A program made the position numbers and the translations under genes. From Massilia putida (GTDB lineage: Bacteria; Pseudomonadota; Gammaproteobacteria; Burkholderiales; Burkholderiaceae_D): DNA of 64,000 nucleotides. The stretch covers positions 5,456,001 through 5,520,000 of the forward strand of contig NZ_CP019038.1 in NCBI RefSeq assembly GCF_001941825.1. Direction: 5' to 3'. This document shows, piece by piece, positions 1 to 64,000 of the stretch (its first letter is position 1; each line of letters starts with the position of its first letter). The notes under the pieces are model-generated. The model was not told where the DNA came from, searched no databases, and saw only the letters and a list, made by a program, of their open reading frames with translations.

Positions 1-62
1 AGGGCTCAGTAAGCGAGGGCGCCTAAGGTATGCGGCAGAACATTACTACTATGGAGACTAGC

Positions 63-2057
63 ATGGCCGAGAACGAGACCAATCAGCAGCAGGGCTTGCA
101 GGAACATCGTGTGTTCCAGCCGTCCCCGCAATTCGCAGCGAATGCCGCCATCTCCGGCATGGATGCGTACCGGAAGCTGTGCGACGAAGCCGCCAGCGAC
201 TACGAAGGCTTCTGGGCCCGCCTGGCGCGCGAGAACATTGCCTGGCACAAGCCTTTCACGCAAACCCTCGACGAATCGGATGCGCCGTTTTATAAGTGGT
301 TCGCGGACGGCCAGCTGAACGCGTCGTACAACTGCCTCGACCGCAACATCGAGAACGGCAACGGTGACAAGACCGCGATCATCTTCGAAGCCGACGACGG
401 CAAGGTCACGCGCGCCACCTACCGCGAACTGCACGAGCGCGTCTGCAAGTTCGCCAACGGCCTCAAGAGCCGCGGCATCAAGAAGGGCGACCGCGTCATC
501 ATCTACATGTCGATGTCGATCGAAGGCGTGGCCGCCATGCAGGCCTGCGCGCGCATTGGCGCGACGCACTCCGTCGTGTTCGGCGGCTTCTCGGCGAAGT
601 CGCTGCAGGAGCGCATCATCGACGCGGGCGCGGTCGCCGTCATCACGGCCGACGAGCAACTGCGCGGCGGCAAGGCGCTGCCGCTGAAAGCCATCGTCGA
701 CGAGGCGCTGGCGCTGGGCGGCTGCGATACGATCCGCGACGTCATCGTCTACCGGCGCACCGGCGGCAGCATCAACTTCCAGGAAGGCCGCGATCTGTGG
801 CTGCACGACCTCGTCGACGGCCAGAGCGCGCAGTGCGAGCCGGAGTGGGTCGACGCCGAGCACCCGCTGTTCGTCCTCTACACGTCCGGCTCGACGGGCA
901 CGCCGAAGGGCGTCCAGCACTCGACCGGCGGCTACCTGCTGTGGGCCGCGCTGACGATGAAGTGGACCTTCGACATCAAGCCGGACGACGTCTACTGGTG
1001 CACCGCCGACATCGGCTGGGTCACGGGCCACACCTACATCTGCTACGGCCCGACGGCCGTCGGCGCCACGCAGATCGTGTTCGAAGGCGTGCCGACGTTC
1101 CCGAACGCGGGCCGCTTCTGGGAGACCATCGCCAAGCACAAGGTCAGCATCTTCTACACGGCGCCGACCGCGATCCGTTCGCTGATCAAGGCGTCGAACA
1201 CGGACGAGAAGGTGCATCCGAAGAACTACGACCTGTCCAGCCTGCGCCTGCTGGGCACCGTCGGTGAGCCGATCAACCCGGAAGCGTGGATGTGGTACTA
1301 CACGCAGATCGGCGGCGAGCGCTGCCCCGTCGTGGACACCTTCTGGCAGACGGAGACGGGCGGCCACATGATCACGCCGCTGCCGGGCGCGACGCCGATG
1401 GTGCCGGGGTCCTGCACGTTGCCGCTGCCGGGCATCATGGCCGCCATCGTCGACGAGGCCGGGCACGACGTGCCGAACGGGCAGGGCGGCATCCTCGTGG
1501 TGAAGCGTCCGTGGCCGTCGATGATCCGCACCATCTGGAACAACCCGGACCGTTTCCGCAGCGCCTATTACCCGGATGAGCTGGGCGGCAAATACTACCT
1601 GGCCGGCGACGGCGCGATCCGCAACAAGGACACGGGTTACTTCACGATCACGGGCCGCATCGACGACGTGCTGAACGTGTCGGGCCACCGCATGGGCACG
1701 ATGGAAATCGAGTCCGCGCTCGTGGGGCACCCGATCGTGGCGGAAGCCGCCGTGGTCGGCAAGCCGGACGAGACGACCGGCGAGGCGATCTGCGCGTTCG
1801 TCGTGCTGAAACAGGCGCGTCCGACCGGCGAGGAAGCGAAGAAACTGGCGGCCGAGCTGCGCAACTGGGTCGGCAAGGAGATCGGGCCGATCGCCAAGCC
1901 GAAGGAGATCCGCTTCGGCGACAACCTGCCGAAGACGCGCTCCGGCAAGATCATGCGCCGCCTGCTGCGCGTGCTGGCCAAGGGCGAGACCATCACCCAG
2001 GATATCTCGACCCTGGAAAATCCGGCCATCCTGGAACAATTGAAGGAATCTGCCTGA
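63..2057 (+). CDS. acs: acetate--CoA ligase
   Basis: AMP-forming acetyl-CoA synthetase: activates acetate with ATP and CoA to acetyl-CoA in the cytoplasm. The protein carries the ANL-superfamily P-loop [11 protein letters not shown] near residue 280, the WWQTETGG-like signature (here FWQTETGG) near 425, and the C-terminal [11 protein letters not shown] segment whose lysine (about residue 629) is the adenylation-step lysine regulated by acetylation in this family. I chose ATG 63 because GGAG lies about 6 bases upstream. This gives 664 aa, close to the family's usual 650. In-frame ATGs at 30 and 51 would add up to 11 residues and have poorer ribosome sites. A strong terminator follows. The family assignment is very secure. 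Confidence 0.96.
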
Positions 2058-2100
2058 CCGTTCGGGCCTCTGATCGGTTACACTGATCACAGCAGAGTTG

Positions 2101-2134
2101 ACGCCGCGCCGGGAGACCGGGGCGGCGTTTTTTT
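2101..2134. terminator. intrinsic terminator after acs
   Basis: Stem ACGCCGC (2101-2107) pairs with GCGGCGT (2122-2128) around a GC-rich loop and runs into seven T residues. It sits 43 bases after the acs stop and just before the convergent KTSC gene, so it ends acs transcription. The opposite strand has a less clear U-tract. Confidence 0.85.
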
Positions 2135-2143
2135 ATTCCGTTT

Positions 2144-2416
2144 TTATTCCTCGCCGGGTTGCTTGAACAACGCATCCAGCTCCGCCCGTTTGCTGGCCAC
2201 CGCCGCCCGCCCGCGCGTGCCCGCAAACTCTTCCTCGATATTGTCGCGATAAAAGCTCCAGGCGGCGCCCGACGTCGAGAACCGCCGCCAGACTTCGCTG
2301 CCGACACCCGAGTAGTCGATCGCGCTGCCGTCGTCGAATTCCACGCGCAGGATGCGCTCGCGCGCGTCGTAACCGATGGCGCGCAGCTTGCCCGCGTTGA
2401 TGCGTTTCATGTCCAT
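2144..2416 (-). CDS. KTSC domain protein
   Basis: Small cytoplasmic protein of 90 aa that is essentially one KTSC domain (the fold named after the C-terminal part of some lysyl-tRNA synthetases). The pattern is I-x-AIGYDxxxxILRVEFDDGSAIDYSGV followed by FYRDNI; the usual SS before the I-x-AIGY motif is not obvious. Function of stand-alone KTSC proteins is unknown; RNA or nucleic-acid contact is only a guess. GAGGAG lies 11 bases before ATG 2416; an alternative start two codons in (2410) is further from it. Convergent with acs across a shared terminator. Confidence 0.8.
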   Translation of the reverse strand: MDMKRINAGKLRAIGYDARERILRVEFDDGSAIDYSGVGSEVWRRFSTSGAAWSFYRDNIEEEFAGTRGRAAVASKRAELDALFKQPGEE

Positions 2417-2467
2417 GGTGTCGTTTTCTCCTCATGTGATGCATGGATTATTGGGACATTCGCCTGA

Positions 2468-4422
<1,955 letters not shown>

Positions 4423-4424
4423 AA

Positions 4425-4525
4425 CGTCATTCCCGCGCAGGCGGGAATCCATACTGAGCCACAGAATTTGTTCAGCATGGGGGGAACAGCCCTGCGGGGC
4501 TGTTCCCGCCTGCGCGGGAACGACG
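4425..4525. repeat. REP-like double hairpin
   Basis: Two arms, GTCATTCCCGCGCAGGCGGGAA (4427 onwards; quoted in part) and its reverse at 4501-4525 ending GGGAACGACG, form both local GC hairpins and one long-range inverted repeat. Similar dispersed palindromes are common in proteobacterial intergenic regions. It separates two convergent genes and may act as their terminator, since a T-tract follows on the plus strand. Confidence 0.7.
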
Positions 4526-4532
4526 GCGTTTT

Positions 4533-7232
4533 TTATAATTTCTCGATCTGCCCGCGCGCATACCCCGCGCCCGACCCGTTCGGCGCCAGCTCGAGATAGG
4601 TCTTGTACGCCGTCTTCGCCTTGTCGCCGTCACCCGCGCGCGCGTACGCGTCGCCCAGGTTCATGTACGCGATCGCGCGCGACGGGTCCATCTTGATCGC
4701 GTTCTCGAACCAGCGCGCGGCTTCCGCGAACTTGTCCTGCTTGTAGAAGACGAAGCCGAGATTGTTGGCCGCCAGCGCGAAGTTCGGCCGCAGTTTCAGC
4801 GCTTCCGTGAACTGCGCCTCGGCCTGCGCGTACTGCTTTTCCTTGTACAGCTGCAGGCCATGATCGTTGGCGCGCTGCGCCTGCTGACGGCTCGACACCG
4901 GCACCGCGGCGGGCGCCTTGATCGTCTGTTCGCCGCCTTGCAGGTCCTTCACGACGACAGGCGCGGACGGCGCCGACGCCTTCGCGTCCAGCTTGGTGTT
5001 GAGGGCGATGGCATCGTTCGACAACTGCGCCGTGTTCGTGTTCAGGAACTCGCTTTCCTCGGGCAGTTCGAACACGAAGTCGCCGCCTTCGGAACCCGGC
5101 AGGCTGCCGAAGGCCGGCGTCTGCTGCGACACGCTGGCCACCGCCGGCGCCACGTACGCCGCCAGTTCCGTCGCGGTGATCAGGCCGTCGCCGTTCAGGT
5201 CGGCCTTGCCGCCGAGCCCCTGCAGCAGCGTCCATGTGAACACGGAGTGGCCGTTCGGACCGCCGTCCGACACCATCTGGTCCGTGCCGCCCGCCGTCAG
5301 CATCTGGCGGCCGAGGCGTTTGGCGTTATCGCGCAAAAAGGCCGCGTTGGCGCCGCCGCGCGTCAGACCGAGGCCGCTGTAGCAGGCGTCCATCACGAAC
5401 AGCACGTGCTTCGCCGGCAGGCTCTCGGCGATGTTCTGGATTTCCGTCATCGGGATGGCGTCGCTGGCCAGGTTCTCCGGATCGGCATCGTACGGCACGA
5501 TGTAGCCGAGATCGCGGCCGGAACTCAGCTTGCGCGTCGCGCCGTGGCCCGCGAAGAACACGAACACGCGGTCGTTGGATTGCAGCCCGCCGCTTTGTCC
5601 ACTGTTTCCGCCGTGGCCGGCGAGGTCGTGAAACGCGGCGAGGATGCCGCGGCGCGTGGCCTGTTCGTTCTTCAGCGTGATCACGTGGTCGGGCGCGAAG
5701 CCGAACTTCTGCACGAGCGTCTGACCGACGCCTTCCGCATCGCGCACGGCGTACTGCAGGTGCGGCCATTTCGGATAGCCGTCGACGCCGACGACGATCG
5801 CCCACGAGCTGGCATACCCCGTCGCGGCCGCGCGCGCGACGGGCGCCGGCGCGGCACGCGCGCCGCCGGCCACGCGGAAGGCCGCGCCGTCCCAGCCGGC
5901 GAACTGGTAGCCTTCGGCGACGAGACGGTCGAGGATCGCGGGCAGCGCCTTCACGGTGCGCTCGTGGATGTCGTGGAACAGGATGATGCCGCGGCCTTCC
6001 TTGTCGACCGCGCGCAACACGCGGTCGGCGATGGAGGAGGGCACCGGGTCGGCCCAGTCGAGCGAATCGATGTTCCACATGACCGACTTCAGGTGCGCAT
6101 CGGCCAGCAGGTGCATGCCCTCCTTGTTGCGCGCGCCGTAGGGAAAGCGGAATAGGCTCGATCGTTGCGGATCGACGGCTTTCAGCAGCGTGTCCGTATC
6201 GAAGATCTCGGCTTTCAGGGCGTCCCCGCTTTCCTTCGACAGCTGCGCATGCGTGAAGCTGTGATTGGCCAGCACATAGCCCGCGGCCTTCAGCTTGCGG
6301 CTGACTTCCGCGCCCGCGTTGAGGCGCGCGGCGCCGTGCGCATCGAGCGTGCCGAGGTTGCGCCCGACGCTGAAGAACACGGCCGGCGCATCGTACTGCT
6401 TCAGGATCGCGGCGATCTCCTCGCTGTAGCGGCGGTGCGGACCGTCGTCGAAGGTCAGCACGATCGTCTTCTTCGGCAGGCCCTTGCCGAAGATCTCGTC
6501 CTCTTCCTTTTGCGCCGCCTGGTCTTTATCTTGTTCCGGCGGCTCGGGCTTGGCCGGGTACGGCAGCACGACGCCATAGTCCTTGAGGATCCGGTCGCGC
6601 TGGTAAATCGTCTTGAGGTAGGCGACGTAGCTGTCCCACTTCTCGCGCTTGAGCACGATGGAGCGCGACTCGAAGCGCCCGAACACGGCGCGGATCTCCT
6701 TCTCGTAATTGCGCTCGATCTCGGCCAGCGCGTCGAGGTCTTCCGAGATGCGTTTATGCAGCTTGATCGCCGGCAGCGACGAATCCTTCGCCACGCGATC
6801 GAGCAGCGACTGCATCAGCTCGCGGAACGCAAGGCGGTCCGCATCGTACAGGCCCTCGTTCGACTCGACGTAATCGAGCAGGCTGCCGATCGCCTCGAAG
6901 CGGCGCGGATTCTGCGACCCGACGAGGCTTGCCAACGCGTCGTCGACCTTCGCGATGCGCTCCTGGTTCTCGTGGAACAGCTGCTGCCCGACGCGGTTGA
7001 CCTCTTCCTGTCCGGCTTTCGAGAGGCCCGCTTCGTCCTGCGTCAGCACGACCATCTTGCGATAGGCGGCCAGCACCTGCTGGAAGTCGGCGGCGATGGC
7101 GGCGGCTTCCTTGGGTTGTCCTTGCGGCTGTTGCGCCTGGGTTGCCGGCTTGCGGTTGGCGAGCCAGGTGCCGCTTGCGGCACCCGTCGCGGCGACGGCG
7201 AAGATGACGAGGTAGAGGGCTTTGCGTTTCAC
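4533..7232 (-). CDS. NodB deacetylase / caspase-like / EF-hand / TPR fusion
   Basis: An 899-aa multidomain envelope protein. Residues 1-25 form a membrane anchor or uncleaved signal; 40-220 are charged and helical. Residues about 255-445 are a polysaccharide deacetylase (NodB) domain with the metal motifs TFDDG (260-264) and HSFTH (324-328), FRFPYG, and HDIH (420-423). Residues about 473-725 are a caspase-like C14 peptidase domain with the dyad His563 (FAGHG) and Cys617 (DACYSG). A perfect 12-residue EF-hand loop (Asp678, Asn680, Asp682, Gly683, Ile685, Glu689) sits inside this region. TPR repeats fill 780-899. The start is GTG without a clear ribosome site, preceded by a good promoter. Predicted to act in the periplasm or at the membrane on glycan and protein. 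All catalytic residues appear present; the physiological role is unknown. Confidence 0.9.
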   Translation of the reverse strand: MKRKALYLVIFAVAATGAASGTWLANRKPATQAQQPQGQPKEAAAIAADFQQVLAAYRKMVVLTQDEAGLSKAGQEEVNRVGQQLFHENQERIAKVDDALASLVGSQNPRRFEAIGSLLDYVESNEGLYDADRLAFRELMQSLLDRVAKDSSLPAIKLHKRISEDLDALAEIERNYEKEIRAVFGRFESRSIVLKREKWDSYVAYLKTIYQRDRILKDYGVVLPYPAKPEPPEQDKDQAAQKEEDEIFGKGLPKKTIVLTFDDGPHRRYSEEIAAILKQYDAPAVFFSVGRNLGTLDAHGAARLNAGAEVSRKLKAAGYVLANHSFTHAQLSKESGDALKAEIFDTDTLLKAVDPQRSSLFRFPYGARNKEGMHLLADAHLKSVMWNIDSLDWADPVPSSIADRVLRAVDKEGRGIILFHDIHERTVKALPAILDRLVAEGYQFAGWDGAAFRVAGGARAAPAPVARAAATGYASSWAIVVGVDGYPKWPHLQYAVRDAEGVGQTLVQKFGFAPDHVITLKNEQATRRGILAAFHDLAGHGGNSGQSGGLQSNDRVFVFFAGHGATRKLSSGRDLGYIVPYDADPENLASDAIPMTEIQNIAESLPAKHVLFVMDACYSGLGLTRGGANAAFLRDNAKRLGRQMLTAGGTDQMVSDGGPNGHSVFTWTLLQGLGGKADLNGDGLITATELAAYVAPAVASVSQQTPAFGSLPGSEGGDFVFELPEESEFLNTNTAQLSNDAIALNTKLDAKASAPSAPVVVKDLQGGEQTIKAPAAVPVSSRQQAQRANDHGLQLYKEKQYAQAEAQFTEALKLRPNFALAANNLGFVFYKQDKFAEAARWFENAIKMDPSRAIAYMNLGDAYARAGDGDKAKTAYKTYLELAPNGSGAGYARGQIEKL

Positions 7233-7263
7233 GGGGGTGTTGAAAAAGTTTTATCATGGCAAC

Positions 7264-7292
7264 AATATCACTATCGCCGTGACTTTTGCCAA
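7264..7292 (-). promoter_or_regulatory. sigma-70-like promoter for the NodB-caspase gene
   Basis: On the minus strand TTGGCA (7292-7287), a 17-base spacer, then GATATT (7269-7264). Transcription would begin near 7257, giving a leader of about 25 bases before GTG 7232. Match is five of six at -35 and four of six at -10. Prediction only. Confidence 0.45.
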
Positions 7293-7323
7293 CGAAAACT
7301 TAACCTTTGTGATAACGCAACAA

Positions 7324-7689
7324 TCAGGACGACGACAGCACGAACGTGTTGCCGTCCGGGTCGCGGAACTTGGCGAACGAACCCCAGGGCTGGCTGGTCG
7401 GCGGCTCGATGAACTCGACGCCGCGCGCGCTGAGCTGGCGATAGGTCGCCTCCACGTTGTCGCAGGCGAAGGCGCCATTGAAGAACGTGCCGATGCGGTC
7501 TTCCTGGCCATCCGGCGTGAACAGCACGACGCGCGTGGCCGAGCGGGCGATCCGCAGCTCGATCCAGCGCGTGCCGGGGCCCATCGGCTGGTCGGTGGCG
7601 ATGTCGAAGCCGAGTTTGTCGGTATAGAAGGCGAGGGCGCGGTCCTGGTCGGCGACGGGGATGCCGACGAATTTCAGTTGCGTGATCAT
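7324..7689 (-). CDS. VOC / glyoxalase-family protein
   Basis: A 121-aa single vicinal-oxygen-chelate domain: beta-alpha-beta-beta-beta start MITQLKFVGIPVADQDRALAFY, central RIGTFFNGAFACDNVEATYRQL, and the C-terminal FAKFRDPDGNTFVLSS typical of the family. The conserved glutamate near the end of the domain is replaced by the DPDGNTFVL form. Members are metalloenzymes (glyoxalase I, dioxygenases, fosfomycin or bleomycin resistance); the substrate cannot be told from sequence. It stands alone, divergent from the HTH gene at 7734. Confidence 0.85.
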   Translation of the reverse strand: MITQLKFVGIPVADQDRALAFYTDKLGFDIATDQPMGPGTRWIELRIARSATRVVLFTPDGQEDRIGTFFNGAFACDNVEATYRQLSARGVEFIEPPTSQPWGSFAKFRDPDGNTFVLSSS

Positions 7690-7733
7690 GGGATAGTTGA
7701 TGTCGTTGTGGTGCCCGCCATTATCGTGGCAGT

Positions 7734-8096
7734 ATGGCGCTCGACGTGCTTTTAAAAACCATAGTATCGATGACTACCCGATCCTCCGCGCTGGACGCCT
7801 ACGTGTTCGACGTGCTGATGCCCGACCTGGTCGGCCACGACCGCCGCCCGGCCGCCTTCGTCGTCTACCTGTATCTGCTGCACAGCGCCCAGGCGCTGGG
7901 CCGCGACCGGGTCCCGGCGAGCCTGCAGACGATCGCCGTGAAGACGGGGCTGTCGAAGTCGGCGGTGCAGGTGGCGCTGCGCCACCTGAAGCGGCGTGGG
8001 CTGATCGGTGCGGAGGAGGTGGGCACCCCCGTGAACCCGGTCCGCCACGTGCTGCGCCCTTGGCGGCGGCGGGCGGAAACGATGCCGCCAGCATGA
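7734..8096 (+). CDS. small helix-turn-helix protein
   Basis: A 120-aa (or 108-aa from ATG 7770) putative DNA-binding protein. The segment SLQTIAVKTGLSKSAVQVALRHLKRRGLIGAEEVG is a winged-helix of the kind found in MarR- and replication-initiator-like HTH proteins (here about residues 62-96); the end is basic (RPWRRRAET). Neither candidate start has a strong ribosome site; the second removes a hydrophobic stretch that looks untranslated. Its target is unknown. It lies between the divergent VOC gene and the tRNA-Ser promoter. Gene reality is likely from codon use and the HTH; function beyond DNA binding is not supported. Confidence 0.65.
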   Translation: MALDVLLKTIVSMTTRSSALDAYVFDVLMPDLVGHDRRPAAFVVYLYLLHSAQALGRDRVPASLQTIAVKTGLSKSAVQVALRHLKRRGLIGAEEVGTPVNPVRHVLRPWRRRAETMPPA

Positions 8097-8101
8097 CACT
8101 C

Positions 8102-8129
8102 TTGTACTGCCGAGAATCCTTGTTATAAT
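8102..8129 (+). promoter_or_regulatory. tRNA-Ser promoter
   Basis: TTGTAC (8102-8107), 16-base spacer, perfect TATAAT (8124-8129), then a GC-rich discriminator (GGCGGC) as in stable-RNA promoters under stringent control. The tRNA begins 38 bases after the -10 box. Confidence 0.8.
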
Positions 8130-8166
8130 AGGCGGCTTCGCGGACAAGCGGTCCGTGAACCCATCA

Positions 8167-8257
8167 GGAGAGATGGATGAGTGGTTTAAGTCGCACGCCT
8201 GGAAAGCGTGTATAGGTTCATAGCCTATCGGGGGTTCGAATCCCCCTCTCTCCGCCA
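8167..8257 (+). tRNA. tRNA-Ser(GGA)
   Basis: Class II tRNA of 91 bases including encoded CCA. Acceptor GGAGAGA pairs with TCTCTCC; the anticodon arm is CACGC-CTGGAAA-GCGTG, giving anticodon GGA (reads UCC and UCU); a long variable arm follows (TATAGGTTCATAGCCTATC), then the T arm GGGGG-TTCGAAT-CCCCC. The 3' part from the variable arm to the T loop reappears degenerately at 32448, so this gene was the integration target of the island. Confidence 0.95.
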
Positions 8258-8265
8258 GAATACTC

Positions 8266-8292
8266 AAGCCCTTGAATATCAAGGGCTTTTTT
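8266..8292 (+). terminator. terminator of tRNA-Ser
   Basis: Perfect 10-bp stem AAGCCCTTGA / TCAAGGGCTT with a three-base loop followed by six T. Whether it was native to the tRNA or arrived with the island cannot be told. Confidence 0.9.
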
Positions 8293-8300
8293 GTTTTTGT

Positions 8301-8534
8301 TCAGGAATCCGCCTGGTCGGCATCGCTTCTAGCGCTGAGCTTGGGTTTAAGTTGGGTTTTTTGCCGAATTGCATCGTCAAGTTTTGCCACTTCAGCCCGG
8401 TCATCGCTACTGCTGATCCATTTCGCGTAAACCTGAAAGAAGACCTGGAGACTGTGGCCGAGCTGTTTGGCGAGGAAGGCAGGCTTGAGCCCATTCATCA
8501 ATCCCAGCGTCGCGTAGGGTGCCGCATGTTGTAC
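8301..8534 (-). pseudogene. tyrosine recombinase (integrase) C-terminal remnant
   Basis: The final part of a phage-type integrase: LMNGLKPAFLAKQLGHS holds the family histidine (LGHS), and FFQVYAKWI holds the nucleophilic tyrosine. It then ends in a charged tail. The usual RHTYA box is frameshifted: rereading one base later gives R-H, so about one base is missing near 8515. The 5' part was removed by the IS6-family element that begins at 8535. It lies beside its presumed attachment site and reads toward the tRNA, a normal arrangement for tRNA-targeting integrases. It cannot be functional. Confidence 0.8.
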
Positions 8535-9358
8535 GGTTCTGGTGCAAATCCCGGATGAGCGACAAGCTGATGGCGGCACGATCCTGGTAGCTCAGACAGC
8601 GAGGACAGCGGCCCAGATTTCAGACGGAGTTTGCCCTTGAGCAGTCAAATCACGCAAATCGAACTGGCCTTTGCGAATGCGATGCATGAGCTCGACGCTA
8701 CGAATTGCGATGGCGGCCGAACTGAACTTCTTTAGTCCCAGCATCGGGCCCAGCCTCGACTTCACGTTGCGATGGTCCTGCTCGATCAAATTGTTCAGGT
8801 ATTTTGATGAGCGAAGTCTTGTAGACCCGTCAAGTTGGCCTTGCTGCTGGAGTTCTCGGACGGCCCGGTGAGAAGCAGCGTGGCCGTCCAGCGTAATCAC
8901 GTCGGGCGAATATCCCTGCGAGCGAACAGCCTTGCGAAAGAATGCCTTGGCCGCGGCGACATTGCGTCTCGTGCTGAGCCGGAAGTCGACAGTCTGGCCT
9001 ACAGCGTCAACTGCCCGGTAGAGATAAGCCCACTGGCCGCGGATCCTCACATAGGTTTCGTCGACGCGCCACGAGGCTCCTGGCCGGACAGCGAAGCGCC
9101 CCAGCGCTTGTCGAATTCAGGCGTGTAGCGCTGGACCCAGCGAAGGATGGTCGTGTGCGAGATCGACAGGCCTCGCTCGGCCATCATCTCGACGAGGTCA
9201 CGGTAGGAAAGCTTATAGCGCAGGTACCAGCGCACGCGAAGCACGATGATTTCCTGCTCGAAGTGGCGGCCCCTAAACAGGTTGCTGTTGCTCGGATGGT
9301 TACGCATGCTGGGCAAAGCTCGTCATTCTAGCCGAGCCGTAGGTTTGCACCAGAGCCG
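8535..9358. mobile_element. IS6-family insertion sequence
   Basis: About 824 bp bounded by inverted repeats GGTTCTGGTGCAAA (8535) and TTTGCACCAGAGCC (ends 9358), one mismatch. Size and ends suit the IS6/IS26 family. No matching 8-bp target duplication flanks it, so it probably arose with a deletion of the 5' half of the integrase, a typical result of IS6-type replicative transposition. Confidence 0.85.
8592..9316 (-). pseudogene. IS6-family transposase, frameshifted
   Basis: DDE transposase in two frames. The N-terminal part (9316 to about 9100) has the HTH region SYRDLVEMMAERGLSISHTTILRWVQRY. The C-terminal part, read from about 9095 to 8592, contains the catalytic start WRVDETYVRIRGQW, then VDFRLSTRRNVAAAKAFFRKA, the second Asp in VITLDGHAA and the HRNVKSRLG glutamate region. 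Adding one C to the four-C run at 9099-9102 restores RWGRFAVRPGASWRVDETY in a single frame, so this is a one-base deletion in a homopolymer. Either the gene is inactivated, or this is a sequencing error. Total length would be about 240 aa, as usual. Confidence 0.85.
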
Positions 9359-9499
9359 AAAAGATCCCATAACGCCTCACAGCAAACGTTGGCGATACAG
9401 GTCACCAAGGTCGCCCAACTCGAAGAACGCATCGCGTTGTATGGGGCATTTTTACATGTATCTCGGCTGCCCCTTTGACGATGGCGCTCCCCTTCCACG
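9359..9499. other. spacer between IS6 element and peptidase gene
   Basis: About 140 bases in which I see no gene, promoter or clear terminator. Minus-strand transcription from the biosynthetic operon would run out here into the IS element. Confidence 0.5.
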
Positions 9500-11185
9500 T
9501 CAGTTGCGCTGAGACGCAGTCTCATCGCGGATCGCACGGAACTCTGAGTCCATGTTCCAGTTGGGCCAACGCCGCGAGTTCGCCAGGTCACGGCCGAATT
9601 GATGAAGGATCTGCAGATCCCGAGCCATGCCGGTAAACGGCCATGATGCTTGCCATTCATCACTACGCTGGTGGTAGCGGTGGGCATTGTAATCGGCCGC
9701 CTCGGCGTCGCCTGCGGCGGTGCCGCCGTCGTACCAATCGTTACCGGACTGAAACCATAGCGCCGGAACCCCGCGCTTGGCGAATGAGAAATGGTCGGAG
9801 CGGAAGAAACGGCCCGCCTCCAGATGCGGATCGGGCGTGAAGCGCACATTCCAGCGCCGCGCGGTGGCTTTCAAATCGTCAAGCAGTTCCAGCTTGGCGT
9901 TGCCGGCGGAGGTGAAATTATGCGCCGGGCCGTGCGGGTCCAGGATGTCGACATTGATCACGCCGGCGGTCTTGGCCAGCGGATACAAAGGATTGGCGAC
10001 GTAATACTCCGAACCGAGCAGTCCGCGTTCCTCTGCGGTCACGACCAGGAATACCACCGAGCGCTTCGGCAACGGTCCGTGGGAGAACTGGCGGGCCAGT
10101 TCGAGCAGGCTGGCGGCGCCGCTGGCATTGTCGAGCGCACCGTTGAAAATGTAATCGCCTTTGGCATCGGGCGCGCCGGTGCCCAGATGGTCCCAGTGCG
10201 CGACGTAAACCACCGATTCGTCCGGATAGAGGTGCCCTTCGATCCGGCCTACCACGTTTTGCGAAGTGATCGTGGAAAGGTTGACTGCATATTGCGTCGA
10301 GAACCGCGCATCGCCGAGTTCGATCGGCTGGAAGGCGCGGGTCTGTGCCGTACGCTTGAGCGCTTCGAAATCCAGGCCGGCACGCTGGAACAAGGCCACG
10401 GCAGTGTCGCGATGAATCCAACCCTCCAGCAAGGGATGCGCCGCCGCCGGATTGGTGCGAACGATGTCGAAGCGCGGCAGGGTATCGGTATTGCGCACCG
10501 AGTCCCAGCCGTAGGACGCCGGCGCGGTCTCGTGCACGATCAGCATGCCTTTGGCGCCGCGTCGCGCGGCTTCCTCGAACTTGTAGGTCCAGCGGCCGTA
10601 GTAAGTCATCTCGCGGCCACCGAAATCGCCGCTACCGGTCTCGAAGTCCGGGTCATTGATCAGCACCAGGGCGATCTTGCCGTGCAGATCCACTCCCTTG
10701 AAATCGTCCCATTGGCGCTCGGGCGCGTTGACGCCATAGCCGACGAAGACGATCGGCGCATTGTCGATGGCCACCGTGCCGGAACCGTTCAAAGTAGCGC
10801 GCATCACGATTTCCTGCCCCTGGGTCAGGGTTTGCTGCGTGCCGGCCAAACTAATGGTCGCCTGTGGCGTCCCCACGTTTTCACTGCGCAGCAGCGGCAC
10901 CGCCTGAGTCCAGCCACGCTTGCCGTTGTGCACGTCGCCGCCCGGCTGCAAGCCGGCGTGGCCCATCTGCGTGATCAGGTAACCAACACTGCGGTTTTCT
11001 CCGCCGGTGGCCGGGGCACGGCCTTCGTAAGTGTTGGATGAGAGGATTCGTACATCCTCGGACAGCCGCTTCGGCGACAACGCCGCTATGAAAGGCGGCG
11101 CGAACGTTGCTGAAGGTGGTACCAGTGGCGCCGCGTTCGCCGCACCGACCATGCCGATCAGAGCACACAAAATCAGATGCTTCAT
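9500..11185 (-). CDS. secreted M28-family metallopeptidase
   Basis: A 561-aa zinc aminopeptidase of family M28 with a signal peptide (KHLILCALIGMVGAANA|AP). A PA-domain insert (about residues 130-280) precedes the catalytic domain. Zinc ligands are recognisable as HWDHLG (His), GALDNASG (bridging Asp), the catalytic pair in AEERGLLGS (Glu-Glu), an Asp in VDILDPHG and the late His in the segment AHRYHQRSDEW. It is the last gene of the Dpg operon, 56 bases after dpgC, same strand. A secreted peptidase could trim an exported amino-acid conjugate, supply amino acids, or be a passenger; the sequence does not decide. Confidence 0.85.
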   Translation of the reverse strand: MKHLILCALIGMVGAANAAPLVPPSATFAPPFIAALSPKRLSEDVRILSSNTYEGRAPATGGENRSVGYLITQMGHAGLQPGGDVHNGKRGWTQAVPLLRSENVGTPQATISLAGTQQTLTQGQEIVMRATLNGSGTVAIDNAPIVFVGYGVNAPERQWDDFKGVDLHGKIALVLINDPDFETGSGDFGGREMTYYGRWTYKFEEAARRGAKGMLIVHETAPASYGWDSVRNTDTLPRFDIVRTNPAAAHPLLEGWIHRDTAVALFQRAGLDFEALKRTAQTRAFQPIELGDARFSTQYAVNLSTITSQNVVGRIEGHLYPDESVVYVAHWDHLGTGAPDAKGDYIFNGALDNASGAASLLELARQFSHGPLPKRSVVFLVVTAEERGLLGSEYYVANPLYPLAKTAGVINVDILDPHGPAHNFTSAGNAKLELLDDLKATARRWNVRFTPDPHLEAGRFFRSDHFSFAKRGVPALWFQSGNDWYDGGTAAGDAEAADYNAHRYHQRSDEWQASWPFTGMARDLQILHQFGRDLANSRRWPNWNMDSEFRAIRDETASQRN

Positions 11186-11241
11186 CTATTTCTCTCCTGC
11201 GTAAAAGAAGTTGACCAAAGGGGCATGCGTTGAAGCGCCGA

Positions 11242-12576
11242 TCAGGCGCGGCGCAGCCAGAACTGTTCCAGGTTGTCGAGGATTTCCTTGCCGTACATGC
11301 ATTGCGCCTGCTCGCGGCAGAACGTCGCCATGTACAGGCGGAATTGCTCGATCGGTTCGACGGCCTGGCGGAAGGCCTTGCGGTTACTGACGATGCCATG
11401 CGTGCCCATGGCCATCATGTCGTCGGCGGCGCGGTCGATCGCGGCATCCATGTCTTCGCGCGCCACCACCTCGTCGATCAGCAACCGGCCTTCGGCGCTG
11501 TCCACGTCCAGACGCGCGTTGCGGTAGATCAGCCGGTTCGCCAGCCGCCGTCCCAGGTATTGCGGCAAACGCAAGTTGGCCAAGCCGGGGATGAAGCCTT
11601 CGGCGCGCGCCGGAATCGACACGAAAGCGCCACTTTCGGCGATCGCATGATCACAGACCAACAGCAGCTGACAACCGCCGCCGATGGCATGGCCTTCCAC
11701 CGCGGCGATCCACGGCTTCTCCACACCGCGATCAGGCACGTCGGTGAGTGGATCGCCTCCACCCCACAGCCCACGCCAGAGTTTGCTGACCAAACCCAGC
11801 TCGCGCTCGACATAGAACCGGTACGGCAACTGCCCGCGATAGAGCTTGGTCAGATTGACCCCGGAGCAGAACACCCGCCGCCCGCGATACTTGGGATGCT
11901 GCATCACCCCGCCGCGCAATACACCGACCTGTACTTGAGGATCGAGCAACGCCACATCGACCGCGATTTCCATCGCATCGACCAGTACCTCGTCCTCGGC
12001 GTTGAGGCAATCGGGGTTGTTGAGCAGCAGATGTGCCTGATGGCCGTGTCGATGCAGGGCGACCAGGCCGAGATCGAGTTCGCCCGTGCTCTGGAACTGT
12101 GCCAGCGCCGCGGCCGATTCCGGCCGCGGTTGACGCATCGATGCCATCAGATGTCTGCCCACCGACGGGATCGCCAACCATTGCGCCAGCACCAGGCCCA
12201 GGCTCAGCTCGAATCCGTATTTGTCCTTCAGTTCCAGTTTCGCATCGGCTGCCAGTTGCTCGGGTCGTGGCAGCAGCCCGGGCACGATGTCCGGAACGGC
12301 GGCCAGCAATGCGTCGAGCCGATGCATGCGCCGGAAGTGATCGGTCAGTTCGCGATAAGCGCGCTCACCGTGGGTGGCGACGAAATCGGCGCGCGCCTGC
12401 GCATCGGTAGCACGCCAGGCGCGCCGCTGTTCCGGTGTCGACCGCGCCACATCCGATTCGAACCTGGCCAGGCCGTGCTCGAACCAGCGCGCTAACCGTT
12501 GCGTGTCTTGCGCGTAACTCTCTGCGCACGGCGACGGCGGGGCGGCCGCCCATTCCTGCAAAGTTGCTGTATCCAT
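11242..12576 (-). CDS. dpgC: DpgC-like 3,5-dihydroxyphenylacetyl-CoA 1,2-dioxygenase
   Basis: A 444-aa crotonase-fold protein with the long N-terminal helical extension (about residues 1-190) that sets DpgC apart from ordinary 260-aa enoyl-CoA hydratases. Diagnostic blocks seen: RVFCSGVNLTKLYRGQLPY, then RELGLVSKLWRGL, KPWIAAVEGHAIGGGCQLLLV, then SIPARAEGFIPGLANLRL, EGRLLIDEVV and the closing FRLYMATFCREQAQCMYG. In glycopeptide producers DpgC uses O2 without any cofactor to turn 3,5-dihydroxyphenylacetyl-CoA into 3,5-dihydroxyphenylglyoxylate and CoA. Here it lies 52 bases after the MaoC gene in the same operon as dpgA, dpgB and dpgD. The presence of all four dpg genes makes the call strong; the in vivo product is still an inference. 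Confidence 0.9.
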   Translation of the reverse strand: MDTATLQEWAAAPPSPCAESYAQDTQRLARWFEHGLARFESDVARSTPEQRRAWRATDAQARADFVATHGERAYRELTDHFRRMHRLDALLAAVPDIVPGLLPRPEQLAADAKLELKDKYGFELSLGLVLAQWLAIPSVGRHLMASMRQPRPESAAALAQFQSTGELDLGLVALHRHGHQAHLLLNNPDCLNAEDEVLVDAMEIAVDVALLDPQVQVGVLRGGVMQHPKYRGRRVFCSGVNLTKLYRGQLPYRFYVERELGLVSKLWRGLWGGGDPLTDVPDRGVEKPWIAAVEGHAIGGGCQLLLVCDHAIAESGAFVSIPARAEGFIPGLANLRLPQYLGRRLANRLIYRNARLDVDSAEGRLLIDEVVAREDMDAAIDRAADDMMAMGTHGIVSNRKAFRQAVEPIEQFRLYMATFCREQAQCMYGKEILDNLEQFWLRRA

Positions 12577-12628
12577 GATGGTTGGTTCACTCGCTGACAG
12601 TGACAGGGCTGGATCGGGCTACAGGCAT

Positions 12629-13147
12629 TCAGTAGTCGATCCGATCCTCGACCGCATGGCCGCGCATCGGCACCAGCACGGTGCGCTTGTATTCGCACAC
12701 CACGGTGCCGTGCTGGTTCTTGCCGGTAGTCTTGACCTCGACGATGCCGGCGTTCTTGCGTGAGTTCGACAGCCGCTTGGACAACACTTCGGATTCACCA
12801 TACAAGGTGTCGCCGACGAACAGCGGCGCGGGTAGCTTGATGTCGGTCCAGCCGAGATTGGCGATCGCCTTCTGACTGACGTCAGCGACGCTCATGCCGC
12901 CGAGCACCGAGACGGTGAAACCGCTGGCGACCAGGGTGCGGCCGAACTCGGTGCCCTTGCCGTACTCATTGTCGAAATGCAGCGGATGGGTATTCATCGT
13001 CAGCAGGGTGAACCAGATGTTATCGGTCTCGGTGATCGAACGGCCGGGACGATGCTGGTAGAGATGACCGACTTCGAACTCTTCGTAGTAGCGGCCGTAG
13101 CTGGCACGGAATACGTTCGGGGCGACTTCCTTGATGCTTCGCGTCAT
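12629..13147 (-). CDS. MaoC-family hydratase/dehydratase
   Basis: A 172-aa hot-dog-fold protein with the (R)-hydratase pattern: EVGHLYQHRPGRSITETDNIWFTLLTMN ... HFDN, then LVASGFTVSVLGGMS and FVGDTLYGESEVLSKRLS. The usual catalytic Asp/His pair of MaoC hydratases may correspond to TETDN and PLHFDN. ATG 13147 has GAGGAAACC upstream; the longer TTG start (13165) is unlikely. It follows the CitE-like gene by 61 bases. A MaoC gene beside a CitE-like gene recalls actinobacterial itaconate/methylglutaryl-CoA dissimilation pairs, in which a hydratase feeds a lyase. What acyl-CoA it acts on here is unknown. Confidence 0.85.
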   Translation of the reverse strand: MTRSIKEVAPNVFRASYGRYYEEFEVGHLYQHRPGRSITETDNIWFTLLTMNTHPLHFDNEYGKGTEFGRTLVASGFTVSVLGGMSVADVSQKAIANLGWTDIKLPAPLFVGDTLYGESEVLSKRLSNSRKNAGIVEVKTTGKNQHGTVVCEYKRTVLVPMRGHAVEDRIDY

Positions 13148-13208
13148 TGGGGTTTCCTCAGGCAATCAAGCTAATGGTGCGCGCCGAAATGACGGCACGC
13201 GGCGGCAA

Positions 13209-14057
13209 TCAGGTTTCGGCGTACAGGCGCAGCATGGCGCGGGCATGGGCGACGAACGGCGGCGCGATCACGCGCCCGTCCACCACCGAGAAGCCGGATT
13301 TGGCGCGCCCGTAATCGGCGATGGTTGCGCGCCAGACGTCCATTTGCGCTTCGTCGAGAGTGAAAATACGGTTGGTCACGGCGATCTGCGCCGGATGCAC
13401 CATCGCCTTGGCGGTGAAGCCCTCGGCGCGCCCGGCCAGGCATTCCTGCTCGAACCGATCCAAGTCCATGATGTCGGCGCCAGTGCGAAAACCGGCGGTA
13501 TCGATCGCAGGGATGCCGCGGCCGGCACAGGCCACGCAAAAGCGCGCCCGCGCGTAAGCGATGTAGGCCGGATTGGGCCGATACATCGCCGCTTCCATGT
13601 CAACCCGGCCGAACATCATTGCATCGCTGGCCTCGGCGATCTCTTCGACGTGATCCACACCGCGCGGCGTTTCGACGATCGGGATCAGGCGGGTGCTGCA
13701 GCCGGCATCGTTCAGCACCGCACGACACAGCTCCAACTCACTGCGTGCTTCAGTCTTGGGCAATTGAATGAACGACAGACCGCTGTCGCCGTCACACAGG
13801 CGTTTGGCAACCGTACACAGATCCAGCAGACCGTCGCGGGTCTTGAGGCTGTTGATGCGGATGCCGAATCCCGGTCTGCGCCCGGCGAAGCTGCTCAGAT
13901 CGAGCCGGGCAAAGACTTCGCGCGCCTCATCCTTGTGGCGGACGTGGACCGAGTCTTCGAGATCCAGGATCACCATGTCGGCGCCGAAGCCCGGATCCGG
14001 CAGCAAGGGATCGAAGCGCAGCACCGAGGTATTCAAATACGAGACATCTATTTTCAT
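13209..14057 (-). CDS. CitE-like HpcH/HpaI-family aldolase/lyase
   Basis: A 282-aa TIM-barrel CoA-ester lyase. Family marks: VSYLNTSVLRFDP (in place of the usual RS-x-L..P), VILDLEDSV, GIRINSLKTRDG, LIPIVETPRGV with the metal-binding glutamate, MMFGRVDMEA, and the C-terminal AMVHPAQIAVTNRIF. Relatives cleave or form malyl-, methylmalyl-, citramalyl- or hydroxymethylglutaryl-CoA with Mg2+. ATG 14057 (MKIDV) has GGAG 7 bases upstream; the longer start at 14111 overlaps dpgB. It lies between dpgB and the MaoC gene. It may supply or consume a CoA thioester for the pathway; no stand-alone citrate lyase partners are present. Confidence 0.85.
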   Translation of the reverse strand: MKIDVSYLNTSVLRFDPLLPDPGFGADMVILDLEDSVHVRHKDEAREVFARLDLSSFAGRRPGFGIRINSLKTRDGLLDLCTVAKRLCDGDSGLSFIQLPKTEARSELELCRAVLNDAGCSTRLIPIVETPRGVDHVEEIAEASDAMMFGRVDMEAAMYRPNPAYIAYARARFCVACAGRGIPAIDTAGFRTGADIMDLDRFEQECLAGRAEGFTAKAMVHPAQIAVTNRIFTLDEAQMDVWRATIADYGRAKSGFSVVDGRVIAPPFVAHARAMLRLYAET

Positions 14058-14085
14058 CGCAAGCTCCGGCTCGAGGGCAAGGTGG

Positions 14086-14814
14086 TCAGGATCGTCCGCG
14101 CGCGACGTCATCGCAGCGCGTCTGCGCCGCCATGAAATGCCCCAAACCGGTTTCGTAACCGCTGCTATGCGCTTCGCAGATCAGGCGGCGGCACATCTGC
14201 AGGGCGACGCCATCGTCCTGCGGCAGGCGCGCTGCAAGCTCGTACACGTACTGGTCGAGCTGATCGGCGCCGAGCACACCGTCGATCAAACCTGCTTCGC
14301 GCGCGCGCGAAGCATCCCAGGTTTCGCCGAGCAGCAGCAGCCGGCGCGCGGCGCGAGCACCGATCAGCCGCGGCAGGCGATTCACGCTCAGGCCCGGCAG
14401 ATGCCCGTCGCGCACCTGTGGGCAACCGAAACTCGCGTTGGCGGCGGCAAAACACAGATCGGCGGCCACCGCCAGTTCGAATGGCGCGCCGACACACAAC
14501 CCATGGACCCAGGCGACGCTGATCACCGGTAACGATTCCATCCGCTGGATCTGCTGTTCCAGACGGCGATGTTCGCTGATCCGCAATTGGGTATGCGCTT
14601 GCGCGTCGCTGGTGACACTGGGATAGCGCAACACCAGCAGTGCGATACGGCCATCATCCTCGATCTTATCGAGCAAAGCGCCAAGCTGCTCGATCAATGC
14701 CGAAGGCTCGTGACCGATGTCCGCGCCGTCCAACCAAAAGATGCCGACTTCACCGCCGCGGATGGGAGCACGGTCGAGCACGAGGTCCAGCTCGATGCTG
14801 TTCAATTGATTCAT
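14086..14814 (-). CDS. dpgB: DpgB-like enoyl-CoA hydratase-family protein
   Basis: A 242-aa crotonase-fold protein, divergent from the neighbouring DpgD copy. It keeps the oxyanion-hole segment SVAWVHGLCVGAPFELAVAADLCFA but has cysteine/valine instead of the usual A-x-GGG run, matching the degenerate form of DpgB. In vancomycin-type pathways DpgB stimulates DpgA and, with DpgD, drives dehydration/aromatisation to 3,5-dihydroxyphenylacetyl-CoA. ATG 14814 has GGAGG 8 bases upstream and is preferred over 14829. It sits 52 bases after dpgA and 28 before the CitE gene. The assignment rests on its divergence, size and position among dpgA, dpgC and dpgD. Confidence 0.82.
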   Translation of the reverse strand: MNQLNSIELDLVLDRAPIRGGEVGIFWLDGADIGHEPSALIEQLGALLDKIEDDGRIALLVLRYPSVTSDAQAHTQLRISEHRRLEQQIQRMESLPVISVAWVHGLCVGAPFELAVAADLCFAAANASFGCPQVRDGHLPGLSVNRLPRLIGARAARRLLLLGETWDASRAREAGLIDGVLGADQLDQYVYELAARLPQDDGVALQMCRRLICEAHSSGYETGLGHFMAAQTRCDDVARGRS

Positions 14815-14866
14815 TCGATGATCCTCCATGTATGGGTCTGCATCCGGGAATCGCGCCGGATCTAGC

Positions 14867-15925
14867 TCAAAAACGGGCCAGGCAGCACTCGATGCTCGCG
14901 CCCGGCCCCATCGTCATCATTACCGTGTAGTCGCCAGGCGCGGTCACTTGTTCTTCCAGCAGGCGCCGGTGCGAGAACAGGAACGACCCGGAGGACACAT
15001 TACCCATCTCGGCCAGCACGCTTTCGGTATGCCGCAGCGCATGCGAGGACAAACCGAGATTGAACTTGATCGAATCGATGACCTTGCGACCGCCAGAATG
15101 GATGATCCAGTGCGCGATATCGCGTATCCGCAGGTTGTGACGCGACAGCAGTCCCTCGATCGGATACCTGACGTTGGCGCCGATCACGTAAGGAATGTCG
15201 CGATCCAGGTAGAAGGAATACTTGCCGTCGACATGATCGAAACGCATGGCGTCGATGTGATCGGTGATCACATGCGACCGGAAATCCAGGACTTCGGGGC
15301 CGACCGGTGCAGACTCGCCGCGTGGTCCGAAGATCGCCGCGACGGCGCCGTCGCCAAACAGAGAATTGACCACGGCGGTGCGGATCGTACCGTCGAAGAC
15401 GTAGGAGGCCGAACATATCTCCACGCACACCAGCGCTGCGTGCCGGCTTGGATTGAGCCTGCAGTAGTTGACCAACGGCTGCATACCGTTGAGTCCGGCA
15501 CTGCAGCCCATGCCAACGACGTCCAGGCGGTGCACATCCGGGCGCAAGCCAAGCTCCTTGGCCACGTACGCGGACAGGCCGGGGCACAGAAAGCCGGTCG
15601 AGGTCACGCAGGCGATGTAGTCGAGATCATCGGGCCGCAAGCCGGCGGTTTCCAGCGCGCGCCGCGTCGCCTCCACGCCGGCGGCTACCGCTCCGCGTTT
15701 GTGTTTGGCGGCAAGCTCAGCGCTGCTTTCGGCCTCGATGCGGCCGTTCGGCCTGGCCTGCGGTAGGTCCAGATAGCGCTTGCTGATCCGCGAATTGCGG
15801 AATAGCCTGACCAGTTTGCTGTCAGTGACGTCGAACAGATCGATCAGCTGATCGTTCGTATAGGCCTGACCCGGGTTGGTGGTGGCGATACTGAGCACGC
15901 GTGGGGCGGATAATACGTTGGTCAT
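14867..15925 (-). CDS. dpgA: DpgA-like type III polyketide synthase
   Basis: A 352-aa chalcone-synthase-fold homodimeric enzyme. The triad is visible: Cys141 in VVGMGCSAGLNG, His276 in HSGGRK, Asn309 in GNVSSGS. Family DpgA condenses four malonyl-CoA to a C8 chain and cyclises it to 3,5-dihydroxyphenylacetyl-CoA. The blocks LFRNSRISKRYLDLP, STGFLCPGLSAYVAKELGL and SASYVFDGTIRTAVVNSLFGDGA are those of the DpgA branch rather than of plant-like or alkylresorcinol synthases. The start overlaps the dpgD start region by the last four bases of dpgD's neighbour arrangement (ATGA at 15922-15925), so the two are coupled. No acyl carrier protein is needed. Confidence 0.92.
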   Translation of the reverse strand: MTNVLSAPRVLSIATTNPGQAYTNDQLIDLFDVTDSKLVRLFRNSRISKRYLDLPQARPNGRIEAESSAELAAKHKRGAVAAGVEATRRALETAGLRPDDLDYIACVTSTGFLCPGLSAYVAKELGLRPDVHRLDVVGMGCSAGLNGMQPLVNYCRLNPSRHAALVCVEICSASYVFDGTIRTAVVNSLFGDGAVAAIFGPRGESAPVGPEVLDFRSHVITDHIDAMRFDHVDGKYSFYLDRDIPYVIGANVRYPIEGLLSRHNLRIRDIAHWIIHSGGRKVIDSIKFNLGLSSHALRHTESVLAEMGNVSSGSFLFSHRRLLEEQVTAPGDYTVMMTMGPGASIECCLARF

Positions 15926-16653
15926 GAAAACGTCCTATGTTGATTTCGCTCGTAAAGGAGTCCCTGGGCCAGTGACTCCAGATCTGCCTGCGCCCGCTGC
16001 TGTTCTTGCGCAAGCAGGATTTTCCCGAGCCGAAAGGCCATCGGGTCGAGCCCGGCGGCGGTTTCGGCCAATGCCAGCGCACGCGCCTGGTAATCCCCGC
16101 CGCATTCCGCGACCAGTCCCCAGGACTGCGCGGTGACGGCATCGAGCATGCGTTGGAACAAAATGATTTCGGCCGCGCGAGCGTGACCGATCAAGCCCGG
16201 CAGCCTGCGTACGCCACCGGCTGCCGGGGTGAGACCCAGCGACAATTCGGGCAGGGCGAATCTCGCTTCGGCGCTGCACACGCGGATATCGCAGGCCAGC
16301 GCCAGTTCCAGCCCGCCGCCGATCGCGGCACCATTGATGCAGGCGACAGTCGGCAACGGCAACTCGGCGAGCCGGTCGAAGACTTCACGGCTGAACAACT
16401 CGATGCCGTCCAAGGCGCCGCGCGTACGTAACTCGTCGCGGTCGGCACCGGAGCAGAACGCGCGGTCGCCGCTCCCGGTCACGATGATCGCTTTGACCGA
16501 GGCATCGGCGCGAGCTTCGTTCAGAGCCGCATCCAGTTCGGTCAGCAAGACTTGATGATAGGCGTTGGCGCGCTCGGGCCGATCAAGCCGCAACCTGCGC
16601 ACCGCGCCATCATGGCCGATCTGTTCAACCCGTACGAACGAACGCGACGACAT
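15922..16653 (-). CDS. dpgD: DpgD-like enoyl-CoA hydratase
   Basis: A canonical 243-aa crotonase: RLDRPERANAY, GSGDRAFCSGADRDEL with the oxyanion loop, and PTVACINGAAIGGGLELALACDIRV, then FALPELSLGLTPAAGGVRRLPGLIG with the catalytic-glutamate region. In Dpg pathways DpgD works with DpgB in the dehydration steps after DpgA. Its stop overlaps the DpgA start (ATGA), and it lies 61 bases after the MFS gene. It could be mistaken for a fatty-acid degradation hydratase, but the operon with dpgA, dpgB and dpgC decides. Confidence 0.88.
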   Translation of the reverse strand: MSSRSFVRVEQIGHDGAVRRLRLDRPERANAYHQVLLTELDAALNEARADASVKAIIVTGSGDRAFCSGADRDELRTRGALDGIELFSREVFDRLAELPLPTVACINGAAIGGGLELALACDIRVCSAEARFALPELSLGLTPAAGGVRRLPGLIGHARAAEIILFQRMLDAVTAQSWGLVAECGGDYQARALALAETAAGLDPMAFRLGKILLAQEQQRAQADLESLAQGLLYERNQHRTFS

Positions 16654-16714
16654 TGCAGCTCTCCATCATGTGAAATTTCATTCCATTGCACGCGCATCTG
16701 CTGCGCTGTGATTT

Positions 16715-17947
16715 TCAATGCGCCGGTTGCCCGGCCGGACCGGCGATTCGCGCGAACGCCATTGGCGCGAAAAAAGCGCTGAAAACGATGACCGCCGCCG
16801 TCACCAATACCGGCACTGCGATGCTCTCGACTTGGCCCGGTGCATACGCGGCGGCGTAGCGGATGCTCAAGGCGCCACCGAGCGCTTCCATCCCGCCCCA
16901 GACCAGCGAGGTCAGGGTGTAGGCCGAGGTCAGATTGCGACCGGCGAAAATCTCTGCGGTCCATACGTCCAGCAGCGGCGCCCACAGCGCTTCAGACAAA
17001 GTGAATACAACCAACGCGATGAACAGCATCCACCAGTAAGCGGTGGGCGCCAGGCACAGCAACAGGACCGAGACCGACAATAACGCCGCCGACAACCGGT
17101 ACAGTTGTGGCCCGGCCCCGCCACTGCGCACAGCTGCAACGCGCTTGAGGATCTGCCCCTGGAACAAGCCGATAATCGCCGCGTTCAACGCAAACAGATA
17201 ACCGATGTAAGGTTCCGCACCTGTATCGCGCACATACACCGGCAGACACGAGAAGTACTGCGCCGCGCCTACAAACAAGAAACTGGTCAGGATCAGAAAC
17301 GCGAACCGCTCCGATAACAGCTGCAGCCATGCACGCGGCAATGCCGCGCTCTCCGCTGCAGCCGGCATTTGAGACGCTGGCGAGGTGTCGGCCTTCAGTG
17401 CGATCAGCGCCGCGACAAGCAGCAATGCCAGTGCAAGGGCGGCCAGTGCCAGCGGCTGCCGGCTGACCAGCAGGGAGCCGGCGATCGCACCGAGGCCCGC
17501 GCCCGCGTTGATGAAGCGGTTCAGATGCCCAAATGCATCCAGCCGCTGTGCCGGTAAGGTCGCTTCGGCCAGCGCCGACTTGGTTGAGACATTGGCACAT
17601 GCCAGCAACACACCGAACACGGCCACCAGTGCTGCCAGCGGCAGAACCTGCGTGAACAACAATGGACGTAGTCCGATCAGCACCGCCAAAGCCAACGCCG
17701 CGCCGAAGTAACACCCACGCAGCGCACGCTGGCCGATCACCCGCCGCAACACGATCGCGAACAAGCCGCCGGCACGGATCGCCAGGATACCGATGCCAGC
17801 CACCAGCGCGACCGAGGCTGCGCTCATCCCCGCCTCGGCCAGCAGCCACACGGGCAGATAGGGCATCAGCACGAAAGTAGCCGCGCTCGATGCGCCGCGA
17901 CTCCATACGATGGCCTTGCTCGATGTGTTTGACCGACTCGCGCTCAT
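16715..17947 (-). CDS. MFS transporter
   Basis: A 410-aa major facilitator with about 12 hydrophobic segments; the N-terminal half starts FVLMPYLPVWLLAEAG and the loop 2-3 region reads GLFAIVLRRVIGQRALRGC, a loose MFS motif A (G-x-x-x-x-R-x-G-x-R). A central hydrophilic loop near residues 195-210 separates the halves. It resembles drug-type exporters of the MFS_1 group. It starts 11 bases after the AOS stop and is followed by dpgD, so it is the likely exporter of the pathway product. Substrate is inferred from position only. Confidence 0.85.
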   Translation of the reverse strand: MSASRSNTSSKAIVWSRGASSAATFVLMPYLPVWLLAEAGMSAASVALVAGIGILAIRAGGLFAIVLRRVIGQRALRGCYFGAALALAVLIGLRPLLFTQVLPLAALVAVFGVLLACANVSTKSALAEATLPAQRLDAFGHLNRFINAGAGLGAIAGSLLVSRQPLALAALALALLLVAALIALKADTSPASQMPAAAESAALPRAWLQLLSERFAFLILTSFLFVGAAQYFSCLPVYVRDTGAEPYIGYLFALNAAIIGLFQGQILKRVAAVRSGGAGPQLYRLSAALLSVSVLLLCLAPTAYWWMLFIALVVFTLSEALWAPLLDVWTAEIFAGRNLTSAYTLTSLVWGGMEALGGALSIRYAAAYAPGQVESIAVPVLVTAAVIVFSAFFAPMAFARIAGPAGQPAH

Positions 17948-17958
17948 GGAATGTCCTT

Positions 17959-19179
17959 TCAGGCAGTCAGTGCGGGCTCGTGCGCCATTGGTCGCGTGAT
18001 GGCTTCCTCGATGGCGTCACAGAATTCCTTCATTTGCTCGCGACTCATGTCGGCGCGCATCATCATGCGCAAGCCGGCCTTGCCGCGCGGCACGATCGGA
18101 AAGAAGATCGCCGACACGTAGAATCCGCGCGCCAGAATGCGCTGTGAGGCCTCGATTGCGGCTTCGGCTTCCCCCACCTCGACGAAGCGGATCGGCAGGC
18201 CGTTGCCGGCGTCCTTGGAAGCCAGGCGCGAATCGAAATAGGCGATGTTCTCCTGCAATCGGCCCTGCAGATCGGCGACTTCGCTAGTCAGGTGCAGCTT
18301 GGCCGTGGCCAGTGCCGAGCCCATGCCGGGCACGCTGAACTGCTGGGACCAGCCGGTCGGGCCGTTGGCGAAATCGAACAGTTCGCGGATACGCGCCGAA
18401 CCGGCTAGGATCACTCCGCCGATCGCGCCGAACGACTTGGCTAGCGAGCCGGAAATAATGGTGCGATCGCCAAGCGCACCGAACGCCGGACGCATGTAAC
18501 CGTGACCACGCGGCGCGTACGCCGAGATCGAATGCGAATCGTCAATGTACAGATACAGGCCGTAGGTGTTCTGCAGGCGCACGATATCGTGGATCGGCGC
18601 GACGCCGCCGGTGCTGTAGGCGCCGTCGCAGACGTAGACCACTTTCTCGTGGTTTTTGCATAGCTCTTCGAGCGCGACCATGTCGTTGTGATCGATGGTC
18701 ACGACCTCGGTTTCGTCACCGCACGAGGCTTTCATGATGGTCATCGAGAAATGGCAGCGCTTGTCGAACACCACGACCGGCTTCTTGCCCTCGGTGAGGT
18801 GGCCGGAGGCGTATAACGGCAGCACCGTGGCGGAGGCCACGAAGCACGACGGCGTCAGATAAGCCTCGCATTCGAACAGCTGCGACATCGCATCCTCGGC
18901 CTCGCTGAGCAGGGCCGGCGCGATGCGGGTGCGCGAAACCGAATGGTTGAGCACGCCTTCGCGCTCGATCGCGTCAATGGCGCCGCGCAGGATTGCCGGA
19001 TGCCGGTTCAACCCAAGATAGGAGCACGACACCATGTTGGTGAACGCATGCCCGTCGAGGATCAACTGACCATTATCGCCTTTGGTCGTACGTACCTGCA
19101 CAAGACCATGCTCGGCTCCGGCTCTCCAGCTTTTTTCGCCGAGCGCGATGACTTTTTCCATGTTGGCGAACTTGCCCAT
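17959..19179 (-). CDS. alpha-oxoamine synthase-family PLP enzyme
   Basis: A 406-aa fold-type I PLP enzyme of the BioF/Kbl/Spt/CqsA group: SCSYLGLNRHPAI (substrate loop), SVSRTRIAPAL, then DKRCHFSMTIMKAS with the stacking histidine, VCDGAYSTGG, IDDSHSISAYAPRG with the PLP-binding Asp/His, and SGSLAKSFGAIGG containing the Schiff-base lysine. Such enzymes condense an amino acid with an acyl thioester, losing CO2, to give an alpha-aminoketone. 3,5-Dihydroxyphenylacetyl-CoA made by DpgABD is the obvious acyl donor here, which is inference. GGGAG lies upstream of ATG 19179. It is second in the operon, 34 bases after the OCD-like gene and 11 before the exporter. Confidence 0.88.
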   Translation of the reverse strand: MGKFANMEKVIALGEKSWRAGAEHGLVQVRTTKGDNGQLILDGHAFTNMVSCSYLGLNRHPAILRGAIDAIEREGVLNHSVSRTRIAPALLSEAEDAMSQLFECEAYLTPSCFVASATVLPLYASGHLTEGKKPVVVFDKRCHFSMTIMKASCGDETEVVTIDHNDMVALEELCKNHEKVVYVCDGAYSTGGVAPIHDIVRLQNTYGLYLYIDDSHSISAYAPRGHGYMRPAFGALGDRTIISGSLAKSFGAIGGVILAGSARIRELFDFANGPTGWSQQFSVPGMGSALATAKLHLTSEVADLQGRLQENIAYFDSRLASKDAGNGLPIRFVEVGEAEAAIEASQRILARGFYVSAIFFPIVPRGKAGLRMMMRADMSREQMKEFCDAIEEAITRPMAHEPALTA

Positions 19180-19213
19180 AACTGCATCTCCCTATAGTGT
19201 TGGGTAACAAGAC

Positions 19214-20182
19214 TTATCGATTGGCGTTACTGAGTGCTTGCGTGTTGCTCATGACATGCCGCGACGCAACCAGGTCCAGCAACGCATGGCCGGTCGAAGC
19301 AAAGATGGTTCGTTGTTGCGATAGCGGCGATTTCGCTGCCAGCAATTCGCCGATGCTGATCGCATGCTCGTGATCAGGGCCGGCTTCGCTAAGCGCGGTC
19401 ATCTTGTCTTCGACGATAACGCACGAGTCACGCAGGATCGACGATGCGATCTCACGTGATTGAGGCGTATGCGCGCCCATGCAGTTGATGTGCACATCGG
19501 GCCGCACCGCGTCCAGCGACTCGATCAGCGGCAGTGTCGAGGTCGTCGCGGTGACCAGCACGTCGGCATTTGCGATCGCCTGCGTTGGTGAGTCGCAAAC
19601 CACGAACTCGGCCGATGGCGCGAGCTGGCGCGCCTGCTCGACAAACCGGGTGGCACGCGCGGCGGTGCGTGAATACACTTGAATCCGCTCGATGTCGCGC
19701 ACCGACAGCGCCGCGCGCACTTGTTGCAACGCCTGCACGCCTGCGCCGACCAGCCCCAGTACACGGCTGTCGCGCGGTGCGCAGTGCTCGGTCACCAATG
19801 CGGCCACCGCCGCGCATTTGAGATTGGTGACGGCAGTGCCGTCCAGGATCGCGAGCAACGAACCGTCCAGCGCCGAGATCGCTACGATGATGCTGCCGGA
19901 AGTGATTCCGACCTCGGCCAGCTGCGGAACGATCGCACCGATTTTGCAGATGAAGAGTTGATCCCGCTCACTGTAGGCCGGCATCGACGCGAAGGCGGAA
20001 AACGGATTCTCACGCCAGATCACCGCACGTTGCGGAATATCCCAGTTGCTGGGAGGCGCCATGTAGGCCACGGTGAGTTCGCGGCGCAAGATATCTAAAT
20101 CGGAGAATGAAGCGATCTCATCCTTGAGAATTACATTACAAAATGCGGTCAACATGCGCGAGTCCATTCGTGCCAATGGCAC
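19214..20182 (-). CDS. ornithine cyclodeaminase / mu-crystallin-family protein
   Basis: A 322-aa NAD(P)-binding protein. Rossmann motif GLVGAGVQALQQVRAAL (GxGxxxxxQ) near residue 138; also VTNLKCAAVAALVTEHCAP, INCMGAHTPQSREI and VIVEDKMTALSEAGP, all typical of the family, which includes ornithine cyclodeaminase, alanine dehydrogenase, SbnB-type amino-acid dehydrogenases and ketimine reductases. First gene of the operon. A ketimine reductase acting on a cyclised aminoketone is an attractive role but not shown. The first codon may be GTG 20182, ATG 20167 or ATG 20155; none has a clear ribosome site, so the exact start is uncertain. Confidence 0.85.
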   Translation of the reverse strand: MPLARMDSRMLTAFCNVILKDEIASFSDLDILRRELTVAYMAPPSNWDIPQRAVIWRENPFSAFASMPAYSERDQLFICKIGAIVPQLAEVGITSGSIIVAISALDGSLLAILDGTAVTNLKCAAVAALVTEHCAPRDSRVLGLVGAGVQALQQVRAALSVRDIERIQVYSRTAARATRFVEQARQLAPSAEFVVCDSPTQAIANADVLVTATTSTLPLIESLDAVRPDVHINCMGAHTPQSREIASSILRDSCVIVEDKMTALSEAGPDHEHAISIGELLAAKSPLSQQRTIFASTGHALLDLVASRHVMSNTQALSNANR

Positions 20183-20229
20183 GTATCTGTTTATTAAATA
20201 GATTAAAGGAAATGCTGTGTTCGATGGGA

Positions 20230-20258
20230 ATGTAACTCGAATTTGGAACGATTGTCAA
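20230..20258 (-). promoter_or_regulatory. candidate promoter of the Dpg operon
   Basis: Minus strand: perfect TTGACA (20258-20253), 17-base spacer, TTACAT (20235-20230; only three matches to TATAAT). It is the only strong -35 box in the AT-rich region ahead of the operon, about 45 bases before the first candidate start. No operator or regulator gene is visible next to it. Confidence 0.5.
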
Positions 20259-20296
20259 TTGAGAATTTTACATTTCATTCACCTGCCGCTTCCTTT

Positions 20297-20525
20297 TCCC
20301 AGGATTTCGTTTTATGAAATAATTCGTGAAGAATTGCATTCTCGCATTCTCGTATTTTCGCGCTCTCGGCATATGCGTGCGAAGAGTCTGCGTAAAACCC
20401 TCGGGGTGTTCCCACGATTCCCCTTTTATGAAATAATTCGTGAAGAATCGAATTCTCGTATTCTCGCATTCTCGCGCTCTCGGCGTATGTACACGAAGAT
20501 CCTGCCTAAAATCCCCGGGGTAGGC
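20297..20525. repeat. 114-bp tandem repeat, two copies
   Basis: Two adjacent copies with a 114-base period (for example TTTATGAAATAATTCGTGAAGAA at about 20312 and 20426; quoted in part), diverged by scattered substitutions and one indel. Each copy contains a run of short ATTCTCG units. Because 114 is a multiple of three, any reading frame repeats every 38 residues: a plus-strand frame (20217-20606) gives FYEIIREE...SRSR twice, but has no ribosome site. It lies directly upstream of the Dpg operon promoter. Function unknown; regulatory spacer or decayed coding repeat are both possible. Confidence 0.75.
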
Positions 20526-20592
20526 CTGCCCCGTAAATCAAATTTATCGATGAGAATCGTATTCGTTTCGAAAATACGTGTCGGCGTGCGGT

Positions 20593-20700
20593 ATGCGTAT
20601 GATTGAACAGGAACTAACGGCGAAAGAACGGTGGCTCGAACAGAATGCCGACGCTATTAAATCGCTGCATGACCCTGCGGAAGCCCTGCAGCACCGTTGA
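20593..20700 (+). pseudogene. CcdA-like antitoxin C-terminal remnant
   Basis: A 35-codon frame reading MRMIEQELTAKERWLEQNAD then AIKSLHDP. The ERWLEQNADAI segment looks like the toxin-binding tail of CcdA-type antitoxins (WLEENREAI...). The DNA-binding half and the toxin are absent, and the end is out of family. Short, so low confidence; consistent with toxin-antitoxin debris in an accessory gene array. Confidence 0.35.
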
Positions 20701-20861
20701 GGCAGAGGTTTTCGGCGGAAGTGTCAGGCAAGCTCACATCCATATTCCAGCGACCGGTAGCGATGCGCTCGTTACCGTTTCAGACGGAGCCATCAATGGT
20801 GCACTCCAATGGCTTGGCGTGCAGCCTCTCGCCGACATGGACTGGTTTGATACAGTTGGGA

Positions 20862-20912
20862 TTGGCAACCTGCTATGCTGCGTCGAAGACCGAGATCGGC
20901 CAAAAGCAATGG
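20862..20912 (+). repeat. dispersed repeat copy 1 (3' part)
   Basis: Contains GGCAACCTGCTATGCTG followed by GAGATCGGCCAAAAGCA, the middle and right end of the array repeat; the left half is not recognisable. First of about nine related copies that separate small genes in this part of the island. Confidence 0.65.
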
Positions 20913-20980
20913 GATGGTGCGTGAGAATATTAATATTAGATAGCAGCCGAAGACAATCTCGCAGCCGAGGTACGCGTGCG

Positions 20981-21083
20981 TCCGCAATGGGTCGGTTCCG
21001 GTCTGTCGTGACAGTCCGTGACTTTTTCGCGCTGGCAACCTGTTATGCTGGTCTGGACCGCCGACAACGGCCAGAAGCGGACG
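20981..21083 (+). repeat. dispersed repeat copy 2 (full)
   Basis: A full-length copy: left TCCGCAATGGGTCGG, then TCGTGACAGTCCGTGACTTT, middle GGCAACCTGTTATGCTGG and right ACGGCCAGAAGCGGAC. The left end and the right end are imperfect inverted repeats of each other. It precedes the GNAT fragment. Confidence 0.75.
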
Positions 21084-21172
21084 GCCACGTGCACTTTTGT
21101 CTTCGGTCGACTGATATGTGCACTAATTCTTAGTGCAAACCGCATAATCGGCTCGCAAATACTAAAATCGAG

Positions 21173-21430
21173 ATGTTTATGAACTGGACCAAAGAGAACT
21201 ACCTGCTTTCTACTGATAACGCCTTGCTGCAGTTTGGAGTCATCCATGACAACCTCACCCGCAGCACTTGGGATGCAGGTGTTGATGAGACGACTGTGCG
21301 TCACGCAGTCGAGAATAGCCTCAATTTTGGACTTTACGATGGGGAGCAGCAGATTGGCTATGCCCAATTCATCACTGACTACGCTACTTTTGCGAAGGGC
21401 AAGACGCTCGATGAGTTTCGTATCCAGTGA
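21173..21430 (+). pseudogene. GNAT acetyltransferase, N-terminal fragment
   Basis: An 85-aa frame whose first 68 residues match the start of a GNAT N-acetyltransferase: NYLLSTDNALLQFGVIHDNL, then SLNFGLYDGEQQIGYAQFITDYATFA. After TDYATFA, where the family continues into the acetyl-CoA loop (R/Q-x-x-G-x-G/A), the sequence departs and stops at once. The enzyme therefore lacks its cofactor site and is broken by a deletion or recombination. Single-gene unit between repeat copies 2 and 3, like the other genes of the array. Confidence 0.7.
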
Positions 21431-21463
21431 ATGAAGCTTGATCACCGAGCGCAGCGGGGTGTG

Positions 21464-21490
21464 AAGTCTGTACTCGGCCAGGAGCAGTCC
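21464..21490 (+). repeat. dispersed repeat copy 3 (right end only)
   Basis: TACTCGGCCAGGAGCAGTC matches the right end of the array repeat (compare TTCGGCCAGGAGCGGTC at 25563). The remainder is missing, perhaps lost in the same event that cut the GNAT gene. Confidence 0.5.
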
Positions 21491-21581
21491 TCCGGCAAGG
21501 GTCTGAGGGTAGTTTTTACACTACTTTTACGGTAGCCAAGCGTAGGATTTCATCAGTCGATGCGATTCGAGGTGGCAGCGA

Positions 21582-21812
21582 ATGAAACAAGACGACATTA
21601 ATGAAATGGAGTGGCGTAACCCAGCCAATTGGACTTGGCGCGGGCCGCTCGGCCTCTATTCGAGCAAACGCGACACTCGGCTAATCGTGCCTAAAGCGAC
21701 GCCCATGATGGGATGGACACTCAATTTTGCACACCCTAGTTGGATGTATGTGTTGGTCTCCATCGCAGCGGTACCTCTCGTCTTCGCTTTGGCAGAACGT
21801 ATGCTTTCGTAA
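21582..21812 (+). CDS. small DUF5808-like membrane protein
   Basis: A 76-aa protein: a polar first half with NWTWRGPLGLYSSKRDTRLIVPKATPMMGWTLNFAHP, the pattern of DUF5808 domains (W-x-G-x-x-Y-x-x-x-D-x-R-x-x-V-P-K ... G-W-T-L-N-F-A-x-P), then a single transmembrane helix MYVLVSIAAVPLVFALAE. GAGGTGG precedes ATG 21582. Function unknown. It occupies one unit of the repeat-separated array, directly followed by repeat copy 4. Confidence 0.7.
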   Translation: MKQDDINEMEWRNPANWTWRGPLGLYSSKRDTRLIVPKATPMMGWTLNFAHPSWMYVLVSIAAVPLVFALAERMLS

Positions 21813-21893
21813 CTGTCGTGGCAGTCCGTGAACTTTCCGCCCGGGCAACATGCTATGCTGGCTCGACCGGCTGGAGTCGGCCACAAGCGGACA
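21813..21893 (+). repeat. dispersed repeat copy 4
   Basis: Starts at the stop of the DUF5808-like gene: TGTCGTGGCAGTCCGTGAAC, GGCAACATGCTATGCTGG, AGTCGGCCACAAGCGGACATT. The left-most 20 bases of the consensus are missing or diverged. Confidence 0.72.
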
Positions 21894-21941
21894 TTTCTGA
21901 ACGGTATTTGTCACGATGCGCAGTACAAACAGGGAGAACCG

Positions 21942-22388
21942 ATGCGTCCAACGCCGAAGCCTGTCTCAATGCTTGTGTCTGCTGCCGTTATCGGTGTAAC
22001 TGCGGCGACCTGTTCCACCTGTGGCATTGGACTTGTAAATGGCACGAAGATCTGGTGTGCGTTGCCGATATATTGGCTCTTTGGGTTTCCTGTAGCGATA
22101 GCTACGGCAATCATATTCGGTTTGCCCCTCACGCTTATTTTTTTGCAGCTTCGTCTAGTGCGCTGGTGGCAATTCGGAATGGCTGGATTCGTTTGTGCCA
22201 TACCGTTTTGGATAGAGCTCTCTCAACCGTTCTCATCAGTTCACTGGGTGGAATCTGATCTTTATTATTCCTTGAATTATCTGGGATCTGGATTCCTAGG
22301 CGGACTTTCATATTGGTGGGTGAGCCGAAAAAGTGGCATTGGTGAAAGTCCAAGTAAGACGGCTCGAGAACCGGATGAGCCTGCGTGA
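21942..22388 (+). CDS. integral membrane protein, unknown
   Basis: A 148-aa protein with about four transmembrane segments (VSMLVSAAVIGVTAAT, ALPIYWLFGFPVAIATAIIF, LPLTLIFLQLRL, QFGMAGFVCAIPFWI) and a hydrophilic tail. GGGAGAACC before ATG 21942 fixes the start. I do not recognise a functional family. It is one gene of the array, between repeat copies 4 and 5, with codon use far less GC-rich than the chromosome. Confidence 0.65.
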   Translation: MRPTPKPVSMLVSAAVIGVTAATCSTCGIGLVNGTKIWCALPIYWLFGFPVAIATAIIFGLPLTLIFLQLRLVRWWQFGMAGFVCAIPFWIELSQPFSSVHWVESDLYYSLNYLGSGFLGGLSYWWVSRKSGIGESPSKTAREPDEPA

Positions 22389-22451
22389 CTGTTCCCGCCA
22401 GGTCGACTGCTGCCGTACAATGAACAGCCGAGATCGGCCATAAGCGGACGA
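22386..22451 (+). repeat. dispersed repeat copy 5 (diverged)
   Basis: Shows the right end GAGATCGGCCATAAGCGGAC and a weak middle (CTGCCGTACAATGAAC). Overlaps the stop of the preceding membrane protein by a few bases. Confidence 0.6.
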
Positions 22452-22477
22452 AAACCTAACCCAGCGAAGAGGAAGGC

Positions 22478-22789
22478 ATGCACTACCAACTTGTTCTCCA
22501 GTTCAAAGGGAACGCGATTCTCGACTTTGACTCGCTGGTCACTCTCGAAGACAATTTACAGCGAATCGTAGAGCCGATAGCAGAGGTAGACGGACACGAC
22601 ATTGGCAGCGGAGAGATGAACGTATTCGTTCTTACCGCTGATCCGGTCGCGACGTTCGAGCGGGCTAAATCGCTACTTTCCGACGCATCTCTACTGCACA
22701 AAGTTGGCGTTGCTTACCGAGAGCTACGCTCCGAAAAGTACATCGTCCTCTGGCCCGGGAGTTCGACGGAAGCTTTCAAGATCGCTTAG
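22478..22789 (+). CDS. hypothetical protein, array gene
   Basis: A 103-aa soluble protein, acidic, with the conserved-looking run EVDGHDIGSGEMNVFVLTADP followed by TFERAKSLL and YIVLWPGSS. The style (small, acidic, alpha/beta) resembles immunity-like or cassette-borne hypothetical proteins, but I cannot name the family. GAGGAAGG precedes ATG 22478. It is followed immediately by repeat copy 6. Confidence 0.65.
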   Translation: MHYQLVLQFKGNAILDFDSLVTLEDNLQRIVEPIAEVDGHDIGSGEMNVFVLTADPVATFERAKSLLSDASLLHKVGVAYRELRSEKYIVLWPGSSTEAFKIA

Positions 22790-22848
22790 TCCGCTTTGGG
22801 TCGAAAGCGGTCTCAGCGGAAGGATCGGAATCGGCCAAGAGCAATCGT
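22788..22848 (+). repeat. dispersed repeat copy 6
   Basis: Clear left end AGTCCGCTTTGGGTCGAAAG and right end ATCGGCCAAGAGCAATCG with a short middle. This copy shows best that the two ends are inverted repeats: GTCCGCTTTGGGTCGA against the reverse complement GTCCGCTTNTGGCCGA of the right ends. Confidence 0.7.
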
Positions 22849-22872
22849 TGTAAATTGATGAGATGAGCTTAT

Positions 22873-23247
22873 ATGCCGAACTTTTCATGGGAGCCGTTGG
22901 ATTTCCTAGAGGCGCTTGAGGTGGTGCCTGTCGAGGAGGAATACGGTATTTCCTATCGATATCTCGTCACAAGAGGATCAGTTTCCTTGCAGCTGTCGAT
23001 CTGGCCGCTTGATGGCGATGTGGAGCTACTGTTGACCTGTGAGGGAATGGTGGAGCCGTTAGTCCGTCTCAACTTGCTAGAGTGCCCGGGCGCCCGTGTT
23101 GTACGGGACTACCAAGGTACGTCTATCGAGTTCTCTGCTGCGAAGTCATTTGGAGGACGATACGACCATGCCGATGCTCCTCCGTATGGATTTCGTCTAC
23201 GGGTTCAACCGTTTATCCAAGTAACGACGTTCTCATATCCGGTCTGA
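22873..23247 (+). CDS. hypothetical protein, array gene
   Basis: A 124-aa soluble protein beginning MPNFSWEPLDFLEALEVVP; alternating beta-strand pattern (YRYLVTRGSVSLQLSIWPLDGDVELLL) with a C-terminal GFRLRVQPF. No family recognised. Its ribosome site is weak (GATGAG). One unit of the small-gene array, followed by the repeat copy that the IS1182 element interrupts. Confidence 0.6.
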   Translation: MPNFSWEPLDFLEALEVVPVEEEYGISYRYLVTRGSVSLQLSIWPLDGDVELLLTCEGMVEPLVRLNLLECPGARVVRDYQGTSIEFSAAKSFGGRYDHADAPPYGFRLRVQPFIQVTTFSYPV

Positions 23248-23266
23248 TGCAACGTCTGCTCTGGGT

Positions 23267-24941
23267 CCAGGCTGTGTGAAAACAAAAGGCAGAATATCGG
23301 GGCCGCGAGAAGCCGGTTTTAGCACGGGGCGAGAGCCCCAGTCACGCCAAACCTGCTTCTCAGCCTTCCAGGTAAGGTGGTCAAAATAATTGCCCGGAGT
23401 GGGCCATATCGCCGCAGAAAAAGGGCATACGCCCTGATCGCATCCATCATCGCGGCGATGCCGAGCAGTGCCATCAATCGCTTGAGGTTATAGGCAAGCA
23501 CGTGCAGGCTCATCTCGGTCTTCACGCGTTCAAGGCCCTTCGTCAAGAAGTGCGTCGATCCCATCCACGCTTTGATCGTTCCGTATGGATGCTCGACCGT
23601 GGAGCGCCGAATTCGCATGGCGTCGGGGCTTTGTTCGAGACGCGTCTGCATATCGTCAAGTACGGTCTGGTGCTCCCATCGCGTTACACGTCTATTCGGG
23701 CTCGGCGTGCATTTTTCCTTGAGCGGGCACCCCTGGCAATTCGAGCTCCAGTACCGGTGGTTTGTCATGCCTTTCTCGACAGTCGCAAAACGCCAGATCA
23801 GTGCCTCACCTGCCGGACAACGGTACTCGTTCTTGTGCGGATCATAAATGAAGTCAGCCTTGTCGAATCGCCCGTCGGCCTTGGCGCCCGAGGTCTTCGT
23901 CGGTGGCACCAGGGCGAAGATTCCGGCCTCGTGACACGCAAGGATTTCCTCACCCTTGAAGTAACCACGGTCGGCAATCGCGGTCAGTATCGGTGTGCCG
24001 ATGACTGTGCGCGCCTTCTTGGCCATCCCGGACAGTTGATCGCGATCGCTACCGTTGTTTGTCACGTCGTGTTCGACGATCAAATGATGCCGGGTGTCGA
24101 CTGCGGTTTGGACGTTGTAGCCGACGATGCCGCTGCCCCGTGTCATCATCGAGCGAGCGTCCGGATCGGTCAGCGAAATCTGCGTTTCCCCTGTCTCTTC
24201 CAGCTTCGCTTCGATTTCGCGGAGCTTGGTCATCTGCTCCTTCAGCGACGCGATCTTGTCGTTGAGACGGACAGTTTTCGCTTGTATGGCAGCAGGTTCC
24301 TGCCGGTCGGCCGTGTCGAGCTCTGCCAGATAGCGAGTGATGTTGGCCTCGATCTCCTCCATCCTGCGCTTGAGCTTTGCGCCAGTGAAGTTGCGGTCGC
24401 TGCTGTTGACGGCCTTGAACTTGCTGCCGTCGATCGCGACCACCGCGTCCGAAAACAAATCCAGCTGCTGGCACAACACAACGAACTGGCGGCAGACATT
24501 GCGAATGGCCTTGCCGTTGTCCTTGCGGAAGTTCGCTATCGTCTTGAAGTCGGGCCTCAGGCGCTGTGTCAGCCACATCAATTCGACGTTACGCTGGGCT
24601 TCACGTTCGAGTCGCCGGCTCGACTGGATACGATTGAGATAGCCGTAAATGTAAAGCTTCAGAAGCACGGCCGGGTGGTAAGCGGGCCGCCCCGTTTTCG
24701 CAGGCTGCACACCTTTGAATCCAAGCCCGCCAAGGTCCAGCTCTTCAACGAAGACATCGACCACGCGTACCGGGTTGTCCTCGGCAACGTAGTCGTCCAA
24801 GAGCTCGGGCAGCAGCGTGCCCTGTCCTCGATTCTCGCCTTCGATAAAGCGCTTCATGTCGCATCCGTATTGATGAGATACTGACTCAACGTTTACTGGG
24901 CCGGTTCCGTTTACCTGGGCCTGCGTTTTTACACGGCCTGG
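23267..24941. mobile_element. IS1182-family insertion sequence
   Basis: About 1675 bp with inverted ends CCAGGCTGTGTGAAAAC (23267) and GTTTTTACACGGCCTGG (ends 24941), two mismatches. One complete transposase gene inside. The exact outer edges are uncertain because the target itself may contribute CCAGG/CCTGG; I could not fix a target duplication. Confidence 0.82.
23319..24857 (-). CDS. IS1182-family transposase
   Basis: A 512-aa DDE transposase, complete. N-terminal DUF772-type region (GRPAYHPAVLLKLYIYGYLN, ELMWLTQRLRPDFKTIANFR), first catalytic Asp in AVVAIDGSKF, a coiled-coil (about residues 170-215), second Asp in ILTAIADRGYF, and the C-terminal DDE_Tnp_1 part RRSTVEHPYGTIKAWMG with the glutamate. 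Four cysteines (CPAGEAL ... CQGCPLKEKC) form the usual zinc-ribbon-like patch. Function: transposition of the host element, which has entered repeat copy 7 of the array. Confidence 0.92.
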   Translation of the reverse strand: MKRFIEGENRGQGTLLPELLDDYVAEDNPVRVVDVFVEELDLGGLGFKGVQPAKTGRPAYHPAVLLKLYIYGYLNRIQSSRRLEREAQRNVELMWLTQRLRPDFKTIANFRKDNGKAIRNVCRQFVVLCQQLDLFSDAVVAIDGSKFKAVNSSDRNFTGAKLKRRMEEIEANITRYLAELDTADRQEPAAIQAKTVRLNDKIASLKEQMTKLREIEAKLEETGETQISLTDPDARSMMTRGSGIVGYNVQTAVDTRHHLIVEHDVTNNGSDRDQLSGMAKKARTVIGTPILTAIADRGYFKGEEILACHEAGIFALVPPTKTSGAKADGRFDKADFIYDPHKNEYRCPAGEALIWRFATVEKGMTNHRYWSSNCQGCPLKEKCTPSPNRRVTRWEHQTVLDDMQTRLEQSPDAMRIRRSTVEHPYGTIKAWMGSTHFLTKGLERVKTEMSLHVLAYNLKRLMALLGIAAMMDAIRAYALFLRRYGPLRAIILTTLPGRLRSRFGVTGALAPC

Positions 24942-24995
24942 GCCACAAGCGGACGTTATCTGCTTGGCCCATCCCTATAATTCAGGACACATACC

Positions 24996-25463
24996 ATGAA
25001 AATCGCACGACTCCTGGTAGCACTCGCTGTGTTTATTTCCTTGTCCGGCGTTGTGATCCATGTGGGTGCGTTGTTTGCGGGGCTGTCGTGGCTCACATTC
25101 TTCAATGCGCCCCCGAGCGTCGTCGCGTCATATAAGGCCGGGACGTTGCTTGCGCCTGTGAGCGGCCTTGTCATTGCCGGGCTTATGGGCGCATGTGGCC
25201 ATTACGCCGCGTCAGCCCTTGGATTGGTTCGACGCCCACCGCTGCAAAGCGTTGGCCTGGCCACGATGGCAGCAATCTGCATCGTCCGTGCCCTCCTGCT
25301 ACCGGTGCTCGCCATTGCTCACCCTGAACTGCGGAACACCTTCGAGATCGTGGCCGCCATCGTCTGGGGACTTGCAGGAGCGGGTTTTGCAGTCGGTTTT
25401 TTTCTCGTCAAGGCAGGGCGCAAGCAATCGGCAGAGGTGACACCGCTTGGTAACACCGCTTAG
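24996..25463 (+). CDS. integral membrane protein, unknown
   Basis: A 155-aa protein with four predicted transmembrane helices: ARLLVALAVFISLSGVVIHVG, AGTLLAPVSGLVIAGLMGAC, LATMAAICIVRALLLPVLA and IVAAIVWGLAGAGFAVGFFL. Small four-helix membrane proteins of this type are widespread hypothetical proteins; no function is established. It follows the right half of repeat copy 7 and precedes copy 8. Clearly more GC-rich than its array neighbours, so the array genes have mixed origins. Confidence 0.7.
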   Translation: MKIARLLVALAVFISLSGVVIHVGALFAGLSWLTFFNAPPSVVASYKAGTLLAPVSGLVIAGLMGACGHYAASALGLVRRPPLQSVGLATMAAICIVRALLLPVLAIAHPELRNTFEIVAAIVWGLAGAGFAVGFFLVKAGRKQSAEVTPLGNTA

Positions 25464-25477
25464 CTCATGCGGTAATA

Positions 25478-25583
25478 TCTGCAATGGGTCGGTAGCGGCC
25501 GGTCGTGACACTCCGTGATTTTTCCGCGACGGCAACCTGCTATGCTGGCCCGAACGGCCGGGTTCGGCCAGGAGCGGTCATTG
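25478..25583 (+). repeat. dispersed repeat copy 8 (full)
   Basis: Best preserved copy with 2: CTGCAATGGGTCGGTAGCGG, TCGTGACACTCCGTGATTTT, GGCAACCTGCTATGCTGG, GTTCGGCCAGGAGCGGTCATT. About 105 bases, imperfect palindrome at the ends. Confidence 0.78.
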
Positions 25584-25661
25584 GTGGATGTTATAAGACA
25601 TGCATTTTCAAGCAGCCCGCGATGTTAGACTTTGGCACTTCCACCATCCGTGAGCAGGACC

Positions 25662-25868
25662 ATGAACATGAGATTCTTTCAGCAATACGCAAGGTTTATT
25701 GTTCCTATGCCGTCCCTGTTTTTGGCAGCTTTAAAAAGTTGGGAGGTCATGCATGGCGGTGACAAGGCACAACTCTTAGCTTGCGTGGGTTGGTTCGGCG
25801 CAGCCCTGCTTTTCTATGCGGGCCAAAAACACATTTACGACGAGCGTCGCAAAAAGGCTGCTGACTAG
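25662..25868 (+). CDS. small membrane protein, array gene
   Basis: A 68-aa protein from ATG 25662 (GAGCAGG upstream): MNMRFFQQYARFIVPMPSLF, one or two hydrophobic segments (LLACVGWFGAALLFYA) and a basic tail HIYDERRKKAAD that suggests the C-terminus is cytoplasmic. No family recognised. Unit between repeat copies 8 and 9. Confidence 0.55.
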   Translation: MNMRFFQQYARFIVPMPSLFLAALKSWEVMHGGDKAQLLACVGWFGAALLFYAGQKHIYDERRKKAAD

Positions 25869-25903
25869 CAACCTATGCCTGTAGCTCCTGGACAGCTTCT
25901 CGA

Positions 25904-26006
25904 CCGCCTGCTCTGGGTCGGAAGCGGAAGTTCGTGGCAGTCGGAGAGACTTTTCACGTGATCAACCTGCTACGCTGACCGGACCGTCTGCAATCGGCTG
26001 CGCATT
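25904..26006 (+). repeat. dispersed repeat copy 9 (cut at its right end)
   Basis: CTGCTCTGGGTCGGAAGCGG, TCGTGGCAGTC, ATCAACCTGCTACGCTGAC, GCAATCGGC; the normal right end is replaced by the edge of the IS30-type sequence at about 25998. Confidence 0.65.
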
Positions 26007-26561
26007 CAATTGGTCGACGCAACACAGTCATGGAATCGTTGTGCTGGCGTTTGATAGTTGAGGGTTTTCCGTGGACGCTCGTTTAACCGCCTGGCTATCT
26101 CGTCTAGATTCTCCTGGGAATATGTGGACAGGTCTAGCCCTTTCGGAAAATACTGCCGCAGCAGCCCGTTTGTATTTTCGTTTGAGCCGCGTTGCCAAGG
26201 CTGATGGGGATCGCAGAAATACACCTGGATATGGGTGTCCAGCGTGAAGCGCTTGTGGTCGGCCAGTTCTTTGTCTCGATCCCACGTCAGTGATTTGTAG
26301 AGCTCCTGAGGTAGTTTTCGGGCATTTGCGATAAGCGCGTTGACGACTGATTCGGTATCCTTGCTCGCTACCTTCACCAACATCACGTAGCGTGTCTGGC
26401 GTTCGACGAGCGTAGCAATTTGACTGTTGTGGCTGCCAAAGAGCAGGTCGCCTTCCCAGTGTCCAGGGACCGCACGATCCTCGACGCTAGCAGGACGTTC
26501 GCTGATCGACACGGTATCGGTAATCCTGCCGTGATCGTCCGTTTTCTGGGTGTGGTGGCGT
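25998..26561. mobile_element. IS30-family remnant
   Basis: The 3' half of an IS30-type element, starting in repeat copy 9 and cut off at 26561 by an IS3 element. The N-terminal half of its transposase does not reappear beyond the right end of the IS3 element, so a deletion has occurred as well as the insertion. Confidence 0.75.
26006..26560 (-). pseudogene. IS30-family transposase, 5'-truncated
   Basis: About 184 codons of an IS30 transposase: RITDTVSISERPASVEDRAV, then WEGDLLFG with the first catalytic Asp, VERQTRYVMLVKV, SLTWDRDKELADH with the second Asp, and GSNENTNGLLRQYFPKG with the catalytic Glu, ending ARRLNERPRKTLNYQTPAQRF. The catalytic domain is whole, but the N-terminal helix-turn-helix is lost: upstream of HHTQKTDDHG the frame enters the left end of an IS3 element. 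It cannot bind its ends. Confidence 0.85.
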
Positions 26562-26620
26562 GTGGACCTCCCCACTCCGGTAGACATTTCTGGCCTATGA
26601 TTTGAGCATAGGAGAAATGA

Positions 26621-26871
26621 ATGAGTACACAGCGTTACACGCCGGAATTCAAGGAAGAAGCAGTTCGCCAAGTCGTTGAACGGGGCTACCCCGTTCCTGA
26701 GGTTGCGGCCCGGCTTGGGGTGTCGGCCCATAGTTTGTACAAGTGGGTCAAGGCAGTGATGCCGACGAAGGACGAGAAGCAAAGCGCCGAACTGATCGAA
26801 GCGAAAAGCGAGATTTTGCGGCTACGCTCCCAGATGCGACGTCTGGAAGAGGAGCGCGATTTGCTAAAAAA
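26621..26871 (+). pseudogene. IS3-family OrfA, split
   Basis: N-terminal HTH and leucine-zipper part of OrfA: STQRYTPEFKEEAVRQVVER, VAARLGVSAHSLYKWVK, then a coiled coil ending EEERDLLK. The gene breaks at CTAAAAAA (26864-26871), and the missing end, GGAAGCCGCACGGTACTTTG onward to TAA, is found at 31171-31205, giving ...LLKKEAARYFAREPE. The break lies inside the A6G heptamer that IS3 elements use for programmed frameshifting into OrfB. Confidence 0.85.
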
Positions 26872-27095
26872 CCGCCCCACACGGTTATCCGTGGCCCTTA
26901 TGAATAGAAACTTGGGGCGAGTACACTGGCTATGCGCAGAGACCGTGGCCGTCAGCTTCTTGGAGGCGTAGACCCCGTCAAAAAACCTGGCCCAGGGGAA
27001 GCTGCGGACTCATCTGTGGCGGCGCTGTCAAGCGACCCCGTTTAGGAAATTGATCAAATCCGAGTCCCCGTCCTGCGTTTTCTTCAGGAGGGATC
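26872..27095 (+). ncRNA. candidate bridge-RNA region of the IS110 element
   Basis: The only non-coding part of the IS110 element. In characterised IS110-subgroup elements this left-end region is transcribed as a structured bridge RNA whose loops pair with target and donor DNA. I see several short GC-rich inverted segments here (e.g. CCACACGGTTATCCGTGG at 26876-26893, a perfect-looking hairpin) but did not fold the region or align guide loops. Assignment is by element architecture. Confidence 0.4.
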
Positions 27096-28129
27096 ATGTC
27101 AAAAGCTCGTGCGCCAGCAAAGCCGGCAGGGTTACCGATCATTCATCCATTCGCAGCCGGCATCGATATCGGTTCGCGATTTCATGTCGTAGCCGTGAGC
27201 CCGGATCTTTGTGGTGAGCCGGTTCAAACATTCCAGGCTTTTACCAGTGATCTCGAGCGAATGGCCGATTGGCTGATCTCGACGGGTACCCGAACAGTGG
27301 CAATGGAATCGACCGGCGTCTATTGGGTTGCTGCATATGAGGTACTTGAGTCCCGAGGACTGGAGGTCATTCTGGCGAACGCGCGAGAGGCCCGTGCGGT
27401 GCCGGGCCGAAAGAGCGACGTCAACGATGCACAATGGCTCCAGCGTTTGCACGCCTGTGGACTGCTGAGAGCAAGCTTTCGTCCAGGGCGAGATATCGCC
27501 GAGCTCAGAGCATATCTGCGTGCCCGCGAACGCCACACAGATTACGCCGCTGCCCATATTCAACATATGCAGAAGGCGCTGACGTACATGAATATCCAGT
27601 TGCACCATGTGATCTCTGACATCACGGGCGCCACCGGGATGAAGATCGTTCGAGCCATCGTGGCAGGCGAGCGAGATCCAGACAAGCTTGCGGCGATGCG
27701 CGACGTCCGCTGCAAGGAAAACGTCGAGACAATCCGTAATTCCCTTGTCGGTAACTATCAACCTGAGCATCTGTTTGCACTGAAGCAGGCCCTCGGGCTC
27801 TACGATTTCTACCAGCAATGTATCGATGAATGCGATGTCGAGATTGAACGTGCCGTAGCCGGACTTAACATTGGCAAAGAGATGCCCGAGGCACCGTTAC
27901 CGAAAGCTAGGCACCGCAGCAGACAGCCGAGTGATCCCAACTTCGACGTCCGCTCGGCAATGTACCAGTTGGCTGGCACGGACCTGACCCAGATTCATGG
28001 AATTGGTCCTTTTCTGGCCTTGCGCCTGATCGGCGAGTGCGGCACAGACATGACGCGCTGGCGAAGTGCCAAGCACTTCACTTCATGGTTGACGTTGTCT
28101 CCCGGCTGCAAGATCAGCGGCGGAAAGGT

Positions 28130-28137
28130 ACTATCGG
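28130..28137. repeat. IS21 target duplication, left copy
   Basis: ACTATCGG, identical to 30852-30859. An 8-bp duplication is within the range for IS21 elements and proves simple insertion into the IS110 gene. Confidence 0.9.
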
Positions 28138-28151
28138 TGCGTATTCCGCCG

Positions 28152-28231
28152 AAACTGGACACCCGTTCCGCCGCAAACTGGACACGCATTCCAGCGCAAA
28201 CTGGACACCTGTTCCAGGCCAAACTGGACAC
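28152..28231. repeat. IS21 left multiple-terminal repeats
   Basis: AAACTGGACAC occurs four times at exact 23-base steps (28152, 28175, 28198, 28221). In IS21 elements such repeats bind IstA. The right end has the matching inverted set. Confidence 0.9.
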
Positions 28232-28266
28232 TCGGGGCGTGACGGCACGGGGTCGAGGTTCGGGTT

Positions 28267-29019
28267 TTACTCCTGATGAGCTGGTCTTGTCAAATTGGCC
28301 CGTTTTTTTCGCAGGGAATCTCCTTTCAAGTTGAGCTGGTGGGCGTTGTGGACGAGCCGGTCAAGGATGGCGTCGGCCAGGGTCGGGTCGCCGATGGCGG
28401 GATGCCAGTGCTCGATGGGCAGCTGGCTGGTCACGATGGTCGAGCGGGTTCCGTGGCGGTCGTCGAGCACTTCCAGCAGGTCGCGCCGGTGGGCATCGTC
28501 GAGCACAGCCAGGCCCCAGTCGTCGATCACGAGCGTGTCGATCCTGGCCAGTTGCTTGAGCAGCTTGCCATAGCGCCCGTCGGCACGGCCAATGCCCAGT
28601 TCGTCGAGCAGGCGCGGCAAGCGCACGTAGTACGCGCTGTAGCCCTGGCGGCAGGCCTGGTGTGCCAGCGCGCATGCGAGCCAGGTCTTGCCCACGCCGG
28701 TGGGGCCGGTCAGCAGCACGTTCTGCCTGTCAGTCAGCCATTGCCCGGCCAGCAAGCGCTGAAACAGCGCCTTGTCGAGGCCACGCGGGTGGCGGTAGTC
28801 GATGTCCTCGGCGGCTGTGTTGGGTTTGAGCCTGGCGCGCTGTAGGCGCAGGGCCAGTGCCTTCCCGTCGCGCTCGGTCACTTCATGGTCTACCAGCAGG
28901 CCGAGACGCTCTTCGAAAGTCAGATGGTCCAGGTCCAGTGCGCTCTGCTCGGCAAAGGCGTGCGCCATTCCAAACAGCTTCAGGCGCGTCAGTTTGTCGT
29001 GGGTGGGATGATGCAACAT
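28267..29019 (-). CDS. istB: IS21-family ATPase IstB
   Basis: A 250-aa AAA+ helper ATPase. Walker A GPTGVGKT, Walker B TLVIDDWG, sensor-like IVTSQLP, and the IstB N-terminal part LKLFGMAHAFAEQ. It selects target DNA and activates IstA. AAAGGA precedes ATG 29019; the longer in-frame start at 29076 is not needed. istA lies 90 bases upstream on the same strand. The C-terminal tail is basic (LRKKRANLTRPAHQ). Complete. Confidence 0.93.
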   Translation of the reverse strand: MLHHPTHDKLTRLKLFGMAHAFAEQSALDLDHLTFEERLGLLVDHEVTERDGKALALRLQRARLKPNTAAEDIDYRHPRGLDKALFQRLLAGQWLTDRQNVLLTGPTGVGKTWLACALAHQACRQGYSAYYVRLPRLLDELGIGRADGRYGKLLKQLARIDTLVIDDWGLAVLDDAHRRDLLEVLDDRHGTRSTIVTSQLPIEHWHPAIGDPTLADAILDRLVHNAHQLNLKGDSLRKKRANLTRPAHQE

Positions 29020-29109
29020 GGTACGTCCTTTCATGGTTGCAGAGCGCGCCCGGGGGGGCGCAGCTTCCGCGTTCAATGCATAAATTGTTTATATCGTTTA
29101 TTCGCGATG

Positions 29110-30639
29110 TCAGTGCAGCTGATGCGATTGGTAGTAGGCGGCGCCGCGCAGGTTCTCGTGCTCGGGCAAGTCGAGCGTGCGCTGCACGCCCTGCGGTTGC
29201 TGGTCGAGTCCGTTCTTGAGGATGGCCTGCACGCTCTTCCAGCTCACCGCACCGTGCTTGAGGGCGTGGGCGCAGGCCGCCTCCAGGCGTTCGACGCCAT
29301 ATCGCTGGCCCAACGACAGCACGCCGAGGCAGCTGCGGTAAGCCTGCTGGGGATGACGCCGCTGATGCAGCAGCCGCTCAACCAGCACCGCGCAACGCGG
29401 CCCGATCGCAGCGGCCCGCGTCGTCAGCGTGGTGGCGTTCCAGCCGGCGACTTCACGGTGCGCCGCGGGCATGTGCGCGTCGATCGTCGTATGGCGGCCC
29501 TTGACGGTGCAGTAGGCGTGGCTGGCGATGCGCTGGCCGCGCTGGAAGATTTCGACGGTCATCTTGGTGACGCGCACGTCCACCTGGGCGCGCGCGTGCT
29601 GGCATGGTACCGAGTAGTAGTGCCCGTCGATCTCGACGTGATAGTCGATGCCCACCCGGGCCACCTTCCATTCGGCGTACTCGTAGCGCCGTTGCGGCAG
29701 CGGACGCAGGGCCGGCTGGTCCATCTCCGCAAAGGCGCTGGCGCGGCAGCCCGGCAGCTTCTTGAAGGGCCGCTGGTTCACATCGGCCAGCAGGGTCCGC
29801 AGTGCGCGATTGAGCTCGTTGAGGCTGAAGAAGCGCTGGTGGCGCAGCCGCGCCAGCACCCAACGGGTGATCACCAGCACGCCGTTCTCGACCTTCGCTT
29901 TATCTTTCGGACGTCGGGCACGTGCCGGCAGCACGGCCACGCCGTAGTGCTCCGCCAGGTCGTGGTAGGTCGGGTTGAGGTCCGGCTCGTAGCGCGACGC
30001 CTTGGTCACGCCGCTGCGCAGGTTGTCCGGTACCCACAGCTCCGTGCAGCCGCCGAAGAACTCGAGCGCGCGCACGTGGCTGCCAATCCAGTCAGGCAGC
30101 TGCTGGCTCCAGGTGGCTTCGAGATAGGTGTAGTTCGACGCGCCCAGTACGGCGACAAAGATCTGCGCGTCGCGGATTTCGCCGGTGGCGCCGTCGGTGA
30201 CGCCGACGGTCTGGCCGGCATAGTCGACGAACAGCCGTTCGCCCGGCGTGTGGGTCTGGCGCATCGACAGCGTCAGCTGCTGGCGCCAGCGGCGGTAGTG
30301 GTCGCAGAAGGCGCTGTACTGCAGGCCGTCGGCCTGCTCGACCTTGTACTCCTGCCACAGCAGCTCGAGCGTGACGCCCTTGCGGCGCAGCTCGTTGTGC
30401 ACCGTCAGCCAGTTCGGCGCCGGACGCTTCACTGACGATGGCTCGCTCGGCGGAAACAGCCGCCACTCAAGCGCGGCGTCGTCAAGATCCGCCGGCATCG
30501 GATACGGCAAGCCTGCCACCTTGGCGCGGGCCAGGTAGTCCGACACGGTGGTCGGCGAGGCGTTGATGATGCGGGCGATCTCCCGCTTGGAGCGGCCGTG
30601 CTCGAAATGCAGCCGCAGGACTTCATGGATTTTGCGCAT
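29110..30639 (-). CDS. istA: IS21-family transposase IstA
   Basis: A 509-aa DDE transposase. N-terminal helix-turn-helix (HGRSKREIARIINASPTTVSDYLARA), catalytic Asp in LFVDYAGQTV, second Asp in LWVPDNLRSGV, catalytic Glu in KDKAKVENGVLV, and the C-terminal Mu-type beta-barrel region (YHVEIDGHYYSVPCQ). ATG 30639 has AAAGG upstream; the frame begins slightly earlier at 30660 with a non-ATG codon. Length and motifs are complete, so the element is probably active. Confidence 0.93.
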   Translation of the reverse strand: MRKIHEVLRLHFEHGRSKREIARIINASPTTVSDYLARAKVAGLPYPMPADLDDAALEWRLFPPSEPSSVKRPAPNWLTVHNELRRKGVTLELLWQEYKVEQADGLQYSAFCDHYRRWRQQLTLSMRQTHTPGERLFVDYAGQTVGVTDGATGEIRDAQIFVAVLGASNYTYLEATWSQQLPDWIGSHVRALEFFGGCTELWVPDNLRSGVTKASRYEPDLNPTYHDLAEHYGVAVLPARARRPKDKAKVENGVLVITRWVLARLRHQRFFSLNELNRALRTLLADVNQRPFKKLPGCRASAFAEMDQPALRPLPQRRYEYAEWKVARVGIDYHVEIDGHYYSVPCQHARAQVDVRVTKMTVEIFQRGQRIASHAYCTVKGRHTTIDAHMPAAHREVAGWNATTLTTRAAAIGPRCAVLVERLLHQRRHPQQAYRSCLGVLSLGQRYGVERLEAACAHALKHGAVSWKSVQAILKNGLDQQPQGVQRTLDLPEHENLRGAAYYQSHQLH

Positions 30640-30735
30640 GGATAACCTTTTGTTGGTCAAGCAACCCTCCCGGAAAAATCCGCGAGAGTGCCACAGTTAT
30701 CCCTTGCCGCCAGCCCCTTCGGCCCGCTTCAAACT

Positions 30736-30836
30736 GTCCAGTTTGGAGCGGAATCAGTGTCCAGTTTGCGCTGGAACGGGTGTCCAGTTTGCCGCGGAAT
30801 CAGTGTCCAGTTTGCCGTGGAATGGGTGTCCAGTTT
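30736..30836. repeat. IS21 right multiple-terminal repeats
   Basis: GTCCAGTTT occurs five times at exact 23-base steps (30736, 30759, 30782, 30805, 30828), inverted relative to the four left-end copies. Presumed IstA-binding sites. Confidence 0.9.
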
Positions 30837-30851
30837 GGTCTGGAATACGCA

Positions 30852-30859
30852 ACTATCGG
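30852..30859. repeat. IS21 target duplication, right copy
   Basis: ACTATCGG, matching 28130-28137. Confidence 0.9.
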
Positions 30860-31218
30860 CGCATACCCGCAAAACCAGTAGTCGGGTTACCGTAGCTCTC
30901 AGGCTTGCAGCAGTGACCGTAGGCCGTAGCAACACCGCGCTCGGCGCATTTTATCGGCGCCTTGCTGGCCGTATCGGTAACGCCAAGGCCGTCACTGCCA
31001 CCGCTCGCAAGATTGCCGTGCTGTTCTATAACGCCATGCGTTACGGCATGGATTACCGCGACCCAGGCGCGGATCACTACGAGCAGCAATACCGCGATCG
31101 CGTCATCAAACAGCTCCATCGACGCGCCGCGCAGTTCGGTTTCGACCTGCAGCCACATGTAGTTTCTTAGGGAAGCCGCACGGTACTTTGCCAGGGAGCC
31201 CGAGTAAAGTACCGGTTC

Positions 31219-32058
31219 ATGAACGAGCATCGGCACGAATTTTCGCTCGTGTTGATATGCCGCGTTTTGAAGGTGGCAAGAGCCGGTTTTTACCAATGGC
31301 TGCATCAGCCGATATCGGAGCGCGCCAAGGAAGATGCTCGCCTGGTCGAAGCAATTCGGCATTCGTATTCGGCAAGCGGTGGCGTCTACGGCGCCAACCG
31401 CGTCTTTGGCGATCTGCGCGAAGCCGGCGAGACCTGCGGCCGCAACCGTGTGGCGCGGCTCATGCAAGTCAATAAGATCAAGGCCATCCGCGGCTACAAG
31501 GCTCCCAGAAAGATTGCTGGACGCCCTTCGATCATCGCTCCGAATCGGCTGAATCGAGAATTTACCGTGGACGCGCCTGACCAGGCCTGGGTCACCGAGA
31601 TCACCTACATCCGCACGTGGCAAGGCTGGCTTTATTTGGCAGTCGTGGTCGATCTTTTTTCTCGCAAGGTCGTAGGGTGGTCAATGAAACCTACCTTGTC
31701 GCGCGAACTAGCGATCGATGCCTTACTGATGGCAGTTTGGCGGCGAAAACCCAAAAAACCTGTGCTCGTACATTCAGATCAAGGCAGCCAGTACGGTAGC
31801 GACGACTGGCGGCGCTTCTGCACGGCCAACAATCTCGAATCGAGCATGAGCCGGCGTGGCAACTGCTGGGATAATGCTGTCGCTGAGTCGTTCTTCAGTA
31901 GCCTGAAAAAGGAGCGCATCCGCAAGCGTATCTACAAAACCCGGGATCTGGCCCGGGCCGACATCTTCGATTACATCGAAGTCTTTTACAATCGAACCAG
32001 GCGCCACAGTCATCTGGGCCACGTTAGCCCAGAGGCCTTTGAACGCGCCTCAGCGTGA
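31219..32058 (+). CDS. IS3-family OrfB transposase
   Basis: A 279-aa rve-type integrase domain. HTH_21 region CRVLKVARAGFYQWLHQP then GVYGANRVFGDLREAG; catalytic core with the second Asp in VLVHSDQGSQY and the Glu in NCWDNAVAESFFSSLK; end YNRTRRHSHLGHVSPEAFE. The first catalytic position, almost always Asp in the WVTDITYI motif, is Glu127 here (codon GAG 31597-31599), so the protein is probably catalytically impaired. It was normally made as an OrfA-OrfB frameshift fusion, which is impossible now that OrfA is split. Confidence 0.9.
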   Translation: MNEHRHEFSLVLICRVLKVARAGFYQWLHQPISERAKEDARLVEAIRHSYSASGGVYGANRVFGDLREAGETCGRNRVARLMQVNKIKAIRGYKAPRKIAGRPSIIAPNRLNREFTVDAPDQAWVTEITYIRTWQGWLYLAVVVDLFSRKVVGWSMKPTLSRELAIDALLMAVWRRKPKKPVLVHSDQGSQYGSDDWRRFCTANNLESSMSRRGNCWDNAVAESFFSSLKKERIRKRIYKTRDLARADIFDYIEVFYNRTRRHSHLGHVSPEAFERASA

Positions 32059-32094
32059 GGTCGGGATTTGTCTAGTGAACTGGGGGAAGTCCAC

Positions 32095-32447
32095 TTTAAA
32101 GTTGTGACGAATGTGCAAACAGCTTTAGTACAGCCGCTCAATCAGCAAGCTGGCGTTACTTGGTCTTGGCTCTCATTTATCAGGGGATTGCCTGCGACCA
32201 CGAATAGAACCCCCGCGAAATCGGAGTACCAGGTACGCGTTCCAGCGGCAGCTTAGGGGCGAACGCGGACGGTCGAGCCCGGCATGATCGCGTGCCTTAA
32301 CGTCCAGCCTCATTGCACGCAAGCGATGAGGCTGCTTGGGTTTATTCGTGGGTTTATTGAGGGGATCCAGCGGGCTCAGCGGGAGCGAAGCAGTGTGTCT
32401 TCCCTAGGGAGCGGTCCCGCCAGCTCCCCTGTGCTCCCCAGTTCGCA
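32095..32447. other. island right-end spacer
   Basis: About 350 bases between the IS3 element and the right attachment-like repeat. I see no convincing gene. There is a local duplication GTGGGTTTATTG / TGGGTTTATTCG near 32340-32360 and a hairpin-like CTCATTGC...GCGATGAG at about 32310-32333. Probably decayed island sequence. Confidence 0.5.
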
Positions 32448-32474
32448 AGGTTCATAGCCTATCGGGGATTCGAA
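32448..32474 (+). other. attR-like partial copy of tRNA-Ser
   Basis: AGGTTCATAGCCTATCGGGG (32448-32467) is identical to the variable arm and start of the T arm of tRNA-Ser (8211-8231 region), followed by one mismatch and TTCGAA of the T loop. The match ends where a perfect palindrome begins. It marks the right boundary of the island. Confidence 0.8.
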
Positions 32475-32498
32475 GGGCTTCGCTTGCAAGCGAAGCCC
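32475..32498. repeat. perfect 24-bp palindrome at island edge
   Basis: GGGCTTCGCTTG / CAAGCGAAGCCC with no loop. It replaces the expected 3' strand of the T stem and acceptor; remnants CTCTCCG and CGCCA of the tRNA end follow it. Could be a small insertion, a decayed terminator or the result of repair at the junction. Confidence 0.75.
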
Positions 32499-32675
32499 TC
32501 TCCGAATCGCCACTTTGCCGCCGCCCCAGGCGGCGGCGCGCGCCCCGCGCGCATAACAAAGACCAGAGCAGCCAGTACACTCGATCGCGCGGAACTGGAG
32601 CAGCCCGCGGCGCGCCGGTTCGGCGCCCCATCCCCGGTAATCCGCACGCCGCCCGCATCAGGCTACAATAGGGTT

Positions 32676-33644
32676 ATGAAAAACTGGATCAACCGCCTGC
32701 GGGGCGGCGCCGACAACCCGGCCGCACCCAAGCCCGCCGCCGCGGCCGCGGAGGATGACGAACAGCCGGGCGGCATCGTCGCCGAGATCGAGGCCACGTA
32801 CTACCGCTGGCTGACCGCATCCGCCGGCTACGATGCCCCGGCCGATATCGAGACCCGGATCCTCGACCAGGTCCGCGCGCTGGCGCGCGATCCGGCCAGC
32901 GCGGCCGGGCTGGTGCCGCGCGTGCCGGAAGTGATCCCGCAACTGCTGCGCAGTCTGCAGGACGAGGCGTCGAATGCCGACCTGGCGCGCCAGGTGGCGC
33001 AGGACGTCGTGCTCGTGGCCGAAGTGATCCGCGAAGCGAACAGCGCCTATTACCGGCCGATGTCGCCCGTGAAGACGGTCGAGGCGGCCCTCATGATGCT
33101 GGGCCAGAACGGCTTGCGCATGCTGCTCGCGCGCATCGCCTTCCGGCCGATCATCAAGCTGCAGTCCACGGGCTTCACGCGCCTGGCCGCGCCGCTGGTC
33201 TGGAGCCAGTCCGAGAAATGCGCGCTGGCCGCCAGCCTGATGGCGCCGGGCCTCACGGCGGGGGCGTTCGAAGCGTACCTGGCGGGCCTGATGCAGAACC
33301 TCGGCCTCGTCGTCGGCTTCCGCCTGGCCGACGGCGTCTGCGACGCCGGCAAGGTGCCGGGCTCCAGCGAATTCGGACTGCAATTGCTGGCCGAGGGCCG
33401 CAACCTGTCGGCGGCCATCGCGCAGCACTGGGACTTCCCGCAGCCCGTCGCCGACGCCATCGCGCATGCGGGCGATCCGGGCGACGAGAACCTGGCCCAG
33501 GCGCTCGCGCTGGGCGACCGCATCTCCAAGCTGCGCCTGTTGATCGACGCGAACGTCGTGGACGAGGACGACGACTTCGTCACGGCGGGCCTCGACAACT
33601 TCCAGCGCCGCTGTCTGGGCAAGCTGAGCACCGTCGAAAGCTGA
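32676..33644 (+). CDS. HDOD domain protein
   Basis: A 322-aa cytoplasmic signalling protein. An HDOD domain covers about residues 65-260: VPEVIPQLLRSLQDEASNADLARQVAQDVVLVAEVIREANSAYY is the usual start, followed by TVEAALMMLGQNGLRMLL, then the domain's modified histidine region (AAPLVWSQSEKCALAASLMA), and VADAIAHAGDPG near the end. HDOD proteins lack HD-hydrolase metal residues and act as interaction modules with c-di-GMP or chemotaxis systems. ATG 32676 is chosen since protein upstream of it looks unlike coding sequence. A TACAAT box lies only eight bases before ATG, hinting at a very short leader. First host gene right of the island. Confidence 0.85.
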   Translation: MKNWINRLRGGADNPAAPKPAAAAAEDDEQPGGIVAEIEATYYRWLTASAGYDAPADIETRILDQVRALARDPASAAGLVPRVPEVIPQLLRSLQDEASNADLARQVAQDVVLVAEVIREANSAYYRPMSPVKTVEAALMMLGQNGLRMLLARIAFRPIIKLQSTGFTRLAAPLVWSQSEKCALAASLMAPGLTAGAFEAYLAGLMQNLGLVVGFRLADGVCDAGKVPGSSEFGLQLLAEGRNLSAAIAQHWDFPQPVADAIAHAGDPGDENLAQALALGDRISKLRLLIDANVVDEDDDFVTAGLDNFQRRCLGKLSTVES

Positions 33645-33774
33645 TTCACCGCATCATTTCGGTGCGCGCGCATCGTTGCGCCACAGCCGTGTTGCCACGA
33701 CTGGGTTTCCGTGTAATCATGATTTTCGGACACGAAACTTTTTTCGGGGTAATAACCAGCGTGGAGGCGAAACC

Positions 33775-34227
33775 ATGATCCGCAAGACGAAAATTGCATC
33801 CCTGATACTGTCATTGGCGCTGCTGCCGTTGTGCGGCGGCCAAGCCGTGGCCGGACCGCTGGATGAGGCGAAGGCGAAGGCCCACCTCGACGCCGTCGCC
33901 GCCGGCGACCTGGACGCACTGATGCGCGATTATGCCGAGGACGCCTACATGGAGTGGGTGGGCGGACCGCTCGACGGACGTTACCGGGGCAAGGCCGAGA
34001 TCCGCGCCGTCTGGCAGAAATTCATCGCGGTGAACGACGGCAAGCCGCGTCCGGCCACGTTCGGCAAGCTGAAGGCCTTTGCCAACCCGCGCGGCACGTC
34101 CGTGGAAGCCGGGGTCGGCTACGGCGGGAAGCTGCCGATGAAGGTCTGGCACGCGCTGACCTACCGTGACGGCGACCTGACCACCGAAGTCTGGCAGATC
34201 GCGCCCGCGCTGCAGATCGAGCCGTGA
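33775..34227 (+). CDS. periplasmic SnoaL/NTF2-like protein
   Basis: A 150-aa protein with a signal peptide (IRKTKIASLILSLALLPLCGGQAVA|GP) and a SnoaL-like NTF2-fold domain: AHLDAVAAGDLDALMRDYAEDAYMEWVGGP, GRYRGKAEIRAVWQKFIAVN, HALTYRDGDLTTEVWQI. Such domains bind small ligands or catalyse isomerisation; no catalytic residues can be assigned. GGAGG lies 8 bases before ATG 33775. The next gene (cupredoxin-like) starts within its stop (TGATG), and an EAL gene follows, so the three form one operon. Confidence 0.82.
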   Translation: MIRKTKIASLILSLALLPLCGGQAVAGPLDEAKAKAHLDAVAAGDLDALMRDYAEDAYMEWVGGPLDGRYRGKAEIRAVWQKFIAVNDGKPRPATFGKLKAFANPRGTSVEAGVGYGGKLPMKVWHALTYRDGDLTTEVWQIAPALQIEP

Positions 34228-34868
34228 TGCGCGCGCCGCTGGTGCTGGCGATGGCGCTGGCGGCCGGCGCGGCCTTTGCTGCGCCCGTCGAGGTGCGCGT
34301 GCAGACGCCGGCCGGCAGCCCGCTGGCCGACGCCGCCGTGCTCGTGGAGCCGCTCGCGGGCACGCCGCCGCGCGCGCGCACACGAGGACCTGCGGCGAAG
34401 GGGGTGGCAATCGAGCAGCGCGGCCGCGAATTCAGCCCGTGGATGACCGTCGTGCAGACCGGCACCAGCGTCGACTTCCCCAACAACGACACGGTCCGCC
34501 ACCACGTGTACTCGTTCTCCGAACCCAAGCGCTTCGAGATCAAGCTGTACGCGGGCAAGCCGGGCCAACCCATCGTGTTCGACAAGCCGGGCCAGGTCGA
34601 CATCGGCTGCAATATCCATGACTGGATGGAGGCCCACGTGCTGGTCGTCGATACGCCGTACTTCGCCCGCACGGGCGCGGATGGCCGCGCGACCGTCGCG
34701 GGCGTCCCGGCAGGGCGCTATCGCCTGCGCGTGTGGCATCCGCTGCAGAAGGCCATGGCCGCGCCGGGCGAGATCGACGTGGGCGACGCGCCCGTGCGCA
34801 AGACCCTCGTACTGGATGCGCGGCCGCGCGAACCCAAGCCGCACACCGAAGACCCGGACCACTACTGA
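34227..34868 (+). CDS. cupredoxin-like 'methylamine utilization' protein
   Basis: A 213-aa exported protein with signal peptide (RAPLVLAMALAAGAAFA|AP). The core resembles the plastocyanin-like MauL/'methylamine utilization protein' family: VDFPNNDTVRHHVYSFSEPKRF supplies His, and IGCNIHDWMEAHVLVVDTPYFA supplies Cys and His for a type 1-like copper site; then GRATVAGVPAGRYRLRVWHP, a carboxypeptidase-regulatory-like beta fold. Despite the family name no mau genes are nearby. Likely a periplasmic copper protein paired with the downstream EAL sensor. Starts at ATG 34227, overlapping the previous stop by one base. Confidence 0.82.
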   Translation: MRAPLVLAMALAAGAAFAAPVEVRVQTPAGSPLADAAVLVEPLAGTPPRARTRGPAAKGVAIEQRGREFSPWMTVVQTGTSVDFPNNDTVRHHVYSFSEPKRFEIKLYAGKPGQPIVFDKPGQVDIGCNIHDWMEAHVLVVDTPYFARTGADGRATVAGVPAGRYRLRVWHPLQKAMAAPGEIDVGDAPVRKTLVLDARPREPKPHTEDPDHY

Positions 34869-34869
34869 C

Positions 34870-37125
34870 ATGTCATCGAGATCGCTGCGGCATCGGATCG
34901 CCATCGTCTTCGTCGGCCTGCTCGTGCTGGTCATGGGGTTCGTGCTGGCGCTCGTCCACAGCAGCAGCGAGCGCATCGTCGAACAAGAGACGCGGCGCGA
35001 GCTGGCCGTCGGCGCCAAGATGTTCCAGCGCCTGCTCGAACAGAACCAGCGCCAGCTCGAGACGGCGGCCGGCGTGCTGTCCGCCGACTTCGCGTTCCGC
35101 GAGGCGATCGCCACGCAGGACCAGCCGACCGTGCGCTCCGTGATCCGCAACCACGGCCAGCGCATCCACGCCCAGGTCATGATGGTTGCCGGCACCGACG
35201 GCAGGATGATCGCCGCCACGCAGGACGGTATCGCGGCCGGCGATCCGTTCCCGTTCCCCGACCTGCTCGGGGCCGCCGAGACCCTTGGGCGCAGCGCCGG
35301 CTTCCGCCGGATGCGCAACGGCCAGTTGTACCAGGTGGTGGTCGTGCCGATCATGGCGCCCACGCGCATCGCGTGGGTGGCGATGGGCTTCCACGTCGAC
35401 GACCACTGGGCGCTCGACATGGCCGGCATCACCGGACTCGGTGTGCACATCGTCCGCGAAGGCAGCCCGGGCCTGCTCGCGTCGTCCGGCGCCGCGGCGG
35501 CCGCCGACGGCGCGGGCGTCGCATCGGTGGACGTCCCGCTGGACGGCGGCCTGCAGGCCGTGCTGCAGCTTCCCGTCGCGCAGGTGCAGGCGCCGTTCGG
35601 ACAATTGCAGGGACGGCTGCTGGGCGTGATCGCGGCGGCCGTGCTGGTGTTCGCGGCGGGCAGCGTGATGCTGGCCGGCCGCATCGTGCGGCCCCTGAAC
35701 GATTTATCCGCGGCCGCGCGCCGCATCGCGCTGGGCGACTATGCGCAGCCGCTGCCGCCGGCGCAGGGCGACGAGATCGGCCAGCTGGCCGGCAGCTTCG
35801 AACAGATGCGCACCGGGATCGCCAGCCGCGAGGAGCGCATCGTCCGCCTGGCCTACGTCGACGAATTGACGGACCTGCCGAACCGCCCCCGCTTCCTGGA
35901 AGCGTTCGGCCGCCTGACGCCGGGCACGGGCGGCGCCGTGATGGTCGTGAACATCGACCGTTTTGCCCTCATCAACAACGCGCTGGGCCATCTCGTCGGC
36001 GACCGCCTGCTGCGCGCCGTGGCGGGCCAATTGCGGCCGCTGGTGCCGCCAGGGGGCATGCTGGCGCGCCTGTGGGGCGACCAGTTCGCGTTCCTGCTGG
36101 AGGGGGCCGAGCTGGGCGCGGCGCGCCGCTTCGCCGACAGCGTGCTGGCCGCGCTGCGCGACCCGGTCACCTTGGACGGCCAGCGCCTGGACATCGAGGC
36201 CGGCGTCGGCATCGCGCTGTATCCGGACGACGGCCTCGATGCGAGTACCCTGCTGCGGCGCGCCGAGCTGGCGCTGGCCGTCGCCAAGCGCCGTCATTCC
36301 GGCGTCGCCTTCGCGTTCGATGCGGGCGGCGAGCCCGCGCACGAGCAGCTGTCCCTGATCGGCGACATGCGGCGCGCGCTGGCGGCCGGCGAATTCACGC
36401 TGGCGTACCAGCCCAAGCTGGCGCTGGCGAGCGGCCGCATCGTCGCGGTGGAAGCGCTGCTGCGCTGGCAGCATCCGGAGCGCGGCAGCATCGCGCCGGC
36501 GCGCTTCATTCCGTTCGCCGAGCAGACGGGGTTCATCCGCGAGATCACGCCGTGGGTACTGGAGACGGCCGTGCGCCAGGCCGCCGCCTGGCATGCGGCG
36601 GGGCTGGACATCGCCGTGTCGGCGAACCTGTCGACCTTGGACCTGCTCGATCCGCACCTGGGCCGGCGCGTGCGCGGCCTGCTGGAGACGTATGCCGTGC
36701 CGGCGCGCCGCCTGTGCCTGGAAATCACGGAGAGCGCGCTGATGGACGATCCGACGCAGGCGCAGGCGCACCTGGACGAGTTGGCGGCGCTGGGCATCAA
36801 GCTGTCGATCGACGACTACGGCGTCGGCCAGGCGTCGCTGGCCTACCTGAAAAGCCTGCCCGTCGACGAACTGAAACTCGACCGCAGCTTCATCACCGCG
36901 ATCACGGAATCGCCGCGCAACGCGGCCATCGTCGAGTCGACCATCATGCTCAGCCACGCGCTGGGCCTCACCGTCGTCGCCGAGGGCGTGGAGACGACGG
37001 CCGAGCTGCGCTGGCTGCGCGAGCACGGCTGCGACATCGCGCAGGGCTATGGCATCGGGCGCCCGATGGCGGCGACGCAGCTGCAGGATTGGCTGGCCGC
37101 GTTCGCGGCCAAATCGACGGTCTGA
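34870..37125 (+). CDS. HAMP-degenerate GGDEF-EAL c-di-GMP phosphodiesterase
   Basis: A 751-aa membrane sensor. Transmembrane helix at 9-29, a periplasmic sensor of about 215 residues, second helix near 250-270, HAMP to about 325, then GGDEF-like and EAL domains. The GGDEF signature reads WGDQF, so cyclase activity is most unlikely. The EAL domain keeps VEALLRW, EITES, IDDYG (usual DDFG), KLDRSFI and EGVET, so it should hydrolyse c-di-GMP. ATG 34870 begins one base after the cupredoxin gene stop; upstream frame is not used. The periplasmic part may sense something handled by the two exported proteins of the operon. Confidence 0.9.
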   Translation: MSSRSLRHRIAIVFVGLLVLVMGFVLALVHSSSERIVEQETRRELAVGAKMFQRLLEQNQRQLETAAGVLSADFAFREAIATQDQPTVRSVIRNHGQRIHAQVMMVAGTDGRMIAATQDGIAAGDPFPFPDLLGAAETLGRSAGFRRMRNGQLYQVVVVPIMAPTRIAWVAMGFHVDDHWALDMAGITGLGVHIVREGSPGLLASSGAAAAADGAGVASVDVPLDGGLQAVLQLPVAQVQAPFGQLQGRLLGVIAAAVLVFAAGSVMLAGRIVRPLNDLSAAARRIALGDYAQPLPPAQGDEIGQLAGSFEQMRTGIASREERIVRLAYVDELTDLPNRPRFLEAFGRLTPGTGGAVMVVNIDRFALINNALGHLVGDRLLRAVAGQLRPLVPPGGMLARLWGDQFAFLLEGAELGAARRFADSVLAALRDPVTLDGQRLDIEAGVGIALYPDDGLDASTLLRRAELALAVAKRRHSGVAFAFDAGGEPAHEQLSLIGDMRRALAAGEFTLAYQPKLALASGRIVAVEALLRWQHPERGSIAPARFIPFAEQTGFIREITPWVLETAVRQAAAWHAAGLDIAVSANLSTLDLLDPHLGRRVRGLLETYAVPARRLCLEITESALMDDPTQAQAHLDELAALGIKLSIDDYGVGQASLAYLKSLPVDELKLDRSFITAITESPRNAAIVESTIMLSHALGLTVVAEGVETTAELRWLREHGCDIAQGYGIGRPMAATQLQDWLAAFAAKSTV

Positions 37126-37131
37126 ACAGGA

Positions 37132-37788
37132 TCAGGCGAGGAAGTCGAACCCCGACGCCGGCCGCCCCTGGTGCATCGTCCCGAACAGGGCATTGGCGCC
37201 CGCATTCGCATACCGCCATACGAGGCCGCTGGCCTGCGCATTGACGGCCTGCGTCATCTGCGTCTTCTTGTCGGCGAGGGCGTCGCGGTCCTTCGTCACG
37301 GCCGTGGCCTGGTTCGCGATGGTGCCGCCGGTCGCCAGCTGCTGCGCGAGACCGGCGCCGACCTTGTCCGCGAGGCCCGTGCCGCCGTTCGCGAACACCT
37401 TGGCCACCCTGGTGTCGTGGTGGCGGACGGCATCCGCACGGTCGACAGTTGCTGGGCCCGGGCGAGCTGCTTCACGTCGACCTTGTGCGTGCCGGCCGCG
37501 GCACCGGACGCCGTGATGCGGGCATCGATTGCCTTGCCGTCGACCCGGGTCGCGAGTTTCAGGCCGCTGGCCGCGAGCGTGCCGGCGACGGTCTTGACGT
37601 CGTCCGGCACGTTGGCGAGGCGGCCCAGCGTGGACAGGCGCATCGTCGTGCCGGATCTGCGCATCGATGGCCGGCAGGCCGGTGCTGCGGGCGGTCAGCG
37701 ATTTCACGGCGGTGCCGTACAGGTCGGACAGGCTCGTGCTGCCCGCCGTCGCTGCGGCCGTCGTCGTGGATGGGATGAAGGTCGTCAT
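37132..37788 (-). pseudogene. FliD_N-like protein with two frameshifts
   Basis: The N-terminus (MTTFIPSTTTAAATAGSTSL, then SDLYGTAVKSLTARSTGLPAIDAQIR) and C-terminus (VAKVFANGGTGLADKVGAGL ... YANAGANALFGTMHQGRP) share one frame; the middle, about 37650-37430, is in another: MRLSTLGRLANVPDDVKTVA, KAIDARITASGAAAGTHKVDVKQLARAQQLS. That middle matches the FliD_N (flagellar cap) pattern in which a filament-like segment is followed by V-x-QLA-x-AQ. Two compensating one-base changes near 37655 and 37425 are needed. Full length would be about 220 aa, much shorter than FliD. No other flagellar genes are near. Confidence 0.6.
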
Positions 37789-37795
37789 GCCCAGA

Positions 37796-38722
37796 TCATG
37801 CGTCAATCGCGGCGTTCGACGCGGGCGCCTCGACGAAGCCGGCGACGGCGCCCACGACTTCGCCCGTCTCGTCGCGCAGGGGCAGGGCGTTGATGACGAC
37901 GTGCAGCCGTTCATTGTTGGAGAAGCGCACCGTCAGCGGCTCGCTGCGGATCTCTTCGCCGGTGGCGGCCGCGCGCTGCAGCGGCATCTGGTCGAGGGCC
38001 AGCAGCGTGGCGCCGGCATACACCGAGAATGCGCGTCCTCCCGGGGCGTCCGGCACGGGGCTTTGGCCGCGGTGCAGGCGCAGCATGCGTTCGGCGGCGG
38101 CATTCGCCTTGACGCGGCGGCATTCGCGGTCGGCGGCGATGAACAGCGCGGCGGGTGCGGCCTGCATCAGGCCTTCCAGTTCGCTCGTGCGGCGCTGCTC
38201 GCGCCGCTGGCTTTCGTGCAGGGCGCCCGCCAGGCGCCGCTGTTCCGTGATGTCTTCGACGGCGACCGTGACGCCGAGCAGATTGTCGTTGCCGTCGTAC
38301 AGTGGGTACATGCTTTCGCGCCAGACGCGGCGCAGGTGCGGCTCCGCCGCCGTCGCGCCTTCGAGGACGGTGCCGACGATGGAACGTCCGGTCGCCGCCA
38401 CCTGGCGGACGCGGTCCTCGACGGCGGGCGCGATTTCGGGAATGAAGTCGTAGATCGATTTGCCGACGTGGTCTTCGGCGGGCAGGCCGTTGAAGTCGGC
38501 CAGCAGGCGGTTCGTGCGCACGTAGCGCAGCTCGAGGTCCAGCACGGCCAGCCCGACCGGCACCTGATCGAACACGGCCTCCAGGGTCAGCATGGCGCGG
38601 CGCATGCCCTCGCCTTCGCTGAGGATTTCCGTCAGGCGTTGCTGCTGGCGGCCCAGAAGAATGGCAATGACCGCCGCGAGCGGCATCAGCATCAACAGGA
38701 GCTCTGCACTTACAGCGGGCAC
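37796..38722 (-). CDS. PAS-only membrane-tethered sensor protein
   Basis: A 308-aa protein with an N-terminal transmembrane helix (ELLLMLMPLAAVIAILLG), a short coiled coil and two PAS domains: about 45-165 (FDQVPVGLAVLDLELRYVRTN ... GVTVAVEDITEQRR, PAS plus PAC) and 185-300 (LMQAAPAALFIAADRECRRVKAN ... GAVAGFVE). No kinase, GGDEF or other output domain follows. GTG 38722 has AGGAGA upstream. The FliD_N-like gene begins eight bases after its stop. It may act through a partner protein. Confidence 0.8.
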   Translation of the reverse strand: MPAVSAELLLMLMPLAAVIAILLGRQQQRLTEILSEGEGMRRAMLTLEAVFDQVPVGLAVLDLELRYVRTNRLLADFNGLPAEDHVGKSIYDFIPEIAPAVEDRVRQVAATGRSIVGTVLEGATAAEPHLRRVWRESMYPLYDGNDNLLGVTVAVEDITEQRRLAGALHESQRREQRRTSELEGLMQAAPAALFIAADRECRRVKANAAAERMLRLHRGQSPVPDAPGGRAFSVYAGATLLALDQMPLQRAAATGEEIRSEPLTVRFSNNERLHVVINALPLRDETGEVVGAVAGFVEAPASNAAIDA

Positions 38723-38766
38723 GGCTTTCTCCTAACGACGACTTTATGCAGCATTAATATTTAACA

Positions 38767-38772
38767 ATTATA
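38767..38772 (-). promoter_or_regulatory. -10 box for the PAS gene
   Basis: TATAAT on the minus strand about 45 bases before GTG 38722, in a very AT-rich stretch. No good -35 hexamer at 16-18 bases, so an activator may be needed. Confidence 0.35.
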
Positions 38773-39003
38773 GCTATTCATTCTCAAAAATATCATTTCT
38801 TTTGCGAAATTCTCAACATCTGTACACGATTTCATGGCCACGATCGTGGGAATTCAGCCAGTCGGAGTGCAAATGTGTGGCTCTACAACATCAAGTGGCG
38901 TGTGACGTACCGAGGCCAATCGCGCGACCTGCGACAGTAATTTTACGTATATCAAAGATTTGTGTGATCAATAATAATCGGCCCCATCAAAAAGAGGAGA
39001 CAT

Positions 39004-40404
39004 ATGTCATTCATCATCGTTCTCGCCGCGCTGGCGTTCCTGATGTTCGCCGCTTATCGCGGCTACAGCGTCATCCTGTTCGCACCGATCGCCGCGCTGG
39101 GCGCGGTGCTGCTCACGGCGCCTGGCGCCGTCGCACCTGTGTTTACCGGCGTCTTCATGGAAAAGATGGTCGGCTTCGTCAAGCTGTACTTCCCCGTGTT
39201 CATGCTGGGTGCCGTGTTCGGCAAGGTGATCGAGTTGTCCGGCTTTTCGGAATCCATCGTCAACGCCGCCATCCGCTACATCGGCCGCTCGCGCGCGAAC
39301 GCCGTGATCGTCGCGGTGTGCGCGCTGCTGACGTATGGCGGGGTGTCGCTGTTCGTCGTCGTGTTCGCGGTGTACCCGTTCGCGGCTGAGCTCTACCGCC
39401 AGAGCAATATTCCGAAACGCTTGATGCCGGGCGCGATCGCGCTGGGCGCGTTCTCGTTCACGATGGATTCGCTGCCGGGCACCCCGCAGATCCAGAACAT
39501 CATCCCGACGACGTTCTTCAAGACGACGTCGTGGGCCGCGCCCGTGCTGGGCACCGTGGGTTCGCTGTTCATCGTCGTCGTGGGCCTGTCCTACCTCGAA
39601 TGGCGCCGCCGCACCGCGCTGGCGCGGGGCGAGGGCTACGGCGATTCGCTCGTCAACGAGCCGGAACGCATTCCGTCGACGTCGCTGCCGAATCCGGCGC
39701 TGGCGATCATGCCGCTCATCGTCGTGGGCGTGGCGAACTTCATCCTCACCCGCATGATCCCGCAATGGTATGGCGACGCGTACACGGTGCCGGCCGAGAT
39801 CCTGCCGGGCGTGCACACGCCGGTGACGGCCACCATCAAGACCGTCGTCGCGATCTGGTCGGTGGAAGCGGCGCTGCTGCTGGGGATCGTCGTCGTGATC
39901 GTGACCGCGTTCCGGCGCGTGTCCAGCCGTTTCGCGGACGGCTCGAAGGCGGCCGTCGGCGGCGCGCTGCTGGCCGCGATGAACACGGCATCCGAGTACG
40001 GCTTCGGCGGCGTGATCGCGGCGCTGCCGGGCTTCATCGTCGTCGGCGACGCGCTCAAGAGCATCCCGAACCCGCTCGTCAACGCGGCCGTGTCGGTGAG
40101 TTCCCTGGCCGGCATCACGGGTTCCGCATCGGGCGGCATGAGCATCGCGCTGGCGGCGATGTCGGACCTGTTCATCAAGGGCGCGCAGGCCGCGCAGATC
40201 CCGCTGGAAGTGCTGCACCGCGTCGTGTCGATGGCGAGCGGCGGCATGGATACCTTGCCGCATAACGGCGCGGTCATCACGCTGCTGGCGGTGACGGGGC
40301 TGACGCACAAGGAATCGTATCGCGAGATCTTTGCCGTCACCGTCATCAAGACGCTGGCGGTGTTCTTCGTGATCGCGTTCTATTACGTCACCGGTCTCGT
40401 GTAA
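39004..40404 (+). CDS. GntP-family permease
   Basis: A 466-aa inner-membrane carboxylate:H+ symporter with about 12-14 helices. Family marks: TYGGVSLFVVVFAVYPFA, then SFTMDSLPGTPQIQNIIPTTFF, AMNTASEYGFGGVIAALPGF and SGGMDTLPHNGAVITLLAVTGLTHKESYREI. The last form is typical of the branch that includes D-3-hydroxybutyrate permeases more than of gluconate permeases; substrate remains a guess. AGGAG lies 5-9 bases before ATG 39004. The 280-base upstream region is AT-rich and holds no other gene. A hairpin follows the stop. Confidence 0.88.
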   Translation: MSFIIVLAALAFLMFAAYRGYSVILFAPIAALGAVLLTAPGAVAPVFTGVFMEKMVGFVKLYFPVFMLGAVFGKVIELSGFSESIVNAAIRYIGRSRANAVIVAVCALLTYGGVSLFVVVFAVYPFAAELYRQSNIPKRLMPGAIALGAFSFTMDSLPGTPQIQNIIPTTFFKTTSWAAPVLGTVGSLFIVVVGLSYLEWRRRTALARGEGYGDSLVNEPERIPSTSLPNPALAIMPLIVVGVANFILTRMIPQWYGDAYTVPAEILPGVHTPVTATIKTVVAIWSVEAALLLGIVVVIVTAFRRVSSRFADGSKAAVGGALLAAMNTASEYGFGGVIAALPGFIVVGDALKSIPNPLVNAAVSVSSLAGITGSASGGMSIALAAMSDLFIKGAQAAQIPLEVLHRVVSMASGGMDTLPHNGAVITLLAVTGLTHKESYREIFAVTVIKTLAVFFVIAFYYVTGLV

Positions 40405-40415
40405 GCAACCGTGCC

Positions 40416-40442
40416 GTCATTTTCGGCACTGCCGGAAATGAC
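40416..40442. terminator. hairpin after the GntP gene
   Basis: GTCATTTTCGGC / GCCGGAAATGAC with a three-base loop (one G-T pair). No clean U-tract, so it may be a weak terminator or transcript-stabilising element between convergent genes. Confidence 0.55.
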
Positions 40443-40530
40443 TTCCTGGCCTCGCGGAATCATGCATTAAAACAAACGAAAATGGTCGCTCTGTGACAGC
40501 AAAAAGACAACATTGTGTCATGCGGGCGAA

Positions 40531-41406
40531 TCAGATCGACAATGATACGTACGCCGCATCCGCCATCGCATAGCGTGCGAACAGGAAGTCGCGGATCGAC
40601 GACACGTGTCCCTCCGCCCAGCCGAGGACGACGAAATAATCCGGCCGCGCCTCGATCCCGCCCGGCCGGCGGATCAGCACCGCCGGCCGGCCTTCGACGA
40701 GGCCCGGCCATGCCGCCCATCCCTGCGACTGCCCATAGCGCGTGAAGTACTCGCCGACGGCGGCGCCCTGCAGCCGCCGCCGGTTCACGAGGTCGAGCCG
40801 CACGTCGGCCGCGAGCATCTCGCGCAGCGTGTCGAAGTCGCGCGCGTTGAACAAGTCGACGTAGCGCTGCAGCAGCCGCCGTTCCGCGTCCGGCAGGGCG
40901 GTGCGCGTGCCGGCGGCGTCGTAATGCCCGGCCAGGTCGCGCAGGCGCCCGCGGCCGCGCTGCAAGGCCGATTTCACCGCAGGCACGGTGGTGCCGAGGA
41001 TGTCCCCGATCTCGTCGGCGGAATAATCCAGTACGTCGAACAGGATGACCGCGCTGCGCTGCGCCGGGGGTAGGCGCATGAACGCCGGCAGGCTCGCCGA
41101 GGTCGCTTCGCGGCGCGCCTGTTCGTCGTGCGCGTCCTCGATCAGGTCCACGTCGTCCTCGTCGCGCATGTCGGGCGCGCGGGCCCGGCGCCGCAGCAGG
41201 TCGAGCGCCAGATTGTGCGCGATGCGGAACAGCCAGCCCTCGGGATTGTCGATGGGCCGGTCCGCGGACTCCAGCGCACGCACGAGGGCATCCTGCACGA
41301 TGTCCTCGGCGTCGAGCACGGAGCCGACCATGCGTGTGCAATAGCGGTGCAGTCTGGGGCGCAGGCGCTCCAGGTCGATCGACAGGAGGGCGGATGGTTG
41401 GGGCAT
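40531..41406 (-). CDS. ECF sigma factor with SnoaL-like C-domain (SigJ type)
   Basis: A 291-aa RNA polymerase sigma-70 factor of the ECF41/SigJ style. Region 2: RYCTRMVGSVLDAEDIVQDALVRALES, then GWLFRIAHNLALDLLRRR; region 4: FMRLPPAQRSAVILFDVLDYSADEIGDILGTTVPAVKSALQRGRGRL. A C-terminal extension of about 110 residues (ERRLLQRYVDLFNARDFDTLREMLAADVRLDLVNR) has the SnoaL/NTF2 fold that in this class replaces an anti-sigma factor as an internal regulator. The antibiotic-biosynthesis-monooxygenase-like gene just upstream on the same strand (three-base gap) is its usual kind of partner and likely target. Confidence 0.9.
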   Translation of the reverse strand: MPQPSALLSIDLERLRPRLHRYCTRMVGSVLDAEDIVQDALVRALESADRPIDNPEGWLFRIAHNLALDLLRRRARAPDMRDEDDVDLIEDAHDEQARREATSASLPAFMRLPPAQRSAVILFDVLDYSADEIGDILGTTVPAVKSALQRGRGRLRDLAGHYDAAGTRTALPDAERRLLQRYVDLFNARDFDTLREMLAADVRLDLVNRRRLQGAAVGEYFTRYGQSQGWAAWPGLVEGRPAVLIRRPGGIEARPDYFVVLGWAEGHVSSIRDFLFARYAMADAAYVSLSI

Positions 41407-41409
41407 GCG

Positions 41410-41706
41410 TCAGGCGGTCACGGTCGATGCGGCGTCGCAGGTGATGGCGTCCATCTGCGCGAGCGCCTGCACGCGTTCGAAGTAGGCGGGCATCTCGGGA
41501 TGCCGGCGCATCGCCGCGATGTCGTCGGCGCTGCGCCACTGGCCGTAGATGACGACGCGCCGGTTGTCGCGGGCGATGTGCAGCGTGGACGAGATGAAGC
41601 CGGGGACTTTCGATATCCAGGCTTCCGTGCCTTCCCGCAGCAGGGCCGCGAGGCGGTCGAGGTTTTCCGGCGCGGTGGTGAAGATGTTGATCAGGGTGGT
41701 GGGCAT
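41410..41706 (-). CDS. ABM-family (antibiotic biosynthesis monooxygenase-like) protein
   Basis: A 98-aa ferredoxin-like dimeric alpha-beta barrel protein: TLINIFTTAPENLDRLAALLREGTEAWISKVPGFISSTLHIARD, then VVIYGQWRSADDIAAMRRHPEMPAYFERV. The family includes small cofactor-free monooxygenases and haem-degrading proteins; the substrate cannot be predicted. ATG 41706 is preferred over an upstream frame extension. It precedes the ECF41-type sigma factor by three bases, so they are one unit. Confidence 0.82.
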   Translation of the reverse strand: MPTTLINIFTTAPENLDRLAALLREGTEAWISKVPGFISSTLHIARDNRRVVIYGQWRSADDIAAMRRHPEMPAYFERVQALAQMDAITCDAASTVTA

Positions 41707-41790
41707 GTCGGTTCTCCATGAACCCGGACAGTGGGTTCGCACTGCATAGACGTTGCAGGCGGGCGAAACGAATCGGTCCCGCGAAAAAAA

Positions 41791-42471
41791 TCAGCAGGGC
41801 GCGACGACCCGCACCACCGTCTCGCACCAGTCGCGGAACCCCATGCGCAGATACAGGTCGTGGGCATGGCGGTTGGCGCTCATCACGTGCAGGAACGGCG
41901 TGTCCGCCCGCGCCAGCTGGCGCATGACGAGTTTTTGCATCAGGCGTTTGGCGTAGCCGCGGCCCTGGTGGTCGGGATGCGTGCAGACGCCGCTGATCTC
42001 GCGCAGGCCGCCGGCCGCCATGCGCTCGCCCGCCATCGCGACGAGGTGGCCGTCGTCGAAGCAGCCGAAGTACTCGCCCAGCTCGATGGTGCGCGGGCCG
42101 AACGGACCCGGACGCGTCAGCTTGGCCAGCGCCATGGCCTGGTCCACGTGTTCCGGGCCCAGCGGCAGGGCGTCCGGGGCCGGGTCTTCCGCCGGGCCTG
42201 CGCGGCCATCCCACACGAGCCGGAACATGGTCGCCTCGGCCTCGAGGCGCCAGCCGTCCGGCACGGGACCGGACCAGGCGTCGCAATAAAACTGTTCGCC
42301 CGGCGCGCAGAACGGGCGCAGCGCGGCGAAGTCGGGATTGTGCGGATCGGGAAAGCCGACGATGGGCGAAAAGCCGGGCGCGTAGCGGCGCGCGCGGTCG
42401 GTGCCGGTGGAGAGGTGGCGGTGCGGGCCGTCGAGGCAGTTCCAGAAGATGTTGTCGAGCGGGTGCGTCAT
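41791..42471 (-). CDS. GNAT-family N-acetyltransferase
   Basis: A 226-aa protein whose C-terminal half is a GNAT (FR47-like) domain: REISGVCTHPDHQGRGYAKRLMQKLVMRQL contains the acetyl-CoA loop (Q-G-R-G-Y-A), followed by TPFLHVMSANRHAHDLYLRMGFRD. The first 110 residues are less conserved and Pro/Asp-rich. Acceptor unknown. Codon use and GC content match the core genome. It runs the same way as the hydrolase upstream (30-base gap). Confidence 0.85.
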   Translation of the reverse strand: MTHPLDNIFWNCLDGPHRHLSTGTDRARRYAPGFSPIVGFPDPHNPDFAALRPFCAPGEQFYCDAWSGPVPDGWRLEAEATMFRLVWDGRAGPAEDPAPDALPLGPEHVDQAMALAKLTRPGPFGPRTIELGEYFGCFDDGHLVAMAGERMAAGGLREISGVCTHPDHQGRGYAKRLMQKLVMRQLARADTPFLHVMSANRHAHDLYLRMGFRDWCETVVRVVAPC

Positions 42472-42501
42472 GGTGCCGTTACTCTAGCACGTCGCGATGG
42501 C

Positions 42502-43302
42502 TCAGGCATGCAGCTTCAGCACCCAGTCGAGCAAGGGCCTGGCCGCGTCTTCCCAGTGCGGATCGAGCATCAGCGCGTGCGCCAGCTGCGGCACGAGATG
42601 GGGCGACGCGCCGTAATAGGTGGCCGTGCCGCGCACCGCATCGGGACGGATGAAGCGGTCGTCCTGGCCGCCCAGCACGAACATCGGCGGCGATTGCCAG
42701 GGCATCGGCGCGAACGGCCGCCATCCCTGCAGTTCGATGCCGACGTGGCGCGATTCGCTCTGCACGCGGCGGGCGAAGCGGGCGTAGTCGGCGTCGGGCA
42801 GGTCGTCGGAAAACAGGTGGCGGCGCATGACGTCCGGATCGAGCGTCTGCGCATCGGCAAAGCTCAGGCGCGCCAGTTGGTGGAACAGGTCGGGCGACGA
42901 CAGCATCATCTGCCATGCCGAATACGCGAGACCCCACGGCGGCACGGACGCGAGCAGCGCGACGCCGGCCGCGTGGCCGCCGCAGCGGACCCAGTCCTGC
43001 ACGACGGCGCCGCCGAGCGAATGGCCGGCGACGACGAGCGGTCCGCCGTCCAGCCGTGCGACGGCGCGGCGCAGGTCGTCCGTGTAATCGGCCAGGCGCC
43101 AATCGTTCAGGCGTTCGCGGCCCGCGCTCGCACCGTGGCCGCGCAGGCTGAGCGCGTGCACCTCGAAGCCGGCGTCGGCGAACCAGGGCATGAAATGCTC
43201 TTCCCACACCCAGGCGCCCACGCAGATGCCGTGCACCAGCAGCAGGCGCGGGCTGTCGCGACGGAGACGGGCCGGACGGCGCGAAATCAGTTCGAGTTCC
43301 AT
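42502..43302 (-). CDS. alpha/beta hydrolase
   Basis: A 266-aa serine hydrolase fold: oxyanion segment LLLVHGICVGAWVWEEHFM, nucleophile elbow VVAGHSLGGAVVQ (Ser about residue 97), acid in VLGGQDDRFI, and a late His in VPQLAHALMLDPHWEDAA. A lid of about 60 residues lies between. Substrate unknown; sequence style is of general esterase/lipase-like monomeric hydrolases. No signal peptide, so cytoplasmic. Confidence 0.87.
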   Translation of the reverse strand: MELELISRRPARLRRDSPRLLLVHGICVGAWVWEEHFMPWFADAGFEVHALSLRGHGASAGRERLNDWRLADYTDDLRRAVARLDGGPLVVAGHSLGGAVVQDWVRCGGHAAGVALLASVPPWGLAYSAWQMMLSSPDLFHQLARLSFADAQTLDPDVMRRHLFSDDLPDADYARFARRVQSESRHVGIELQGWRPFAPMPWQSPPMFVLGGQDDRFIRPDAVRGTATYYGASPHLVPQLAHALMLDPHWEDAARPLLDWVLKLHA

Positions 43303-43542
43303 GCATGCGTCAAGAGTGGCTCTCGGCTGTATGGTAGCGCAAGCGGGGCGTCACGGGGCCGGCGATTGCTGGCGCGGGCCGAACGGCCTGCTCGGTTTGC
43401 GGCCCTGTATCCGCCCGGTGCGAATGTCCGCAATGCAGGCACCGGCGCACCCGTCGCCGGCGCCTCCACGCAAGGAACCCGTGCCATTCGCAAACTTCAC
43501 GTTTCCCGAAGGGGCCGTCGACGCCGCCGCAAGGAAGAGGTC
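43303..43542. other. divergent intergenic region
   Basis: About 240 GC-rich bases upstream of both the hydrolase (minus) and the kinase (plus). I see no confident promoter or RNA. A GGAAGAGG ribosome-like site near its right edge serves the small frame that follows. Confidence 0.4.
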
Positions 43543-43746
43543 ATGTACCGCACGACCGCCATGTTCGCCGAGTGGTTCGGCGAGCAGGTGCGGCCCTTCA
43601 CGATGGTGCCGGTGGAGGAGGTCGCCGACGGCGGCCGGGGCGGGGCGGACGAGACGCTCGCGCTCGCCAAGATGGGATTGGCCGCCGCCCCGCTTGATTG
43701 CGTATGCAATGCAAATAGCGCGCCGCGGCGCCGTGCTTTTCGGTAG
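43543..43746 (+). CDS. possible small protein upstream of the hybrid kinase
   Basis: A 67-aa frame MYRTTAMFAEWFGEQVRPFT ... ADETLALAKMGLAAAPLDC with a fair ribosome site (GGAAGAGG, 5 bases before ATG). No family recognised; the end is cysteine/arginine-rich and looks random. It could equally be non-coding leader. Confidence 0.3.
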   Translation: MYRTTAMFAEWFGEQVRPFTMVPVEEVADGGRGGADETLALAKMGLAAAPLDCVCNANSAPRRRAFR

Positions 43747-43780
43747 CATGGATTGCCCATACATTCGGTTTTTTTCTGCG

Positions 43781-46339
43781 ATGGAGACCCAATCCTTACC
43801 CGCCGCGTCCTGCCTCGACGACGTGTTCATTACGGCGGAGCTGGAACGGCGTCCGCGCCGGACGCCCGATCACGCGGCCGAGAACCGCGCCATGGTCGCG
43901 CTCGCCCGCCAACTGGCCGCCGATCCCCATGGCGTCCCGCAAAAACTGGCCGAGCTCGTGCTGGAGCTGTGCGACGCCGACTCGGCCGGGATCAGCCTGC
44001 TCGAGGAATACGACGGCCGCCGCATCTTCCGCTGGCAGGCGGCCGCCGGGCTGTTCGCGGACCACCTGGGTGGCACGATCGCTTTCGAGCGGAGCCCCTG
44101 CGGCGTCGTAGTCAACCGCAATCAAACCATGCTGATGCGGTACGGCGAGCGCTGTTTCGAAGCGATGGCCGGTTTCGACCCGCCGATGATCGAAACCCTG
44201 CTCGTGCCGTGGGCCGCCGAGGGGCGCGTGCTGGGGACCGTGTGGGTGATCAGCCACCGGGAAGAGCACCGGTTCGATGCCGAGGATGCGCGCGTGTTGC
44301 GCAACCTGGCCGATTTCGCGGCCGCCGCGTACCAGGCCATCGTCACGCTCGAAGAAGCGTCCGAGGTCCGGCGCGAGCTGATGCAGGCGGCGGAGGAGCG
44401 CACGCGCGTGCTGGCGGGACATAACCGCATGCTCGAACATGAGATCGCCCAGCGGCGCCAGGCCGAGGAAGCATTGCGCGCCAGCGAGCAGCGCTACTGC
44501 GATCTGATCGGCGCGATTCCGGCTGGCGTCGTCGCGTGCGACGCGGCGGGGGCGGTCGTGTTCCACAACGCCTGCGCCGACCGGCTGTGCGGTGGTCCGC
44601 CCGGCGAGACGCCGGCCTGCTGGGGCCACGAAGCGTGCGCCGCGAACGGTCACCGGCTCGCCAATTTCACGGCACCGCTGCACGAGGTGCTGGCCGGCGG
44701 CCAGCCCGTCGTCGACCGCGAACTGGCCATCGAGCGGCCGGACGGCAGCCGCATCGACGTGCTGCTCAACATCACGCCGCTGCGCGACCACGCGGGCAGG
44801 GTCGCGGGCGCCGTCAACATCGTGCAGGACATCACGGCGCGCAAACGCATCGAGAACGACTTGCGGGTGTCGGAGCAGCGCTTTCGCACGCTGGCGAACA
44901 CGGTGCCGGTGCTGATCTGGCAGAACGACGAGCAGGGGCGCTGCATGTTCGTCAACCGGTACTACCTCGACTTCACCGGCAAGGCGTTCGAGGACGTGAT
45001 GGGCGTGCGCTGGCACGAGCTGGTGCATCCGGACGACGCGCCCGCCTACATCGCCGACTACCTGGATGCCGTGCGCATGCGCCGGCCCTGGCGCAACCTC
45101 GACCGCCTGCTGCGCCGCGACGGCCAGTGGCGCTGGTTCGACAATTACGCGCAGCCGCTGTTCGCGCCGGACGGCAGCTATGTGGGCCATGTCGGCGCGT
45201 CGCTCGACATCACCGATGCCGTGCTGGCCGAGCAGGCCTTGAAGGAGACCGACCGCCGCAAGGACGAATTCCTGGCCGTGCTGGCGCACGAGCTGCGCAA
45301 CCCGCTCGCGCCGATCAGCAACGCCGTGCACCTGCTGCGCCATCCGGACGGGCGCCGCCGCGCCGACCGCCTGGTCGAGATGCTGGGCCGCCAGGTGCGC
45401 CAGATGATCAAGCTCGTCGACGACCTGCTGGAGATCTCGCGCATCACGCGCGACAAGATCGAGCTGCATCGGCAACCGCTGCTGCTGGCCGACGTCGTGC
45501 ACGGTGCCGTCGAGACGAGCCGCCCGCTGATCGACCAGCAACGCCACCACCTGGAGGTGCGCCTGCCCGACGAACCGCTCACGCTCTTCGCGGACAGCGT
45601 GCGCCTCATGCAGGTCCTCGCCAACCTGCTGAACAACGCGGCCAAGTACACGGACCTGGGCGGGCGCATCGATCTGGAGGCGCGGCGCGTGGGGACCGAG
45701 GTCGAGATCACCGTGCGCGACAACGGCATCGGCATCCCGCCCGGCCACTTGCCCGAGGTCTTCGACATGTTCACCCAGGCGCACCGCGCGGCCGGGCGGG
45801 GGCAGGGCGGGCTCGGGATCGGGCTTGCGATGGTGCGCAGCCTCGTGCAGATGCATGGCGGCACCGTCGAGGCGAGGAGCGCAGGCGCGGGCCTCGGCAG
45901 CGAATTCATCGTGCGCCTGCCGCTGGCGGACGCGCACGATGCGGACGCCGATGCCGCCGCCGCCGGGCACGCGTCACCGCTGGCCGGGCAGCGCATCCTC
46001 GTCGTCGACGACAACCAGGACGCGGCGGACACGCTCGCCATGCTGCTGGAAGCGGACGGCGCCCAGGCGCGCGCCGTGTACGACGGTCCGGCCGCGCTGG
46101 CCGCGTTGCCCGGCCTGCGTCCGCACGTGGTGCTGCTCGACCTCGGCATGCCGGAGATGGACGGCTTCGAGGTGGCGCGCCGCATCCGCGCCGATCCCAC
46201 ACAGGCCGGCGTGCGCATCGTCGCGCTGACCGGCTGGGGGCAGGAGAGCGACCGCGAACGCACGCGCGGGGCTGGGTTCGATTTTCATCTCACCAAACCG
46301 GTCGACCTGGCCATGCTGCACGCGTGGCTCGGGACGTGA
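43781..46339 (+). CDS. GAF-PAS-PAS hybrid histidine kinase
   Basis: An 852-aa cytoplasmic hybrid sensor kinase. GAF domain about 10-190 (CDADSAGISLLEEYDGRRIF ... SPCGVVVNRNQTMLMRY), PAS at about 235-355 and 364-485, HisKA with H-box [11 protein letters not shown] (His about 502), HATPase to about 715 with NAAKYTDLGG and LGIGLAMVRSLVQMHGG, and a receiver domain 738-852 with DDNQDAADT, LLDLGMPEMDGFE (phospho-Asp) and LTKPVDL. No transmembrane helix. ATG 43781 aligns the N-terminus with that of its paralogue at 49085-52678; ATG 43748 is also possible. Output partner is not encoded adjacent. Confidence 0.88.
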   Translation: METQSLPAASCLDDVFITAELERRPRRTPDHAAENRAMVALARQLAADPHGVPQKLAELVLELCDADSAGISLLEEYDGRRIFRWQAAAGLFADHLGGTIAFERSPCGVVVNRNQTMLMRYGERCFEAMAGFDPPMIETLLVPWAAEGRVLGTVWVISHREEHRFDAEDARVLRNLADFAAAAYQAIVTLEEASEVRRELMQAAEERTRVLAGHNRMLEHEIAQRRQAEEALRASEQRYCDLIGAIPAGVVACDAAGAVVFHNACADRLCGGPPGETPACWGHEACAANGHRLANFTAPLHEVLAGGQPVVDRELAIERPDGSRIDVLLNITPLRDHAGRVAGAVNIVQDITARKRIENDLRVSEQRFRTLANTVPVLIWQNDEQGRCMFVNRYYLDFTGKAFEDVMGVRWHELVHPDDAPAYIADYLDAVRMRRPWRNLDRLLRRDGQWRWFDNYAQPLFAPDGSYVGHVGASLDITDAVLAEQALKETDRRKDEFLAVLAHELRNPLAPISNAVHLLRHPDGRRRADRLVEMLGRQVRQMIKLVDDLLEISRITRDKIELHRQPLLLADVVHGAVETSRPLIDQQRHHLEVRLPDEPLTLFADSVRLMQVLANLLNNAAKYTDLGGRIDLEARRVGTEVEITVRDNGIGIPPGHLPEVFDMFTQAHRAAGRGQGGLGIGLAMVRSLVQMHGGTVEARSAGAGLGSEFIVRLPLADAHDADADAAAAGHASPLAGQRILVVDDNQDAADTLAMLLEADGAQARAVYDGPAALAALPGLRPHVVLLDLGMPEMDGFEVARRIRADPTQAGVRIVALTGWGQESDRERTRGAGFDFHLTKPVDLAMLHAWLGT

Positions 46340-46349
46340 GGCGCAGCGT

Positions 46350-47330
46350 TCAACCCGCGCCGGCACGGAACGCCTTGCGATACGCCGCCGGCGACGTCTG
46401 CAGCGCCGCGCGGAAGTGCTGGCGCAGCGACAGCGCGGACCCGAAGCCCGCTTCCCTGGCAACCGCTTCGACGGCCGCATCGCCGGTCTCCAGCATCCAG
46501 CGCGCGTGCGCCAGCCGCTGGGCCAGCAGCCATTGCTTGAACGACGTCCCTGTCGCCTGGCGGAAGTGACGTGTGAAGTTACGCCGGCTCATGGCCGCGC
46601 GCTGCGCCAGGTCGTCGATGGCGTGGTCCTCGGCCAGGTGCCGCGTCACCCAGTCGAGCACCGCGGACAGCCGGCCGCCGGTGCTCGACACGGGCAGCGG
46701 CCGTTCGATGAACTGGGCCTGGCCCCCTTGCCGGTGCGGCGCGACGACGAGCATGCGTGCCACGTGATTCGCGGCGTCCGCGCCGCACAGCCGGCGCATC
46801 AGGTGCAGGCAGCAGTCGATGCCGGCCGCCACGCCCGCGGACGTCAGCACGTCGCCGTCGTCCACGTACAGCACGTCCGGATCGACCTTGACGCGCGGGT
46901 GGCGGCGCGCCAGTTCGGGCGCCACGGCCCAGTGCGTGGCGGCCGGGCGGCCGTCCAGCAGGCCCGCCTCGGCCACCGGGAACGCGCCCAGGCACAGCGC
47001 GACGATGCAGGCGCCGCGTGCGTGCGCCGCGCGCAGAGCCTGCAGCAGCGCGGGTGGCGCCGGGCGGCAGTCGTCGTACCAGGCGGGCATGACGACGATG
47101 TCGGCGTCCGCCAGCGCTTCCAGGCCGTGGCGCGGCACGATGCAAAAGCCCGCGCTCGTCGTCAGCGGTACTTCCGGACCGGCGCCGCACACGGTCAGCT
47201 CGAAGCGCGAGCGCGCGTCCGCGCCGGGGCGGCCGCTGAACACGAGGCAGGGCACGGCGAGGTGGAAGGGCGTCATGCCGTCGAAGGCGATGACGGCCAC
47301 GCGGTACGAAACAGGGGCGGATCGGGGCAT
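46350..47330 (-). CDS. GlxA-type AraC-family regulator
   Basis: A 326-aa transcription factor with an N-terminal DJ-1/PfpI-like domain (VAVIAFDGMTPFHLAVPCLVF ... CIVALCLGAFPVAEAGLLDGR ... TSAGVAAGIDCCLHLM) and a C-terminal AraC HTH pair (MSRRNFTRHFRQATGTSFKQWLLAQRLAHARWMLET and VAREAGFGSALSLRQHFRAAL). Nucleophile-elbow cysteine of the DJ-1 fold is present in ALCLGA. GlxA-like regulators sense small nitrogen compounds or unknown ligands. It is divergent from the MBL hydrolase at 47421, its probable target, with a 90-base shared promoter region. Convergent with the kinase before it. Confidence 0.9.
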   Translation of the reverse strand: MPRSAPVSYRVAVIAFDGMTPFHLAVPCLVFSGRPGADARSRFELTVCGAGPEVPLTTSAGFCIVPRHGLEALADADIVVMPAWYDDCRPAPPALLQALRAAHARGACIVALCLGAFPVAEAGLLDGRPAATHWAVAPELARRHPRVKVDPDVLYVDDGDVLTSAGVAAGIDCCLHLMRRLCGADAANHVARMLVVAPHRQGGQAQFIERPLPVSSTGGRLSAVLDWVTRHLAEDHAIDDLAQRAAMSRRNFTRHFRQATGTSFKQWLLAQRLAHARWMLETGDAAVEAVAREAGFGSALSLRQHFRAALQTSPAAYRKAFRAGAG

Positions 47331-47420
47331 GGCCCGATTATATCGAAAGGTGTCCTGCGGGCCACTGTCGGCAATCCGGCCGCATGGCGACAATGGTGGC
47401 ACACCCACCAAGGAGCCGCC

Positions 47421-48221
47421 ATGAAACTGACCCAGATCCGCAACGCCACCCTGCTCATCGACTACGCCGGCAAGACCCTTCTCATCGATCCGCTGCTGGC
47501 GGAGCGGGGCGCCTATCCGGGCTTCGCGGGCACGGCCAACAGCCACCTCGCCAATCCCCTCGTCGACCTGCCGGTGCCGCCGGACACGCTGATGGACGTG
47601 GACGCCGTGATCGTCACGCACCTGCACCTCGACCACTGGGACGACACGGCGCGCCGCACGCTGCCGCGCGGGCTCCCCGTGTTCGCGCAGAACGAGGCCG
47701 ACGCGAAGGCCATCCGCGCCGACGGTTTCGGCGACGTGCGGCCGCTCGATGCGGAAGGCGGCACCGCGTTCGACGGCATCCGCATCGACCGCACGGATGG
47801 CCAGCACGGCAGCGATACGGTCATGGCCGCGATCGGCGCGCGCATGGGTGAAGTCAGCGGCATCGTGCTGCGCCATCCGGACGAACCCACGCTGTACATC
47901 GCGGGCGACACGGTGTGGAACCGGCACGTGGCGGCGGCGCTGGAGACGTATAGACCGGACGTCGTCGTGCTGAACTGCGGCGACGCGCAGGTGCCGGGCC
48001 TTGGACCCATCATCATGGACAGCGGCGATGTCGGCCGGGTGGCGCGCGCTGCGCCCCGGGCCGCCATCGTCGCGAGCCACCTGGAGGCCGTGAATCACTG
48101 CATGCTGTCGCGCGCCGACCTGCGCGCCTGGCTGGACGGGCAGGGCTTGCGTGCGCGCGTGAGCGTGCCCGACGATGGCGAGGTATGCGTATTCATGCAA
48201 TCCGGCGCGCGTTCAAGGTAG
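47421..48221 (+). CDS. MBL-fold metallo-hydrolase (UPF0173-like)
   Basis: A 266-aa zinc hydrolase. Metal motif THLHLDHWDD (H-x-H-x-D-H), IDPLLAERGAYPGF strand, LYIAGDTVWNRHVAAAL, and the late histidine in IVASHLEAVNHC. AAGGAG precedes ATG 47421 by 5-6 bases. It resembles the L-ascorbate-lactonase/UPF0173 arm of the MBL family; substrate unknown. Divergent from the GlxA-type regulator, which probably controls it. Confidence 0.88.
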   Translation: MKLTQIRNATLLIDYAGKTLLIDPLLAERGAYPGFAGTANSHLANPLVDLPVPPDTLMDVDAVIVTHLHLDHWDDTARRTLPRGLPVFAQNEADAKAIRADGFGDVRPLDAEGGTAFDGIRIDRTDGQHGSDTVMAAIGARMGEVSGIVLRHPDEPTLYIAGDTVWNRHVAAALETYRPDVVVLNCGDAQVPGLGPIIMDSGDVGRVARAAPRAAIVASHLEAVNHCMLSRADLRAWLDGQGLRARVSVPDDGEVCVFMQSGARSR

Positions 48222-48266
48222 TATGCGGAGGATGCGGCGCCGTGCCGCGCACCGACGAGGATAGAC

Positions 48267-49061
48267 ATGGCCATCGATGCCACCGACTTCGACGAGTACC
48301 TGCACTTCGCCAACGAGCTGGCCGACGCGGCGGCGGCCGCGATTTTGCCGCACTTCCGCGCCGGCAGCGGCGCGGAGAACAAGAGCGCGCAGGGCTTCGA
48401 TCCGGTGACGGCGGCCGACCGCGCCGCCGAGCGGGCGATGCGCGCGCTTATCCGCGCCCGCTATCCGCGGCACGCTATCCTCGGCGAGGAAGAAGGGAAA
48501 GAAGACGGTAAACTCGCGGGCAGCGACGGCCTCACCTGGGTGCTGGACCCCATCGACGGCACCAAGGCCTTCCTCCTCGGCCTGCCGCTGTGGGGCACGT
48601 TGATCGCGCTGAACGACGGCACGCGTCCCGTGCTGGGCCTGATGAATCAACCGTTCACGCGCGAGCGTTTCGTGGGCACGGCGCAGTGCGCCTGGAACGG
48701 CGGACATGTATTGCACACGCGGCCCTGCGCGCAGCTGCCTGATGCCCACGTGATGTGCACGTCGCCCGATATTTTCGATCCCGCCCAGCGCGCCGTCTTC
48801 GATGCCGTGGCAGGCCGGGCGCGGCTGCTGCGCTATGGCGGCGATTGCTACGCCTATTGCATGCTGGCGTCCGGCCTCGTCGATGCCGTGATCGAAGCCG
48901 GCCTGCAGCCGTGGGACGTGCAGGCGCTGGTGCCGATCATCGAAGGCGCCGGCGGCGTCATCACGGCGTGGGACGGCGGCGACGTCCAGCACGGCGGCAC
49001 CGTGCTCGCGTGCGGCGACGCGCGCCTGCATGCGCAACTGGTGCGCGAGTTAAATACGTAG
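48267..49061 (+). CDS. hisN: inositol-monophosphatase-family histidinol-phosphatase
   Basis: A 264-aa Mg2+-dependent phosphatase. Metal motifs GFDPVTAADRAAE, GEEEGKED, and WVLDPIDGTKAF (D-P-I-D-G-T), then LQPWDVQALVPIIEGAGGVIT with the final Asp (W-D). The HisN type dephosphorylates histidinol phosphate; related enzymes act on inositol or 3'-phosphoadenosine phosphates, so the substrate is likely but not certain. No his genes are adjacent. A strong palindrome follows its stop. Confidence 0.85.
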   Translation: MAIDATDFDEYLHFANELADAAAAAILPHFRAGSGAENKSAQGFDPVTAADRAAERAMRALIRARYPRHAILGEEEGKEDGKLAGSDGLTWVLDPIDGTKAFLLGLPLWGTLIALNDGTRPVLGLMNQPFTRERFVGTAQCAWNGGHVLHTRPCAQLPDAHVMCTSPDIFDPAQRAVFDAVAGRARLLRYGGDCYAYCMLASGLVDAVIEAGLQPWDVQALVPIIEGAGGVITAWDGGDVQHGGTVLACGDARLHAQLVRELNT

Positions 49062-49084
49062 GGTGGACGGCTCGCCGTCCGCCC

Positions 49085-49089
<5 letters not shown>
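49057..49089. terminator. bidirectional terminator-like palindrome
   Basis: CGTAGGGTGGACGG / CCGTCCGCCCCTACG with a four-base loop between the convergent hisN-like gene and the hybrid kinase; its right arm enters the end of the kinase gene. No long U-tract. A common repeated type (GTAGGGTGGACGG...) in proteobacteria. Confidence 0.65.
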
Positions 49090-52678
<3,589 letters not shown>

Positions 52679-52840
52679 GTCTTCTCGTCCGTTGTTATGC
52701 CGGGCAGACTCACTGCGGCTGGGCCGCGAACGGGAAGAATAGGGGCAGATCGTTCGCCAGGGCAAGCGAAAGATGAGTTTTGGCGGGCTTTCGAATGAGC
52801 CAGTGTTGCCGATGCGACGAATCGCATTCCAGCTGGAAAT

Positions 52841-55141
52841 TTACTTTCTCACGGGCACCTCATGATCGCCCAGCAGGACCTTGTCCGGCGTGATGGGCGT
52901 CGTACGCAGGCGCGTGCCGGTGGCGTGGAAGACGGCGTTGGCGACGGCCGCCGCCACGCCCACGATGCCGATCTCGCCCACGCCCTTGGCTCCCAGCTGC
53001 TTGCTGACGATGCGGTCTTCCTCGTCGGCGAAGATCACCTGGATGTCGTGGATGTCCTTGTGGGCCGCCACGTGGTAGTCCGCAAAGTTGTGGTTCATGA
53101 AGCGCCCCAGGCGGTGGTCCGTGAACGTCTCTTCGTGCAGCGCCTGGCTGATGCCCCACACGACGGCGCCGCTGACCTGGCTGGCGGCCGTCTTCGCATT
53201 GATGACGCGGCCGGCCGCCACCGCGCTGACGGCGCGCGTCACCCGCACCATGCCGAGCGGCTCGTTCACGCGCACTTCGACGAAGACGGCCGAGTGCACG
53301 GCGCGCGTGTATTTGCGCTGCTTGAGCATCTGCGGCGTCATCAGGAATTTTTCCTCGAGCCTGTCTTTACGTGCCTGCGCCAGCAGGTCCGTGAGGCGCA
53401 GGCCATCGGCCGGCCGGCCGCGCAGGTGGATGCGGCCGTCCGCGAACTCGACGTCCTTCGCCTTGCGGCCCTTGAACAGCGGGTCTTTTTGCGCCAGCTT
53501 GAACAAGGCCCTTTTGAGCTTGTCGCAGGCGCCGGCCACACCGCCGCCCACCGTCGTCACGTGCGACGAGCCCCCTTCGACGGGCGCCAGCGGCAACGTG
53601 GAATCGCCCAGCTGGAACGTCACCCGTTCGAGCGGCAGGCCGAGGCGCTCCGCGGCGATCATCGCCATCACCGTGTACGTACCGGTGCCGATGTCGGACG
53701 CGGCGCTCGACACGACGAGCCGCCCGTCCGCATGCAGCACGGCCGACACGCGCGCCACCATCACGAGCGAATCCCAGATGCCCGTCGCCATGCCCCAGCC
53801 GATGAGTTCGTCGCCTTCGCGCATCGAACGGGGCTCGATGGGACGGTCGCGCCAGCCGAAGCGCTCGGCGCCGAGCCGGTAGCACTGGCGCAGCGCCTTG
53901 CTGGAGAACGGCTTGTCGTTCAGGTGATTGTGTTCCGCGTAGTTTTTCAGGCGCAGGTCGAGCGGGTCCATCTTGAGCGCGTACGCCAGCTCGTCCATCG
54001 CCACTTCCATCGCGTGCACGCCGTGCGCGGCGCCGGGGGCGCGCATGTCGATCGGTGTCGCGCGGTCCTGCTCGACGAGCCGGTAGCCGAGGTGGATGTT
54101 GTCGCAGGCGTACAGCTGCCCGGACCAGTTGACGACGACTTCCACGTAGTCCTCCAGGCGCGACGTTTCCTGGATCGCCTCGTGCCATACCGCCTGCAAC
54201 TTGCCGTCGCGGTCGGCCGCCAGTTTGACCTTGTGCCACGTCTCCGGGCGGTGGCCGAAGCTGAACATCTGCTGGCGCGTGAGCACGACGCGCACGGAGC
54301 GCTTCAGCTTCAGCGCGCCCATCACGGCGAGCGGCAGCTGGTATTGCGGACGCAGGCCCAACCCGAACGCGCCGCCGACGTACGGATTGCGCACCGTGAC
54401 CTTGTCCTTCGACAGCCCGAACACGTGCGACACATACCAGCGGCTGTTCTGCGAACTCTGGGTCTTGTCGTAGATCGTCAGGTGCCCGTCCGCGCCGTGG
54501 ACGACGGTGGAAGCGAACATCTCCATCGGGTTGTGGTGCTCGACGGCGTTGTAGTACTCCGCCTCGATTTTAAAGGGCGCGGCATCGAATGCTCTGTCGG
54601 CGTCGCCTTTCGTGCCCGGCGGCGTGAAGCCCGCCTTCATCGGCCGCGGTGCGTAGGCCTTGTTCAGGCTCGCCAGCAGGTCGGTGTCGTGTTCCTCGAC
54701 GTCGTACGTGACGCGCACGAGGCTGGCGGCGTGGCGCGCGGCCTCGAACGTCTCCGCCACGACGAGCGCCACCGGCTGGCCGCTCCAGAACACGCGGCTT
54801 GAAAACAAAGGCCGGAACGGCGAGCCGCCGGGCGCCGTCATGTCCTTGTACGCGAGGTCGTGCGCGCGCATCTTCGGCCGGTTCTCGTGCGTGATCACGT
54901 CGATCACGCCGGGCACGGCGCGGGCCGCGGCCGCATCGATGGCCTTGATGCGGCCGCGCGCGACGGTGCCGCTGACGACGACGCCGTACGCAAGATCCGG
55001 CGCCGGGATCTCGGCCGCGTAATGCGCTTCTCCCGTGACCTTGGCGCGGCCGTCGACGCGCGAGACGGCCATGCCGCCGTGCACGCGGCCCGTGCCGGTG
55101 GGTGCCGTCGGGGTGCGCAGTTCGGGGATCAGGTCGGTCAT
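52841..55141 (-). CDS. paoC: PaoC-like molybdenum-binding aldehyde dehydrogenase subunit
   Basis: A 766-aa large subunit of the xanthine oxidase family. [14 protein letters not shown] start, the MoCo regions [20 protein letters not shown], then [22 protein letters not shown], and GIGLVGVA-like [21 protein letters not shown] with the catalytic glutamate (KGVGEIG). PaoC/YagR-type enzymes oxidise aromatic aldehydes in E. coli, using a MCD cofactor. Starts in a four-base overlap with the FAD subunit gene. GGGGAG precedes ATG 55141. No PaoD-like (MobA/XdhC-type) maturation factor lies in view. No Tat signal on the small subunit, so possibly cytoplasmic. Confidence 0.88.
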
Positions 55142-56142
55142 CGTTGCTCCCCTTTTTGCAGCGCCCTGGTCAATGCCTGGATGATGGCGTTCCGCGCCAG
55201 CGGTATCTTGAAATCGTTCTGGCCGTAGCCGCGCGCGCCTTGGAGGATGCGGTCGGCCGTCCGGGCGAACGCCGATTCGGTCGCGCGCTGGCCCGCGAGC
55301 AGGTCTTCCGCCGCCTCGACCCGCCACGGCTTATGCGCGACGCCACCCAGTGCGATGCGGGCCGCGCGGATCGTGCCGTCGGCGGCGACATCGAGCGCGG
55401 CCGCCACCGACACGAGCGCGAACGCGTACGACAGCCGGTCGCGCACCTTGATGTACTCGAAGCGCTGCGCGAAGCGGCGCGCGTCGGGCAGCACGATGTG
55501 CGTGATCAGTTCGCCGGGCTGCAGGACGCTGTCGACGTCGGGACGGTCGCCCGGCAGGCGGTGGAAGTCGGCGAAGGGAATCTGCCGCCCGCCGCTCGCC
55601 GCGCGCACGTGCACGGTCGCGTCGAGCGCGCGCAGGGCCACGCACATGTCGGACGGATGCGTGGCGATGCATTGCTCGCTCGTGCCGAGGATCGCCAGCT
55701 GGCGGTTGATGCCGGCCCTGGCGGGACAGCCCGTGCCCGGCTCGCGCTTGTTGCACGGCGTGCCCACGTCATAGAAATAGACGCAGCGCGTGCGCTGCAG
55801 CAGGTTGCCGCCGTTCGTCGCCATATTGCGCAGCTGGGGCGACGCGCCGGCCAGGATCGCGGCGGACAGCAGCGGATAGCGCTCGCGCACGAGCGGGGCC
55901 GACGCGGTGTCCGCGTTGCGGGCGAGGGCGCCCAGGCGCAGGCCGTCGCCGTCTTCCTCGATGACGTCCAGGCCCGCGCTCGCGACCGGGTTGATGTCGA
56001 CCAGGCCGGACGGTCGCATGACGCCTTCCTTGATCAGGTCCAATAGATTCGTGCCGCCGGCAATGGGCCGCGCGCCCGGCGCGGCGAGGGCGGCCAGCAC
56101 GGCGTCGACGTCCTTCGGCTGGATGAACGTGAACGGGTTCAT
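55138..56142 (-). CDS. paoB: PaoB-like FAD-binding subunit
   Basis: A 334-aa FAD subunit of a three-subunit molybdo-flavo dehydrogenase: [19 protein letters not shown] (FAD loop), [28 protein letters not shown], then [12 protein letters not shown], the cysteine pattern that binds the extra [4Fe-4S] cluster peculiar to PaoB/YagS, and [24 protein letters not shown]. Overlaps both neighbours by four bases (ATGA). The extra cluster motif is what distinguishes it from ordinary xanthine dehydrogenase FAD subunits. Confidence 0.9.
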
Positions 56143-56618
56143 GGCCGGATGCCCATCACGTCGCAGACGGCCCGCGCGATCTGCGGATAGGCGCCGCAGC
56201 GGCACAGGTTCCCGCTCATCAGCTCGCGCACGTCGTCGGCCGTCTTCGCCTGGCCCTCGGCGACGAGGCCGGCCGCCGAACAGATCTGGCCCGGCGTGCA
56301 GTAGCCGCACTGGAACGCATCGTGGTCGATGAACGCCTGCTGCAGCGGATGCAGCGTATCGCTTGTGGCCAGGCCCTCGATCGTCGTGACCTCGTGGCCG
56401 TTCTGCATGACGGCAAGCGTGAGACAGGCATTGATGCGGCGGCCGTCCAGCAGCAACGTGCACGCGCCGCACTGGCCGTGGTCGCAGCCCTTCTTGGTGC
56501 CGGTCAGGCCGGCGCGTTCGCGCAGCAGGTCGAGCAGGGTGACCCAGGCTTCGACCTCGAAGGTGCGGTCCTGGCCGTTGATGCGCAGCCGGATCGGGTA
56601 CTGCTGGCAGGCGTCCAT
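56139..56618 (-). CDS. paoA: PaoA-like [2Fe-2S] subunit
   Basis: A 159-aa iron-sulfur subunit with two [2Fe-2S] sites: [16 protein letters not shown] (plant-ferredoxin type) and CGYCTPGQI ... [12 protein letters not shown] (helical domain). First gene of the paoABC operon. The E. coli PaoA carries a long Tat signal; this protein begins directly with [18 protein letters not shown] and lacks it, so the complex is probably cytoplasmic or the signal was lost. Passes electrons from the Mo centre via FAD. Confidence 0.9.
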
Positions 56619-56922
56619 GACCGTCCTCGTTGAGCGGAGGCTCTACCTTACGGATCCGGCCACGGCCGTTCGGTTCGCTGACGCACACAATCGAAGTGTG
56701 ACATTTGTGCAGCAAAATTCATGTTTTTCGCATAAGAAATGAATTCTAGCCAATTCTTTCGCTGTAGAATGTTTGCGAAGTTTTATGACGGCACGTCGTG
56801 TGCCTTCGATGCAACGGTTGTGGCCATAGCGCACAGCCTGGTGATAATCGGATAGAATTTCTTGCGCAGGCTGCGTGGTCCGATGCCGCCCGTTCGTTCT
56901 TCGCAGTCAGGCAAGGATGCTC
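56619..56922. promoter_or_regulatory. divergent promoter region pao / GGDEF
   Basis: About 300 bases including an AT-rich stretch (56695-56790) between the divergent pao operon and GGDEF gene. A possible TAGAAT -10 at 56765-56770 for the rightward gene lacks a good -35 box. No other gene or RNA seen. Confidence 0.35.
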
Positions 56923-58719
56923 ATGCTCAGTCAACAAGATCTTGCGGAAGAAGCGCGCATACAGGCCTTGCACGCCTTGGGGCTGCTCGACACACCCCGG
57001 GAAGACCGGTTCGACCGTTTCACCCGCCTGGCCGCGGCCTCGTTCCGCGTGCCCATCGCGGTCGTCTCGCTCATCGACCGCGAGCGCCAGTGGTTCAAGT
57101 CGCGCGTCGGCCTGGCGTATTGCGAGACGCCGCGTTCGATCGCCTTCTGCAGCCACGCCATCGCCCTGGACGACATGCTCGTCGTACCCGACACGCTGCA
57201 GGACGAGCGCTTCCAGGACCATCCGCACGTGACGGGCGCGCCCGGCATCCGTTTTTATGCCGGCCAGCCGCTGCACAGCCTCGACGGCCAGCCGCTCGGC
57301 ACCCTGTGCATCATCGACACGGTCCCGCGCGCATTCGGCGACGCCGACCGGCAACTGCTGTGCGACCTGGCGCGCCTGGTCGACGACGAACTCAATCGCG
57401 ACGCGCTCGTGACGGCGCGCCTGCGCGCGGCCGCCGAACAGGCCATGCGGCAGAAGCAGGCATTGCTCGACGCCGTGCTGGAGACGGTGGACGTGGGCGT
57501 GGTCGCGTGCGACGCCGACGGCCGCCTGACGCTGTTCAACCGCGCGGCCCGCGACTTCCACGGCCTCGACGCGGACAGCGGCCTGACGATGTCCGACTGG
57601 CCCGCCCGCTACGATTTGTACGGCGAGGATGGTTTGACGCCGCTGGCCCCGGAACAGGTCCCGCTCGCGCGCGCACTGCGCGGCGAGCGCGTGCGCGACG
57701 CCGGCATAACGATCCACGTGCCGGGCAGTGCGCCGCGCCGCCTGCTGGCGAGCGGGCGCGCGCTGCAGGGCGCGGGCGGCGAGCCGCTGGGCGCCGTCGT
57801 CGCGATGCACGACGTGACGGAACTGGCCGCATCGCGCGCGCGCCTGGCCGAGAGCGGCGAGTGGCTGCGCACCATCGCCGACAACGTGCCGGCGCTGATC
57901 GCCTACGTCGACACCGGCCTGCGCTACCGCTTCGCCAACGAGCGTTACCGCGAGTGGTTCGGCGTGAGGAGCCAGGACATGATCGGCAGGACCGTGCTCG
58001 AATCGATGGGCGAAGCGTTCTATGCGCCGCGGCGCGAAGCGCTGGAGCGCTGCTTGTCCGGCCATGCGTCGCACCTGGAGATCGAGGAAGTCCGGCGCGG
58101 CCGCACCCGCGTGATCAGCTCGACCTATCTGCCGCACGTGCGCGACGGCGTCGTGCAAGGCATCTATGTGCTGTCGACGGACGCCACGTCGGCGCGCGAA
58201 TACGAGCGCCAGCTGCACGCGCTCGCCCATTCCGATCACCTGACGGGATTGCCGAACCGGCGCAGCTACGAGGAACGGCTGGCGCAGGCCGTCGCGCGCG
58301 CGCGCCGCGGCGCCGCGCCGCTCGCGCTGGCGTATCTCGACATCGACCACTTCAAACAGATCAACGATGGCCTCGGCCATGCCGTGGGCGACGCCGTGCT
58401 GCGCGAATTCGCGCAGCGCCTGTCCGCCACCGTGCGCAGTTCGGACACCGTGGCGCGCCTGGCCGGCGACGAATTCGTCGTCGTGCTGGAGCAGGTCGGT
58501 TCGCCCTTGGAATGCGAGCGCATCGCGGCCAAGCTGCACGATGCGATCCGGTTGCCGTTCGCACTCGACGGCCGCGCGCTGCAGGTCACGAGCAGCATCG
58601 GCATCGCGTGGAGTCCGCACCCGGACCCGTCCGCGCTGGCCCATGTGGCGGACGAAGCCTTGTACCGCTCCAAGCACGAGGGGCGCGACAGGGCGTCCGT
58701 GTTCGTCGTCGGGGCCTGA
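56923..58719 (+). CDS. GAF-PAS-PAS-GGDEF diguanylate cyclase
   Basis: A 598-aa cytoplasmic protein. GAF (about 15-165; FRVPIAVVSLIDRERQWFKSRVGL, the common 'GAF before GGDEF' form), PAS (about 175-290; DAVLETVDVGVVACDADGRLTLFN), PAS (about 310-430; DNVPALIAYVDTGLRYRFANERY), GGDEF (about 435-595) with active-site motif AGDEF (first Gly to Ala, usually tolerated) and an inhibitory-site RSSD exactly five residues before it. So it should make c-di-GMP with product inhibition. AAGG lies 6 bases before ATG 56923; ATG 56917 is possible. Confidence 0.88.
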   Translation: MLSQQDLAEEARIQALHALGLLDTPREDRFDRFTRLAAASFRVPIAVVSLIDRERQWFKSRVGLAYCETPRSIAFCSHAIALDDMLVVPDTLQDERFQDHPHVTGAPGIRFYAGQPLHSLDGQPLGTLCIIDTVPRAFGDADRQLLCDLARLVDDELNRDALVTARLRAAAEQAMRQKQALLDAVLETVDVGVVACDADGRLTLFNRAARDFHGLDADSGLTMSDWPARYDLYGEDGLTPLAPEQVPLARALRGERVRDAGITIHVPGSAPRRLLASGRALQGAGGEPLGAVVAMHDVTELAASRARLAESGEWLRTIADNVPALIAYVDTGLRYRFANERYREWFGVRSQDMIGRTVLESMGEAFYAPRREALERCLSGHASHLEIEEVRRGRTRVISSTYLPHVRDGVVQGIYVLSTDATSAREYERQLHALAHSDHLTGLPNRRSYEERLAQAVARARRGAAPLALAYLDIDHFKQINDGLGHAVGDAVLREFAQRLSATVRSSDTVARLAGDEFVVVLEQVGSPLECERIAAKLHDAIRLPFALDGRALQVTSSIGIAWSPHPDPSALAHVADEALYRSKHEGRDRASVFVVGA

Positions 58720-58962
58720 CCCGAGGCAGCTGGAACCGGTAACCGACGCCGGTCCCGGTGATCATGTCCCGGGCCGGATTGTCTTCCGGCTTATGGCGCA
58801 GGTGTCCCATAGAGATCCGCAGGCAGCGGGCATGGCCCGCCCGGTTCGGGCCCCACACGTTGCGCAGCAGCCGGGGGCAGGCGCCGTCGCCAGGCATCTT
58901 TTTACAAAATATTTATGTGCCGCCCGGTACGATGCCAGTCAGGTACATTCCTGGAGCATTGC
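58720..58962. other. intergenic before kup
   Basis: About 240 bases; several short GC palindromes (CCGGTAACCGACGCCGG near 58735) and an AT tract TTTTTACAAAATATTTATG (58899-58917) that may hold the kup promoter. No gene found. Confidence 0.4.
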
Positions 58963-60840
58963 TTGGATACGCAGCAGAACAACAAGAAAGTGGCAGGTCT
59001 CGCCCTGGCCGCCATCGGCATCGTGTATGGCGACATCGGCACCAGTCCGCTGTACTCGCTGAAGACCGTCTTCGACCCCACGCATGGTCTGGCGCTCACG
59101 CCGGCCAACCTGATCGGCGTGGTGTCGCTGATCTTCTGGGGCCTCTCCGTCATCGTCTCGCTGAAATACGTGACGCTGGTCCTGCGCGCCGACAACCGCG
59201 GCGAAGGCGGCATCATGGCGCTCCTGGCGCTCGCGCTGGCGGCCATCGGCGACCGCAAACGCCTGCACGTCGCGCTGCTCCTGATCGGGGTGTTCGGCGC
59301 GTCCCTGTTCTATGGCGACAGCGTGATCACGCCGGCGATTTCGGTGCTGTCGGCGGTCGAAGGCCTGGAGGTCGCCACGCCGGCGCTGCAGCCGTACGTC
59401 GTGCCGCTGACGATCGTCATTCTGGTATGCCTGTATGCGGTCCAGAGCCACGGCACCGCCGGCATCGGGCGCTGGTTCGGCCCGATCATGCTGCTGTGGT
59501 TCGCGGCGCTGGCGGCAATGGGCGTCGTGAACATCGTGCAGAGCCCCGGGATCCTGGTCGCGCTCAATCCGTGGCATGCGCTGCGCTTCTTCATCGACAA
59601 CCGCGGCACCGCGTTTCTCGCGCTCGGCGCCATCGTGCTGGCATTCACGGGTGCCGAGGCGTTGTACGCCGACATGGGGCACTTCGGCCGCAAGCCGATC
59701 CGGCTCGCGTGGTTCGCCGTCGCGTTTCCCGCGCTCGCCCTGAACTATCTCGGCCAGGGCGGCCTGCTGCTGGCCCGTCCCGACGCGATCGCCAATCCGT
59801 TTTACCAGCAGCTGGGCAGCTGGAGCGTCTATCCGCTGGTCATGCTGTCGACCATCGCGACCGTCATCGCATCGCAGGCGACGATCTCCGGCACGTTCTC
59901 GATGACCAAGGAGGCGATCGCGCTCGGCTTCCTGCCGCGCATGCGCATCGTGCACACCTCGGAACGCGAGATCGGGCAGATCTATCTTCCGGTGATCAAC
60001 TGGCTCCAGCTGATCGCGGTGCTGCTGGCCGTCGTCGGCTTCGGCTCGTCCGACAACCTGGCGTCGGCCTACGGCATCGCCGTCACCGCGACGATGCTGG
60101 CCACCACGATCCTCACCTATTTCGTGATCCGCTACCGCTGGCGCATGAACCTCTTGCTGTGCCTGGCCGCGACCGGATTTTTCCTGGCGGTCGACGTGGC
60201 GTTCTTTTCGGCGAACGTCCTCAAGGTGCTGCATGGCGGCTGGTTCCCGCTGACGCTGGGCGTGCTGCTGTTCACCCTGATGCTTACGTGGCGCCGGGGC
60301 CGCCAGCAGGTGTTCGACAATCTGCAGAAGCACGCCATTCCGCTCGACGCTTTCCTCGAATCGCTGTTCATCGCGCCGCCGGCGCGGGTTCCCGGCACGG
60401 CGATCTTCCTGCGTGGCGAAAGCGATGGCGTACCGCATGCGATGCTGCACAATCTTTCGCATAACAAGGTTGTGCACGAACGTACCGTGTTCCTCACCGT
60501 ACACATCAGCGACGAGCCCCGTGTCGAACCGCAGTCCCGGATCCGCATCACCGGGCTGGGCCACGGCTGCCATCAGTTGGACGTGACGTTCGGCTTCAAG
60601 GACGAGCCGGACATTCCCGGCATTCTCGTCCTCTGCGCAAGCCACGGCCTGGCCTTCGACATGATGCAGACATCGTTCTTCATCGCGCGGCAGACCGTGA
60701 TCTCGACGCCGGGCGCGGGCATGGCACCCTGGCGCGAGCATCTGTTCGTCGCGATGCAGCGCAACGCGCGCGATGCCGCCGATTACTACCTTATCCCGAC
60801 CAACCGGGTCATCGAACTGGGAACGCAGGTGGAGATTTAG
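58963..60840 (+). CDS. kup: Kup low-affinity potassium transporter
   Basis: A 625-aa K+:H+ symporter of the KUP/HAK/KT family: LAAIGIVYGDIGTSPLYSLKTVF at the first helix (family signature), VLRADNRGEGGIMALLALA, FYGDSVITPAISVLSA, VLAFTGAEALYADMGHFG, and the cytoplasmic C-terminal region VHERTVFLTVHISDEPRV. About 12 helices. I choose TTG 58963 because CTGGAG lies 6 bases before it; ATG 58915 would add 16 residues but has no ribosome site. Acts in K+ uptake at the inner membrane; full length. Confidence 0.92.
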   Translation: MDTQQNNKKVAGLALAAIGIVYGDIGTSPLYSLKTVFDPTHGLALTPANLIGVVSLIFWGLSVIVSLKYVTLVLRADNRGEGGIMALLALALAAIGDRKRLHVALLLIGVFGASLFYGDSVITPAISVLSAVEGLEVATPALQPYVVPLTIVILVCLYAVQSHGTAGIGRWFGPIMLLWFAALAAMGVVNIVQSPGILVALNPWHALRFFIDNRGTAFLALGAIVLAFTGAEALYADMGHFGRKPIRLAWFAVAFPALALNYLGQGGLLLARPDAIANPFYQQLGSWSVYPLVMLSTIATVIASQATISGTFSMTKEAIALGFLPRMRIVHTSEREIGQIYLPVINWLQLIAVLLAVVGFGSSDNLASAYGIAVTATMLATTILTYFVIRYRWRMNLLLCLAATGFFLAVDVAFFSANVLKVLHGGWFPLTLGVLLFTLMLTWRRGRQQVFDNLQKHAIPLDAFLESLFIAPPARVPGTAIFLRGESDGVPHAMLHNLSHNKVVHERTVFLTVHISDEPRVEPQSRIRITGLGHGCHQLDVTFGFKDEPDIPGILVLCASHGLAFDMMQTSFFIARQTVISTPGAGMAPWREHLFVAMQRNARDAADYYLIPTNRVIELGTQVEI

Positions 60841-60929
60841 AGGCGGTCGATCGCACGGGGTGCCGTGCGCCGGTGGACGCCACGCCGCGACGCGGCTAAG
60901 CTGGATCCCGGAGCGATTCGGAGCATCGC

Positions 60930-62528
60930 ATGGACAATTCCGATGACAGCGCCGGCCACGAGGCCGGACAGGCCGGTCCCGCACTGCCTGTGCTCGACGT
61001 GCCGCGCCGCCCATTGGTCGCGCTGGCCATCGGGCTGCTGTCCTGTTTTTGCCTGCTGCTGGCCGGCCTGGAGGCGTGGAGCGCGTGGCACGCGTATCAA
61101 AAGGAGCTGGAAGACAGCCGCGTCGCCACGGCCAATATGGCGCGGGCGCTGGCATCGCATGCGGAGACGTCGATCAAGCTGGGCGACGCCGTGCTGGCCG
61201 AGATGGTCGAGCGCATCGAGCACGACGGCCTGGACGACGAGGCCACGACGCGCCTGACGAATCGGCTGCGCAACATCACGCGCGACGTCGGCGAACTGCA
61301 CGGCCTGTTCGTCTACGGCCCGGACGGCAAGTGGCTGACGTCGTCGCTGCCGCGCCCCATGCAGGGCAATAATTTTGATCGCGAATATTTTCAATACCAC
61401 CTGCTGCACACCGGGCGCGGCACGCACGTGAGCGTGCCCGTGCGCAGCCGCTCGACCGGCGCGTGGATCCTGCCGCTGTCGCGCCGCATCGAGGCGCCCG
61501 ACGGCAGCTTCGCGGGGGTGGCGCTGGCCACGCTCAATCTGGCGTGGTTCGGCCGCTTCTACGACAGCTTCGACGTCGGCAAGAACGGCACGATCGTGCT
61601 GGCGCACGACAACGGCACGCTGATCTACCGCCGCCCGTTCCACGACGAGCAGGTGGGCATGGACATCCGCAACGGCACCATCTGGCAACGGGCCGGGCGC
61701 AGCAGCCAGCCCGGCTCGGTCATGCTGACGCCGCGCATCGACAACGTCGAGCGCCTGTACAGCTACCGGCACCTGCAGGGCTTCCCGCTGTTCGTCGCCA
61801 GCGGCGAGGCCAAGGACGACATCCTGGCCGGCTGGCGCCGCAACACGTTGCAGACGGCGGTGCTGGGCCTGGCCGCGCTGCTCGTGCTGGCCTGGGGCGG
61901 CGGCATCCTCGTGGGCCAGATCCGCGTCCGCGAGCGGCTCGAACGCGACCTGCGCCGCGCGGGCGCCGTGCTGCAGCGCCACAATGCCTCGCTGCAGAAC
62001 CTGGCCGAGCGCGACGGCCTGACGGGCCTGGCCAACCGCCGCCTGTTCGAGGACCGCCTCGTACGCGAATACGAGCGCGCGCGCCGCAGCGGCGCGCCGT
62101 TCGCCCTCGTCATGGCCGACATCGACCACTTCAAGCAGTACAACGACCGCTTCGGCCACCTGGCCGGCGACGAATGCCTGCGCAAGGTGGCCGGGGCCGT
62201 CGCCGACGGCGCGCGCCGTCCGGCCGACCTGGCCGCGCGCTACGGCGGCGAGGAATTCGCCGTGATCCTGGCCGATACCGATCTGGCCGGCGCCAACGCG
62301 GTGGCCGACCGGATCCGCGCGGTCGTGGCAAGCCTCGACCTGCGCCATCCGGACAACCCCGCCGGGCGCGTCAGCCTCAGCATGGGCGTGTACGTCGGCC
62401 ATCCCGCCTTGGCCGAGCGCAACGATCCGCTGGCCTGGGTCGACGTGGCCGACCGCCTGCTGTACCAGGCCAAGGGCGCCGGGCGCAACCGCGTCGTCGC
62501 GCGCGAAGGCCACGAGGCCGCGGCGTGA
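60930..62528 (+). CDS. dCACHE-like GGDEF diguanylate cyclase
   Basis: A 532-aa membrane sensor: first helix (ALAIGLLSCFCLLLAGLEAWSAW) near 30-55, a periplasmic dCACHE-type sensor of about 240 residues (GLFVYGPDGKWLTSS ... VSVPVRSRSTGAWILPLSRRI), second helix near 300-320 (VLGLAALLVLAWGGGILVGQI), and a cytoplasmic GGDEF domain with GGEEF intact and inhibitory-site RPAD five residues before it. Should synthesise c-di-GMP in response to a periplasmic ligand. Stop follows HEAAA. Confidence 0.9.
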   Translation: MDNSDDSAGHEAGQAGPALPVLDVPRRPLVALAIGLLSCFCLLLAGLEAWSAWHAYQKELEDSRVATANMARALASHAETSIKLGDAVLAEMVERIEHDGLDDEATTRLTNRLRNITRDVGELHGLFVYGPDGKWLTSSLPRPMQGNNFDREYFQYHLLHTGRGTHVSVPVRSRSTGAWILPLSRRIEAPDGSFAGVALATLNLAWFGRFYDSFDVGKNGTIVLAHDNGTLIYRRPFHDEQVGMDIRNGTIWQRAGRSSQPGSVMLTPRIDNVERLYSYRHLQGFPLFVASGEAKDDILAGWRRNTLQTAVLGLAALLVLAWGGGILVGQIRVRERLERDLRRAGAVLQRHNASLQNLAERDGLTGLANRRLFEDRLVREYERARRSGAPFALVMADIDHFKQYNDRFGHLAGDECLRKVAGAVADGARRPADLAARYGGEEFAVILADTDLAGANAVADRIRAVVASLDLRHPDNPAGRVSLSMGVYVGHPALAERNDPLAWVDVADRLLYQAKGAGRNRVVAREGHEAAA

Positions 62529-62573
62529 CGCCTGCCGTGCGCCGCACCGCCGCGGAAGGCCTACACTGGCATC

Positions 62574-63038
62574 ATGGAAGCGAACGAAACATCTGCGGAG
62601 CAAGGGAGGCGGACGCCTGTCCTCGACGACCAGTTGTGTTTTGCGCTGTACTCGACCGGCCTGGCGATGACCAAGGTGTACCGCAAGCTGTTGCGCAAGC
62701 TGGACCTGACTTACCCGCAATACCTCGTCATGCTGGTGCTGTGGGAAAAGGACGAGCAGACGGTGTCCGAGATCGGCGCCCGGCTGTTCCTGGACTCGGC
62801 CACCTTGACGCCGCTGCTCAAGCGGCTGGAGGCGGCCGGACTCGTGACCCGGACCCGTTCCGCCCTCGACGAGCGGCAGGTCGTCGTGGCCCTGAGCCCC
62901 GCCGGCCGCGCGCTGGAGCAGGAAGCCGCCGCGATCTACGAGGGCGTACTGTGCGCCACCGGCTGCGCGCCGTCCCAGCTGGCTGCCATCAAGGGGCAGC
63001 TCGATATGTTGCGCGGCAAGCTGGCTCACCACACGTGA
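62574..63038 (+). CDS. ohrR: OhrR-like MarR-family regulator
   Basis: A 154-aa winged-helix repressor. The N-terminal [24 protein letters not shown] carries the reactive cysteine (Cys22) of OhrR organic-peroxide sensors; the HTH reads [35 protein letters not shown]. OhrR normally represses the thiol peroxidase gene ohr, but no ohr is seen in the window. ATG 62574 follows GGCATC with a poor ribosome site. Only one cysteine near the N-terminus, so likely one-Cys type (another Cys lies at CATGCAP, about 127-132, in the C-terminal half). Confidence 0.88.
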
Positions 63039-63081
63039 GCGGCGCCGGCGCGGCGGCGTACGGCTGTGTCAGAATGTCGGA

Positions 63082-63831
63082 ATGGACAAATTACTTTCGG
63101 AATTGACCCGCCTGTACCTGCTGCCGGACAGCCCGGCCGCGCAGGCACTGGCCCAACGCAGCGCCGGCGGGGCGTGCGCGCCCGTCGGCCTCGCATCGAA
63201 CGACGGGTTCACGCGCGCCATCGCGATCCCGTTCCGCAACGCGGCTGGCAGCAACGTCCAGCACTGGGAGCGCCTGTGCGCCGTCGCGAACGGCTTGCAG
63301 GCCGACTTCGGTTTTCCGGCGCCGGCCGTGAGCGTCGCCAGCGCGGGCGGCTTCGTGCTGTGGCTGTCGCTGGCAACGCCCGTCACGGTGGCCGATGCGC
63401 GCCGCTTCGTCGACGGCCTGGGGCGTTTGTGGCCGGACACGCTGCCGCCCGCCGACGTCGTCACCGACCCCGTCGAATTGCCGCCGTGCCTGAACGGGGC
63501 CACCGGCACATGGGCCGCGTTCATCCACCCGGGCATGGGCGCATCGTTCGCGGACGAATCCGGGCTCGACATGCCCCCGCCCGCGGCGGGGCAGGTCGCG
63601 TTTCTCGACGGGCTGGACAGCATCACGGCCGAGCAGTTTGACGAAGCGCTGGCCCGGCTGGCACCGGCGCCGCCGGTGCGGCAACCCGCCCCGCCGGCGC
63701 CGCGCGACGTCCCTGTGCCGGAGGGCCTGCTGCTCAAGGACGCGACATTGGAAGACATCGTCCGTCTCCTGCACGCGCGTCACATCGAACCGACGTTCCG
63801 CTTCAACCTTCCCGAGACTCCGACACGATGA
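63082..63831 (+). CDS. conserved hypothetical protein
   Basis: A 249-aa protein I do not recognise by function. It begins MDKLLSELTRLYLLPDSPAA, contains the alpha/beta-looking run GFTRAIAIPFRNAAGSNVQHWERLC, a Pro-rich spacer (APAPPVRQPAPPAPRDVPVPE) near 205-225 and a C-terminal helix LEDIVRLLHARHIEPTFRFNLP. No signal peptide. It overlaps the GH43 gene by four bases (ATGA), so the two are likely co-transcribed; the meaning of the link is unknown. Confidence 0.65.
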   Translation: MDKLLSELTRLYLLPDSPAAQALAQRSAGGACAPVGLASNDGFTRAIAIPFRNAAGSNVQHWERLCAVANGLQADFGFPAPAVSVASAGGFVLWLSLATPVTVADARRFVDGLGRLWPDTLPPADVVTDPVELPPCLNGATGTWAAFIHPGMGASFADESGLDMPPPAAGQVAFLDGLDSITAEQFDEALARLAPAPPVRQPAPPAPRDVPVPEGLLLKDATLEDIVRLLHARHIEPTFRFNLPETPTR

Positions 63832-64000
63832 ACATCCGTCCGGCCCTGCGCCGCCTGCTGTTTGCGGCCGCGGCCATGGCCGGCGTCGCCGCGCATGCGG
63901 CCAATCCGATCGTCGAAGGGTGGTACGCCGATCCGGAAATCCGCATCTTCGACGACACGTACTGGATCTATCCGACGTATTCCGACGACTTCGGCACGCC
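63828..64000 (+). CDS. GH43-like glycoside hydrolase, 3' end beyond window
   Basis: First 58 residues of a secreted glycosidase: signal peptide NIRPALRRLLFAAAAMAGVAAHA|AN, then NPIVEGWYADPEIRIFDDTYWIYPTYSDDF. The motif WYADPEI supplies the catalytic-base Asp of family 43 (arabinanase/xylosidase) enzymes, and the IF-x-x-x-YW-x-Y pattern that follows is typical of the first blade. Starts in the stop of the upstream gene. The rest lies outside the window. Confidence 0.82.
   Translation, partial: MNIRPALRRLLFAAAAMAGVAAHAANPIVEGWYADPEIRIFDDTYWIYPTYSDDFGT

What the first reader, a model, noticed from the sequence alone, without database searches (positions are those of the whole stretch)
9500..20182. 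NRPS-free Dpg pathway with an alpha-oxoamine synthase in a proteobacterial island
All four dpg genes (type III PKS with Cys141-His276-Asn309, DpgB, DpgD, and the long-form dioxygenase DpgC) are present in one operon in a high-GC proteobacterium. The pathway is best known from actinobacterial glycopeptide clusters. Here it is joined by an AOS-family PLP enzyme, an OCD/mu-crystallin-family oxidoreductase, CitE and MaoC homologues and an MFS exporter, with no NRPS. Inference: 3,5-dihydroxyphenylacetyl-CoA is condensed by the AOS with an amino acid to an aminoketone, and the OCD-like enzyme reduces a derived imine. That would be a new class of dihydroxyphenyl amine/alkaloid.
Basis: partly seen in the sequence, partly recalled or inferred. 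Interest (0 to 1): 0.95.

Follow-up and report, generated by a model that had tools for sequence, protein, structure and literature searches.

The report
Dpg operon for a peptide mimic
A bacterium related to Massilia carries a compact, apparently mobile operon that joins genes making the vancomycin building-block precursor (a dihydroxyphenyl keto acid) to genes like those that build peptide mimics with a carbon-carbon link in place of the amide bond, so it probably makes a small unknown peptidase inhibitor without any peptide synthetase.

Summary
The genome has no NRPS condensation domain and no close HpgT. Massilia mucilaginosa carries the same operon at 94-95% DNA identity (one ordinary gene pair: 80%), in other flanks, exporter deleted.

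The proposed chemistry (AOS condensing 3,5-dihydroxyphenylacetyl-CoA to an alkaloid) is not the best reading. AOS+CitE+MaoC is a recurring module: beside this AOS in 13 of 13 actinobacterial and 4 of 4 other same-order loci examined, without dpg genes. It matches the aldolase/dehydratase/C-acyltransferase core of ketomemicin biosynthesis (ketomethylene pseudopeptides). OCD (9 loci) and a zinc-type dehydrogenase (6) never co-occur in 19 loci.

Best explanation: DpgABCD supplies 3,5-dihydroxyphenylglyoxylate in place of phenylpyruvate; CitE, MaoC, OCD and AOS turn it into a H-Xaa-psi[CO-CH2]-(dihydroxyphenyl) pseudodipeptide, exported, probably an aminopeptidase inhibitor with M28 as target copy or immunity. 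Product and order of steps are inferred. New variant of a known kind.

The parts
19214..20182 (-). OCD/mu-crystallin-family NAD(P)H oxidoreductase; proposed reductase step (KtmF stand-in)
   Evidence: Pfam PF02423 145 bits; NCMG[AS]H signature shared with OCDs of L023, L050, L052, L095, L117
17959..19179 (-). alpha-oxoamine synthase, KtmB-like C-acyltransferase
   Evidence: NCBIfam NF005697 490 bits, cut-off 342; best PDB match 8xha (Alb29) 314 bits; CitE and MaoC beside relatives
16715..17947 (-). MFS exporter; deleted internally in M. mucilaginosa
   Evidence: Pfam MFS_1 58 bits; only the last 52 aa match in L023
15922..16653 (-). crotonase in the DpgD place
   Evidence: Pfam ECH_1; NCBIfam generic ECH 156 bits, DpgD 122 bits
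14867..15925 (-). DpgA, type III PKS making 3,5-dihydroxyphenylacetyl-CoA from malonyl-CoA
   Evidence: NCBIfam NF042429 452.9 bits, cut-off 425; Cys141-His276-Asn309
14086..14829 (-). crotonase in the DpgB place
   Evidence: best NCBIfam match DpgB 95.7 bits, below cut-off 140
13209..14111 (-). CitE/RipC-like aldolase, KtmA-like: proposed to join the aryl keto acid with an acyl-CoA
   Evidence: Pfam HpcH_HpaI 63.7 bits; best NCBIfam match RipC 143.6 bits, below cut-off 375; groups with CitE of AOS loci L051 and L052 at 100/100 support
12629..13147 (-). MaoC dehydratase, KtmC-like
   Evidence: NCBIfam RipB/Ich 206 bits, below cut-off 340; Pfam MaoC 63 bits
11242..12576 (-). DpgC-type cofactor-free dioxygenase, arylacetyl-CoA to arylglyoxylate
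   Evidence: phmmer to DpgC 2np9 299 bits; E189, H222, R254, G296, Q299 kept, I235 is Val
9500..11185 (-). M28 metallo-aminopeptidase with N-terminal signal-like sequence (by eye); proposed target copy or self-protection
   Evidence: Pfam Peptidase_M28 161 bits; inside the block shared with M. mucilaginosa
9423..20234 (.). extent of the block shared with M. mucilaginosa (MFS gap 16870-17936), sharp edges, unlike flanks: mobile unit
   Evidence: blastn of the whole window against L023 gives only two pieces, 94.5% and 95.4%
20229..20258 (-). promoter-like site TTGACA-18-TACATT before OCD
   Evidence: consensus match only
8167..8257 (+). tRNA-Ser(GGA), left neighbour of the operon
   Evidence: ARAGORN, Rfam

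Best explanation
The operon is an NRPS-free pathway of the ketomemicin/arphamenine type in which the usual aromatic alpha-keto acid, phenylpyruvate, is replaced by 3,5-dihydroxyphenylglyoxylate. (1) DpgA with the DpgB/DpgD-type crotonases makes 3,5-dihydroxyphenylacetyl-CoA from malonyl-CoA; (2) DpgC oxidises it to 3,5-dihydroxyphenylglyoxylate; (3) CitE joins this keto acid to an acetyl unit carried on CoA (malonyl-CoA or acetyl-CoA) giving an aryl-malyl-CoA; (4) MaoC removes water to an aryl-fumaryl-type CoA; (5) the AOS condenses the thioester with an amino acid, losing CO2 and CoA, to an aminoketone; (6) the OCD-family enzyme reduces the conjugated C=C before or after step 5, in the place of KtmF. 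Product: H-Xaa-psi[CO-CH2]-(3,5-dihydroxyphenyl)glycine isostere, HOOC-CH(Ar)-CH2-CO-CH(NH2)-R, mass = amino acid + 164.0473. MFS exports it. It is likely an aminopeptidase inhibitor; the M28 peptidase is a target copy or protects the producer. Step 1 is supported by family and active-site evidence; steps 2-5 by homology plus gene-content comparison; step 6, the amino acid and the biological role are inferred.
For: Relatives of the AOS lie with CitE and MaoC and without dpg genes: 12 of 12 AOS loci in 11 of 328 actinobacterial genomes, the 1 new locus among 316, 4 of 4 other loci of the window's order among 399 genomes. Five of the actinobacterial loci also have a PGM1/ATP-grasp ligase, as ktm clusters do (Pfam in L092 and L093; by similarity in L091, L094, L096). 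The ktm set in print is aldolase, PLP C-acyltransferase, dehydratase, ligase, amidinotransferase, dehydrogenase, NRPS-free (PMC11943689, introduction read). Window CitE groups with CitE of AOS loci L051 and L052 at 100/100. OCD is in 9 and the zinc-type dehydrogenase in 6 of 19 AOS-CitE-MaoC loci, both in 0 of 19 (P 0.008 if loci were independent). Cassette and dpg genes are interleaved in one operon (AOS-MFS-DpgD-DpgA-DpgB-CitE-MaoC-DpgC), so probably one pathway. DpgC makes an aromatic alpha-keto acid, the substrate class of this aldolase step. No AOS match at E 1e-30 in three genomes that hold other dpg loci (G006 with NRPS; G833 and G834). Peptidase genes (M28 here, M24 in L051, L100, L117) sit in some cassettes.
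Against: No product is known. The window MaoC is nearer to MaoC proteins from loci without an AOS (Tistrella L104, support 93/85; no AOS by tblastn in L103-L109) than to those of other AOS loci. AOS deep branches are unresolved, so common descent of the module is not shown; L052 is a long row in the CitE tree, and the split of cassette CitE from the five others has only 70/61 support. A PGM1 ligase also lies in L040, an AOS locus without CitE or MaoC. DpgC and DpgB fall below their NCBIfam cut-offs and DpgC groups with proteobacterial relatives that have no DpgA in the 20-31 kb looked at. OCD enzymes are known (recalled) to act on C=N, not C=C; of the four independent NCMG-signature OCDs aligned, three have Lys where the family has its usual Arg (Massilia pair, L050, L052; Arg kept in L095). 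Four of 19 loci show neither reductase in the stretch fetched. The ligase of ktm clusters is missing here. M. mucilaginosa has lost the exporter.
Confidence: 0.6

Rival explanations
1. One reading: the AOS condenses 3,5-dihydroxyphenylacetyl-CoA directly with an amino acid to an aryl-aminoketone, and the OCD-family enzyme reduces a derived imine, giving a dihydroxyphenyl amine or alkaloid.
For: The DpgA product is an acyl-CoA made in the same operon. A precedent for a phenylacetyl group added by a PLP C-acyltransferase is dynaplanin DynZ (PMC9239090, passages).
Against: Leaves DpgC, CitE and MaoC idle; AOS, CitE, MaoC and OCD occur together without any dpg gene in the stretch in L050, L052, L095, L100, L101, L102 and L117.
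Confidence: 0.12
2. [quoted passage not shown]
For: OCD family includes alanine dehydrogenase and iminosuccinate reductase; no close HpgT homologue in the genome.
Against: The same OCD subfamily sits in cassettes without dpg genes, so its job is not tied to Dpg.
Confidence: 0.13
3. CitE joins 3,5-dihydroxyphenylacetyl-CoA with glyoxylate (beta-methylmalyl-CoA-type reaction), MaoC dehydrates, and the AOS extends; DpgC is minor or serves a side branch.
For: The two best PDB matches of MaoC are a beta-methylmalyl-CoA dehydratase and a MaoC-domain dehydratase; chemically sound.
Against: CitE's best NCBIfam match is RipC, though below its cut-off, a citramalyl-CoA lyase by recall, whose acceptor is a keto acid; DpgC would then compete for the substrate.
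Confidence: 0.08
4. The operon is catabolic: an aromatic or C5-dicarboxylic acid degradation set, with CitE and MaoC working in the lyase direction.
For: Window MaoC is 61-64% identical to MaoC proteins of loci without an AOS, such as Variovorax (CoA transferases, acyl-CoA dehydrogenase) and Tistrella.
Against: DpgA and AOS are biosynthetic; there is an MFS gene and no CoA transferase or ligase among the ten; six of the 17 linked loci have an exporter gene (L049, L051, L052, L099) or a peptide ligase (L092, L093) by Pfam; the rest were not scanned fully.
Confidence: 0.05

Closest known systems
Ketomemicin (ktm) clusters of Actinomycetota
   Same: Aldolase (CitE), MaoC dehydratase and PLP C-acyltransferase together, NRPS-free (PMC11943689; ktm-like loci L091-L094, L096)
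   Different: No ATP-grasp ligase or amidinotransferase among the ten genes; OCD in place of the zinc-type dehydrogenase; keto acid made by DpgABCD; M28 peptidase and MFS present
Arphamenines of Chromobacterium violaceum
   Same: Predicted product is the same size class: a free ketomethylene pseudodipeptide; arphamenines inhibit aminopeptidase B (PMC11943689)
   Different: Aromatic ring would sit directly on the alpha carbon and be 3,5-dihydroxylated; I found no arphamenine gene cluster in print (1 paper, PMC11943689, of which I read introduction and passages)
Dpg pathway of glycopeptide clusters (DpgABCD-HpgT-NRPS)
   Same: DpgA, DpgB-, DpgC- and DpgD-type genes
   Different: No HpgT in the operon, no NRPS; DpgC outside the canonical DpgC group
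Kendomycin-type starter-unit pathway
   Same: NRPS-free use of dpg genes (PMC8708025, passages)
   Different: There a decarboxylase and an aldehyde dehydrogenase lead on to 3,5-dihydroxybenzoate; here neither is present
Alb29 (albogrisin AOS, PDB 8XHA)
   Same: Nearest solved relative of the AOS; takes L-glutamate with acyl-CoAs (PMC11906848, passages)
   Different: Different cluster; substrate of the window enzyme unknown

Membership tests
Ketomemicin (ktm) gene cluster | aldolase KtmA (CitE family) | tested here: met
Ketomemicin (ktm) gene cluster | PLP-dependent C-acyltransferase KtmB (AOS family) | tested here: met
Ketomemicin (ktm) gene cluster | dehydratase KtmC (MaoC family) | tested here: met
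Ketomemicin (ktm) gene cluster | dehydrogenase KtmF (zinc-type, as in L093, L096, L099; that this is KtmF is my inference) | tested here: not met
   no match of that model in window 1-40000; OCD instead
Ketomemicin (ktm) gene cluster | ATP-grasp/PGM1 peptide ligase KtmD | tested here: not met
   no match in window 1-40000
Ketomemicin (ktm) gene cluster | amidinotransferase KtmE | tested here: not met
   none among the ten operon proteins by Pfam; I did not identify it in the ktm-like loci either
AOS-CitE-MaoC module (ketomethylene core) | all three genes in one operon | tested here: met
AOS-CitE-MaoC module (ketomethylene core) | ketomethylene product | not testable with these tools
   needs expression and mass spectrometry
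Dpg pathway | DpgA above NCBIfam cut-off | tested here: met
   452.9 against 425 bits
Dpg pathway | DpgC above NCBIfam cut-off | tested here: not met
   393.6 against 530 bits; five of six recalled active-site residues kept, sixth Ile to Val
Dpg pathway | DpgB above cut-off and DpgD recognised | tested here: not met
   95.7 against 140; DpgD 122 against 400
Dpg pathway | HpgT aminotransferase | tested here: not met
   none in the operon; best genome match 31%
Dpg pathway | Dpg-using NRPS in the genome | tested here: not met
   0 condensation domains
Ornithine cyclodeaminase (equivalog) | curated NCBIfam cut-off | tested here: not met
   best OCD-family model 144.4 bits against 417

The most novel reading that the evidence does not exclude
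A third family of natural ketomethylene pseudopeptides: the vancomycin-type dihydroxyphenyl unit is built from malonate as a keto acid and set into a peptide mimic without ever being aminated, with an OCD-fold enzyme reducing a C=C bond (new chemistry for that fold, hydride to the carbon next to the carboxylate), and a mobile operon that carries its own aminopeptidase as target copy or immunity.
Probability: 0.3. Interest if true: 0.85.

Novelty: new variant of a known kind. Interest (0 to 1): 0.72.

Why it matters
[quoted passage not shown] This operon would add a third, with a resorcinol side chain, show that the module is flexible in its keto-acid supply, and give the first use of the Dpg keto acid outside Dpg itself and benzoate starters that I know of (recall). 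It also yields a search handle (AOS+CitE+MaoC with OCD or zinc-type dehydrogenase) for a class of likely peptidase inhibitors outside NRPS-based genome mining, and makes the question of what the OCD-fold enzyme does in these loci directly testable with one in vitro assay.

Tried and rejected
Rejected: that CitE and MaoC are only chance neighbours (they accompany relatives of this AOS in 17 loci apart from the Massilia pair). Rejected: that AOS relatives in general imply this pathway; 11 other AOS loci examined (3 genome loci, 8 of 567 plasmid records) have no CitE or MaoC in the stretch. Not decided: whether DpgC takes phenylacetyl-CoA as pgl-type relatives do (recalled); it lies outside both the pgl and the canonical DpgC groups. 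Led nowhere: OCD searches in plasmids listed general OCDs (15 of 655 and 15 of 775 records seen); Rfam gave only the tRNA; flank searches in plasmids did not name the organism; the condensation-domain locus of M. mucilaginosa (L055) was fetched but not analysed. A supposed amidinotransferase that I took from L091 is an antisense frame of the zinc-type dehydrogenase and was dropped; the L093 one has no Pfam match. The HMMs were built partly from loci that are themselves searched, so their E-values are not independent evidence for those loci; the M24/M28 models likewise, so the peptidase tally (M28 in 2, M24 in 3 of 19, a weak fourth M24 in L052) was found by looking. Fetched stretches are 10-20 kb and some are cut by contig ends (L049, L051, L092, L101), so absences hold only there. 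Not used: structure prediction and fold search. Genome sampling: 'drawn evenly' subsets of 399, 398, 328 and 316 genomes, not all held. Rows: L105-L109 and others without a match for a given gene are not in that tree.
Full report
WHAT IS THERE. Ten genes run on the minus strand from 20182 to 9500: OCD, AOS, MFS, DpgD-type, DpgA, DpgB-type, CitE, MaoC, DpgC, M28 peptidase. Spacings are 34, 11, 61, -4, 37, -26, 61, 52 and 56 bases, which fits one transcript; the one promoter-like site just before OCD is weak evidence. Family assignments come from Pfam and NCBIfam and, for six of the ten proteins, from PDB sequence comparison. DpgA is the one Dpg protein that passes its curated cut-off. DpgC scores 299 bits against the solved DpgC and keeps E189, H222, R254, G296 and Q299, with I235 replaced by valine (the residue list is recalled from the DpgC structure papers, the positions were mapped here).

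THE SAME OPERON ELSEWHERE. One scan of genome contigs with DpgA, which reaches close relatives only, found Massilia mucilaginosa CCM 8733 with DpgA at 95% and two actinobacteria at 49-52%. The Massilia locus (L023) has the same gene order at 91-97% protein identity, except that of MFS only the last 52 residues still match, through an internal deletion. DNA similarity starts and stops at window 9423 and 20234; blastn of the whole window against L023 finds nothing else. Operon DNA identity is 94.5-95.4%, whereas one ordinary aminotransferase locus found in both genomes is 79.6% identical over 1.8 kb (one gene pair only). With the unlike flanks this points to recent horizontal movement. dS is 0.08-0.16 and dN/dS 0.09-0.37 for the nine whole genes, so they are under selection. 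A tRNA-Ser lies at 8167, a transposase at 8592-9050 and several more at 23-32 kb. No tool names the organism or its order: M. mucilaginosa is Oxalobacteraceae, Burkholderiales, and the same ordinary locus is 82.6% identical between the window's genome and G006 of its genus, and 80.3% between M. mucilaginosa and G006, so I take the window's genome as a near relative of Massilia, and 'the window's order' as Burkholderiales, by inference.

NO NRPS, NO CLOSE HpgT. The own genome has no condensation domain (the same search rings in 4 of 14 controls, E. coli and B. subtilis among them). M. mucilaginosa has one, on another contig than the operon. By contrast the fragmented genome G006 has dpgA, dpgB, dpgC, an aminotransferase in the HpgT place, dpgD and an NRPS frame of over 4000 codons on one 32-kb contig, with DpgA at 51% identity. 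A search with that aminotransferase finds at best a 31% match in the own genome (8 matches), whose counterpart G006 has too. In the genus, 3 of 62 genomes have a DpgA match at E 1e-30: the own one, G006, and G024 at 33%, which I do not count as DpgA because it scores 164 bits against a cut-off of 425.

WHAT THE AOS TRAVELS WITH. I asked where relatives of this AOS lie. In 399 genomes of the window's order: own plus 4; all 4 have CitE and MaoC in the fetched stretch, in L051 about 7.6 kb from the AOS. In 328 actinobacterial genomes: 12 loci in 11 genomes, all 12 with CitE and MaoC. In 316 genomes of that class: 2, one already seen; the new one (L117) also has both. In 398 genomes of the phylum: own, G048 already seen, and 3 others without. 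Of 567 plasmid records with an AOS match I looked at 8, none with CitE or MaoC. So the link is a property of part of this AOS family. The AOS tree does not resolve the deep order, so one origin is neither shown nor excluded. In the CitE tree, window CitE joins CitE of L051 and L052, two other AOS loci of the order, at 100/100 (L052 is a long row); the division of all cassette CitE from the five others is weak (70/61). Against this, window MaoC joins MaoC from a locus without an AOS (93/85), so MaoC may have been swapped.

WHICH KNOWN PATHWAY THIS IS LIKE. A PGM1 ligase also lies in L040, beside an AOS without CitE or MaoC, so the ligase alone proves little. From recall of the abstract of Kawata et al. 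2017 (not held), the aldolase joins phenylpyruvate with malonyl-CoA. The window operon has aldolase, dehydratase and C-acyltransferase, and a gene set whose recognised output, 3,5-dihydroxyphenylglyoxylate (PMC3849588, passages), is an aromatic alpha-keto acid. That fit is the core of my reading. It is inference from gene content and chemistry, not a demonstrated reaction.

THE REDUCTASE. Among 19 AOS-CitE-MaoC loci (window, L023, L049-L052, L091-L102, L117), the zinc-type dehydrogenase is in 6, OCD in 9, neither in 4, both in 0. If loci were independent the chance of no overlap is 0.008, or 0.011 with the Massilia pair as one; they are partly related, so this is suggestive only. The OCDs of window, L023, L050, L052, L095 and L117 share an NCMG[AS]H signature; of 109 other loci held, 2 rang, both the L117 place itself. 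Those of L100-L102 lack it, so 'OCD' covers two subfamilies. I propose that OCD takes the place of the dehydrogenase and delivers hydride to the carbon next to the carboxylate of the enone or enoyl-CoA, as it does to the imine carbon in its known reactions (recalled). This is the weakest step.

PEPTIDASES. An M28 peptidase closes the operon and lies inside the shared block. M24 peptidases lie in L051, L100 and L117, a weak match near L052. Arphamenines are aminopeptidase B inhibitors (PMC11943689). A peptidase as target copy or protection is therefore a reasonable guess; the tally was made by looking, and the only control is the 11 other AOS loci, where the same models found none.

WHAT IS IN PRINT. 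Searches for AOS/Alb29 (50 papers, 25 listed), DpgA/DpgC terms (26 papers with two terms, 25 listed), ketomemicin terms (119 papers with one term, 25 listed, most unrelated), arphamenine with Chromobacterium and biosynthesis (1 paper), ketomethylene with Dpg, AOS or type III PKS terms (13 papers with two terms, none holding 'ketomethylene') and Massilia mucilaginosa (19 papers, 10 listed) showed no description of this combination in the listings. The library is open-access only, so absence is not proof.

VERDICT. Observation confirmed with small corrections; interpretation partly supported. I file it as a new variant of the NRPS-free ketomethylene pseudopeptide kind, not as a ktm cluster, because three of six ktm features are not met. 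It works like one with a Dpg-derived keto acid, at about 0.6 confidence.

Noticed in passing
window 9423-20234 against L023 4511-14273: The operon is 94-95% identical to that of M. mucilaginosa while an ordinary locus of the two genomes is 79.6% identical, and flanks differ: recent horizontal movement.
   Followed up: partly
L053 (G591), L054 (G726), L060 (Tistrella mobilis pTM3): DpgC-like dioxygenases in Proteobacteria with most active-site residues but no DpgA in the stretches fetched; with the window DpgC they form a group outside canonical DpgC and pgl-type proteins.
   Followed up: partly
L023 about 6790-6970: In M. mucilaginosa the MFS exporter gene of the operon is reduced to its start and its last 52 codons by an internal deletion while the other nine genes stay whole.
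   Followed up: partly
window 8592-9050 and 23319-32058: Several transposase genes of different IS families flank the operon beside a tRNA-Ser.
   Followed up: partly
L051 near 8246, minus strand, and L052 10331-11254: A gene 37% identical between the two AOS loci of the window's order, without Pfam match in L052; perhaps another step of the pathway.
   Followed up: no
L108 (Amycolatopsis sp. AA4 plasmid) 1251-9454: CitE-MaoC beside an amino-acid dehydrogenase, a lysine 2,3-aminomutase, a PLP aminotransferase and an MFS gene: possibly another CitE/MaoC-based natural product locus.
   Followed up: no
L050 (G147): AOS-CitE-MaoC-OCD followed by an SDR, a lone condensation-like domain and an ATP-grasp protein, beside Trb conjugation genes in a low-GC (0.32) stretch.
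   Followed up: partly
L100, L101, L102: A protein of about 430-510 aa, without Pfam match in L100 and L102, 60-64% identical, accompanies AOS-CitE-OCD-MaoC in all three.
   Followed up: no
L024 (Streptosporangium saharense): dpgABC followed by what look like a thiamine-dependent decarboxylase and an aldehyde dehydrogenase, as in kendomycin-type starter pathways (function read from N-terminal sequence and gene order only).
   Followed up: no
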